Origin: a virus | Reading direction: 5' to 3' (one strand) | Virus record (IMG/VR): IMGVR_UViG_3300031963_000294 | Coordinates: 1-43,950 of that record | Length of the DNA stretch: 43,950 nt | Shown here: positions 1 through 43,950 of the stretch, piece after piece | Layout of the letters: every line of letters starts with the position of its first letter | How positions within the stretch are numbered: the first letter of the stretch is position 1 | Notes under the pieces: model-generated | What the model was told of the DNA's origin: nothing | The model's database searches: none | What the model saw: only the letters and a program-made list of their open reading frames with translations | Made by a program: the position numbers and the translations under genes

Positions 1-3000
1 TACCTACATTATTGATTGCCATATCACTCTTACCATCTTTAACTTCTAGATAATCAGGAATACCATTATTATCAGCATCAGCTGCAAAGTTATTTGCTTG
101 AGGTCCAACAAAATCTGGATTAGGCCCAACTACAGTACTACCACCATTATCATAGTATCCACCATATCCATAATCAGGCATGTAACCACCATAAGCCATA
201 TATGTAGGAACATATCCCCCATATGCCATTGGTAATTGATCTAAGTAATCTTCATTACCTTGAGGTACAACTGAAGAAGGCTGATTACCTCCTGTAGATC
301 CTGCTGGTGGACTAGAAAAATTAAAATCTTCTGCTGTAGGTATGTATTTTGGATCTGAAGTTGGATTTTCTACACCAGGTTTTGGAAAAGGCCCTTTAAA
401 ATTATTGTCAGAAATTCTTGGATTACCTCTTCTTTCATTTATAGCACCACTATCTAAAGGCATATCCCAGAGATCATTTTTCATAAAGTCTCTTCTCATC
501 TTTCTTTTACCAAAGAAACCTTTGCTTTCATATTCATTAGCAAGTTCACTTCTAGTACCTCCTTTAGTATCTCCAAACAAAGCAGGACCTTGTTTTTTAA
601 AGTCTTTCTTAGAAAAACCAGATACATCAAAAGCATCATTCAACCTATCTTTATCAGTATAAGTCTCATACATTTTTTCACCATCAATATCAGTACCTGT
701 ATATCTTTGACTATTTCTTTCATTATAAAATTGAGGAGTGTTAATAACCTCACCTTTGTTACCAATACCAACTATTTCTCCTTGATCATTAACATTAGTG
801 GCTAACATTTCATTTCTTCCAATCTTTCCAGTAGCATCTCTAGCTTGATCATCTTGTACATCTTCTTGAGATCCCTCAGTTGTTGATATATCTTGATTAT
901 TTATATTAGTTGTAGGTTGATTTTTATTTTCATCACCTGGTAAAGCATATGGATAACCTTTCCATCCTGGAATTGTATTATCTGTTTTGTTATCAGTATT
1001 AGAAGTAGTATTAGTCTTAGCATTAGGATCATTATTTGCAGCATTTCCAGCAGCATTCATTACTTCCCACTTAGTAATTCTTTTATCTTTATCAAATGGA
1101 TTAAACCACTTACCTTCTTTGTATTTAGTTTTAACAAGAGTCTTGGTAGGATCTTTCATCATTTGAGCAATCATAGCCTGATCAATTTGACCATCCGGAC
1201 TTGTATAATAATCAAAGTCTCTACTAAAACCAAACATGTTACCAATCATAGAACCAAAGTTTTGTTTAGCTGGACCAAAACCAATTACAGGATTTCCGTC
1301 ACTGTTGGTATAATTAAAAGTACCTTTGTTCTTTAAATCCTGTCCAGTAGGCAAACCTTGACTTCTTAAATATTCTTCAAAACCTTTTTTAGCATTAGGG
1401 TCTGATTGAAATAACTTACTAAAGTAATCTTGATTATAAGGATTAGTTGAAGTATTTGAGTTAGTAGTATTATTTGTAGTAGTAGTGTTAGTAGTACTAG
1501 TATTAGTAGTAGATGCATTTGGATTTTTTTCAGCTTCTTGTTCTGCTTTCCATTCTGCCCAACTTTGAGGTGCTGCTGTACTATAAGCTCCAGTATAAGT
1601 TGAATTTGGACTATTCTTAACTTGTTTACCAGCCAACTCACTATGTCTATCAATATAGTCTTGATAATTCATACCGCGTGCATCTCTATAGTTAGGATCA
1701 ATTTGCTCACCACCAGGATTAAATTGTCTAAGAGATCCACCATAAGCATACTCATCACCACCATAAATAAACTTTTGTAAGTTACCATACTGATCTGGTT
1801 GTAAATTATTTATTGAACCACCAAAAGCTTTTTGATAATCTTCAAAATCTAAAGCTGGTGTTGCACCAAAAATATCATATGGATTTTGAGCACCTGCTTT
1901 GCCAGATACATTTAACCAATCAGCATACTTAGGACTATCTCCACTAAAGTCATAATCATATAGATCAACAGTATTAGTAGTACCGTATGCTTTTTGATTT
2001 TCTTTTTGAAACTTAAGCCATTTATCTATGTATTCATCTAAATTTTTCATTCTTGGTAAATCTTGTTTTGGAATTCTTGATTTAATTGCCTCTATAGCTT
2101 CTTTCTTTGTTACTTTTGATAAGTCAAGTTTTGTTTCATTAAATTTTTCAGCATCAGTAAACCAATCAGACTTATTAGCTGCTCCATAAGCAGTAAGTGC
2201 TTCAGGTAAGTCATTAAATATATTTCTATCCCAACTTTGATCATCAGATAAAGTATAACAACTTTGTCCAGGATAACAAAACTCTTCTGTTTGTGATCCT
2301 GTTTGCTTTGATGTTAATGAATAAGGTGAACTATTAACTGTTGTTGAACTTGATGAAGCTGGTGAATTATTCCCTTCAGTATTCATCATGTATGAATTAT
2401 CTTGAGGATACATTAAACTTTCATCTAGATTTTCAGATGAGAACCTATCAGAATTTAAAAAGTCCATATCTTCATTTCTAGGAACTGGAGTATTAAATGG
2501 ACTTATAGGTTTATTTGTAATTGGCGAATATGGTGTAGGTATAACTTCATTTGAGATAGCTCTATCTTCACTTTCTGATGAAAAATTATTATAGTTTAAT
2601 AATTGTTCATCTGTAAGATTTGGTTGAGATGCTCTTGTTGACATTGTTGTACCAGGTGATCTTTTTACCCAGTGGTCATATTCACTTAATCCATCAGCAT
2701 CTTTTGCAATAAACTGATTAATACTGATAGGAGCTGCTTTACCTCTACCAGAAGCAGCTGGTCCTAAAGATGTCCACCAATCAATATAGTCTTGATATTT
2801 TTTTGTTTGATCAGCTGATACAGGATTATTATTAATTTTAACTTCATTATTTTTAGTTGGATCTGCTGCATTATTAACACTCTCAGTAAACCATTTTAAT
2901 TTAGTTATAGGAGCTGATCTAACAGTTCTAGTTGTTGAATAAGATTGATTAAAATTAAAACCTGGAGCATCTGATGTCCACCAATTCCATAACCCTCTAC

Positions 3001-4240
3001 CTTTTGGCATACTATCACTTACCTGTGACATATAATCTTTTAGTAAGTTAGGATTTGCTTTTAGCATCTCAGACATTTTAGACATGTCATAAGTAGCTTT
3101 TGCTTTTCTTACACCACCAAATGGTCCAAATTCATAATCAGTATCTACAAATGGAGGAGCTATAGGTACACCAAACATACCTCTATTAGCTCTTCTTATT
3201 CTTCTACTAGTTCCTCCAAAAGACATTTGTTGACCATTAAAATCAGTATTAAGCCCTGTAGTACTCATGTCTGGCATTTCATGTGAAAGAGCTTCTCCAT
3301 AGTTATGTAAGTTAGTAGCCCAATCATTTGCGCCACCATTCTCAAATTGTTGATTATACATGCTTTCTGCTTCTTGTTTATATCTTTGTTCATCTGCAAA
3401 ATTTTGAGCTGTACCCTTTATTGCAGACACTAAAGATTTATTAGGAGTAAGATTTATTCCTAAAGGATTATCTAATGTTCCATATGGATTTGGTTGTTTC
3501 TTTATAGATGGGTCTTTTTGCATACCCATTTCTGCTTTTCTAAGTTGTTTAACTGTTGAGTTAATAAACTTCTTTTTATTTGGAATACCACCTTTACGCA
3601 TTGTATTTAAATCCATCTGCATACCAGGCCATTGTATGTTATATCTATCATCTTGCATTTCCATACCATATTGTGCTGTTGCTAATTTTAAAGCATCTTC
3701 AGAAACTTGATTAGGATCATCCATGAGTATTTCATCATCTTCATCAAAGTCTTCTTGAAGATCTTGATCAGACTCATCATTCTCATCTTCTTCAGTTTCA
3801 TAACTTTCATCAATATCTCTAACAGCATCTTCTGATAAAGCTTTACTTTTTTTATTACGTTCTTCAGTTAACCTATCTTCTTCTTCTCTTTTTCTTTCTC
3901 TTCTTTCATCTTCAGTTTCAATAAGTTCAGAATCCATCATAGATTGTTTCTTCTTACTTCTTCTTCTTTTTGAAGAATAGTAATCATCTTCTATTTCATC
4001 CATTACTGAATCAACAAGTTTTTTAGAATAGTCATATGTATAACCTGCATTTTGTAATTGCTGTATAACTATTCTATCAGAAAGATTGTTTTTATCAATA
4101 AGATCTGCAATTTGTGATTTTAATTCTCTTTCTGAATCAACTTGCATACCTGGAGCTGCTGTAGGTAGTGATGTAAATTTATCTAATCTACTAATAAATT
4201 TACCTGTTGTACCTCCAGACTTATATATTCTAACTTTCAT
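1..4240 (-). CDS. Giant cargo-type virion protein, 3' part beyond the left edge (partial)
   Basis: The reading frame starts at the ATG at 4238-4240 and runs open for about 1413 codons off the left edge; I checked the frame at several points and found no stop. I do not recognise a catalytic domain. The N-terminus (MKVRIYKSGG) resembles the start of the next giant protein upstream. Residues of about 85-190 are extremely charged (Lys/Arg-rich, then Asp/Glu-rich). A Ser/Thr/Asn linker lies at 1442-1530. Gly-Gly motifs recur (MRKGG, FGGSI, YGGSL, NPGGE), and near the left edge there are two copies of a MAYGGYxPxY repeat followed by DADNNGIPDYLE, which looks like a calcium-binding thrombospondin type 3 loop. 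It is the last visible gene of the tail operon, 65 bases after its neighbour. A virion or injected role is inferred from position and shared motifs. Confidence 0.75.
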   Translation of the reverse strand, partial: MKVRIYKSGGTTGKFISRLDKFTSLPTAAPGMQVDSERELKSQIADLIDKNNLSDRIVIQQLQNAGYTYDYSKKLVDSVMDEIEDDYYSSKRRRSKKKQSMMDSELIETEDERRERKREEEDRLTEERNKKSKALSEDAVRDIDESYETEEDENDESDQDLQEDFDEDDEILMDDPNQVSEDALKLATAQYGMEMQDDRYNIQWPGMQMDLNTMRKGGIPNKKKFINSTVKQLRKAEMGMQKDPSIKKQPNPYGTLDNPLGINLTPNKSLVSAIKGTAQNFADEQRYKQEAESMYNQQFENGGANDWATNLHNYGEALSHEMPDMSTTGLNTDFNGQQMSFGGTSRRIRRANRGMFGVPIAPPFVDTDYEFGPFGGVRKAKATYDMSKMSEMLKANPNLLKDYMSQVSDSMPKGRGLWNWWTSDAPGFNFNQSYSTTRTVRSAPITKLKWFTESVNNAADPTKNNEVKINNNPVSADQTKKYQDYIDWWTSLGPAASGRGKAAPISINQFIAKDADGLSEYDHWVKRSPGTTMSTRASQPNLTDEQLLNYNNFSSESEDRAISNEVIPTPYSPITNKPISPFNTPVPRNEDMDFLNSDRFSSENLDESLMYPQDNSYMMNTEGNNSPASSSSTTVNSSPYSLTSKQTGSQTEEFCYPGQSCYTLSDDQSWDRNIFNDLPEALTAYGAANKSDWFTDAEKFNETKLDLSKVTKKEAIEAIKSRIPKQDLPRMKNLDEYIDKWLKFQKENQKAYGTTNTVDLYDYDFSGDSPKYADWLNVSGKAGAQNPYDIFGATPALDFEDYQKAFGGSINNLQPDQYGNLQKFIYGGDEYAYGGSLRQFNPGGEQIDPNYRDARGMNYQDYIDRHSELAGKQVKNSPNSTYTGAYSTAAPQSWAEWKAEQEAEKNPNASTTNTSTTNTTTTNNTTNSNTSTNPYNQDYFSKLFQSDPNAKKGFEEYLRSQGLPTGQDLKNKGTFNYTNSDGNPVIGFGPAKQNFGSMIGNMFGFSRDFDYYTSPDGQIDQAMIAQMMKDPTKTLVKTKYKEGKWFNPFDKDKRITKWEVMNAAGNAANNDPNAKTNTTSNTDNKTDNTIPGWKGYPYALPGDENKNQPTTNINNQDISTTEGSQEDVQDDQARDATGKIGRNEMLATNVNDQGEIVGIGNKGEVINTPQFYNERNSQRYTGTDIDGEKMYETYTDKDRLNDAFDVSGFSKKDFKKQGPALFGDTKGGTRSELANEYESKGFFGKRKMRRDFMKNDLWDMPLDSGAINERRGNPRISDNNFKGPFPKPGVENPTSDPKYIPTAEDFNFSSPPAGSTGGNQPSSVVPQGNEDYLDQLPMAYGGYVPTYMAYGGYMPDYGYGGYYDNGGSTVVGPNPDFVGPQANNFAADADNNGIPDYLEVKDGKSDMAINNVG

Positions 4241-4252
4241 GAGTGGCTATTA

Positions 4253-4269
4253 TATATTAAATATACTAA
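4253..4269 (-). promoter_or_regulatory. TTAGTATATT box upstream of the leftmost giant gene
   Basis: TTAGTATATTTAATATA on the minus strand lies 13 bases before the ATG at 4240, in one of the few gaps of the tail operon. The same box occurs in four other gaps. Promoter function is inferred. Confidence 0.35.
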
Positions 4270-4305
4270 TTTTTAAATTAATCATTAAACTTTATAAGTT
4301 TAGAT

Positions 4306-7300
4306 TTAGTTATTAAATGGGTTTCTAACATCATCTCCTGTTAAAGCATATGGTTTTCTATTTTTATCCAGTTTCCATGATGCGGCATTATGATCATAAG
4401 CTGCATTGTTTATATTACCTATTTTTGACCAACTAGTCTCACCTGCAGGTTTGTACCATATCATATTGTTATATACATAAGTTACATTCTTATTCTTTAA
4501 TTTTTTTGCAATGTTATAAAAATGTTCTTTTGTTTGTGCTACAGTCATTAACAAGTCAATACTATTAGCTGCCCTTAAATATACATCCTTTGTATTTGTT
4601 AGATTTTTAGATTTTAAAATATTATCTATAGGAGTGTTAAATGTCATAGGTACTTCAGCATAATCTATGTTATAAGCTTTTTTATTCTTAGCATGTTCTT
4701 TAAATGATTTTACTTGATCTGGAATATCAGTAGCAATCACTTTAATTTTCTTTTGTTTTATTTTTGGGTTTTGTGTTAACTCCCATACAGATACACCAGC
4801 AAGTTTTGGATCAGAATTTCCTAATGCAGATCCTATATCAATAATAACAGAGTTAGGTTTAGCCATATCAGCAAAGAATTTTTCTGAGTCAACATTTCTT
4901 TGAACATCCGTTCTATTAGCAATGTCTCTACCCCTACTCATAAATTTACTATAGCGTTCATAATCTTTTTGTTGTCTACCTAGCCATTCTTGATCAACTA
5001 ATTGTGAACTAATACTATTGTCAAAAACAGGAGGTTTTTCTTCAACAGTTTCTTTTGAAGATATATCTTTAGTTAATTTACTCATTGCATCCCAAAGAGA
5101 TAGTTCAGGATCTGGTTTTAAATCAAGAGATGTATTTTCAATACCTTGACCTCTTTGACCATATTCTGCAAATTGAGCAGCACTATTATTACCTAATGGT
5201 TGTTGAGAAGGTTGTCTTGTTAATGATGGTGGAGCACCTGCCATATTTGATTGTGTTAATTGAGCTCTTAGAGCTTCCATATCATATGGCTCTATAACTT
5301 GTTTTTGTTGTACTTCAGGTTTTGCAAACTTTTTAAGTTGATCCATTTTATTTGGAAATAACTTATTCATATCAATTGTAGGTGCCGAAGGTGTTTGTTT
5401 CGCACTATATGGAGAATAACTAACATCTGCTTCTTTTAAAAAGTCTACTACACCTAAGTTATTTAGATTATTAACTTTAGTTTTTGCTTCTTGTTCTGAA
5501 ATTTTTGACATCCTATTAATCCAAGAGTCATAAGCAGTAGACACAGCATCTCCTACTTTATCAATATAAGGAGATGCAAACTTAGATAATGCATCAAATT
5601 GTTCCATTATTGTAGTTCCTTTCTTAGGTTTAGGACCTGGTTTTTTAGGAGCACTTACATTCTTTTTATTAGCAAATAATTCTGGATACTTAAATATTAA
5701 TCCTTCTCTAGTACCTACTTTTTGTTTTACTAAGTCATCTAAGCTATTACCTTGTTTTACTAAAGCAAATACCATTTGATCATATGGAGTAACTGTAGGA
5801 GTAGATTTTGTATCTACTATTTTAGGTTCTCCAAATTCACCAGCCTGAAGTCTTTTAACAAGAGCTAAGTTTTGTTCCATAGTTCCATCAGTAAGACCTT
5901 TAGCTTTTGCTTCAGACCAAGGGGTTCCTGTATATTGATACCATATATCAGATGGTGTACCACCATTAGCCATCATAGGAACAGATACTTCTTCAACATT
6001 ATATCCGTTATTTAAATAGTGTTGAATTTTATCTTCTGGAATATCTAATTCTATATAATCATTTGTAGCTCCACCTTGTTTATAAGGATTATGAACATCA
6101 AAAATAAATCTTGGTGACTCACTTCCAAAACCTTTTGTATTAACTCCAGATACTTTGTAACCTAACTTAGATGGTAATAATAATTCTTGTTCATCAACAT
6201 ATTGTGATCCTGTATACATATTAGGCCTAAAAGCACTTTGTCCTTCAGGAACATTTATAATAGCTACTTTAGATGTAGGATCACCACTTCCCCAAACATT
6301 GCCTGTCATATCAGTAGTTGTACTCCAATTATGTTCTGGATATATTACATCTCCTTCAAGTAAATCATCATAATTTAACATAAGTTCCTGATCACCTCTC
6401 ATTGTTTTAACAGGTCTATTAAAACTAGATGTTCTTCTAACTTGAGCCGGTGCTTTAAGTTTATTAGCCCCTATGACTGGTTCAATTTGATTAGATAAAT
6501 ATTCTGCAAACTGTTTATTACCACCATAACCAGGATTCTTATTAAAGTAACCAGAGTATTCTAACTGATAAGTATCACCTAAAAACTTTTGTTGATTAGT
6601 TAAATCATTTTCTAAACCAGTTGATTTAGCAAATTCATCATCAACTAAAAATCCTTCATTAGACTTTAATTTTCCTACATCATCATGTGCACCAAATACT
6701 AATATTTCATCATCCTTTCCTTTACCAAATTGTTTTTCAAACTTTGGTTTATATTCTTTCAATAATGCATTTGCTTCATTTTTAGCTTGCATAAAAGATT
6801 CTTCAGTTGGAAATAATTCTGGATAAGCTTCATTAGCAGCCTTAAAATTTTTATAACCTTTAGCATGTCTTAACTCTTCAATATTTCTATACTTACTAAG
6901 TATACTACCTTGCGGCTTACCTTTGGTCAATGTTTTAAATCCTTTACCTACATCACTAACTAAATCACCAGCTTTAGCAAAAGTTCCTGCAGTTCTTAGT
7001 CCGCTTAAACCAGGTGCTATTAAACCAGCAACACCAATTGCATCCATTGTTTCATCAAAACCCTCCCCATAGTTAGAACCCGTAAGAGGATTAACACCCA
7101 TGTCAAATTTTCCAGTATTAGCATAGTTATATACACCTTGTCCTAAACCAAGAGGTAGTGTAGTTATATCTCCCATACTTTGACCAACACCTTTTAATGT
7201 GCCTAACGGATCTTCATATACTCTATGTGCTGATGCTATACCAGAAAGTTCAGCAGCAGCATCTCTTACTAAATTAAAGTTTTCAGTTTTTCTAGCGTTA

Positions 7301-9939
7301 GCCTCATCTACTGCATCTTGAAATTGTCCTTTGTAACCTTCCTTCATTAGATTAGAATCAAATTTATCCCAACCTTTTTTCTCATATTCCATTCTAAATT
7401 TAGTACTGGCACTTGGATCTTTACTGTTTTGTGCTTTTTCTCTAGCTTTTTCATACTCAGCTCTATCAGCTGCTTCTTGTTTTCTTTTTTTCTCAGCATC
7501 TTTAAGCTCTGTATTAAAATCACCTTTAAGTCTTTTAACTTCTGATTTAAACTTTTTAATACCTTCTCTATTATAAACAGCGGGTTCTATGTCTCCTTGA
7601 ACACCTGCAATATAACCAACACCCTTACCCAACTCTTCAGCTTCTTTAGTAAGTTTACCAATGTCTTTTCTAAAGAAATCTTGTACTTTTCTTTTAAAAC
7701 CTTTTTTACCAGCCTTAACATCAACGTCACCAAAATCTTTGTAAATTAATCCAGTTGTTGGATCAACATTACTACTACCACTATATCTTTGTGCTGGTGC
7801 AATCCATTGACTCTTAGGAGATCCCCCATTATTAAATCTATTTAAATTAGATGGATAAAAATTATCAAGTTGTTCTACAATATATCCACCATTTATATAT
7901 TTATAAATTTCACTTTCTGGTATGTCTAATTCTATATAATCATTTATTACACCACCTCTTCTATGTATATCTAATGGTACATTACGATCATGATCTCTTA
8001 ATAATTGAGGAATAGATACCTTTTGGTTTTTATCCAGCATCCTAATACCTTGATTACTTACTATATTATAATTTGATCTTATTTCGTGTGGTAGTCTATT
8101 AGACATATAGTGTCCTGAAGTATTTAAATCATATATATTAAATTTACCTGTTCGTGGATTAAATAGAATATTATCTGTATTTTGAAAATCTACATATAAA
8201 CCACTATCTTGTAAATCTTTAATATCTTGAACTAGTTGTTCATAACTACCTCTTCCAACACCCTGCGTAGTATATTGTCCTTTATTACTAATGTCTAATG
8301 TATTACCTGCTTCTTCTTTAAGTATGTTATACCTTGTACCTGTATCATCAACTTTATTCATTACAGTAGCATATTGTTCAGGGTTCTCCCAACTGACATT
8401 ACCCGTTGATAACTTTTGATATCTGATTGGAATTGCAATATTACTTCTATCTCTAAGAGATTTACCTTTTTCAATTAATTCATCTAAGTTTTCATCTCCC
8501 GGAATTCTACCTATTTTTACAACTTTATTAGATCCTGGTATGCTAAATACTTTGCCAAAACTTCCTGAACCTAATTCTTCTTCAAAAGGTGAATACTTTT
8601 TAATTCTATAAGCATCTATTTTTGCATCAACTGTATTCAAATCCATTATAAACTTATCTGCTTTTAAGGAGTGCTCTTTTTGTAATTGTTGTCCAAGTTC
8701 ATAATCTCCTTTAGCTTCAGCTTCTTTTATTTTTTTATTAATCTCTATTGTCTCTTTATTTCTGTTTTTGACTATAAGTTCTTTTTCTTTTCTAAATTGC
8801 CTTGGTATTTTTGTTTTATTTGAATATATTTTCTGAAACTCAGTTAACTGATCTAAGTCAGCAACTTCTGGATCCCATACTTCTTGATATCCTTTTTTCC
8901 AATGAGGAACTTCTCCTGGATTATGAAACTTACTATTATTTCCTAGTACCTTATAAGTATGTTTTAAAGGTGTTTTTGTAGTAAGAAATTTACCAGCATC
9001 AATAGCTAAGTCTGTATTTTTAGTAAACTTTGCTAGTTTACCAGCTGCACCAATTCCTGGTATTACACCAAGAGCATCAAATGTTTCACTTGCACCTTCA
9101 CCATAATTTGCACCAGTAAGTGGATTGATACCCATATCAAAATCACCTTTAGTTGCATAGTTATAAATACCTTCTCCTAAACCTACAGGTAAAGTAGCTA
9201 CATCACCAACAGTTTGTGCAACACCTTTAGCTGTACCAAGAGGATCTGTTAATACTCTATAACCAGCACCTCCACCTAAAAATTCTAACGCAGTATTAGT
9301 AACACCCATGTTAGCTTCTTTTCTAGCATTGGCTTCATCTACTGCATCTTGGAATTGACCTTCATATCCTTCTTTCATTGTAGCAGGATCATAGTTAGCC
9401 CAACCTTTTTCATTATACTGTTGAGCAAACTTATCAGTAGACATCTTTCCAGACTCTTTTTTCTTTAAAGCTTTTTCATATTCTTTTCTATTTCTTTCTT
9501 CAGCTTCATAACCTTTTTCAGCATTCTTGACATCTTTTGTAAACTTATCAAGACCTGCTTTAGTAAAGTTAACAGGTTCAAGGGCTTCACCCGGCATACC
9601 AAAATAAGCACCAGCATTCTTTCCTAAATTTCTTGCTACATCAGCTCTAGTCTTACCGCCTCTTAAAATATAGTCAGAAAACTTTTTACCTTTCTTAGCT
9701 GATGCTTGAACTTGAGGAAGATTTTTAGTACCACTACTATCATAACCACCATACATTCCTGTATAAGAATCTGCAGCTTGCACATTACCTGTGCCCCAAT
9801 TATATTGTACGCATTTTCCAGAAGCATCTCTTATCTGTCCTCTAGGACATGGAGCACCACCTGGAGCAAACTTATTTAATACACCACCTGTTCTATATGT
9901 AGGAGCCTGAGGTAAGCCTACTATTCTAAACTTTTTCAT
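4306..9939 (-). CDS. Giant multi-enzyme cargo protein: kinase-like, Arg-type ADP-ribosyltransferase and methyltransferase-like domains
   Basis: The protein has 1877 residues. In order: a Gly-Gly/Cys-pair motif (27-43); repeat module copy 1 (about 83-320); a protein-kinase-like domain (about 448-620) with Gly-rich loop GSGSFGKV at 457-464, candidate ATP lysine K475, catalytic loop D584 and N590, and metal Asp D604 in a DLN triplet; an NDYIELDIPE linker (about 662-692); repeat module copy 2 (about 745-1006); a mono-ADP-ribosyltransferase-like domain (about 1160-1285) with Arg at 1168/1169, STT at 1206-1208 and ExE at 1250-1252, the pattern of Arg-specific toxins; a second NDYIELDIPE linker; a disordered, Lys/Pro/Gln-rich stretch; and a Rossmann methyltransferase-like domain (about 1690-1830) with VIIDIGSALG and IKVIATDIPD. 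The kinase C-lobe is short. It lies 2 bases after the preceding giant gene. I infer a virion-packaged, injected effector. Confidence 0.8.
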   Translation of the reverse strand: MKKFRIVGLPQAPTYRTGGVLNKFAPGGAPCPRGQIRDASGKCVQYNWGTGNVQAADSYTGMYGGYDSSGTKNLPQVQASAKKGKKFSDYILRGGKTRADVARNLGKNAGAYFGMPGEALEPVNFTKAGLDKFTKDVKNAEKGYEAEERNRKEYEKALKKKESGKMSTDKFAQQYNEKGWANYDPATMKEGYEGQFQDAVDEANARKEANMGVTNTALEFLGGGAGYRVLTDPLGTAKGVAQTVGDVATLPVGLGEGIYNYATKGDFDMGINPLTGANYGEGASETFDALGVIPGIGAAGKLAKFTKNTDLAIDAGKFLTTKTPLKHTYKVLGNNSKFHNPGEVPHWKKGYQEVWDPEVADLDQLTEFQKIYSNKTKIPRQFRKEKELIVKNRNKETIEINKKIKEAEAKGDYELGQQLQKEHSLKADKFIMDLNTVDAKIDAYRIKKYSPFEEELGSGSFGKVFSIPGSNKVVKIGRIPGDENLDELIEKGKSLRDRSNIAIPIRYQKLSTGNVSWENPEQYATVMNKVDDTGTRYNILKEEAGNTLDISNKGQYTTQGVGRGSYEQLVQDIKDLQDSGLYVDFQNTDNILFNPRTGKFNIYDLNTSGHYMSNRLPHEIRSNYNIVSNQGIRMLDKNQKVSIPQLLRDHDRNVPLDIHRRGGVINDYIELDIPESEIYKYINGGYIVEQLDNFYPSNLNRFNNGGSPKSQWIAPAQRYSGSSNVDPTTGLIYKDFGDVDVKAGKKGFKRKVQDFFRKDIGKLTKEAEELGKGVGYIAGVQGDIEPAVYNREGIKKFKSEVKRLKGDFNTELKDAEKKRKQEAADRAEYEKAREKAQNSKDPSASTKFRMEYEKKGWDKFDSNLMKEGYKGQFQDAVDEANARKTENFNLVRDAAAELSGIASAHRVYEDPLGTLKGVGQSMGDITTLPLGLGQGVYNYANTGKFDMGVNPLTGSNYGEGFDETMDAIGVAGLIAPGLSGLRTAGTFAKAGDLVSDVGKGFKTLTKGKPQGSILSKYRNIEELRHAKGYKNFKAANEAYPELFPTEESFMQAKNEANALLKEYKPKFEKQFGKGKDDEILVFGAHDDVGKLKSNEGFLVDDEFAKSTGLENDLTNQQKFLGDTYQLEYSGYFNKNPGYGGNKQFAEYLSNQIEPVIGANKLKAPAQVRRTSSFNRPVKTMRGDQELMLNYDDLLEGDVIYPEHNWSTTTDMTGNVWGSGDPTSKVAIINVPEGQSAFRPNMYTGSQYVDEQELLLPSKLGYKVSGVNTKGFGSESPRFIFDVHNPYKQGGATNDYIELDIPEDKIQHYLNNGYNVEEVSVPMMANGGTPSDIWYQYTGTPWSEAKAKGLTDGTMEQNLALVKRLQAGEFGEPKIVDTKSTPTVTPYDQMVFALVKQGNSLDDLVKQKVGTREGLIFKYPELFANKKNVSAPKKPGPKPKKGTTIMEQFDALSKFASPYIDKVGDAVSTAYDSWINRMSKISEQEAKTKVNNLNNLGVVDFLKEADVSYSPYSAKQTPSAPTIDMNKLFPNKMDQLKKFAKPEVQQKQVIEPYDMEALRAQLTQSNMAGAPPSLTRQPSQQPLGNNSAAQFAEYGQRGQGIENTSLDLKPDPELSLWDAMSKLTKDISSKETVEEKPPVFDNSISSQLVDQEWLGRQQKDYERYSKFMSRGRDIANRTDVQRNVDSEKFFADMAKPNSVIIDIGSALGNSDPKLAGVSVWELTQNPKIKQKKIKVIATDIPDQVKSFKEHAKNKKAYNIDYAEVPMTFNTPIDNILKSKNLTNTKDVYLRAANSIDLLMTVAQTKEHFYNIAKKLKNKNVTYVYNNMIWYKPAGETSWSKIGNINNAAYDHNAASWKLDKNRKPYALTGDDVRNPFNN
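5983..6075 (-). repeat. NDYIELDIPE linker, copy 2
   Basis: About 31 residues: GGATNDYIELDIPE, then YLNNGYNVEEVS. It closes the ADP-ribosyltransferase unit and is followed by ANGGTPS. Its position relative to the catalytic domain matches copy 1. Confidence 0.7.
6922..7707 (-). repeat. Repeat module copy 2 (upstream of the Arg-type ADP-ribosyltransferase)
   Basis: About 260 residues (745-1006). The helix, GQFQDAVDEANARK, DPLGTLKGV, FDMGVNPLTGSNYGEG and the Gly/Ala-rich end are kept; the GGKTR segment at the start is replaced by KDIGKLTKEAEELGKG, so this copy is the most diverged at its N-terminus. Confidence 0.75.
7864..7956 (-). repeat. NDYIELDIPE linker, copy 1
   Basis: About 31 residues: GGVINDYIELDIPE, then a Y-rich helix ending NGGYIVEQLD. 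It closes the kinase-like unit and is followed by NNGGSP before the second repeat module. Confidence 0.7.
8980..9693 (-). repeat. Repeat module copy 1 (upstream of the kinase-like domain)
   Basis: About 240 residues (83-320 of the 1877-residue protein). Landmarks shared with the other copies: KGKKxSDxILRGGKTR, a long charged helix, GQFQxAVDEANxRK, DPxGTxxGV, a DMGxNxLTGxNYGxG block and a Gly/Ala-rich hydrophobic end. The module precedes the kinase-like domain. Confidence 0.75.
9809..9861 (-). repeat. Gly-Gly/Cys-pair linker (1877-residue protein)
   Basis: Near the N-terminus (about residues 27-43): GGAPC, then 11 residues, then C. The same C-x(11-12)-C element after Gly-Gly occurs three times in the neighbouring giant protein. 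Confidence 0.6.
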
Positions 9940-9941
9940 AT

Positions 9942-12900
9942 TTAAATTTCTTCAAATGTATAACCTAAACCTAAACTTTCTAAATATCCTTTAGTATCTT
10001 CATCTACTTCATCACCTAATTGGTAATCAGTCTCACCACCTTCTTCTTTAATTATTAAATTATAACCTGGTGTACCTTCTCTTCCTAAATCTTGATGATA
10101 ATAACTTTCAAAATCTTGTTTAGTAAGACCACCTGGATTTAATCCATAGTACTCATATCTACCATTATCTAAATGAATATATTGAGCATCTTTATTTTTC
10201 TTCAAAAAGTCATTTACTAAATCTACACCTTTTTTACCAGATGTTATATAAGCAAATTCAGCTTTCTTAGTTGATGGTGAATACAATATAAACTTACCTG
10301 TGTTAGGTGTATTCTGATAAATAGGATCTCCGTTTTTATCCAAGAGTCTCATTTCATTACCATTCATTATTGCTTTATCTATATTCTTAGCTCCAAATCT
10401 TCTTGGTACTATTTCAGTATCTGGATCAAATTCATTTGCTTTACCTACTTTAAATTTACCATCTTCTATTCCATAGAAAGATTCAATTTTATTAGATGGA
10501 TACTTTTTATCTGAATATGTATCTGTAGCAGTTAACCAATCTTTAGCCTTTCTAACTGTATTATTAGCATCCTCTATAAACTCACCACCGATTATAATTT
10601 TACCATCTTTTGTTTCATTAACTTTAGCAAAATCCATAGGGGTATTAGTTATATCAATAAGTGTATCTTTAGAACTTAAACCTCCAGGTACACCTGTAAC
10701 TCCAACATTTTTTAAAATTTTATTTTTAATCGGGGGTGGTGAAAAAGCTGTTCCAAAAACAGCAGCGGCTCCAGGATAAGCTGATCCTACTAAACCAGCT
10801 ATTGTGTAATCAGTAGCATTCCAGTTTCTTCCTCCATAAAGTATTGGGTTTACTCTACTTCTATTACCTGTAGTAATAGCTTCATTTAAATGTTCATCCA
10901 TGTAGTTAGGTAAAGTCCAATCACTTCCATATTTATTTATTAAATCCGCATGTTCTTGAGAAAACTTTTGATATTCAGGTGAATTTTTATAAGCTAATAT
11001 TTCTTCTTCTGTTAAAGGTCCTTTTGGATATCTTTGAAATGCTCCTTTAAGATTTATAGAGTAGCCACTTTTTACTGGAGGAGGTGTACCACCTTCAATA
11101 GGAGCTTTTGGTTCTACTTGTAGTAATGATTCTTTATTATAACCTCTTTTACCAAAATCAAAATTACTATTCTTAAGTCTGTCTAATTCTCTTAACTGAG
11201 CTTCAGTAAGCATATCCCCTTGTTTCCTACCTGTTTCAATAAGATCATTATAAAACTTTCTATTAGCAAATGACATTTTTTTAGAATCATAACTATCTAA
11301 CAGTTGCTTATAGTAATTTAAATTTTTCTTAACCATATTACTACCACTACCACTTGGTCCTAGTAACATCATAGGTCCAGGAGGTCTATTAAAAAATTTA
11401 TTTACCATGTTTGATACAGGTGAATTAGGAGAGCCAGGTAATTGCTTAGACCATGTTTTACCTCCATCTAAACTATACTCTATATCTTTACCTTTAACAG
11501 CCGGATACTGACCCATAAAACCTAGATCCTTTTTACCTTTATTAGCAAATCTTAATAATACAGGTTTACCACCAGTTGCTTCTGCTGAGTAACCTGCAAA
11601 ATTTAAAGCATATCCACTATCTCCTGCAGCAGTTGTAAAACCTTTTCCTAATTTATCAGGCATCATACCACCTGTATTTACGGCATCACCTAAACTATTA
11701 TCCAATTCAGATGATAAAATATTTTTTAATCTAGCATCAGATGTACCGTGATATAAGTATTTAGGCACAGGAAGTTTTAAATCATTTTTTATTACTTCTG
11801 CAGCAGCTATAAGATTAGAATTTGAAAAACCAAATCCTTTATTACTATAAGTATTAAGTACCTCATTAACTGTTTTATTAGAACTTTTTGCAACTTCTTT
11901 TAAAAAGTCTGCTGCTTCTTGCTCTGTTTTAAAACTTGAGTTAGCTACAATATCATCTATATGTTTTTGTAGTGTAATGTCAGAAGCTCCTGAAGAATTT
12001 ATTTTACCTGTATTTTGAAAAGTTGATTTAACACCTTTACCTAAATCAGTTACAAGATCTCCTGCTTTAGTAAATTTTGATAATTTACTAATAGCATTTA
12101 TACCAGGTATAGCTCCAAGAACATCAAAGGTTTGATTAATACCACTACCATAGTTTTCACCTGTAAGTACATTTGTACCCATATCAAAATTTCCGGTATT
12201 AGAATAATTTACTGCACCTTCAACTAAACCTTGAGGTAATGTTGCAACATCAGCAACAGTTTTAGCTACACCTTCAGCAGTACCAACAGGATCGGCAACT
12301 ATTCTATATGCTCCGCCACCAAGTAGTTCTAATGCTGTATTAGTAACTCCCATATTGGCTTCTTTTCTTTTGTTAGCTTCATCAACAGCTTCTTGAAATT
12401 GACCTTTGTAAGCTTCATTCATTACATTGGGATCAAATCTATCCCAGCCTTTTTCTTCATACTCCATTCGGAATTTAGTTCCTGCACTTAAATCTTTACT
12501 ACTCTGTGCTTTTTTTCTTGCCTTTTCATATTCTTTTCTTTCTTTCTCTTCATTTTTATAATACTTGTTTTGTTCAGAAACTATATTATTTATATAACTT
12601 TTAAATCTTTTAATTCCTTCTTTAGTTGTATTTGTAGAAATTAACGGTTCATTAGCACCTATACCAAACTCTGAAGAATATTTTTTACCAAAGTCTTTCA
12701 TTTGTTCTAACCTGGTTTTACCACCTCTGAGAATCCAATCAGAAAGTTTCTTTCCTTTTTTAGCTTGAATATTAATACCACTTTTATTTTTAATCCATTC
12801 TTTTGAATTTCTATCATACTCCCATCCTTCTGCTTGTGGACCGATATGGTAATCCCAATCAACATCCACAAGATTCCAATCTAAGGGAACACATTCTCCT

Positions 12901-15473
12901 TTAGAATTTCTATAATATCCTCTACCACATGGAGAACCACCTTCTATAAATTTATCTAATGATCCACCATACTTTCCATACTGAATATCATCTTTATTAG
13001 AATCCTTCTTAGCAATAAGATTAAATAACCTCATTAAGCTTTCATCATCTTTTGCTGTTCTAAATAATAAGTAAATATCTTGATTAAAGTTTTTATTATC
13101 TTTATCAAGCATTCCTTTTTTCTCAGCCTCCTCTCTCATCTGATTCAATCTCTCTGGAGTAATTACCTCATCAGGTTTAAGATTAAATTTCTTTCTAGCC
13201 ACATTAAGATATGATTGAATATTCTGTTCTTCTGGATTTATTATGTAATCATAAAATTGTTGTTTTTCTTTTGGCCAAGTTTTATCAAAAGGAATTATAT
13301 TTTCTTTTACAATTTTGTCATACATAGGATACAACTTGTCTCTCACAGGTTCCATAAGATAATTAGTTAACTCATGTCTTTCTGTATCAGACTTTTGTTC
13401 AGGTGTAAGTTCTGGACTAAAATATATTTTTGGAACTTTTCCACTTGTGTCATACATTCCAACTGCTCGGAAACCTCCTATATTTTCTTGCGTATATTCC
13501 TCTGGCATTGTTTCATATACTGGGAATGATTGCATTTGTTTAAGCATAGGTGATTCAGGATTGTATGCTGGTAATGCTTTTTCTACAACCTTTTTAAAAC
13601 TAGGTTGATCTTCTGGAAAATCTATTTTTCTATTCTTATACCATTCAACCATCCATCTTTGATCTTCTGTCATATTCTCTTCAGACAGAGGAATACAACC
13701 AAGTTTTGGATCATAAGTATAACCATCATCACATGGAGAACCACCTGCTATAAATTTATGTAATGACCCACCAAGTTCTTGCTTATATGGACTCATAAAT
13801 TGACCTGGATCATTTGGTCCTTTTTTTAAATATACATTATTAGCAGGATTTTTATTTACAATACCATCAGGTAACATGTTTTGATTAGAGAGTTCTAATA
13901 AAGCATTTGTCTTATCTCTTGAGCTCATAGGTAATATACCTACACCAGCACCAACAGCATTATTTAGTATATCTTCACCAGACTCTGTAAATTTAACCAA
14001 CCATGGTCTATCATCATTAAATATAGTTTCTAACTCATGACCTACACCCATTGCATTAGCACCTAAAAAACCAGCAGCTTGCGGTATACCTGTGTATTGT
14101 GCCCAGTCTGGAAAATAATCCATAATTGCTTCAGCTGCATATCTACCACCTTGAGGATGTCTAAAATTATCTATAGGATCATCATCTTCTTTTGCAGCAC
14201 CATAAGCAGACATAGCTGCTTTGTCCATAGGATTATCTAAAGCACTATTTATTTTATCCTCAAAGCTATTACCTCTATATAAAATTTCTTGAGTTGAACC
14301 AGGATCATATAGTTCTATTTCTTTTATTTCTCTTAGCAATCCTGCTGCTGTTTCTTGATCAGCAAGTAAAGGTGAATTTTTTAATTTCTCATATTGCTCA
14401 ACTAACTTTTGATAATAAGAACTAAATGTATCAGTTTTTTTGTTAGCTTTTTTAGCTGCAGCTTTAGCTTTTTTAGATGCTTTTATTGTAACTTCTTTAA
14501 GATTTTGTATATATGTAGGATTGTATGATCTTTTAGGAATAGTCTTGTCTAAATATTTTTTAAATTCTTCATCTGAATTATTTTCTAATATTCTTCTTTT
14601 TTCATCCTGTAATAAATACAATGGAGTATAATCAACTAATGCATTTTCACATCTTTTAGTATATGGATTCCATACTTGACCTTTCCCACATGGTTTATTT
14701 GAACCACCTCTATCATAATCAACTAAGCCACCATCTTCATAATATTTTGCATTAGGATCATAAATTCTATTCTTTACTTTCTTAGGTTTAAATAATTTAT
14801 TTTTTACAAACAGTTTATTCTTACCAAAAATACTTTTTGTGTACTTCATAGAATTTAAACTACCACCCTTACGGAACTGCTCTCCTACAGATCCTAATGC
14901 AGCTATTACTTCAGGCTTATCATCAAAATGCTTTTCTACTCCAAGTTGTTTTACTTTACGTACCTTAGCTTCATCTGAACCAGTAGCTATAATATTTTCA
15001 ACTGGAATGCCTGCTTGTCTAGCTCGGGCAATCATATCTGGTGTTACTTTATCTCTGGCAGATACAATAAAAAGATTATAGCCATCTCTAAACATTTTCT
15101 TAGCTTTAGCTAAACCTTCAGGTGTTGCAATAGTTTTATCAAAGTCAAAAGATGCATATTTACCTTTACCAAAATCTTCTGGCTGCTCCATCTCTGAATG
15201 CTCTCTATAATTAGCTGTAAGTTCTGAACCAGCGGGGATATTTTTTAAAGCTCTTAGGTATCTTTTATCTCCTATTACTTCATTACTAGTATTAAAGTTT
15301 TTTTCATCATGATTATAGAACTTACCAAACTGATTTGGTACAAATCTTATTCTATCATTATCTATAGGAATGCCAGAGTGTACGGGTAATATTAGTTCAC
15401 CCTTTTTAATTAGTTCTTGAGTAAATAAACCTTTACCATGTATCTTGGACTTTCCAACTTTTACTTTCTTCAT
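9942..15473 (-). CDS. Giant multi-enzyme cargo protein: SET, HAD, RH-HE-NN effector-like and PARP-like domains
   Basis: The protein has 1843 residues. It opens with a SET-like lysine methyltransferase domain (1-92): SKIHGKGLF near the start, NH at 54-55 and a closing AGSELTANY. A HAD phosphatase-like domain follows (about 105-195) with FDFDKT (nucleophile D109, D111), the motif II serine in VSAR, and HFDDKP. After a Lys/Ala-rich helix comes an all-helical region (about 415-515) with FRH at 437-439, HE at 479-480 and DILNNAVG at 501-508, a signature I associate with DUF6973-type polymorphic toxin domains. A third repeat module (about 905-1150) precedes a PARP/diphtheria-type ADP-ribosyltransferase-like domain (about 1225-1340) with YHGTS and GKGFTT. 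The C-terminus carries a variant of the NDYIELDIPE-type motif. Its ATG overlaps the TAA of the muzzle gene by one base. Domain calls are by motif; cargo role is inferred. Confidence 0.8.
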   Translation of the reverse strand: MKKVKVGKSKIHGKGLFTQELIKKGELILPVHSGIPIDNDRIRFVPNQFGKFYNHDEKNFNTSNEVIGDKRYLRALKNIPAGSELTANYREHSEMEQPEDFGKGKYASFDFDKTIATPEGLAKAKKMFRDGYNLFIVSARDKVTPDMIARARQAGIPVENIIATGSDEAKVRKVKQLGVEKHFDDKPEVIAALGSVGEQFRKGGSLNSMKYTKSIFGKNKLFVKNKLFKPKKVKNRIYDPNAKYYEDGGLVDYDRGGSNKPCGKGQVWNPYTKRCENALVDYTPLYLLQDEKRRILENNSDEEFKKYLDKTIPKRSYNPTYIQNLKEVTIKASKKAKAAAKKANKKTDTFSSYYQKLVEQYEKLKNSPLLADQETAAGLLREIKEIELYDPGSTQEILYRGNSFEDKINSALDNPMDKAAMSAYGAAKEDDDPIDNFRHPQGGRYAAEAIMDYFPDWAQYTGIPQAAGFLGANAMGVGHELETIFNDDRPWLVKFTESGEDILNNAVGAGVGILPMSSRDKTNALLELSNQNMLPDGIVNKNPANNVYLKKGPNDPGQFMSPYKQELGGSLHKFIAGGSPCDDGYTYDPKLGCIPLSEENMTEDQRWMVEWYKNRKIDFPEDQPSFKKVVEKALPAYNPESPMLKQMQSFPVYETMPEEYTQENIGGFRAVGMYDTSGKVPKIYFSPELTPEQKSDTERHELTNYLMEPVRDKLYPMYDKIVKENIIPFDKTWPKEKQQFYDYIINPEEQNIQSYLNVARKKFNLKPDEVITPERLNQMREEAEKKGMLDKDNKNFNQDIYLLFRTAKDDESLMRLFNLIAKKDSNKDDIQYGKYGGSLDKFIEGGSPCGRGYYRNSKGECVPLDWNLVDVDWDYHIGPQAEGWEYDRNSKEWIKNKSGINIQAKKGKKLSDWILRGGKTRLEQMKDFGKKYSSEFGIGANEPLISTNTTKEGIKRFKSYINNIVSEQNKYYKNEEKERKEYEKARKKAQSSKDLSAGTKFRMEYEEKGWDRFDPNVMNEAYKGQFQEAVDEANKRKEANMGVTNTALELLGGGAYRIVADPVGTAEGVAKTVADVATLPQGLVEGAVNYSNTGNFDMGTNVLTGENYGSGINQTFDVLGAIPGINAISKLSKFTKAGDLVTDLGKGVKSTFQNTGKINSSGASDITLQKHIDDIVANSSFKTEQEAADFLKEVAKSSNKTVNEVLNTYSNKGFGFSNSNLIAAAEVIKNDLKLPVPKYLYHGTSDARLKNILSSELDNSLGDAVNTGGMMPDKLGKGFTTAAGDSGYALNFAGYSAEATGGKPVLLRFANKGKKDLGFMGQYPAVKGKDIEYSLDGGKTWSKQLPGSPNSPVSNMVNKFFNRPPGPMMLLGPSGSGSNMVKKNLNYYKQLLDSYDSKKMSFANRKFYNDLIETGRKQGDMLTEAQLRELDRLKNSNFDFGKRGYNKESLLQVEPKAPIEGGTPPPVKSGYSINLKGAFQRYPKGPLTEEEILAYKNSPEYQKFSQEHADLINKYGSDWTLPNYMDEHLNEAITTGNRSRVNPILYGGRNWNATDYTIAGLVGSAYPGAAAVFGTAFSPPPIKNKILKNVGVTGVPGGLSSKDTLIDITNTPMDFAKVNETKDGKIIIGGEFIEDANNTVRKAKDWLTATDTYSDKKYPSNKIESFYGIEDGKFKVGKANEFDPDTEIVPRRFGAKNIDKAIMNGNEMRLLDKNGDPIYQNTPNTGKFILYSPSTKKAEFAYITSGKKGVDLVNDFLKKNKDAQYIHLDNGRYEYYGLNPGGLTKQDFESYYHQDLGREGTPGYNLIIKEEGGETDYQLGDEVDEDTKGYLESLGLGYTFEEI
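9945..10040 (-). repeat. NDYIELDIPE-type motif, diverged copy at a C-terminus
   Basis: The 1843-residue protein ends with EGGETDYQLGDEVDEDTKGY and a GLGYTFEEI end, which follows the same GG, DY, acidic block, helix, GY-x-hydrophobic-E-E order as the two internal linkers. A C-terminal copy suggests the motif marks the end of each unit. Confidence 0.5.
12024..12761 (-). repeat. Repeat module copy 3 (upstream of the PARP-like domain)
   Basis: About 245 residues (905-1150 of the 1843-residue protein), closest to copy 1 (SDWILRGGKTR, KEANMGVTNTALELLGGGA, FDMGTNVLTGENYGSG). It is in a different gene from copies 1 and 2, so the module has been duplicated both within and between genes. Confidence 0.75.
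12891..12941 (-). repeat. Gly-Gly/Cys-pair linker 3 of the 1843-residue protein
   Basis: Residues 845-861: GGSPC, 11 residues, then C, preceded by GGSLDKFIE. It lies just ahead of repeat module copy 3. Confidence 0.6.
13695..13745 (-). repeat. Gly-Gly/Cys-pair linker 2 of the 1843-residue protein
   Basis: Residues 577-593: GGSPC, 11 residues, then C, preceded by GGSLHKFIA. It follows the RH...HE...NN domain. Confidence 0.6.
14648..14708 (-). repeat. Gly-Gly/Cys-pair linker 1 of the 1843-residue protein
   Basis: Residues 256-275: GGSNKPC, 12 residues, then C, just after the HAD domain region and before the Lys/Ala helix. Confidence 0.55.
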
Positions 15474-18400
15474 TACCTTGGAGAATATTGATTTTTAGTA
15501 TTAAATATTTTCAAGATCATATTAGTATCTCTTGAATTTACTTTAGCTAACTTAATAAAATTTAAGTAATGTCTAAACTTTTTTCTCTGTAATTGATTTT
15601 TATTTATATCAATATTCTGATAGTTGATAGTTTTAATATAACCATTAGGTGCAGTTATCCATAAATTTTCTTGTCTATAAGAACCAGATAAAATTGTTGT
15701 CCCAGGTATTACAGGATTTGTAGGAGGATAGTCTGGTAACTGTTGAGGAGAAGGATAAGGAAATTCTCCACGGTCTTTTACTGAATCCCAGAATTGATTA
15801 AATCTATATTTGTTTTCTTCTTTAGAAAATAAAATATCAAATCCAGCTTTTGGTGTAATTGTAGGATCAATAAAAATTGAATTGTTAACTTTTGGATATT
15901 GTAAGTTTAGTGGTGGATTATTCTTAGCATAAATATTTAATTTCAAATATGGTGATATTTGTTCTGTATTATGAATTACAGCATAATCAAAATTATAATC
16001 TAGTACATGAAATTGATCTACACAGTTTTCTTGGTTTCTTTTATAACATTCTAAAACATATTCTACACTTTTTAAAGTAGTAACAGTTTGACCAGTTACT
16101 ATTGGAAACTCAACTTCAAATGGATACTGCGTCCCATAAAAATTACAATAGTCATTACATTCAATATTATGAGCCCAAAATTCATCAGCTCTTGTACTTA
16201 CAATTGTACTCTTAGTAGGTAAAGTAAGATCTGGATGCCAGTCATGAAATGAAATCCAAAATCTATTTTTAGGGTCATAACTTGCTGTCCATGAAGCATC
16301 TTCAAATATTGCAGGATCTCCTAAAATATAAATTTTATTTCCTTGTAAAGGATCCATAGTATCTAGAAAATAACTTTCAGTAGGTGTACTTATATATTGA
16401 ATTCTATTTGGATTTTGTGGTGTATTAAAACCATCTATCAATTTATAATCTTTTTTACAGAAATATAATACTGAATTTTCATTATCATAAATAGCTTGAC
16501 ATCCAATACCGGCTACAGGATTATCAGCATAATCATATTCTGGAAAATCTTCTAATAACTTAGATGGTAAAAATTCATCAAACCACCATTTCATTCCTGA
16601 TTGTGATATCTCTGTTATACCTTCATTATAAGTAAATATTTTACCTTGATTTTGTGATATATAATAAATACCAGCCGGTGTAGATATAACAGCCAATCTA
16701 CTTTGAGATGAACCATACTGATATGGTTTATCTGTAACAACTAGATTTTGAGCTTCTCTTGCAAATAACCCACCATCTCCTACAGTTACTTTAACACCTG
16801 AACCATCAAGTTGTAATTGATCAACTCCTTGAAATACTTGAGGGCCATCATTTTTAAATGTAATAAGAGCTCCGGTTCTAGCAAAGTTTTTAACTGAACT
16901 AATTTGACTAATAAAATCTTTACGGTTATTAGGTAGAAAAATAAACCATGCATCTTCTACAGAGCCTTGAACAAAAGGTAAAGAATAAGTAATAACATTA
17001 GGAAAATATGTATAACATAAACTTGCTACCTTAGGATCATAGTATCTATTTTGTAATGCACCAAATGTTAAAAATTTACTTGGTAATCTTGATGCACTTA
17101 AAGATAAATCATAAATATAAAAATTACCTCTTGTAATAATTATAGGATCCATTTTAAATAACTGTTGTAAATCAGTGTATCTATATGGATGATAACATTT
17201 TTCAAAATCAAATGTACCTACTTCTCTAAAGTCAAGAAGTATATCTGTTTCTACATAAAAGTCTCTTACTCCAGACACAGAAGTATAAAAGTATGAATTT
17301 CTAGGAATCCAAAATCCAGGATAAGGTGTAGCATCATCAGTAGAATGATCATAATTTATACTTTCTAGATTATAAAAATCTGTAGGAAATAGCCCAGTAC
17401 CCGGAGCAGCTGCTGTTGTTATTCCTAAAAAGTCAGATAAGTTTTCTACAGATATATTAGAAAAATCATAGTGTGTACTATTCATCCAGTATCTTGCTTG
17501 AGGAAGCATTTGATTTACAAAATAGTTATATTCAAAATCATCTGCTACTCCATACAACCAGTTATAAAACATCAACATTATATTCTTTTCTGTAAATCTA
17601 CATATGTATGTATCACCTCCAAAAAAGATATCTGTTTGAGCAATTAGTTTGTAGTAATAAGTTTGAGGAGTTGGTATAGGATCATTTAGTGTTGCTACAC
17701 TAGGTTGTATAAAATTACCTAAAAGTGCTGGACTATAGTCTTTTATCAAAGTACCAAAAGCATCTCTCTTTTGTTCACAAGGAGTAATTACTTGTTGCTT
17801 TATAGAATCTAACTGGCCGTATTGATTTTTTAAAGTTACTTTTATAGCACCATAGTGACTAGCTATTTTTGTTTGAAACCCAATTGTCTTTTTATCTTCC
17901 TCATCAATTTTAGGACCTAATCCTCCTACGTCTGCATGATACAGTGTAATTGAAGATTGATCCTGAGCATTACTAATTTGTTGAGCTAATGTAGTACCTG
18001 AAGTTAAAAAGCTTGGTCCTGTTGTAGCACCAGTATTTGCTTGAGCTGTTCTTAATACAACCAACTTGGGTCTAAAAATATTTTGTATTGTATATTTTTT
18101 AATTGTGCTTGTAGTAGTATCAATATAATCTGGAATTTCTTGATTGGTATCATTAATAACATATAGTGAATCTTCTACTTTAAATCTATATAGTTCACCT
18201 GGTTTTCTAGGATCAAATCTATCATAGTAACCATGACCAATTTGTTGTAATGCATATTGCTTTAATGGAGCAATAGCATATAAAAATTCATTAGCTGTTT
18301 TTAATCCTTGTGCAAAGAAAAAAGCAAAATTTTGTAGACCACCTAAAAATGCTAACCAAGGTGGTAACATCTGAGATTGAGAAAGTTCATTTGTATAAGT

Positions 18401-20875
18401 TATACCATTGTATGTTGCACCTGCAGTTTTATATGCAGCATTATGCGCTCTAAATATATTATCTAATGTATCTATACCTGATATACCATTACCAATAAAA
18501 CCTAAACCATTATAATAAGCAAGTAATGCTGCATTAAATGTATTATTAGCTCCTGTAGTTGCTAAAGGTGTTAGTGGTTGTAAATTTTGAGATAAAGGTG
18601 AAGAGGTTCCTGACACAAATGGAAGTTGTCTAATTTGTGTATAACTACCTTGAGGATAGTTAATTTGTTTTTTACCACCATTAGCTAATATACTGTAACC
18701 AAGAGCATACATCAACATTGCCCAAAAAGATGCATCACTAAGTAATTTATTTTTAGGATGTCCTGCTGGTTCAATAAATTGTTGTTGAGCCAATCCTGAA
18801 ACATGACCATATATTTTTAATTCACTTATTGCTAAGTAAGGATTTCTAAAACTTGTTTCTGGTGAATGAAATGATATAATCTCTTTTGGAATATCTTGAT
18901 TTTGATAAACTAAGTTTGTATCTACTTTCTTTATATAGGGATCATTATATTTAAAATTACGTCCTCCACTTGGACTATTCCCATAAGGATAAATAGAATT
19001 AAATGGAAAGTTTGCATACAAACCAGTTCTTGTGTTTGCAGCAACTCCTTGAATAACATAATCTCTAAAGTTATTAATCATTCCTTTAGCAATTATAGTT
19101 CTATTACCTTCTCTTGAGCCTACAAGAATTTCATAACCTACAATATTTGTAATTATGTTACCTTCATTATCAACAGGAGTTTGGATATTTTTAAATCTTA
19201 CTCCCATCAATCTTATTTTCATAGCATCTGTTAAAGGATCTCTTTTAAAATGATATGTTCTATCTGATAAATTATTGTCAGGAAACTTATGATGTCTTAT
19301 AGGTAGGCCACATAAATCATAATCAATACTTGGTGTCTGATATTTATTTGTCCATGGATGATAACTTGCATTCCAAATATCAGGTCTGTTATCAGGATAC
19401 TTTTCAGTTTCTGCTTGCCAATAACCCATATCACCATAAGCAATTACTTTTCCACCATCAGGTAATAGTTGTGTAGCTGCACTTAATTGTGAAGCTGTAT
19501 TTATTGTTTCAAATAAAAAAGTATCTCCTGGTAAAGTATTATCATCTGAATATGCTACTAAATCTGGACCTTTAGGGGGTCTTCCTGGAATATGATATGA
19601 AGCTGATTTATCTCCTGTATCATATACCCATCTGATAAAAAATGCATAAACTTCATCTCTTAAATAACTTGTTTTACTACCTCCTTTAAAATAATAATCT
19701 GAAGGATATTCAACAGAGACCCACTCAGCTCTAATTAAGTTAGCAAGAGGTTGATAATTAAAATCAAATTTAGAAGTCGGACCTATTCTAAGTAAATAAT
19801 TATTTAACTGAACTATTTGATCAGATTTTTCAAATACTGGTGTTTGTCTTACAATATCAAAATCATCTACATCAACTGCACTTACTTTTATTTGATCAAT
19901 ATATATTGATGTTGTTCTTGTAGAATATAATCCAATTTGTTTAGCTATAATACCTTCATTTACAAAAGCTATTACAATTAGAACAAACTCATCAAAGTTT
20001 TCAGAATCTGCTGTTAGGTTTAATTGTAAAGAACCCTGACCATTATCAGGAGTATACACTGCTTGAACATTACTTGGAGCAAAATAGTCTGTTACTTTTT
20101 GTCCTTTTATAGTATATGCAATAGCTGCATAATAAGAACCATTACTTAATGAACCAGAACTATCTCCTCTAAATAATTCTAAACAAGGAGTTTCCATTAG
20201 TCTTGCAAGTCTAATATTATCACAGTCTAAAAAAGGTGTATCAAAACAAAACTCACAAGCTCCTGTAGTACAATCTTGTATCCAAGTTACTCCTGGCCAT
20301 TGAGTACTTTGAGAAGGATCTGCTGTAAAAAAATATTTATTAGGATTTGCTGCTCCTCCCCATGTATAACCTTTTATAGGCCATGTTTCAGGATCTCCTA
20401 CATTTAAGAATCTATCTGGATTTTTTCCATCTGCCCAGTATACTTGCCAAGTACAATCTTCTTTTTCTCTTGAAGCTCCTGAAATTAAATTAAATCTACT
20501 AAAGTTTAAACATGCATCTACAACAATTGGAAAGTATTGACAAGAACTTTCTATAAATAAACCTATCTCAGAATTTGATGATCTCTTAGTTTTTTTTGTT
20601 TGATGAGCTGCAGTAAATACAATCCAATAATCAGAATATAAATTTATAAGACCTATTATGTATTTATAACCAACCATTGTTTGACCGGCTTTAGTACATA
20701 AGGTATTTGATCTTTCATTAGATAATGTACCTAAGTCACCTTCTGCCGTATTGTTTACAACATTACGGGCATGTGTCCACATACCTTCTTGTACAAATGA
20801 AGGATCAGAATCTTTATTAAGACCCTTGACAAAGGTGTTTGTTTGATTTTGTGCTTGATCTTGACTTTTTGCCAT
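15473..20875 (-). CDS. Tail 'muzzle' / stabilisation-type protein
   Basis: This 1800-residue protein has no obvious enzyme motif. It is rich in Tyr, Asn, Phe and short beta segments throughout. Its N-terminus (FVKGLNKDSDP at 15-25, GTLSNERSN at 49-57) matches the style of the crAss-like and P22 gp10-like tail stabilisation proteins, which begin with a 'KGLNxD' segment followed by a beta-propeller-rich body. In crAss-like virions the protein of this size and place forms the distal barrel of the short tail. It follows two ring/adaptor genes directly (1 base gap) and is followed by the giant cargo genes, the same order as in crAss-like genomes. The start is followed by a disordered Gln/Asn segment. 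I am fairly sure it is a tail structural protein, less sure of the exact homology. Confidence 0.7.
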   Translation of the reverse strand: MAKSQDQAQNQTNTFVKGLNKDSDPSFVQEGMWTHARNVVNNTAEGDLGTLSNERSNTLCTKAGQTMVGYKYIIGLINLYSDYWIVFTAAHQTKKTKRSSNSEIGLFIESSCQYFPIVVDACLNFSRFNLISGASREKEDCTWQVYWADGKNPDRFLNVGDPETWPIKGYTWGGAANPNKYFFTADPSQSTQWPGVTWIQDCTTGACEFCFDTPFLDCDNIRLARLMETPCLELFRGDSSGSLSNGSYYAAIAYTIKGQKVTDYFAPSNVQAVYTPDNGQGSLQLNLTADSENFDEFVLIVIAFVNEGIIAKQIGLYSTRTTSIYIDQIKVSAVDVDDFDIVRQTPVFEKSDQIVQLNNYLLRIGPTSKFDFNYQPLANLIRAEWVSVEYPSDYYFKGGSKTSYLRDEVYAFFIRWVYDTGDKSASYHIPGRPPKGPDLVAYSDDNTLPGDTFLFETINTASQLSAATQLLPDGGKVIAYGDMGYWQAETEKYPDNRPDIWNASYHPWTNKYQTPSIDYDLCGLPIRHHKFPDNNLSDRTYHFKRDPLTDAMKIRLMGVRFKNIQTPVDNEGNIITNIVGYEILVGSREGNRTIIAKGMINNFRDYVIQGVAANTRTGLYANFPFNSIYPYGNSPSGGRNFKYNDPYIKKVDTNLVYQNQDIPKEIISFHSPETSFRNPYLAISELKIYGHVSGLAQQQFIEPAGHPKNKLLSDASFWAMLMYALGYSILANGGKKQINYPQGSYTQIRQLPFVSGTSSPLSQNLQPLTPLATTGANNTFNAALLAYYNGLGFIGNGISGIDTLDNIFRAHNAAYKTAGATYNGITYTNELSQSQMLPPWLAFLGGLQNFAFFFAQGLKTANEFLYAIAPLKQYALQQIGHGYYDRFDPRKPGELYRFKVEDSLYVINDTNQEIPDYIDTTTSTIKKYTIQNIFRPKLVVLRTAQANTGATTGPSFLTSGTTLAQQISNAQDQSSITLYHADVGGLGPKIDEEDKKTIGFQTKIASHYGAIKVTLKNQYGQLDSIKQQVITPCEQKRDAFGTLIKDYSPALLGNFIQPSVATLNDPIPTPQTYYYKLIAQTDIFFGGDTYICRFTEKNIMLMFYNWLYGVADDFEYNYFVNQMLPQARYWMNSTHYDFSNISVENLSDFLGITTAAAPGTGLFPTDFYNLESINYDHSTDDATPYPGFWIPRNSYFYTSVSGVRDFYVETDILLDFREVGTFDFEKCYHPYRYTDLQQLFKMDPIIITRGNFYIYDLSLSASRLPSKFLTFGALQNRYYDPKVASLCYTYFPNVITYSLPFVQGSVEDAWFIFLPNNRKDFISQISSVKNFARTGALITFKNDGPQVFQGVDQLQLDGSGVKVTVGDGGLFAREAQNLVVTDKPYQYGSSQSRLAVISTPAGIYYISQNQGKIFTYNEGITEISQSGMKWWFDEFLPSKLLEDFPEYDYADNPVAGIGCQAIYDNENSVLYFCKKDYKLIDGFNTPQNPNRIQYISTPTESYFLDTMDPLQGNKIYILGDPAIFEDASWTASYDPKNRFWISFHDWHPDLTLPTKSTIVSTRADEFWAHNIECNDYCNFYGTQYPFEVEFPIVTGQTVTTLKSVEYVLECYKRNQENCVDQFHVLDYNFDYAVIHNTEQISPYLKLNIYAKNNPPLNLQYPKVNNSIFIDPTITPKAGFDILFSKEENKYRFNQFWDSVKDRGEFPYPSPQQLPDYPPTNPVIPGTTILSGSYRQENLWITAPNGYIKTINYQNIDINKNQLQRKKFRHYLNFIKLAKVNSRDTNMILKIFNTKNQYSPR

Positions 20876-20876
20876 G

Positions 20877-21899
20877 TTACATTATTCTTGATCTCCAAAA
20901 AGGTTGATTATAAAAAGGACTTGATGGTGAATATGATTTAAACATATCATAGTATTTACTATACTGAGCTTTTCTATTTGTCCACCAAAGTTTTTCTAAT
21001 TCTTTAAAGTTAGGAGTATTAACCAAACTCATTGCATTGTTTCTTGCTGATCTTAATCTTTGTTCTATGATCTGAATTCTTGCACCTACATCTTCACCAT
21101 TCATAAGTAAGTTTTCAAGAATTCTTTGTTTAAAGGCATACTCATAGTATTCATTTAAAAGATCATGATCTGGAACAAGTAAGTTTCCATCATCATCCTC
21201 AAGAGTACCTTGATAGTTTAAATAAACAGTACCTGTATTAAATGTAGTATAGAGATATCCATACTTTATCCAACCTTGGTTAGCTGTATTAAAATATAAG
21301 TTTGGACAGTTACAATCAATCTCTTGACTTGCTTTCATCCTAAGAGGTACCAGAGACTTATATATTCTAGTTTGAGAAGGATTAATATACTGAACTAACT
21401 CATATGCTTCTCCTTTACAGTTTAAGAAAACTCTTGGTTGTACTACTCTAGGAGGGATACATGTATCACCATATGGTTGTTCTGGATTATGTGTAACACA
21501 TATACCTTCTTTACCATTAAAACAACAAGGCTGATCTATAGGAGCCTCACAGCAATTAAGTGTTGTCTTTGCCGGAAATTCTCTATAAGGAACTTCTGCA
21601 ATATGAGTACCACTTGCATGACCATCATACCCTACAACAGTTTTATAATCTCCACAAATAAATGCAAAATTAAATGTATTAAAATCATCTGGTAGTTTAA
21701 CCTTACCATGATTAACTTCTAATAAAACTTCTTTAGTTTGATTTAACCTTAGACCTAATTCATAATTAAGTTTCTTAGCAAGTTTGATTAACTGCTGAGG
21801 CTCAATCATATTTTCTAAAGCAAAAGTATTAAGATCAATACTTACATCTTCCAGCAACTGGTCAAATGTTCTATATCTAAGTGTATAATTAAAATCCAT
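20877..21899 (-). CDS. Ring/adaptor (tail tubular-like) neck protein
   Basis: 340 residues. The N-terminal half contains helices that look like a head-tail adaptor; near residues 225-270 the segment YLNYQGTLEDDDGNLLVPD is followed by a helical stretch (EYYEYAFKQRILENLLMNG). A 'Y-x-G-x-x-x-D-x-x-G-x-x-L-V-P-D' segment before an amphipathic helix is typical of ring and tail-tubular proteins in crAss-like and related podoviruses. A Cys-rich insertion (NCCEAPIDQPCCFNG and following, about 114-150) is unusual and could be disulfide- or metal-stabilised. The start codon shares a base with the stop of the upstream 220-residue gene, so the two are translationally coupled. Role in the neck between portal and muzzle is inferred from position. 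Confidence 0.65.
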   Translation of the reverse strand: MDFNYTLRYRTFDQLLEDVSIDLNTFALENMIEPQQLIKLAKKLNYELGLRLNQTKEVLLEVNHGKVKLPDDFNTFNFAFICGDYKTVVGYDGHASGTHIAEVPYREFPAKTTLNCCEAPIDQPCCFNGKEGICVTHNPEQPYGDTCIPPRVVQPRVFLNCKGEAYELVQYINPSQTRIYKSLVPLRMKASQEIDCNCPNLYFNTANQGWIKYGYLYTTFNTGTVYLNYQGTLEDDDGNLLVPDHDLLNEYYEYAFKQRILENLLMNGEDVGARIQIIEQRLRSARNNAMSLVNTPNFKELEKLWWTNRKAQYSKYYDMFKSYSPSSPFYNQPFWRSRIM

Positions 21900-22561
21900 T
21901 ATCTAAGTACATTTTGACTATCATCACCTGAATCAGGCGGCATTTGAGTAGTCATGGTTAATTCTTTTAATACAAAGTTTTCTGCTTCAGTAAATAAATA
22001 TTCTGGAATATTTAAAAGTTGTTGTTGCATTGTCATACATTCTTCTGTATTACAATCATCAACATCATTTTCAAATATAGCTTCTATTCTTACAGCATCC
22101 CAATCAATATTAGGAGCATATAGATAACCATTAAGATACCAGAAGTATGGTCTCTTATTATATTTAAAAGTTGTAGATTTACTTATAGAAATCCAAGTAC
22201 CTGGATCTGTTCTAAACATTTCTATACCCCCATCTATAGAAGATACAGTACGGATAATAGGACCAAACATACCGTCAAGTATTGTTGGAAGTTTATCTTT
22301 AGATCTTTTAAAATAGCAGTAAGAGTACACTCCTACACATCCTGCTTCAACTTTATCAACATCAATAAGTTCAACATAAGGTAGTACCTTAAATATTGAA
22401 CTCATCTTCATTAATCTAAATTGATTATCTTCTCTTTTAATAAGTGTCTTTGCATACTTACTTAATAGAAAATATATTTGTCTATCAGTTAAGAACGGAT
22501 CTTCCTTAACTGCTTTTAGAGTATTTCTAACTCTTGATATTGCTTCAGCTATTGTGGTCAT
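21899..22561 (-). CDS. Ring/neck protein
   Basis: 220 residues. It begins with a helical segment (ISRVRNTLKAVKEDPFLTDR, 9-28) followed by IYFLLSKYAKTLIKRED, a pattern I recall from conserved neck proteins of crAss-like phages. The middle is beta-rich, and the C-terminus has a helix (about 190-205) and a short polar tail. The ATG overlaps the TGA of the preceding gene (ATGA), and the stop overlaps the next ATG, so it sits in a tightly coupled trio with the possible HU-like gene and the second ring gene. I infer that it forms one of the stacked rings below the portal. The exact ring cannot be assigned without structure comparison. Confidence 0.6.
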   Translation of the reverse strand: MTTIAEAISRVRNTLKAVKEDPFLTDRQIYFLLSKYAKTLIKREDNQFRLMKMSSIFKVLPYVELIDVDKVEAGCVGVYSYCYFKRSKDKLPTILDGMFGPIIRTVSSIDGGIEMFRTDPGTWISISKSTTFKYNKRPYFWYLNGYLYAPNIDWDAVRIEAIFENDVDDCNTEECMTMQQQLLNIPEYLFTEAENFVLKELTMTTQMPPDSGDDSQNVLR

Positions 22562-23139
22562 AAATCAAATTCATTATATTTTTCTAAAGCATGCTCAGTA
22601 TCCTTAAGCTTCTTATCTTTATATAAAGTTTTGCTGTATGCAAGTCTTATCTTTGTTTTTGGATCCACTACAACGTACATGTTCCAATTTTCAGGATAAG
22701 TCTTGGCAACATTTCTTTTAAACTCTCTACAAGCTACAAAAGACCAAAACTCTCTATTTTTCATTTTATGTTTAAGAGCATAGTTTGTAAAAAATATCTT
22801 AGCCAGTTTTCCATCTGAGGCCCAATTTTTATTTTCTACACTTACTCCATATGTTCGGGATTTTGCAAAGTCTACATTTCTTTTCTTACTAGCTTGACAA
22901 GTCCCTATAAATAACCAACCAATCTGTTCAGGTAACTGAACTCCATCTCTAGAATCTACTACCAATTGAGCTACCGTTTTATTAAAAGTCTTAATAATGT
23001 TTCTAAGAACTTCATCCTCTACATGTCTATACTTAGGATGTTTCTTTTTAAAATTATTTATAAACTCTTTATTTAAAACATTATAAACCTCGGGTCTAAA
23101 CCTAGGAGCTTTTACATCAGGTAGTTTAAATTCCTTCAT
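22558..23139 (-). CDS. Conserved structural-operon protein, possibly HU/IHF-like
   Basis: 193 residues, basic. Residues of about 40-85 read as two helices followed by VQLPEQIGWLFIGTC, which resembles the end of the helical body and first beta strand of HU/IHF proteins ('v-x-L-P-x-x-G-x-F-x-V'). IHF-like proteins are reported in crAss-like structural modules, which supports but does not prove the match. The remainder (FFTNYALKHKMKNREFWSF and after) is basic and aromatic. It is the first gene after the terminator at 23179-23208 and so heads the tail operon. The ATG at 23137-23139 has no Shine-Dalgarno sequence; a TTAGTATATT box ends just upstream of it. A plain neck protein is the alternative. 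Confidence 0.5.
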   Translation of the reverse strand: MKEFKLPDVKAPRFRPEVYNVLNKEFINNFKKKHPKYRHVEDEVLRNIIKTFNKTVAQLVVDSRDGVQLPEQIGWLFIGTCQASKKRNVDFAKSRTYGVSVENKNWASDGKLAKIFFTNYALKHKMKNREFWSFVACREFKRNVAKTYPENWNMYVVVDPKTKIRLAYSKTLYKDKKLKDTEHALEKYNEFDL

Positions 23140-23142
23140 ATT

Positions 23143-23151
23143 AATATACTA
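23143..23151 (-). promoter_or_regulatory. TTAGTATATT box directly upstream of the tail operon start codon
   Basis: TTAGTATATT ends 3 bases before the ATG at 23139. If it is a -10-like element, the transcript would be leaderless, so here it may act otherwise. Confidence 0.25.
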
Positions 23152-23168
23152 AAAATATTTGACATTAA

Positions 23169-23199
23169 CAAATGTAACTAAAAAACAAAACCCCCACAA
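23169..23199 (-). promoter_or_regulatory. Candidate Bacteroidota-type promoter of the tail operon
   Basis: The minus strand has TACATTTG (matches the -7 element TAnnTTTG) at 23176-23169, with TTG 20 bases upstream (23199-23197), within the 17-23 spacing known for Flavobacterium promoters. It is 30 bases upstream of the ATG at 23139 and overlaps the terminator arm. Function is not shown. Confidence 0.4.
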
Positions 23200-23208
23200 G
23201 TGTGAGGG
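23179..23208 (-). terminator. Intrinsic terminator after the collagen-like fibre gene
   Basis: On the minus strand, CCCTCACACTTGTGGGGG folds into a GC-rich hairpin with one bulge and a tetraloop, followed by TTTTGTTTTTT. It lies 47 bases past the fibre stop and before the tail operon, so it divides the fibre and tail transcripts. Confidence 0.7.
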
Positions 23209-23254
23209 TAATGCCTTGTTGTCACAGAAACCAACAACCTGTAACTTCTTTTTT

Positions 23255-24502
23255 TTAAACTATAGCAATTCTTCTTACTGCACGTACTCTGTTAGAGGTG
23301 GACTTACTGATAGTGCCAGCACCTCCACCATTGAAGTAGTAGATATAGGAGTTAGCACTACCTGCCTCTGTACTACTCCAATAGGCTAACAAGTCCATAG
23401 GAACAAATCCAGGTGTTACACCTTGATTTAAGTTTATTAAAAATCTATTTTGCCATATCATAGATAGTTCATCTATAGATGGTAGATACCAGTCACTTTG
23501 ACCGCCATTAGTACTTGTATCACATATACTAGCTGCAAATCCACCAGATCCAGGAGTTGAAACAATTGCTGCTGTATTAGTAAATCCATCCCATGTACTT
23601 TCAGCATTTGTAACATCTGTTCCATTTAATCCCCATTGAGCAGTTGATAAATCTGCTAAATCCATTATAATATAATTTTGTACTGGGGTAGTTATGTTAA
23701 TAGAAGGTGTACCAAATGTACTAATACTAGCCCATCTATGTACAACTATTCCTCCAAAAGTAGGTACATACTGTCCTATCTCAAAAGCAAAAGTACCTCT
23801 TATTGATAAAGTATCAGGAGTACTATTAGAAATACTAGTACTGATTCCATTAGCTCCAGTAATTGCTAAATTGTCATTAGGAATTGATGCTTGAGCATTT
23901 CCAAGATTACCAGAAATTTGACCATAACCAGGTGAAGCAGAACCAGGTGTTCCAGGAATTCCTTGAATACCTTGAGGGCCTTGGGGTCCAGTTGCTCCTT
24001 GAGCAGCTAATAAAGCCCAGTTAGTAGTATCAGTAGCTGGATCAGAAACTGATGGACCTACAGAATTAATACAAAAATAAGATGCTCCACCATATCCTAC
24101 AGCATCATCTACAACATATGTGCTAGTAGGAGACCATGTACCTTGCCAGTTTAATCCTGCTGGACCTACTGGACCAGGTATTCCTTGAGGACCTTGAGGA
24201 CCTTGAGAACCTGTTGCACCAGTTTGACCTTGAATTCCTTGAGGTCCTGCAATACCTTGTGGTCCTGCTGGTCCTGCTGGTCCTGCTGGTCCTTGAGTAC
24301 CTTGACCACCATTAGTACAAAAATAATCTACTAGTTTAGTAATGACAGTATCTAAGTAGTCATATCTTTTTATAACAATGTCATTTGTACATGTAAGATC
24401 TCTTCCTGTATATACAATACACTCTGCTGAAAATACCTCAGCGCATGCCGGTGGGCATGGAGGTACAACAGTAAAACTATTTGAGCAACTATTATCTGCC
24501 AT
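23255..24502 (-). CDS. Collagen-like fibre with CBM5/12-like module and DUF1566/Lcl-type tip
   Basis: 415 residues. Order: Cys-rich anchor (1-63) related to the two neighbouring fibres, including YTGRDLTC and [12 protein letters not shown]; Gly-X-Y collagen-like repeats (about 67-117); a module of about 50 residues (118-167) with W119, [15 protein letters not shown] and a closing W162, the pattern of CBM5/12 chitin-binding modules; a second, short Gly-X-Y block (169-187); a linker; and a C-terminal domain (about 245-415) with [20 protein letters not shown] and RVRAVRR, typical of DUF1566 (Lcl C-terminal) domains. Collagen plus DUF1566 is the architecture of the Legionella adhesin Lcl. I infer a trimeric fibre that binds a surface carbohydrate. 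A clear terminator follows. The capsid or tail location is not shown by the sequence. Confidence 0.8.
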
Positions 24503-24516
24503 GATTATTATTTTAA

Positions 24517-24945
24517 TTATCCTATAATAACAATTCTAGTATTACCAGAACCAGCTATTCTTGTTACAACAAGTGTATTTAACGCATATGCAGTAACAGT
24601 ATAGTTATCTGGATTAATAAGTGAGTTAGTTGTAATATCAATCAATTGAATTTGTACGGCTACATTACCTAAATTATGTGTAACAGTAACTGGAGTACCT
24701 GTTGCAAGTACTTCTTCTACTACATATTTTTTAGGTGTTGCACAAACAAATGCAGTTAGTTTTGCAACAATTGCATCTAAGTAATCATATCTACTAATTA
24801 TTGTTTGATCATTACATAAAATATCAGTACCTGTATAAACTACACATTGTGCATTATAAGTCTCAGGACATGTTGGTGGACATGGAGGAGCTACTACATA
24901 AGTATCAGTACATCCGCAAGGTTTTCCACAGTTATTAGTTGCCAT
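24517..24945 (-). CDS. Short fibre/spike protein with the shared Cys-rich anchor
   Basis: 142 residues. The first 70 match the anchor of the next fibre downstream: paired Cys/Pro (PPCPPTC), [11 protein letters not shown] and [13 protein letters not shown]. The remainder is a small beta domain ([18 protein letters not shown] ... [16 protein letters not shown]) of a type seen at the tips of phage fibres and pilus-like adhesins. There is no collagen repeat or receptor domain, so this may be a cap, a linker or a short decoration. It lies 14 bases upstream of the collagen fibre gene and 33 bases after the 561-residue fibre gene, so the three are probably co-transcribed. Confidence 0.7.
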
Positions 24946-24978
24946 CTTTTTTATTTTAAATTAAACATATATACATTT

Positions 24979-26664
24979 TTATTTACAGACATAAGTTTTT
25001 ATATCTGTAGTACAAGGATCTACATAAGCAATTAAACCATCAATTCTAAATGCAAAACCACCAATTTGATTTTCATCACCTGCATCACAATCAAAAGGAT
25101 AATCAAAAGTTCCTATGTTATAATCTACTTTTAAATTATTTAAAGTTTCATATTGAGTATCTGGAGCTAGGGGTGCAGGTAATGGAATTGTTGTAGTTGT
25201 TGTTGTACCGGAAGTTATTGAGCTATGTACTGTTGAAAAAGGACTAATAAAATTTGGTACTTTTTCAGTTCTTCTTACATTACTAACAATATATCTTAAA
25301 TGTGATGATCCAATTTGTGCTATATCATTTCTTGTATTTGTAAGTTCTAAATCTTTAAGTACTGAAATATATAATTTTTTATCAAATGTAATTCCAACAC
25401 CAAATAAAGAAGATAATGCTGTTCCGTATGTAGCATCAACATCAATTTGTCTTGTTGCAATTATATAACCCATACCGTATGTATTATCTAAATTAGTCCC
25501 TGTATTTGAAGGACTAATATAAGGATCAAGAACAGATGATGGAATAACAGATGTACCATTATTAAATTGTATACTACCATTAGTATTAACAGAAACACCT
25601 CCTCCACCTGTAAATACTTGACATCCTGCAACAGAATTATAAGAAGTACTTGTATAACTTACAACATTTCCAGGAGAAACAGGATTATCTAAAGGAACTA
25701 CAACAACTCCTCTAAAATGAATTTGATTTCCCATTCTTCTACACTCAGGTCTATCTACACCTGGTGCATAATGATTAAAACCATTTAGTGGTTGCCAACC
25801 AGTATCTTGAATATTTGCAGTAAGTACTCCAGATGTAAAATTTAAATCAACACTATTTGTATCTGAAACAGTTAGTCCTATGTCAGAAATAAGATCATAA
25901 ACTCTACATAACACAATCCAAATATTAGTAACACTATCAGCAAGTGTTGTTGGAGATGCATCCCAGTTTGGATTACTTGTTATATCTGTTCCAAAAGAAC
26001 ATGGTATTTGTATTGCATCTGATATTTCTGATGGTGTACCTAATACTTCTGTTAAAGGACATATCAAACTATTTACTAAAGTTTGTAAGGCATTATCTAC
26101 AGGATATGGTGTGCCGGCATTTAATGAACCAATTGGACAGAGAAAAGTAACTGGTGGAATAGAAAATGTAGGAGGTGGAGTATCTTCTAAAATCTGTACT
26201 CTTATAGTTAGATTATCAATCTCTGTTTGTAATTCACCTATTTGATCTATTAAATTACATACTCTACTTCCAATCATTTGGACATAATCTGCCAATTGCA
26301 TTGTAGTTTGTCCTTCAACAATAAAACAAGAAGCTACTTGTACAGGACAATCAGGACATGCAGTTTCTGTTCTTGTACCATCTGTTGGAAGATCATATAA
26401 ATCACAAATTTTATCAATAAGTAATTGAATAAGAGCTTGAAAATCTTTGGGTCCACAAGCAGTTATTCCAAGACATGCAAGATCATAGTTTGTTACATTA
26501 GTTTGATCTAGTAGAGTACATAACTCTTCAGCCAATTTTGCTACTACATCAGATATAGTATCTCCAGTACATAGATCTATACATTCTAATGTAGGTCCTT
26601 GCCACACCACACAGTTTGATGATATTGGTGAACATGGTCTGTTATCTAAATTTAAAGGCTTCAT
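24979..26664 (-). CDS. Fibre protein with related anchor and variable C-terminal domain
   Basis: 561 residues. The N-terminus (C11, C18, VVWQGPTLECIDLC, then VVAKLAEELC) is a diverged version of the anchor in the two downstream fibres. A second Cys-containing helical segment lies at about 105-150, followed by a heptad-like stretch (LQTEIDNLTIRVQILED) that looks like a short trimeric coiled coil. The C-terminal half is beta-rich, with GWQPLNGFNHY, a Thr-rich linker (SGTTTTTTIPLP) and a final domain that could bind a receptor; I recognise no family. The ATG is 17 bases downstream of a TTTGTATATT box. Confidence 0.65.
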   Translation of the reverse strand: MKPLNLDNRPCSPISSNCVVWQGPTLECIDLCTGDTISDVVAKLAEELCTLLDQTNVTNYDLACLGITACGPKDFQALIQLLIDKICDLYDLPTDGTRTETACPDCPVQVASCFIVEGQTTMQLADYVQMIGSRVCNLIDQIGELQTEIDNLTIRVQILEDTPPPTFSIPPVTFLCPIGSLNAGTPYPVDNALQTLVNSLICPLTEVLGTPSEISDAIQIPCSFGTDITSNPNWDASPTTLADSVTNIWIVLCRVYDLISDIGLTVSDTNSVDLNFTSGVLTANIQDTGWQPLNGFNHYAPGVDRPECRRMGNQIHFRGVVVVPLDNPVSPGNVVSYTSTSYNSVAGCQVFTGGGGVSVNTNGSIQFNNGTSVIPSSVLDPYISPSNTGTNLDNTYGMGYIIATRQIDVDATYGTALSSLFGVGITFDKKLYISVLKDLELTNTRNDIAQIGSSHLRYIVSNVRRTEKVPNFISPFSTVHSSITSGTTTTTTIPLPAPLAPDTQYETLNNLKVDYNIGTFDYPFDCDAGDENQIGGFAFRIDGLIAYVDPCTTDIKTYVCK

Positions 26665-26680
26665 ATCTTTATCTTATTAT

Positions 26681-26690
26681 AATATACAAA
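26681..26690 (-). promoter_or_regulatory. TTTGTATATT box upstream of the 561-residue fibre gene
   Basis: TTTGTATATTATAATA on the minus strand ends some 10-17 bases before the ATG at 26664 and lies in the gap between two fibre-type genes. Confidence 0.35.
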
Positions 26691-28838
26691 TTAATTTTTA
26701 CAATTGCAAGTAGAACCTGTATTTACTGAATCACAACTGCAGGAACACTCAGAACAATTATAGTTTGGATCTTTCAAAGCTTGAAGATCTATTAGTTCTT
26801 TTTTAATTAACCATTTGTCATCTTCATCAGGACAACAGTTTGTTATACCATATCTTTTTTCCAAAGCTATTTTATAAAGTATATCAGCAAATTTACATGT
26901 TATCTCATCATATTTTGCTGGAGTACAGATAGGTGTATTATATCCTGGTCTTACAGTTCTATTATTTTTAAATATTGGTGGAGGACATACTCCATTTTGA
27001 CAATTACCAAAGTATTCTGGATACAATAGTTCATTTGGTGGTAATGGTTGTGGTGTGTCAAGTATCCATTTTTTTAAACAGATTTTTTCAGATGTTTCTC
27101 CTGGTAGTAATTTTATTTCTTCTGTTCCATCTTCACAATCAATATAATATATTGTTTGTTCAGTTGAAGTAATATTTGTTATTTTAGAACATACACAGGG
27201 TAAATCAATACCACATTCCTTACAACTAGCATAACTACTTACAACAACTACACTTGATAATTCAGTAAATGTTCTTGTTTCAAATACTTCCCAACAAGTA
27301 TCACAGTTTTCTATTTTAATTACTTGTCCTAAATATTCAGATAGATTTGTTTTAGTAACAATATCACCAACTTCACCAGCACAATCTACAAGTCTATAAT
27401 ATGTAGATAAACACTCATTACATGTTTTAAATACATTATCAATAACAACTAAGGTTATAGATGGTGGTAGTACATCTATTTGTGTTACCGTCCAGCATCC
27501 ACAATCAGTTTCAATTACTTGCCCTACATACTGAGACAAGTCTTGAGTAGTGTATTGTACTTCATAAATCTTTTCACAATTCTGAAGTTTATAAGCTATT
27601 ACTGGTAAACAGTCTTCACATTTATCAAATGATTCTAACACAGTGATATCTACAGGACATTCACAAGGACCAGGACATCTTTCTGTTTGAACATTTATCC
27701 ATGGAATTTCTGGCTGAATTACCCAACCAGTTAGTGTACCATCACTAATTGCTTCTGGACATTCTCTATCTAATTTGCTTTCCGCATATGATGTTCCTGG
27801 AATTGGACCTGAACTATCTTTTGATATAATCCAGTTTGATGCAGGATTAACTGATAAATTCCAAATAAAATAATTATCGGTGCCTATTGTAAATGTCCAA
27901 CGGTTCCATCCATTGTATGGTGTAATTAAAGATGCAGTATATTCATTTACTCCTGATCTATCTTCTATAGTTACAGTAATACATTCACAATCAGCTGATG
28001 TACTTGTATCAACTTCCCAACATCCTTCATAACCAGCTAACCTAACTATTTTTCCTATATATTGAAATAAACTTTGTAATGTTGAATAGATTACTTCTTT
28101 TGTTTCACAATTAGTAAGTTCATAACATATTTCAGGACATTCACCATCAACACATAAACCAACCTCAGCTACCTGAGTTGTATTTACATTACCAGTAACT
28201 ATTGGATCTATAAGTGAACAAAATTTTGTATTACCTAAAGTATTTTGAATATTACCTTCACAGTCAATATACTTAATTGTTGTAGCTCCTATTACTTGAA
28301 AACATCTACAGTCACATGGTGGAGGCGCAACATCTTCAACAGCAAATTCATTATTAATGTCAGGACATGGTCCATCATTAATATAAACATACCATGTTCC
28401 AGATATTACACCAGCTTCATTATATATTGTAATGGGTTGCCCAGAAGTAGCATATACTTCTAAATCATTAGTACTATTAAAAGATTGACCTTCACAATTA
28501 TAAAGAGTATAACATTGAGGATTACATTCTGGACAAAAATTTGGAAAAATATAATCTGAACACTTAGCTTCTTTTTCCTGAACTTTATTAAAAAAAGTTG
28601 GAGGATAAGAACTAATATTTGGTAATAAAGACCAATCATTAAGATCTGTAAGAGATATTTGTACCGTATAACAAGTATTCTTAAAGCCAACTGCTGATAA
28701 ACCTGGTAAATATGCAGGATTAGGATAAACTAAAGGGCCGTAATTACCACTAGTATATTTAAATTCTAATATATCATTTTCATCACAACAACTTGTGAAT
28801 GTTATTTTTCTAAATTGAAGTGATGGTACGCTAGCCAT
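26691..28838 (-). CDS. Cys-rich tandem-repeat virion protein
   Basis: 715 residues with an exceptional number of cysteines (CC, CxC and CxxC pairs throughout). At least three, and up to five, degenerate repeats of about 60-80 residues are visible, each opening with a 'YxLxNC' strand, then a polar segment, then 'LSxYxGxVI' and closing with 'C-x(1-2)-CWxV' (for example AYKLQNCEKIYEVQYTTQDL with QYVGQVIETDCGCWTV, and YYRLVDCAGEVGDIVTKTNL with EYLGQVIKIENC). The C-terminus has a further cluster (CSECSCSCDS). It starts 5 bases after a Cys-rich zinc-binding-type gene. I suggest a head or tail appendage held together by metals or, after lysis, disulfides. No family is named with confidence. Confidence 0.6.
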   Translation of the reverse strand: MASVPSLQFRKITFTSCCDENDILEFKYTSGNYGPLVYPNPAYLPGLSAVGFKNTCYTVQISLTDLNDWSLLPNISSYPPTFFNKVQEKEAKCSDYIFPNFCPECNPQCYTLYNCEGQSFNSTNDLEVYATSGQPITIYNEAGVISGTWYVYINDGPCPDINNEFAVEDVAPPPCDCRCFQVIGATTIKYIDCEGNIQNTLGNTKFCSLIDPIVTGNVNTTQVAEVGLCVDGECPEICYELTNCETKEVIYSTLQSLFQYIGKIVRLAGYEGCWEVDTSTSADCECITVTIEDRSGVNEYTASLITPYNGWNRWTFTIGTDNYFIWNLSVNPASNWIISKDSSGPIPGTSYAESKLDRECPEAISDGTLTGWVIQPEIPWINVQTERCPGPCECPVDITVLESFDKCEDCLPVIAYKLQNCEKIYEVQYTTQDLSQYVGQVIETDCGCWTVTQIDVLPPSITLVVIDNVFKTCNECLSTYYRLVDCAGEVGDIVTKTNLSEYLGQVIKIENCDTCWEVFETRTFTELSSVVVVSSYASCKECGIDLPCVCSKITNITSTEQTIYYIDCEDGTEEIKLLPGETSEKICLKKWILDTPQPLPPNELLYPEYFGNCQNGVCPPPIFKNNRTVRPGYNTPICTPAKYDEITCKFADILYKIALEKRYGITNCCPDEDDKWLIKKELIDLQALKDPNYNCSECSCSCDSVNTGSTCNCKN

Positions 28839-28842
28839 TAGA

Positions 28843-29052
28843 TTATACCTTAATAAATTTATCTAAATTTTTATATCTATCTTTTCCCCAAACAACTGGT
28901 TCTGATTGAACTACATTTTGTTTTGGTTTATTAGTTTTTAATTTTTCTTCATATGCAATTACACATGATGAACATACAGATGTTCCGTCAGATGCTGTTC
29001 TTCTTTGACAGGAACAACCTATTTTAATTCCACAGTTTGGACATGCACTCAT
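28843..29052 (-). CDS. Small Cys-rich zinc-binding-type protein
   Basis: 69 residues with six cysteines arranged as CPNCGIKIGCSCQ and then VCSSC, which could ligate one zinc ion in a treble-clef or ribbon-like fold. The C-terminal half is polar and lacks cysteines. It is between two structural-type genes in the same direction (19 bases and 4 bases away), so a role in assembly or in the virion is likelier than in regulation. The start is set by the leader AAACCAACAAAA directly before the ATG, which is shared with two other structural genes. No exact function can be given. Confidence 0.65.
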   Translation of the reverse strand: MSACPNCGIKIGCSCQRRTASDGTSVCSSCVIAYEEKLKTNKPKQNVVQSEPVVWGKDRYKNLDKFIKV

Positions 29053-29071
29053 TTTTGTTGGTTTTTATGGG

Positions 29072-29614
29072 TTAACAATTTCTACATTCAAATTTATTTA
29101 AAAGTTTGACAGCATAGTTAAATAATGTCATACCTTCTTGGTTTTCATGACAAGTTTCTACTTTAGCTTGCGCAGCTTCTAAATACATTTTAATTAAATG
29201 AAGATCTCTCAGCTTCTGTTTAATCTTAGCTGGGGGATCACAATCTGAGATACTCAATGTACAAAGTATTTTTTCATATCTATTCAATGCACATGTCATT
29301 CTAAGATGATTGTATTGTACATATACTTTGCATTCAGGATCTACTGAATATTTTATATTATATATTCCGTCTGGCAAATTAACATAACTTGATCCACAAT
29401 CTTCTGTTTGTAAACCTAAGTCACATGCAGTAAGAGTAGGACTTGAATCTGGTATAAATGCCAATTCAGCAGTATATGTAAAACCAGGAATAACTACTTC
29501 CAACCTAGGTCTAAATATACTCACTAATGGAGAATATACACTTGTATCAAATATTTTTAATACACAAGGATTTGATACAGTAGGGATCTCTAAACTTAAG
29601 ACATGATTTGCCAT
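29072..29614 (-). CDS. Conserved phage structural-type protein of unknown function
   Basis: 180 residues. A beta-rich N-terminal domain (LSLEIPTVSNPCVLKIFDTS, then PGFTYTAELAFIPDSSPTLT, CDLGLQTEDCG and LPDGIYNIKYSVDPECKV) is followed by a helical C-terminal half with HLIKMYLEAAQAKVETCH and YAVKLLNKFEC. I recall similar proteins next to capsid and fibre genes in uncultured phages but know no function. The start context ATATAGTTATG recurs at other small genes of the window. The strong terminator of the upstream 466-residue gene lies just ahead of the ATG, so this gene may depend on read-through or on a promoter not identified here. Confidence 0.6.
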   Translation of the reverse strand: MANHVLSLEIPTVSNPCVLKIFDTSVYSPLVSIFRPRLEVVIPGFTYTAELAFIPDSSPTLTACDLGLQTEDCGSSYVNLPDGIYNIKYSVDPECKVYVQYNHLRMTCALNRYEKILCTLSISDCDPPAKIKQKLRDLHLIKMYLEAAQAKVETCHENQEGMTLFNYAVKLLNKFECRNC

Positions 29615-29621
29615 AACTATA

Positions 29622-29664
29622 TAATAAAAAAAGGAGAGGAGAGATTTACTCTCACTCTCCTTTT
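29622..29664 (-). terminator. Strong intrinsic terminator after the 466-residue structural gene
   Basis: The minus strand has arms AAAAGGAGAG(T)GAGAG and CTCTCCTCTCCTTTT, fully complementary apart from one bulged T, with a TAAAT loop and a run of T. It starts 19 bases after the stop codon and is the longest hairpin I see in the window. Confidence 0.8.
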
Positions 29665-29682
29665 ATGAGTTTTTACAATTAA

Positions 29683-31083
29683 TTAGAATAATGTAATTAT
29701 TGGATCTGGGTTATTAGGTAGTGGAACCGCAGGAGTTGAAGCACCACAAGCAGCACCTAAGAATGGACCAGGTTCAACAACACATCTAGACTCACATGCT
29801 ATTAACCAGTTATTCAATACATTGAATATTTGTGTTGTTATTGCACTTGGAACACCTGTAGCTCCAGCTACAGCAGGTGTAATAATTTCAACTAAATACT
29901 GATCATTGTCAAATGTAGCAGTTGGATTATAGAATCTTGGAACTGAATGTTGAATAAAGATTCTATCATAGAAGTTATTTCTAACTAAACCAGCACCATC
30001 CAATAAGTCATTTCCTTGAGTAATCTCTCGGATCCTTAAATCAGAGTGGAAGAAGTTTTGTCTGTAAGCTTCAGAAAGAATAACATCTCTTACTACAGTT
30101 TCACCAATTCCATTTGCTTGTCTACCATAACATTGTACACCAACACATAATCCATTAAACTCACATGGAGAACCTGTTAAATCTACTTCAGAAGCATAGA
30201 TTCTTACTGGCTCTAATGTATAGTTGTCAGTTAATTGGAATGTACAGTTTTCAAATCTGTTTTCTGTATAAGCTCCGATAAGAACCATACCAGCACACAT
30301 ACCATTTACATAGGCTTGTTCAGTCCAATCTCTGTATCTTAATACAGTTACACCAGCAATTACAGGTAATACTGCAATATCATCTGGATAGTAATATGTC
30401 CAAGCACCAGCACCAATTCTAAATGTAATAACTGGGAATGCAAATTGATTTAACAATTTGTTTCTTCTCAATTGTTGACCCCATTGAATAAATACTCTAC
30501 GTGGATCTACTGGAGTAGGTACAACAGCATCATCAGCACAACAACCTGTATAAGCCTCAAGAGTTTGGTACCCATTGTGGTTTAAAGTTTGCATAACTGG
30601 ATAACCTTTAACATCTACACGTAAGTAGTAAGTTTCTCCACATAAAAATTGTTTACAACAATCTCCAGCAGTTTCTCCAGGGTTTCCTGTTACTGGTGGA
30701 ACAGCTACTGTCCAAGGAGTAGTACCAACATGTGTAATATAATTTTGAGCAGCATTTGCAGGAACTACATAAAGTTTACTTGCATATTTTGCTTTGATAG
30801 TTTTAGTCTTATTAGACTCTAAATAACCTCCGTGAGCAGGTCCTATTCTATCATTTGCCATTAATGAACCTGAAGCAAGAATTAACTCACAGCAAGACTC
30901 ATCTAATGGAGCTGGTAAATTTGGATTAGGCTCTTGAATTTGCCAGTTATTTGGGTTAATGAATGCCAATTGCCCAGCACCCAAACTAACACCATTTACA
31001 CCTAATACAGTTCCTGTATCAAGTGGAGAAATACCATTAGTAGCAACTAATGTTTTTCTAAATGCATGATTAAAATAACTCAT
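29683..31083 (-). CDS. Presumably abundant structural protein of unknown role
   Basis: 466 residues, beta-rich, with Pro/Gly-containing strands and scattered cysteines, including two CC pairs. The N-terminus (MSYFNHAFRKTLVAT) is short and helical. The gene looks less AT-biased than its neighbours and, like the capsid gene, it has its own upstream gap with two TAGTATATT boxes, an A/C-only leader (AACAAAAACAAAAAACA) before the ATG and a strong terminator after the stop. These are the marks of a highly expressed virion protein. Candidates are a capsid decoration, a head fibre or a tail tube-like protein; the sequence does not decide between them. It is separated from the capsid gene by the small basic genes. 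Confidence 0.6.
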   Translation of the reverse strand: MSYFNHAFRKTLVATNGISPLDTGTVLGVNGVSLGAGQLAFINPNNWQIQEPNPNLPAPLDESCCELILASGSLMANDRIGPAHGGYLESNKTKTIKAKYASKLYVVPANAAQNYITHVGTTPWTVAVPPVTGNPGETAGDCCKQFLCGETYYLRVDVKGYPVMQTLNHNGYQTLEAYTGCCADDAVVPTPVDPRRVFIQWGQQLRRNKLLNQFAFPVITFRIGAGAWTYYYPDDIAVLPVIAGVTVLRYRDWTEQAYVNGMCAGMVLIGAYTENRFENCTFQLTDNYTLEPVRIYASEVDLTGSPCEFNGLCVGVQCYGRQANGIGETVVRDVILSEAYRQNFFHSDLRIREITQGNDLLDGAGLVRNNFYDRIFIQHSVPRFYNPTATFDNDQYLVEIITPAVAGATGVPSAITTQIFNVLNNWLIACESRCVVEPGPFLGAACGASTPAVPLPNNPDPIITLF

Positions 31084-31108
31084 TGTTTTTTGTTTTTGTT
31101 AATAAATA

Positions 31109-31128
31109 AATATACTATAATATACTAA
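31109..31128 (-). promoter_or_regulatory. Tandem TAGTATATT boxes upstream of the 466-residue structural gene
   Basis: Two copies of TAGTATATT, offset by 10 bases, lie 26-42 bases upstream of the ATG at 31083. The gene also has a strong terminator, so this is the best candidate among the boxes for a late promoter. Confidence 0.4.
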
Positions 31129-31148
31129 AAGTTTTTTAAACTTCCAAA

Positions 31149-31667
31149 TTATTTTAAAAAAAGTAACTTGTACTTAGTTGAATTAATTGAATCCTTAACT
31201 AAATCTAAGTTATTTACTATTTCTGAATAAGGCAACATACCTTGTAGTTTATTAATTGAATTATACAGATCTCTTAAATATCCTACACCATCTGCTACAG
31301 TATCTAATGTTCTAATTGGCATATCAGTATACTTTATAAGTTTTTCTGCTACACCTTGATAACCTTCTACAAGAGTATCAGCATGGCCATGTAATCCTTC
31401 ATAAAAACCACCTAATGCATTATGAGCTGCATAAGATCCATCACCAGTAATTTTTAAATGTAATTTATGAAAACTAATAGCAGCATTCATCATTTCTGTT
31501 GCACAGGCAGCTACCATATTATCTAATGAACTACCTCCTACACCTGTATCAGGAGTTGGTTGTGGTTTAGCAGGTTCTTCTTTAGGTTGAGTAACAACTG
31601 GCTGAGGTCTGCTAATTGTTCTAGCAGGTTCAGGATTTCTTTTTAAAAGTCTTGCTTTTTGTTCCAT
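31149..31667 (-). CDS. Dps/ferritin-like protein with Pro-rich N-terminal tail
   Basis: 172 residues. The first 45 are Pro/Lys-rich and disordered (PQPVVTQPKEEPAKPQPTP). The rest is helical and carries the pattern H67-x2-H70-x11-H82-x7-E90, then H93, H95, D97 and E101, which aligns with the Dps ferroxidase motif (H, H/D, D-x3-E within 'Hw..G..f..lH....y......D..aE'). I associate this with DUF5856-type phage proteins, which are described as ferritin-like. A fully functional iron site needs residues from a dimer mate; this is not shown by sequence. It lies 2 bases downstream of the connector-like gene. It could protect or bind DNA, or merely use the fold as a structural piece. Confidence 0.6.
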   Translation of the reverse strand: MEQKARLLKRNPEPARTISRPQPVVTQPKEEPAKPQPTPDTGVGGSSLDNMVAACATEMMNAAISFHKLHLKITGDGSYAAHNALGGFYEGLHGHADTLVEGYQGVAEKLIKYTDMPIRTLDTVADGVGYLRDLYNSINKLQGMLPYSEIVNNLDLVKDSINSTKYKLLFLK

Positions 31668-31669
31668 GG

Positions 31670-32368
31670 TTAATTGTTTCTTTCAGCACCTTGTGTACCT
31701 CTAGAGAATTGATTTGTTGATTCAATATCTCCAGCTAAAATACTAGCGGCCTCATCTATTATTAATTCTATTATATCATCTTTAAACTCACATTCTACAT
31801 TAGCCGTAGAAGCTACATTAGTATATGGATCTACACAGTTTAAAACTTGAATTTTTATAGGCTGTCTATAGTAAATAAGATCAGCTGTTTGTATAGTAAA
31901 TTCTTTATTTGTATAGATATTAACATTACCACCTTTTAGAGTAGCAAATGTTTCTCCCCACTCAAAGTTTGGTTGTTTTGATTTATCTCTAAGAAGTTCC
32001 CGGAGATTCCCTTCTTCTGCAAGATATACCATCATAGGTCTTTTCTTGCAGCAGTCTTTATTTGCAAAAACATCTACTCTTTTCCATTGCAAGTAATCTT
32101 CAGGTAATAATCCAGAATAATAGTAATCTTTATCAGATATAGTTATAGGAAATGTTTCTAGTAAAATTTGCAAGTCATCTTTTCTTCTAGTAGATTGCTC
32201 ATCACCTTCTTTAACCACATTAATTCCATGTAGCTGTCTTCTTACCCATTCTACTTGAGCTTTATTAAAAGCCTCAACTACTTGCCAGCATTCTATATTG
32301 TCATAGTCTTGACTGTCAAGCTTATTGAGTCTTTGTTTAATCTTTATGGTAAGTGTACTATTAAGCAT
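31670..32368 (-). CDS. Neck/connector-type structural protein
   Basis: 232 residues. Helical N-terminus (LNKLDSQDYDNIECWQVVEAF), a beta-rich middle (FPITISDKDYYYSGLLPEDY, IYYRQPIKIQVLN) and a helical end with DDIIELIIDEAASILAGDIE before a short polar tail. A 'D-x-I-I-E-L-I-I-D-E-A-A-x-x-L-A-G-D' helix close to the C-terminus is a feature I know from phage connector or ring-like proteins of this size. It starts 3 bases after the basic protein cluster and ends 2 bases before the Dps-like gene. I infer a head-tail connector or head completion role with moderate support. Confidence 0.5.
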   Translation of the reverse strand: MLNSTLTIKIKQRLNKLDSQDYDNIECWQVVEAFNKAQVEWVRRQLHGINVVKEGDEQSTRRKDDLQILLETFPITISDKDYYYSGLLPEDYLQWKRVDVFANKDCCKKRPMMVYLAEEGNLRELLRDKSKQPNFEWGETFATLKGGNVNIYTNKEFTIQTADLIYYRQPIKIQVLNCVDPYTNVASTANVECEFKDDIIELIIDEAASILAGDIESTNQFSRGTQGAERNN

Positions 32369-32371
32369 GAT

Positions 32372-32662
32372 TTATTTTTTTCTTCTTACAGATCCACCTT
32401 TTTTCTTAATAGGTGCATATGGTGCAACTGTTCCAGTAGTCCATTGCTTACCAGCTGCAACATTAGAATAACCTTTTGTTTTACTTTGGTTATCAAGATC
32501 ATAAGCTTCTTGAGCTTTTTGTTCTTTAGGACCAAAGTCTCCAGTTGCACTATAAGGATCAGCTTCATTTCCAGGTCCTCCCATAAATTTCTTAACCAAT
32601 TTTGTTCTAGCTTCATTAGCTTCTCTAAAGAAAGTTAATGGATGTTTATTTGTCTTTTTCAT
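32372..32662 (-). CDS. Small basic protein with C-terminal KKKGGSV motif
   Basis: 96 residues from the ATG at 32660-32662, which lies 1 base after the TAA of the upstream gene; an upstream start at 32701 would overlap that gene and was not chosen. The N-terminus (TFFREANEARTKLVKKFMGG) is an amphipathic basic helix, the middle is polar, and the end is KKKGGSVRRKK. It is the last of eight small basic genes. The Lys-Gly-Gly-[Ser/Thr] motif is also in other proteins of the cluster and in the giant cargo proteins. Function unknown; DNA condensation or a head-internal role is a guess. Confidence 0.6.
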   Translation of the reverse strand: MKKTNKHPLTFFREANEARTKLVKKFMGGPGNEADPYSATGDFGPKEQKAQEAYDLDNQSKTKGYSNVAAGKQWTTGTVAPYAPIKKKGGSVRRKK

Positions 32663-32663
32663 G

Positions 32664-33068
32664 TTATCTGTTTTTAGCCATTTTTTTAAAAGTTCTAGCA
32701 AGAGCCTTTCTCTTAGGTGTACATGTAGGTTTAGACATAGGAGTGCAGTAACCTTTATGTTTAGGATTAACTGCTTTTTGTATCCATTTTTTATCTACGG
32801 TTCCACCTTTTTTCTTCATAGTTAACTCATTACTTGGTTGTACTGGTGTCAACAATTCTTCAAGTTTATCAGGACTCATCTGTGGTCTTGATAATGGATT
32901 CTTTTTTGGGACCCCTTTAAGTACACCTCTAATAGTTCTAGTTTCTTTAGATTTTTCTGAGCCATCATCATAACCCGTATATTTTCTTTTGTAATTACGG
33001 TCAGGAGAAATAAATACTTGCTTGTATATTTTTTTCTTTTTAGGTTTATCAGAATCTTTTAAACTCAT
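32664..33068 (-). CDS. Small basic protein with WIQ-TPM-CTP C-terminal domain
   Basis: 134 residues, strongly basic. The first 60 are Lys-rich and disordered. A KKKGGTV motif precedes a compact end: KWIQKAVNPKHKGYCTPMSK followed by PTCTPKRKALARTF, a pattern I recall from small proteins of uncultured phages and some large viruses. The two cysteines could bind metal or DNA. It begins 2 bases after the preceding stop, in the context TAGTTATG. Unknown function; being in a row of very basic small genes between capsid and neck genes suggests a head-internal or DNA-associated role. Confidence 0.6.
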   Translation of the reverse strand: MSLKDSDKPKKKKIYKQVFISPDRNYKRKYTGYDDGSEKSKETRTIRGVLKGVPKKNPLSRPQMSPDKLEELLTPVQPSNELTMKKKGGTVDKKWIQKAVNPKHKGYCTPMSKPTCTPKRKALARTFKKMAKNR

Positions 33069-33070
33069 AA

Positions 33071-33430
33071 CTATTTTTTCTTTCTTTTATTTTTTAATGC
33101 ACCTGCTATAATATCAGCACGAGTAATTTTATTTTTAGGTGGAGCTAATGCAGCTAGTTTAGCATTTTTTACAGAACCACCTTTCTTATAGGCACCTCCA
33201 TTTTTTGCTGTAAGTATTCTACTATTATTATAACCAGATTTTGGAGCTGTAGGAGAATCTATACCTTTACTAGCATCACCAGTATCTCCACCTGTAAAAT
33301 ATTTTTTAACACCACCTTTTCTCATAGTTGTTGGTCTAGTACTAGCATTATAGATAGGAGAAACAATTGTTCCGTTAGGTTGTCCTCCATTTTTCATTTT
33401 GGGGCCACCACATTTCATACATTTTTTCAT
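33071..33430 (-). CDS. Small basic protein rich in Lys-Gly-Gly motifs
   Basis: 119 residues with five Gly-Gly sites after basic or Asn residues (KNGGQ, MRKGGV, FTGGD, KNGGA, KKGGS), one of which, MRKGG, is also present in the leftmost giant protein and in the 107-residue basic protein. The N-terminus has CMKCGG, a lone Cys pair. The body is disordered and the C-terminus basic (KNKITRADIIAGALKNKRKKK, a predicted helix). It reads like a string of linkers or cleavage sites rather than a folded enzyme. The start context ATAGTCATG matches other genes of the cluster. I suspect a precursor or head-internal protein. Confidence 0.6.
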   Translation of the reverse strand: MKKCMKCGGPKMKNGGQPNGTIVSPIYNASTRPTTMRKGGVKKYFTGGDTGDASKGIDSPTAPKSGYNNSRILTAKNGGAYKKGGSVKNAKLAALAPPKNKITRADIIAGALKNKRKKK

Positions 33431-33442
33431 GACTATATTAAT

Positions 33443-33724
33443 TTAACAGTTCCACTTTCTTAAAGACTTATTGATCCTTGAGTTAGGATCATTAGCTGTC
33501 TTAGAGCTTGTTAGTTTTTTCTTCATTCCTGACATTCTAGCACAGAAAGACTTTCTTCTTTTAGCAGATTTACTATCTGGATCAAGTTTAGAAGGTTTGG
33601 TAGTTACAGCTGTCTTAAGTTTACTACCAGGGTTTTCTCTTCTATAAGATGCAACACCTTTAGCATTAAGACCTCCTTCAGGATTCTTACCTTCTTTTCT
33701 TTGCCATGCTGGAGACTTTGCCAT
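33443..33724 (-). CDS. DUF6321-type small basic protein
   Basis: 93 residues from the ATG at 33722-33724. An earlier GTG at 33748 is possible but the family usually begins close to SPAWQRKEGKNPEGGLNAKG. That motif, followed by SYRRENPGS and a Ser-Phe-Cys-Ala-Arg-Met-Ser-Gly block (SFCARMSGMKKK) with LRKWNC at the end, matches the family I know as DUF6321, found in many uncultured phages and some algal viruses. Function unknown; the Cys residues and basic charge hint at nucleic-acid binding. The gene overlaps the end of its upstream neighbour by 38 bases in another frame. Confidence 0.7.
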   Translation of the reverse strand: MAKSPAWQRKEGKNPEGGLNAKGVASYRRENPGSKLKTAVTTKPSKLDPDSKSAKRRKSFCARMSGMKKKLTSSKTANDPNSRINKSLRKWNC

Positions 33725-34007
33725 TTTTCTTATCTTTTTTGTGTGCACTATTTTTCATAATCTTACCATCAGGCATCATATGATAACCTCTAGGTATCAT
33801 AGGATTTTCTTTATGCCATTTTTTAGTAGCTGCAATTCCTTGCTTAATGGTTTTTGCTCCTGCCTTTTGTGTTAAGTTAATTGTATCCCACTTACCTTTA
33901 TCTTTTGTAGGATGATTAACCATTATATCACCAGGTTTACCTTCACCAATTTTATTAGTTTTTTTGTAAATCTTGTGTTTTTCACCACCAGCAGTAAGTC
34001 TTGCCAT
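33687..34007 (-). CDS. Small basic protein of unknown function
   Basis: 106 residues, basic, with no cysteine. Visible blocks are LTAGGEKHKIYKKTNK at the start, IMVNHPTKDKGKWDTINLT and KAGAKTIKQGIAATKKWHKE in the middle, and a lysine-rich end. It contains a further Gly-Gly (TAGGE). The start is in the TAGTCATG context, 2 bases after the upstream stop. The last 38 bases overlap the next gene. The middle segment looks conserved rather than disordered, so it probably has a small folded core. I do not recognise the family. Confidence 0.6.
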   Translation of the reverse strand: MARLTAGGEKHKIYKKTNKIGEGKPGDIMVNHPTKDKGKWDTINLTQKAGAKTIKQGIAATKKWHKENPMIPRGYHMMPDGKIMKNSAHKKDKKNGKVSSMAKKRR

Positions 34008-34009
34008 GA

Positions 34010-34234
34010 CTATTTACTAAAATTTTTAAGAACTTTCATTTGCTCTTCAGCAAGTTTTGAAATATCTCTCATCATATTTTTATCCTTACGGATATCCTCT
34101 GCTCTTTTTAGACAACTTAATGCAGATTCAACTTCCCATTTTCTCATTTCTGCTTTAGGAGTTGCAGAGATAGTCATACCTACAGAAGCTTTCTTTGCAG
34201 GTGCTTTTTTAGTTGTTGTTTTTTTAATTGCCAT
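34010..34234 (-). CDS. Small protein with histone H1-like basic tail
   Basis: 74 residues: a basic tail of Lys, Ala, Pro and Thr (MAIKKTTTKKAPAKKA), much like the H1-type tails of bacterial and viral nucleoid proteins, followed by one or two helices (VESALSCLKRAEDIRKDKNM and RDISKLAEEQMKVLKNF). It may bind DNA by the tail and oligomerise through the helices. It starts in the TAGTTATG context, 2 bases after the upstream stop, within the basic gene cluster. Packaging or condensing DNA within the capsid is a plausible inference, not shown by sequence. Confidence 0.6.
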   Translation of the reverse strand: MAIKKTTTKKAPAKKASVGMTISATPKAEMRKWEVESALSCLKRAEDIRKDKNMMRDISKLAEEQMKVLKNFSK

Positions 34235-34236
34235 AA

Positions 34237-34575
34237 CTATACTTTTTTAACCCTTCTTCCCATACCTACTCTAGACTTCTCAGCTTTCTTAGCAGCTAGT
34301 TTAGAAGGACTTAGTTCATATTTGGTTTTAGGAGTATCCTTTGATACTCTTTTTGTAGGCCGGCAGTACTCATTAGAACCACCGGCACCACAAGGTTTTC
34401 CTGATTTAGTATCTTGCCATTTCTCTGCTTGCCATCTTTTAAGCTCTGCTCCTTTCTCAGTCTTTCTAACAGTGCCTTTACCTTTACGGCATTTGGCAAT
34501 AGCTTGAGAAGCCCTTGCTGAAGGAAACACAGCATATCTTGCTTTTACACTATGATAACAAGAATCCTTTGGCAT
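34237..34575 (-). CDS. DUF5872-type small basic protein
   Basis: 112 residues with DSCYHSVKARYAVFPSARAS then IAKCRKGKG, an EKWQD block and a PCGAGG segment followed by CRP. This ordered pattern of CYxxVKxRYxVxPSAxAS, KCRK and W-x-D...PCG matches the small phage and giant-virus family I know as DUF5872, which is often next to DUF6321 genes, as here. Four cysteines could bind zinc. A basic C-terminal tail follows. It starts 2 bases after the upstream stop. Molecular function is unknown. Confidence 0.7.
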   Translation of the reverse strand: MPKDSCYHSVKARYAVFPSARASQAIAKCRKGKGTVRKTEKGAELKRWQAEKWQDTKSGKPCGAGGSNEYCRPTKRVSKDTPKTKYELSPSKLAAKKAEKSRVGMGRRVKKV

Positions 34576-34577
34576 GA

Positions 34578-34901
34578 TTAACAGCTTTTTTTAGAGCCAC
34601 CTTTTCTCATCATTCCAGGTTTCATTGCCATACCATACATAGCTTTAGGCTTAGCTTTTGAAGCTCTTGTTTGCTTACCTTTGGTTGCAGTAACATTAAC
34701 TTCAGGTAAATTTCTAACATATGGTTCTTCAGTATCAGTAATGCCACCAGCATAATATTTACCTTTTACAGCCATTCCTAATTTTGCTTTTGGTAGTGCA
34801 GTTTTAGGAGCTTTAGAAGTACCACCAACTTTTCCACCTGGAGTTTTGTCAGCTCCTGTAAGTTTTTTAGACTTTGTTTTAGTTACGCATGCCTTTTTCA
34901 T
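34578..34901 (-). CDS. Small basic protein with MRKGG C-terminus
   Basis: 107 residues, basic, mostly disordered (Lys/Thr/Gly/Pro). A short predicted strand block (EPYVRNLPEVNVTATKGK) lies in the middle, and the end reads PGMMRKGGSKKSC, sharing MRKGG with the 119-residue basic protein and with the leftmost giant protein. It also has a YYAGG site before it. It is the first gene of the basic cluster, 11 bases after the capsid-associated gene. No family recognised. It could be a head-internal or precursor-type protein. Confidence 0.6.
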   Translation of the reverse strand: MKKACVTKTKSKKLTGADKTPGGKVGGTSKAPKTALPKAKLGMAVKGKYYAGGITDTEEPYVRNLPEVNVTATKGKQTRASKAKPKAMYGMAMKPGMMRKGGSKKSC

Positions 34902-34912
34902 TTTATTTTAAT

Positions 34913-35935
34913 TTAAGTGTTCCAATACTTTTCACAAGACTGATTAAGATCTTTTAAAATGTCTTCATGTAATGGGTTTTTTAAATGCTCAATTACATCA
35001 GAAACATTTCTACCAAGTAAACTATTTGTCTTAGCATGGTATATATATCCATCTGCCTTATGTATAATATACTTAAAAAAACTGGAATCACGAACAATTG
35101 ATTTAATTTTTAGTGTTTCCATGTCTAAATTAACTGCATCAATAAATGTTTTTGCTGCTCTTTCTTTGTTATTTTCAGCACCTTCTCCAGAAATATATTT
35201 ATCCATATTTTCATAGATAACATCTAATGGAGTTGATTTTCTATACTGAGAACTTACAGCATCCACAACTTTAGCAATGTAGAATAATTTAGTACTATTT
35301 TTATCATATAATTTTTGTAACTCTGAGTAAGCTTTGTTACGGAGTTTTTTGTACTCTGTTCTTACCATTACAGTTTCTTCCTCTTTATCTAGATAGAATT
35401 TAGGTGGTACTGCTTTTGATCTTGCATCATCATAACTTTTTGCAATCATTGCAAATCCTCCTGCTTCAATTGCATGAAGTTTAATTCTATCAAAAGGTTT
35501 ATTTGGATCAAGATATACTGGTTCATTACCACATGACATTTCTATCTTATTCCAAAATTCTTTATTATCAGGTTTAAGAAGTTTTACTTGATTCCAGAAA
35601 TCTTTATCTGTAGGATCAATAACATTTGCAGCCAATTCTCTTTCTAATTCAGCTACTGAACTTCTTATCTCTTTAATTCTTGCTTCTTTAACTTCAGGGT
35701 CTAATAGTTTAATTTCAGGAGCAAATTCATTTAATCCTGTAACATATCTTATTACACCATTATTTTCTAAACAAGCAAGTTGCTCATTATGAGTTACTCC
35801 GTCAAATAAACTCATTCCATAATCCTCTAACCCCATGTTAGTGGCTTGTTTGTCAAAGTAAGGTCTAACAGCAATATTTGTTTTTTTAATGCTGCCTACT
35901 CCTACTTCAACCATTGTAAAATCTGTTGTTTCCAT
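34913..35935 (-). CDS. Capsid-associated structural protein downstream of the major capsid gene
   Basis: 340 residues with an alpha-rich middle and no enzyme motif. It has a highly charged helix (VKEARIKEIRSSVAELEREL) and a helical segment KAYSELQKLYDKNSTKLFYI, then a shorter C-terminal domain. A gene of this kind directly after the capsid gene is usual in crAss-like phages. The leader has two copies of ACCAACAAAA before the ATG, and the capsid gene's terminator is 33 bases upstream of it, so expression may be lower than that of the capsid protein. I infer an auxiliary head or capsid protein. Confidence 0.55.
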   Translation of the reverse strand: METTDFTMVEVGVGSIKKTNIAVRPYFDKQATNMGLEDYGMSLFDGVTHNEQLACLENNGVIRYVTGLNEFAPEIKLLDPEVKEARIKEIRSSVAELERELAANVIDPTDKDFWNQVKLLKPDNKEFWNKIEMSCGNEPVYLDPNKPFDRIKLHAIEAGGFAMIAKSYDDARSKAVPPKFYLDKEEETVMVRTEYKKLRNKAYSELQKLYDKNSTKLFYIAKVVDAVSSQYRKSTPLDVIYENMDKYISGEGAENNKERAAKTFIDAVNLDMETLKIKSIVRDSSFFKYIIHKADGYIYHAKTNSLLGRNVSDVIEHLKNPLHEDILKDLNQSCEKYWNT

Positions 35936-35960
35936 TTTTGTTGGTTTTTTTGTTGGTTAT

Positions 35961-35997
35961 TAAAATTTAAAAAAAAGGGAGGAGTTACCCCCTCCCC
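35961..35997 (-). terminator. Intrinsic terminator after the major capsid gene
   Basis: On the minus strand, GGGAGG and CCTCCC pair around a GGGTAACT loop and are followed by eight T. This is one of the few GC-rich patches in the window and lies 18 bases after the capsid stop. Confidence 0.75.
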
Positions 35998-36014
35998 ATA
36001 TATATAGAGTCAGA

Positions 36015-37631
36015 TTAGAATGATCCGCCAGTTACTGGGTTTCTCATAACAATCTTCAATACCTTAGTTGGATCTTTTACCCAAATTGCAGGCATAGTTT
36101 GAGACATCATTACTCGGTATCCATTGAACTGTCCAGAAGACTGGAATCCTTGGGTACGACCCATGTAGTCCATAGTACCATTTTGATACCACCACTTCAA
36201 TTGATTATCCCAAGACAATTTCAATAAGTAGATATTGTCATTAGTGTTATCAGTGATATCAAAGATAATGAATGAGTAAGAAGATAATGGGAAACCATCA
36301 ATGATTGGGTTCTCAATATCATTTGTATGAATGTTGTCAAATGCAGGGTTCAATACAAACTTAACATTTGCCAAGAATGGAATTACATATGAAGTATAAG
36401 CAAATCCAAAGTTCAAGTCCATACCTTTACCAGTGATTGCACCAATATCAGCAGCCTGAATCAATAGACCAGAAGCAACTGCTTCTCTTTTGATAGCTTC
36501 ATTTACCATTCTCATTCCACCCATACCTGTTTGTACAACTAGTGAACGCTTAGGATCTGGACCTTGGAACTCAACTTTACCATTGAAGAAGTTATAGATT
36601 TCTCCACGGAATAAATCAAGAGTAAAGTTATTTTTGTTGTATACTCTTTTGAATGAGTTATCCAACTGTCTCCAAAGACCTACTGATAATCTAATATCAT
36701 CTGGACCATCTTGACGTACTCTACCTCCTTGTCCCCACATTAAGTAAGTCTCAATGTCAGTTGCAATTTTAGAAAGGTGAGCTGCTTCCATTTGAGTTAA
36801 GAAAGTTCTAGAAAGATCTCCATTATCAAATGCTTTTTTCACTTTGTCTTTACCCATAACTTTGATCATATCTTCTAATGAAGAGATAGAAGGATCATTG
36901 TTAGCACTAAAGTTTCTCCAGATCTCAGTTACAGGAACTGTACCATCTGCATTCATTCCACCTTTAATCATCAAGTCAGCACGAGATGAGATAGAATAAT
37001 GTACATGAGCTTCAGCACCACCAACAAAGTTATAGAACTCACGGAATGAAGTTCTTGTAGTGATGTCAGAGAATCTTTCACCATATTCACCTCTAGCAGA
37101 ACCTTTTCTGAATAGTTTAGTACCATTCTCTAAGAATCTGTTATCAAGGAATCTGAAGTTGTCATTGTTTACCAACTGAACTGTATAAACAAATCCATCT
37201 CCTAAAGGTAAGATATCTTCATCAGTAATGTACATCTCAACACCATTGTATTTGTCATAAGTGATGATATCACCATGTCCAAATTCTCTTCTGTTGATTT
37301 TAATACGGAAAGTATTACCATCTGTACCTTTAAAGGTATTGTTTGGTTCAATGTCTTCAATAATGTATGGAAGGTCTGTAGATACAGGAGTCTGCCATCT
37401 GTACTCTCCACGAGCATTATCAACATTGATTACATTTTTACCTCCAAATGATGACATTTGATAAAGAGGCATTTCAACTTTTTGAGCCATAGCCCAAAGG
37501 TCTACTGGACCTAAATCCATAGGTTCAGCATCTTTTAACATATTCACTAAGTGATAAGAGTCTACATGCGATGAAGCTTGGTAGGCTGTGTCTCTTAGGA
37601 ATATCCCATTGTTTAAAACTGGAGTTGCCAT
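36015..37631 (-). CDS. Major capsid protein (HK97-fold type inferred)
   Basis: 538 residues. Short N-terminal arm, then mixed alpha/beta core, no signal or enzyme motif. The gene sits after the portal and scaffold-like genes, is visibly less AT-rich than its neighbours, has an A/C-rich leader (AACAAACAAAAACAAATAAAAA) without Shine-Dalgarno, and is followed by a strong GC-rich terminator, all typical of the major capsid gene. Segments such as GARGEYGERF and a Gly-rich MGGMRMVNEA fit the core of HK97-fold capsids, but this fold is not proven by sequence. I assign it as the major capsid protein from length, place and expression signals; the nearest relatives I recall are capsid proteins of crAss-like phages. 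Confidence 0.75.
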   Translation of the reverse strand: MATPVLNNGIFLRDTAYQASSHVDSYHLVNMLKDAEPMDLGPVDLWAMAQKVEMPLYQMSSFGGKNVINVDNARGEYRWQTPVSTDLPYIIEDIEPNNTFKGTDGNTFRIKINRREFGHGDIITYDKYNGVEMYITDEDILPLGDGFVYTVQLVNNDNFRFLDNRFLENGTKLFRKGSARGEYGERFSDITTRTSFREFYNFVGGAEAHVHYSISSRADLMIKGGMNADGTVPVTEIWRNFSANNDPSISSLEDMIKVMGKDKVKKAFDNGDLSRTFLTQMEAAHLSKIATDIETYLMWGQGGRVRQDGPDDIRLSVGLWRQLDNSFKRVYNKNNFTLDLFRGEIYNFFNGKVEFQGPDPKRSLVVQTGMGGMRMVNEAIKREAVASGLLIQAADIGAITGKGMDLNFGFAYTSYVIPFLANVKFVLNPAFDNIHTNDIENPIIDGFPLSSYSFIIFDITDNTNDNIYLLKLSWDNQLKWWYQNGTMDYMGRTQGFQSSGQFNGYRVMMSQTMPAIWVKDPTKVLKIVMRNPVTGGSF

Positions 37632-37661
37632 TTTTTATTTGTTTTTGTTTGTTACTATTTA

Positions 37662-38933
37662 TTAAAATCTCTTGAACATATTATTTCTAGAGACGGTTCT
37701 TTGTACTGGTCTAGAAGCAACAGCAGATCTTCTTTCTGCTTCTTCATCTTGATTTGTATTAGATGAAGCAATTTTTCTAGACTGTTCAGTTTTTAATTGC
37801 CTTACTACTTTTTCTGTAGCTTGTTTTCCACCTTGGTCTCTTACTTTGTTTTTGTATCCATTTGGATCAGCAAGTAACCATAAAGCTTCTGCAATTAAAT
37901 CATGTCTTGGTTCTACAAACTGATACTTTTCTAATAAGTGTCCAAGTAAGTTTGTAGGTTTACCTGAAATTGACGGGTAGTTAGGTTGAACTAATCCAGA
38001 GTAAAGTAAACCCTGTGTCTTTCTGTCTAACTTAATACCACCTAATTCTCCTACAGATAATGTATTATACACATTGTCAGTATACAGTCTTGCTTGCTGT
38101 GTCTGTTGTTGTTTCTTATACTCTTGCTCTTGTAGTTGTCTTGCAATAATTTCTTCTTGCATTCTATCCAACTTAGGTTTAAACTGATTAGCTTTTTGAG
38201 CTAATCTATCTAAATCTTGCCAATCTTGAATTTCTGCTTCTATTTCTTCAGCTGTTCCAAAATTAGTTGCCCAAAGATATTGTCTTGCAATCTCAGCTTG
38301 ATCTCTTTCATCATCTGGGTCAAGTTCTCTTATTTCTTCTACTTGAGCTAAAGTTCTAAATAGACCTTTAAGATCTTGTCCACCATCAGCTACATATTTA
38401 GCAGCATATTGAAGTTCTTCTGGTAAAGCTTGAAAAAATTCTCTTGGAGTATTCTCTCTAATTCTAGCTTCTCTATCTTGAAAGTTTGCTTCAAATAATT
38501 CTCTAAAGTCTTTTGTTGTATATTCTTCTAGAGGCTTATCATCATCAAATGGCATCAAGGTACCTTCTTCAATCATTTTTTGTGCTAATTCAGCAAGACC
38601 TGATTTATCAATCTTTGGTCTTCCTTTATTACCAGCATCTTCTTCTTGAGTGATGAGTTCATTAAGTTCAGCAATAGTTTCTTCAACTTCTACTTTCTTC
38701 TCTTCATCTTCTTTCCTTTCTTCAGGAGTTTTAGTTTCAGGTTTGTCAAAGAACGTCATATCAGTTTTCTCTGCTGTGAAGACTGATTTTTTTTCAGGTT
38801 CTGATTTATCATTAGGAAGCATTACACTTTCTGCTCCTGGCATTCCAAATAATTCATCAATATTTACATCTACTTGTTCTACCGTTGTAGAATCCTGCAC
38901 CTGATCTTCAGGTTTGTTGTTGGTTGTTTCCAT
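37662..38933 (-). CDS. Acidic scaffold-like protein
   Basis: 423 residues with a strongly acidic, disordered N-terminal part (residues up to about 110, Glu/Asp/Lys-rich), helical and heptad-like segments in the middle (EEIEAEIQDWQDLDRLAQKA, LDRMQEEIIARQLQEQEYKK) and a basic C-terminus (SRNNMFKRF). This charge pattern, acidic and helical with a basic capsid-binding tail, is that of scaffolding proteins, and its place between portal and major capsid protein fits. No protease motif is seen. The ATG follows the leader AAAACCAACAAT, and a TTTGTATATT box lies 25-31 bases upstream of it. Role is inferred. Confidence 0.65.
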   Translation of the reverse strand: METTNNKPEDQVQDSTTVEQVDVNIDELFGMPGAESVMLPNDKSEPEKKSVFTAEKTDMTFFDKPETKTPEERKEDEEKKVEVEETIAELNELITQEEDAGNKGRPKIDKSGLAELAQKMIEEGTLMPFDDDKPLEEYTTKDFRELFEANFQDREARIRENTPREFFQALPEELQYAAKYVADGGQDLKGLFRTLAQVEEIRELDPDDERDQAEIARQYLWATNFGTAEEIEAEIQDWQDLDRLAQKANQFKPKLDRMQEEIIARQLQEQEYKKQQQTQQARLYTDNVYNTLSVGELGGIKLDRKTQGLLYSGLVQPNYPSISGKPTNLLGHLLEKYQFVEPRHDLIAEALWLLADPNGYKNKVRDQGGKQATEKVVRQLKTEQSRKIASSNTNQDEEAERRSAVASRPVQRTVSRNNMFKRF

Positions 38934-38957
38934 ATTGTTGGTTTTATGTTATATATC

Positions 38958-38967
38958 AATATACAAA
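38958..38967 (-). promoter_or_regulatory. TTTGTATATT box upstream of the scaffold-like gene
   Basis: TTTTGTATATTGATATA on the minus strand lies 25 bases before the ATG at 38933, in the 87-base gap after the portal gene. The scaffold-capsid pair may be driven from here. Confidence 0.35.
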
Positions 38968-39020
38968 ATAAACTTGGAAAATTTAAAAGCTTACAATACT
39001 TTTTTAGCACTATATAGCTA

Positions 39021-41765
39021 CTAGTCTTTTTTTCCTTTATCTACATCATATTTGTTTTTATTTTCTTGAGCAATTTGAAGTTGTTTATTTGCTATTTCTC
39101 TTTGTACTTGAAGCTTTTCTCTTTCAATGTCATTCTTTCTAGCTTGTTGAACATTTCTATTTGTTTCTTTTTCTCTTTGTAAATTTGTTTGTTCTTTGTA
39201 TTGCTCTGTATCTCTTATATCTTTCATAGCATCTCTAAAGTCTGACATTTGATTTTTGTCAAGATCTACAGTAGAACCATAGCCTGCAGCTCTAATTTCA
39301 GCTACAGTAATATCTTTCTGAATCATCTTATCATCTCTAGCAGCAGCTGCTTGAATCTCCATTTGTTTTTGTTTTTCAGCTGATGCAAGTTGTTCTTGTT
39401 GCATTTGTTGTTGCTGTTGCATTTCTTGTTGTTTCATCTCTTGCTGTTTTTGTTCTGATGATTTCAGAGCATTATTAAGTTCAGCAATTGACTCAGATTG
39501 AATAACTTTTCCTAGATCATATATACTAGCACCTGTAGTATTATTCTGCATAGCCATTTGTTTAAGTTGTTCTAGAACAGCTCTATGGTTAGCACTTGTA
39601 GTTGCAAATATATTTAAGTCTCTCATTAAAAGATCTGTACCTTCAATTTCAAAGTTTACTTTTTCATCTGCAGTAGTTATATATGATAATCTTACAGAAG
39701 GATTTGATGAATGATAATACTGAGCTAAGTCAGTTCTCATTTGATGAACTCTAGGCATTAGATAATCACAGTGTTGCATAAAGAACATTTCTGTTTGAGC
39801 ATATGATGCAGCAACAGCTTGTTCTACTCCAGTAGCAGTTTGTTGAGATAATTGCTGACCCATTCTTTGAGGATTAACACCTATAACTTCATAAGCTTGT
39901 TGCTTAAAGTGATTAGCTAATTGTATCCTAGTCATTAATCTTTCTGTCTGAGATAGATCAAGTTTTTGAAAATGAGAGAAGTTTAATGCATTCTCAGTGT
40001 TTGTAATAGAAGTATCCAATGGTAACATCTGGAAATTCTTCATTGCTACATATGCTTTTGCTAAGTTTCCTTTACCCCAATCTTCTCCTAATGAATGTCT
40101 TGGTAATGAATTTTGATCAAGCATGATGATAGTACCAAGCTCATCTACTAGTATATCTGCTATCTGATTATTGACAATGTTATATCCAATCTGGTATGGC
40201 TTCATTAAGTCAATAAGTGCTGTAGACTTTGTATTTCTATCTGAGAATACAGAACCTTCTACCGGAAGTTTGCAACCATATAAACTAGAATCACCTTTAA
40301 ATTGAAACTTAATAGGACATATTTTATTTTGGTTTATTCCTAAATATATTGGAGAAAATCCTCCAGGATTATTCATTCCCCAATATGAAGGAATATTAGG
40401 ACCTATCTTAACACCACCCCAAACTTCATTAATCCAAATCCAATCTATATGTTCTCCAAATACCAGATTATCTTTAGTTTTATTTTTAAATAATCTATTA
40501 TCATAAATTGGTTTCTCAGTAACCTTATAATCTTCAGTTACTATATCTGTAATAACTTCACCATTTTCTTCAATCTTAGTAAGATGGCCAAGTTTCTTTT
40601 GAGATTTCCAGTATATTGTACTTACTCTTAGTAAGAATACTGTACCTTGATCATAGTAATCTTCACCTTCCATAAGGATTTGATTAATAATATCAATGCT
40701 ATCCATAACAGTACCATTCATTGCAGTAGTGTACTGTCTATAAGCTAAAGATGGTGAATTAACATTCCATTCATGAGTTTTTGTAGCATCATAGAAAGAT
40801 CCATCATTTTGTATTCCTCCTGTTGTATAACCTGCAGATCTAATTGGATATACTGCTTCTAAAGCATCCATTTGCTCTTCAGTCATTAACCAACCATACT
40901 TATCAATAACATCTGATATACTTAACATATCAGTTTTACCTACCCAGTTTGCTTGTGATATATATCTTGCATCAGGTGATTTATGATAGAAAGTAATTAC
41001 TGGATTCCATAGTTCTACTTCATAATCATCTTCCATCATGCGGAAATGCCAGAATTCTCTATCTGTAATAAGCATGTCACGGAAACCTCTTTCTTCTAAC
41101 TCATCCATTTTAAATCTCTCAACATCAACTTTATGTTGATGCATAGCCCACTGTTCTATCATAGATCTATAATCTTTCTTAAAAAAAGATTCAATCTCAG
41201 AAAGAGTTTTTAGTTTATCAGGATTAGTTTGTTCTTGAGCCTCTGGTGAATTTGGATCTAATCCTTGTTCAATTAATGCACTGAGTATTTTAAATCTAGC
41301 ATTATCTAAAAGAGTGTCTTCTACCATTTTTCTTTTTTCTTCTAAAAGCTCATTGTATGATATATCATCAACAGCTCTATAAACAAGTTTGGTAGATCTC
41401 TTTGCAAATTCAGCTACTAAAACATTAATGACATTTGGAATAATAGGATAGAATTTTAATTCTAATGCTGACTGATCTTCTTTAGTTAATATTTCAACTA
41501 TATCTCTGTACTCATTATCTTCTTCAACAATATAGTCTGACTTATCTATAATACCTTTTGCAAGCTTATAGTTTTTCATAAGTCTTCTAGCATTTCTTCG
41601 GATTTGTTTAAGACCTTGCCATTCAACCCAGTCTAAATTCCAAGCAGCCCATTGGTCATCTTTTTCTTTTTTAGGAATAAACTGTAATGGTTGAGTTACA
41701 GTACCCATACGGTTAGTATCTGCCTTAGCTCCGTTTTTTAATTGAAGTGCATTATATATTTGCAT
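39021..41765 (-). CDS. Portal protein
   Basis: 914 residues. The body is alpha/beta with long helices and is followed by a Gln/Lys/Glu-rich helical tail (about 769-914: QQEMQQQQQMQQEQ, then AEKQKQMEIQAAAARDDK and further basic-acidic repeats), which may form a barrel extension. The gene lies 5 bases after the terminase gene. Length and position, and segments such as YEVIGVNPQRMG ahead of the tail ('l-x-v-n-P-x-x-x-G' is common in portals), support a portal role. Crassvirales portals are somewhat shorter; the long tail is at the upper end. Portal-type function is inferred with good confidence. Confidence 0.75.
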   Translation of the reverse strand: MQIYNALQLKNGAKADTNRMGTVTQPLQFIPKKEKDDQWAAWNLDWVEWQGLKQIRRNARRLMKNYKLAKGIIDKSDYIVEEDNEYRDIVEILTKEDQSALELKFYPIIPNVINVLVAEFAKRSTKLVYRAVDDISYNELLEEKRKMVEDTLLDNARFKILSALIEQGLDPNSPEAQEQTNPDKLKTLSEIESFFKKDYRSMIEQWAMHQHKVDVERFKMDELEERGFRDMLITDREFWHFRMMEDDYEVELWNPVITFYHKSPDARYISQANWVGKTDMLSISDVIDKYGWLMTEEQMDALEAVYPIRSAGYTTGGIQNDGSFYDATKTHEWNVNSPSLAYRQYTTAMNGTVMDSIDIINQILMEGEDYYDQGTVFLLRVSTIYWKSQKKLGHLTKIEENGEVITDIVTEDYKVTEKPIYDNRLFKNKTKDNLVFGEHIDWIWINEVWGGVKIGPNIPSYWGMNNPGGFSPIYLGINQNKICPIKFQFKGDSSLYGCKLPVEGSVFSDRNTKSTALIDLMKPYQIGYNIVNNQIADILVDELGTIIMLDQNSLPRHSLGEDWGKGNLAKAYVAMKNFQMLPLDTSITNTENALNFSHFQKLDLSQTERLMTRIQLANHFKQQAYEVIGVNPQRMGQQLSQQTATGVEQAVAASYAQTEMFFMQHCDYLMPRVHQMRTDLAQYYHSSNPSVRLSYITTADEKVNFEIEGTDLLMRDLNIFATTSANHRAVLEQLKQMAMQNNTTGASIYDLGKVIQSESIAELNNALKSSEQKQQEMKQQEMQQQQQMQQEQLASAEKQKQMEIQAAAARDDKMIQKDITVAEIRAAGYGSTVDLDKNQMSDFRDAMKDIRDTEQYKEQTNLQREKETNRNVQQARKNDIEREKLQVQREIANKQLQIAQENKNKYDVDKGKKD

Positions 41766-41770
41766 ATTAA

Positions 41771-43950
41771 TTATTTAAAGTTTTTAAAGGGTGATCTTTT
41801 CATTGTCTGCCCATTACCAAGTTGCCCCCTTCCAACATGACGAAAGGGACTCCTATTTAATTTAAACAAATTTTCTGACTTTTGCAAGTTTTTAGCTGCA
41901 TCATCCATGATTGTTCTTTTAGAATAACCTCTATTAGACTGTTGTATTTTCATAAAAGCTACAAGAGCAGCAAAAGAAACTAGTCTATCCACATTGACTC
42001 CATCTGCATATTCTCTCATTTCTTTAATCAACATTGGATCTGGTATGCGTTCAATACCATAAGTTGTTCTGACAACAGTTCCATCTGGTTTAAGTTCCTG
42101 ATCTAATTCTTCTTTAGTATATTCTATAGCATAACTAAGAAGATGTGCTTTGAAAAGAGTACCTGTATTTTTCCAACCATATTCCTGAAATACATTATTA
42201 TTTGCACCAAGATCTTTTAAAAACATAATTTGGTTTTTAGGTACCAAATATCTTTGTTTTCTTCTTGATATCATATGCTGGATAAAATAAGAAATGTTGT
42301 TTTCTACAAGTGCCCATGCATTATACCATTCAATGATTAGTTCTAATTGCTTATGAGTTTGATTAATATCATCATATCTACCACACCATGCTGCTACAAT
42401 TTTACCTTGTTCTATATAAGTTTCTGTTTCTTCACCAGTTACCTTAGTAACTTCTACTGGTGCTTTCATTACATATATAGAACAGAGTGATTCTGAAGTA
42501 GTTGTTTTACCTTCACCTACAGGGTCAATAGAAGCATAGTATTGTCCAAATATAGGTTTATCTACCGGTCTTTCCCATACAACAATACATCCAGTTTTAT
42601 CTTCTGTTTTTTTATTTATAGGAAATTCCATTATTGGCCTCTTGTTGCTTTTAGTAACAACGGGATTTCCATCTGCATCTGTAGATATATCTAGATATTC
42701 ATAACCATATTCTTTTTCTTCTATTCTTCTTTCCTGTGCAGCAAGAAGATGTGGAGGGAATACAGATACTGTTCTGTAAGCAAATGCTTCTTTAATATTT
42801 CTAGGATGCTGAGATATACGGAGCTGATAATCTTCAGGAGATAACTCATCCTTCCATTGTTTAAATTGTTTCTCTAGAGCTTCTACAGCATCTTCTACAA
42901 GTGAGTTACCATACACATCAATATGTGGGGGCATTGACCATTGTTCAGGAATAAATAATCCTGTCATGCCTACAGTACCTTTATCATCAATAAGATCTGT
43001 TTCTACTGCATAAATATCTTTTGATGTAGGATTAAGTATCATATCCTTCAAAGGATTACATTGTGATAAGTCTCCTACAGATCCTGCCGCAATGAACATA
43101 CCTGTAGTAATAAGTCCAGATCTCATGGCCGGGCGCATGTACTCATATGTCTGATCCATCTTAGGAGCAATCCCAGCCTCTTCATGAAAGAAGTACTTAA
43201 CTGGACCCCCTACACCATTTGTTGGATCTTTCTCAAATGACATACCTTGTATAGTACCTTTGAGACCAACTTCTGTTTTTCTATCACCTTTTCTTACCTC
43301 AATCTTCTGTTGCCACATCATTACTTTATCCGGAGACATAGGACGGTACCATGCTGTATGTTCATTTAAGAATGCAGCATATTCCTGTAAGAACTTCCAA
43401 GATCCTTTCTCATTGATATAGTCCTTAAGACTTGCACCCATCTTAAGAGTAACCCCAGCCTCAAACCATTGCTGATTTATAAACTTACCCATATGGTAAT
43501 AGGATGAAGCTATCTGTCTTTTCTTAAGAATGGCGGCATGTTTATAATTAAGTTCTGCTAATAATTCATAAAGAGCTAAGTGATATTGAGCATCCCTGAT
43601 TTTAGCAAAACCAAATTTTTGTTCTTCTTTATCAAAGATTGGAAGAAAGTTTAACCACATGTAATACTCTCTACAAACAAACCAAGTTAAATCTCCATCT
43701 TTTACTATTATACCTTTACGGCATTTTGTCTTTTGATCATCCCAATAACTTATGTAGTCTCTAGATTTGAATGGAGAAGTACAATATACTCCATCTTTTT
43801 TAAATCTTTCTGACTCTGAAATAAATATGTCATTGGTAATTTGATTGAACTTATACTTTCCAGGTTCTTTAAAAATATCATTGAGGATAAAGTTTTTGAA
43901 GTCCTCTCTGGATTCAAAACTTGTAGTTGTCCACTTTCCGTTTTCATAGG
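41771..43950 (-). CDS. terL: Large terminase subunit (N-terminus beyond the right edge)
   Basis: The frame is open from the stop at 41771 to the right edge (at least 725 codons), so the ATG at 43660 is internal and the true start is outside the window. Counting from that Met, KKRQIASS at 46-53 sits where a terminase P-loop-like segment is expected but lacks a canonical GKS/T; YFFHEEAG at about 157-163 is the Walker B with catalytic Glu; YYASIDPVGEG at 374-384 (D379) is the first metal site of the RNase H-like nuclease; GRYDD and VENN follow, and a late DRLVSFAAL gives the last acidic region. The ATPase and nuclease order is that of phage packaging motors. It is 5 bases upstream of the portal gene. 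Confidence 0.85.
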   Translation of the reverse strand, partial: YENGKWTTTSFESREDFKNFILNDIFKEPGKYKFNQITNDIFISESERFKKDGVYCTSPFKSRDYISYWDDQKTKCRKGIIVKDGDLTWFVCREYYMWLNFLPIFDKEEQKFGFAKIRDAQYHLALYELLAELNYKHAAILKKRQIASSYYHMGKFINQQWFEAGVTLKMGASLKDYINEKGSWKFLQEYAAFLNEHTAWYRPMSPDKVMMWQQKIEVRKGDRKTEVGLKGTIQGMSFEKDPTNGVGGPVKYFFHEEAGIAPKMDQTYEYMRPAMRSGLITTGMFIAAGSVGDLSQCNPLKDMILNPTSKDIYAVETDLIDDKGTVGMTGLFIPEQWSMPPHIDVYGNSLVEDAVEALEKQFKQWKDELSPEDYQLRISQHPRNIKEAFAYRTVSVFPPHLLAAQERRIEEKEYGYEYLDISTDADGNPVVTKSNKRPIMEFPINKKTEDKTGCIVVWERPVDKPIFGQYYASIDPVGEGKTTTSESLCSIYVMKAPVEVTKVTGEETETYIEQGKIVAAWCGRYDDINQTHKQLELIIEWYNAWALVENNISYFIQHMISRRKQRYLVPKNQIMFLKDLGANNNVFQEYGWKNTGTLFKAHLLSYAIEYTKEELDQELKPDGTVVRTTYGIERIPDPMLIKEMREYADGVNVDRLVSFAALVAFMKIQQSNRGYSKRTIMDDAAKNLQKSENLFKLNRSPFRHVGRGQLGNGQTMKRSPFKNFK

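Follow-up and report, generated by a model that had tools for sequence, protein, structure and literature searches.

The T4 internal proteins IPI, IPII and IPIII are several small basic proteins that can be lost as a group in standard hosts, with one of them protecting the genome from restriction (PMC9026906, PMC7697877), and they bind DNA at low salt (PMC9026906). A second system for comparison is the crassvirus cargo protein C1, gp45 of crAss001 (PMC10172136, PMC10136315), which mass spectrometry and cryo-EM showed to be present in virions (PMC10172136). A third is the cyanomyovirus protein T4-GC119, termed hypothetical by Sullivan 2010; contrary to that assignment, some database records label T4-GC119-type proteins as "structural" or "virion." Among the papers listed by the literature searches, none named DUF6321, one named DUF5872, and none described the cassette reported below.

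The stretch of DNA analyzed here (the window) comprises positions 1 to 43,950 of IMG/VR record IMGVR_UViG_3300031963_000294 and derives from a Crassvirales-like phage, as a Crassvirus capsid protein, muzzle and ring proteins, portal and terminase were found (PF23898; PF25731, PF24228; phrog_6547, phrog_6681). Its minus strand contains eight consecutive small ORFs (32372-34901; b1 to b8 in Table 1), separated by gaps of 1, 2, 12, 2, 2, and 2 bases and one overlap, in which b5 and b4 share 62 bases if b5 begins at its GTG and 38 if it begins at the in-frame ATG. ATG starts are favored for b5 and for b8 (96 rather than 109 aa from a TTG) because homologues support them. A sequence-only reading had placed the run between capsid and neck genes; it does lie between the capsid side and a gene that corresponds in position to the first crassvirus tail-ring gene when compared with crAss001 gp34, but g340 intervenes before the capsid gene. 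We consider, with moderate confidence, that the eight genes represent one state of a mosaic cassette, the products of which are most likely virion-internal cargo similar in role to the T4 internal proteins.

Table 1. Features of the window, with the number of loci (of 45 with both flanks) in which each was found
Feature	Coordinates	Strand	Length (aa)	Loci	Remarks
Post-muzzle giant ORF	9942..15473	-	1843		SET-like N terminus; positional counterpart of DUF5872-carrying proteins in four relatives
Muzzle protein	15473..20875	-			PF25731 (crAss_MUZ), 95.1 bits, cut-off 27
Basic gene (candidate for the IHF gene of the conserved Crassvirales block)	22558..23139		193		
Right flank, virion structural protein	31670..32368	-		45	phrog_29507
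b8	32372..32662	-	96	8	ATG start; C-terminal KKKGGSVRRKK
b7	32664..33068	-	134	33	KKKGG junction, then C-terminal KWIQ...CTP module
b6	33071..33430	-	119	22	GG motifs MKCGG 33404-33418, MKNGG 33383-33397, MRKGG 33311-33325, YKKGG 33176-33190
b5, DUF6321 (PF19846)	33443..33724	-	93	39	From favored ATG (GTG form 33443-33748, 101 aa); 77.7 bits, curated Pfam cut-off 28.5, profile 1-72 of 72
b4	33687..34007	-	106	16	Basic
b3	34010..34234	-	74	23	Short AKKA-type basic tail, rest helical as predicted by eye
b2, DUF5872 (PF19197)	34237..34575	-	112	28	50.7 bits, curated Pfam cut-off 27.5, profile 14-111 of 116
b1	34578..34901	-	107	21	pI 10.3, net charge +21; one MRKGG motif (34596-34610)
g340, left flank	34913..35935	-	340	45	HMM match in Lbo-JY46
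Crassvirus major capsid protein	36015..37631	-			PF23898, 101.6 bits, cut-off 27

That the eight consecutive genes encode very basic proteins, as had been read from the sequence, was borne out by a pI of 10.0-11.0 and a net charge of +10 to +25 in every case. They are the top eight in charge per residue among the 28 genes called here and are also contiguous, an arrangement expected by chance with a probability of 21/C(28,8) = 6.8e-6 on this analysis's own list of 28 calls. Small genes in these phages do not share a high pI as a rule: in other parts of the relatives' late module, 121 of 398 small ORFs had a pI above 9, compared with 532 of the 540 ORFs within the cassettes (72 distinct intervals, window included). 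These intervals are the 106 loci with both flanks minus 34 (33 duplicates and the empty locus L162), and their ORFs, like those of the inserts below, come from a simple same-strand caller, which called b8 of the window as a 76-aa frame and gave spurious ORFs in some pelagi-type loci.

The assignment of two of the eight genes to DUF5872 and DUF6321 likewise held, as b2 and b5 both score above the Pfam cut-offs, and Pfam gave nothing at E<=1 for the remaining six. At this threshold, no histone family of Pfam was matched by any of the eight, on which ground histone membership was rejected, and the "histone H1-like tail" attributed to b3 amounts only to a short TTTKKAPAKKA stretch. The Pfam and PHROGs matches obtained for the eight at E<=1 include no T4 internal protein family (most PHROGs are unnamed), and NCBIfam gave nothing above cut-off for any of them. 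Searching solved structures by sequence yielded none related to DUF5872 or DUF6321 at E<=1. The AlphaFold2 model of b5 has a pLDDT of 86 and a pTM of 0.63; the DUF6321 model had no match at E<=0.001 by Foldseek against the PDB, a further comparison aligned only four chains (best Z 2.9), too few to speak against any fold, and a viral structure library gave 25 matches at E<=0.001, mostly to DUF6321-named proteins. The DUF5872 model (pLDDT 62.9) was too poor for structure search.

Comparison of the relatives reveals a mosaic cassette at this site, with small basic genes in changing combinations. Its position is fixed between the two conserved flanks, and its membership turns over, from the DUF5872 gene in 28 of the 45 loci to the last gene in eight (tblastn at E<=1e-3, a cut-off that underestimates b8 and other poorly conserved genes). 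All 73 loci with a capsid identity of 84% or more have a filled site, and 44 of the 58 loci below 84% have an empty one. Inserts are basic in both the close group (543/552 ORFs) and the distant group (45/49 ORFs). The capsid tree requires six changes between presence and absence when small inserts are scored as present, its root state is ambiguous, and the 73 high-identity loci do not form a clean clade in it; presence and absence thus appear to have changed repeatedly, a statement that covers repeated change and not its direction. The run recurs in relatives, but with a set that is not conserved. With many relatives lacking the set, with membership turnover and with no histone match among the eight, a conserved core-histone set fits poorly, and the proposal of a phage counterpart to viral core histone-like sets is supported only in part; T4-internal-protein-like cargo fits better.

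The main function of these proteins might instead be DNA condensation in the head, as suggested by the sequence-only reading, where charge would be neutralized so that the genome and bulky cargo fit, as a counterpart of viral core proteins. All eight are basic, their net charge summed over one copy each is +151 in the window (median +158, range +65 to +286, in the 72 cassettes), a Dps-like gene is located two genes from the run, and the low-salt DNA binding of the T4 proteins noted above offers a precedent. However, the empty site in 44 of 58 relatives of the same capsid architecture, the turnover of membership and the lack of a histone-family match make condensation unlikely as the main function.

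The link between the run and virion cargo comes from DUF5872 and the GG motif. In four of nine empty-site records, DUF5872 is embedded in the ORF directly after the muzzle gene, the position of gp45 in crAss001, and none was found in the other five; the GG motif is common to these post-muzzle proteins and to the run. The likeness to gp45 is one of position, and the window differs in carrying its modules elsewhere, as individual small genes. Across the relatives, modules occur as separate genes, fused to each other or, in the case of DUF5872, within the post-muzzle giant protein, and this fusion to a large putative virion-internal protein suggests that the cassette set may travel with the DNA. 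The favored model is that one state of a mosaic cassette, at a fixed late-operon junction in an aquatic Crassvirales-like clade, would supply small basic proteins that are packed in the virion as cargo, may associate there with DNA and with larger cargo proteins, and probably leave the particle together with the DNA. Presence in virions, contact with DNA, ejection and any anti-host role are what we infer for the cassette proteins.

Like the T4 internal proteins, the cassette proteins are small and basic, and the set is perhaps dispensable like that of T4, as its absence in many relatives suggests. By contrast, they have no Pfam or PHROGs sequence match to the T4 proteins, form larger and more variable sets and carry GG junctions. 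The T4 proteins reside in the head, have an N-terminal capsid targeting sequence that the head protease removes, and are ejected together with the DNA. Under the cargo model, DUF5872 and DUF6321, both of unknown function, gain a testable role as modules of virion-internal cargo; should the proteins be ejected, the changing membership would be the sign of an arms race of abundant aquatic phages with their hosts, like that marked by IPI in T4.

Unrelated marine phages also carry these modules, in series of small basic genes near their head genes. In pelagiphage, T7-like and T4-like cyanophage records, the neighbors are portal, scaffold, capsid or terminase genes, and one of the two DUF families is found in 538 phage records. 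The Pelagibacter phage HTVC027P and the Prochlorococcus phage P-SCSP2 each have small basic genes lined up among head genes, including DUF6321 and both halves of DUF5872, and HTVC027P has KKGG motifs as in the window; these are nonetheless unrelated phage types, with the array at another place in the genome and the N- and C-halves of DUF5872 in separate genes, as in other phages. Similarly, T4-GC119 (S-SSM7, S-SM1, S-P4 and AG-345-E15-type) is basic and combines DUF6321 with DUF5872-like stretches, and its identity to the DUF6321 of the window is commonly 60-70% among cyanomyovirus proteins and 87% in AG-345-E15. It differs in having its modules joined into a single protein of 495-994 aa by GG-less linkers (3/3), and its virion status is uncertain.

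Proteins that are small and basic often bind nucleic acids within the cell. The cassette products could accordingly stay outside the virion, as late intracellular assembly or packaging factors or as proteins acting on the host nucleoid, with which the position of module genes next to terminase, portal and GroES genes in other phages and the "hypothetical" status of T4-GC119 in Sullivan 2010 are consistent. DUF5872 within the post-muzzle protein of four relatives and the common GG motif argue against this location, which appears distinctly unlikely.

Most module fusions in this clade have an [M/F/Y]-K-x-G-G-[S/T] junction, and the C-terminal module of b7 that follows the KKKGG junction stands alone in other genomes. 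The patterns by which separate and fused modules were told apart were picked after the cases had been viewed, and three b3 cases that they score as fused are normal b3 proteins whose tail is long. The junction count was read on the plus strand of each locus, and of the four post-muzzle proteins it covers only that of L415. The four DUF5872-bearing post-muzzle proteins have 12-19 relaxed GG motifs, compared with 3.4-4.8 in shuffles (0/500 each), and the post-muzzle ORF in the window itself shows mild enrichment at best (strict, 1 vs. 0.29; relaxed, 11 vs. 5.3 in shuffles). The motif is lacking in 345 of the 540 cassette ORFs, including b2-b5 of the window, and the junction is absent in 16/16 pelagi-type and 3/4 named-phage fusion cases. 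Among 357 motif instances, the second glycine codon equals background, the first is enriched in GGT (0.76 vs. 0.60) and the lysines are richer in AAA; with this codon use, a fixed DNA site in place of a protein motif is unlikely, although a mild DNA bias exists.

The GG junction may be a linker, a packing tag or a processing site, and is offered for testing as each of these. Core proteins of adenovirus and African swine fever virus are cut at GG-type sites, and the likeness lies in basic or core proteins with GG-containing sites between their parts; the register of the motif differs. It is tempting to speculate that aquatic crass-like phages build cargo from interchangeable basic modules, as small genes or polyproteins, drawn from a pool common to unrelated marine phages and cut by a phage protease at [M/F/Y]-K-x-G-G during maturation. 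If true, this would parallel, in a bacterial virus, the cutting of core proteins at GG sites by which some eukaryotic DNA viruses mature, but we consider it quite improbable. No prohead protease was found among the matches listed for the relative G005, in which 70 of 92 ORFs were scanned (62 and nine ORFs, one common to both, with 25 of 34 families listed for the larger scan). G005 also contains a putative phage metallopeptidase (PF18894), a DUF2201 metallopeptidase-like protein and a peptidase M15.

Finally, it is highly improbable that the site just tolerates insertions, with ORFs that do little and are basic because the DNA is A-rich. In favor of this reading, 125 of 171 ORF clusters are singletons, lysine codons are mostly AAA (0.77) and median dN/dS is high in b8 (0.705, 6 pairs) and b6 (0.526, 15 pairs). 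Against it, none of the eight families reaches a median dN/dS of 1 (0.138-0.705), most same-strand neighbors of the run are acidic or neutral, and the distant-group inserts are basic as well. Pairs under half coverage were left out of these estimates, as were two b4 and two right-flank pairs with unusable dS. For b2, b4 and b5 this explanation is largely refuted, with median dN/dS of 0.138-0.215 (lowest in b4) and a b2 length of 112 aa in 55 of 55 cluster members.

The run of eight consecutive small basic genes that the sequence-only reading had described, on the minus strand of a 43,950-base virus record with a Crassvirales-like structural block (terminase, portal, Crassvirus capsid protein, ring 1, and muzzle), was confirmed: b1 to b8 are contiguous and are the top eight in positive charge per residue among the 28 genes called in the window. 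The run is one state of a mosaic cassette; its basic modules resemble internal proteins, and a motif recurs at their junctions. The left flank, g340, separates the capsid gene from the run; the right flank follows it, in the position that gp34, the first of the tail-ring genes, has in crAss001. The next gene, two from the cassette, is Dps-like and is present in 43 of the 45 loci with both flanks. The tail region encodes an acidic, cysteine-rich protein (53 cysteines), and the sole other mid-size basic gene in the window, near ring 1, is possibly a candidate for the IHF-like gene of crassviruses.

Positions of the features, with occurrence among the 45 loci spanning both flanks and median dN/dS against the window
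Feature	Position	Strand	Description	Loci (of 45)	Median dN/dS
Capsid gene					0.085
g340 (left flank)	34913-35935		340 aa	45	0.171
Basic run (b1-b8)	32372-34901	-	eight genes		
b1	34578-34901	-		21	0.437 (5 pairs)
b2	34237-34575	-	DUF5872 (PF19197)	28	0.145
b3		-		23	0.323
b4		-		16	0.138
b5		-	DUF6321 (PF19846)	39	0.215
b6		-		22	0.526
b7		-	C-terminal KWIQ module	33	0.377
b8	32372-32662	-		8	0.705 (6 pairs)
Right flank	31670-32368		virion structural gene, phrog_29507	45	0.144
Dps-like gene	31149-31667	-	phrog_858, DUF5856	43	
Acidic protein	26691-28838	-	715 aa		
Basic gene near ring 1	22558-23139	-	193 aa, pI 9.8		
Post-muzzle protein	9942-15473	-	1843 aa		
DUF6321 of AG-345-E15	L163 12001-12276				
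SET-like gene of G006	L263 1143-1523		126 aa		

Among 80 loci fetched with the capsid protein as query, 45 span both flanks, and basic genes recur between these conserved flanks, but single genes are found in only 8 to 39 of the 45. The 72 distinct intervals between the flanks, window included, measure 0.9 to 5.0 kb and hold 2 to 11 ORFs each, 540 in total. Clustering at 60% coverage sorts these ORFs into 171 clusters, 125 with a single member; for 243 of the 540 ORFs, similarity to the eight genes of the window was undetectable. The pI is above 9 in 98.5% of these ORFs and below 7 in 0.6%; of 398 small ORFs from other parts of the late module in the same loci, 121 have a pI above 9. Summed over one copy per gene, the net charge of the 72 cassettes has a median of +158 (range +65 to +286). 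The median dN/dS is below 1 in all eight cassette families. The median dS of b2 (0.476) is lower than that of its neighbors (0.76 to 1.19), which could reflect a more recent spread or codon constraint.

Comparison of 131 distinct loci, each containing the capsid gene followed by g340 and then the right flank, revealed both filled and empty sites. In all 73 loci with a capsid identity of at least 84%, g340 and the right flank are separated by 600 bp or more, and 543 of the 552 ORFs in these inserts have a pI above 9. In the 58 loci with a lower capsid identity, this distance is 100 bp or less in 44, at least 600 bp in seven, and intermediate in seven; 45 of the 49 inserted ORFs again have a pI above 9, and the ten filled or partly filled sites that were read contain families b3 to b7, among others. 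In Leptolyngbya phage Lbo-JY46, the homologs of both flanks share a one-base overlap. Thus, the site is a hotspot that accepts almost solely basic genes. The capsid tree requires six present/absent changes, each of which may be a gain or a loss. In one genome, G006, DUF6321 is located far from the cassette site, and a stand-alone SET-like gene lies near it.

DUF6321 is single-copy in each of 16 cassette-bearing genomes, and in 15 of them a small frame encodes DUF5872, which is absent from the remaining one. In 12 records of a more distant group (nine with an empty site, two with a cassette, and L346, unclassified by site), DUF6321 was found in the two cassette-bearing records and in no other. 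DUF5872 occurs in four, all empty-site and always inside a long ORF (970 to 1510 aa) directly after the muzzle gene; it was not found in the other five of the nine empty-site records. The crAss001 cargo protein gp45 occupies the same post-muzzle place, gp44 being the muzzle, and the likeness is one of position. According to PMC10172136, mass spectrometry detected gp45 in virions, and part of it was visible by cryo-EM. One of the four ORFs has a SET-like N terminus, as does the post-muzzle protein of the window (SET, lysine methyltransferase-type; Pfam 28 bits, cut-off 22.4), in which a HAD-like stretch was noted by eye behind this domain. Of 17 records searched, seven contain SET matches, most of which lie in frames of 900 to 1850 aa.

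The 497 unique cassette proteins contain the motif [MY][KRQ]xGG 315 times, versus 10.9 ± 3.6 times in shuffled ones, an excess to which no probability is attached because the cassette proteins are related. In 20 other proteins of the window, which total 12,069 residues, the motif was found twice. When widened to [MFY], it is found in all 72 cassettes and in 104 of the 171 clusters (75 of these singletons), and is absent from 345 of the 540 ORFs. Where a module stands alone in one genome and is preceded by other sequence in another, GG lies at most 14 residues before the module in 47 of 51 cases (DUF6321 21/22, KWIQ module 17/17, b6 7/7, b4 1/1, HPGF 1/1, b3 0/3), as counted with search patterns selected after cases had been seen; the distance from GG to the module is near-constant, and the rate in random windows of the same proteins is 0.14 to 0.40 (five groups with cases). 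Elsewhere, such junctions were found in 7/10 cases from further crass loci, 0/16 from pelagi-type loci, and 1/4 from named phages. The four DUF5872 post-muzzle proteins contain 12 to 19 relaxed motifs versus 3.4 to 4.8 after shuffling (0/500 each), and four muzzle proteins contain 3 to 7 versus 2.9 to 4.0, the highest count, that of the window, being reached by 24/500 shuffles. In the window, capsid and portal are at background, and enrichment in the post-muzzle protein is mild at most. In the cassette-bearing relative G005, two large ORFs (880 and 1023 aa) lie at the contig start; they would directly follow the muzzle gene on a circular genome but not on a linear one. Each has three strict motifs (0/300 shuffles), and a 743-aa ORF has one (33/300); none was found in the ORFs of 1030, 2400, 4071, and 1164 aa, the muzzle, or the portal. 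The motif could act as a flexible linker, as a tag for packing or docking, or as a site of processing. In T4-like cyanophages (L167, L174), acidic linkers ending in ETQNE precede DUF6321 in place of GG. Since T4-type head proteases cleave after Glu, the protease site at this shared module boundary might be specific to each phage type. G005, a near-full-length relative (L423, L418-L422), also encodes an arginyl-tRNA-protein transferase-like protein (ATE_C), a putative phage metallopeptidase (PF18894), and a GIY-YIG endonuclease family member.

The modules extend to unrelated marine phages. Among 50,697 phage records, 538, mostly cyanophages and pelagiphages, contain DUF6321 and 175 contain parts of DUF5872. 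Runs of small basic genes lie between portal and capsid in HTVC027P and between scaffold and capsid in P-SCSP2, with DUF6321 and, as separate genes identified partly by reading the sequence, the N- and C-halves of DUF5872; in two cyanomyoviruses scanned, DUF6321 is fused into basic proteins of 529 and 994 aa. In 80 further loci collected with a pelagiphage DUF6321, 61 of the 69 basic-gene runs around this domain without edge contact have at least two members (run lengths are rough), and the GG motif is present in 13.7% of ORFs within such runs versus 1.5% outside. Among the matches listed for 120 larger proteins beside these runs are portal (14), GroES (9), a family labeled ferredoxin (16), and five overlapping terminase families (8 or 9 each). 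The DUF6321 of AG-345-E15, a marine single-cell phage contig of another type, shares 87% of its residues and 77% of its DNA sequence with that of the window, a similarity that speaks for exchange across unrelated phage types. DUF6321 was not mentioned by name in the literature searched; for DUF5872, the sole mention found is among the genes listed for an algal virus. Sullivan (2010) terms T4-GC119, a cyanophage protein with these domains, a hypothetical protein, which weakens the "structural" or "virion" labels of some records. The cassette is undescribed in the consulted passages of PMC10172136, PMC3037559, PMC9026906, PMC7697877, PMC10136315, PMC12386605, PMC7029224, and PMC12085832.

The sequence-only reading had proposed DNA condensation inside the head, and this interpretation is partly supported. 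The cassette products are probably virion-internal basic cargo: expressed late, they would be packed together with DNA, associate with larger cargo proteins, and perhaps be ejected along with them. PMC9026906 describes three small basic internal proteins of T4, each present in about 300 copies. They bind DNA at low salt and are dispensable in standard hosts; one, IPI, inhibits restriction of the genome. These proteins are the precedent for the role proposed for the cassette. Because the set turns over and is absent from many relatives, a host-facing role fits better than a fixed condensation machine, although the two roles are compatible. The structure prediction for DUF5872 was poor; that for DUF6321 shows a folded domain (pLDDT 86.0, pTM 0.63), and a Foldseek search of the PDB with the predicted structure gave no match at E ≤ 0.001.
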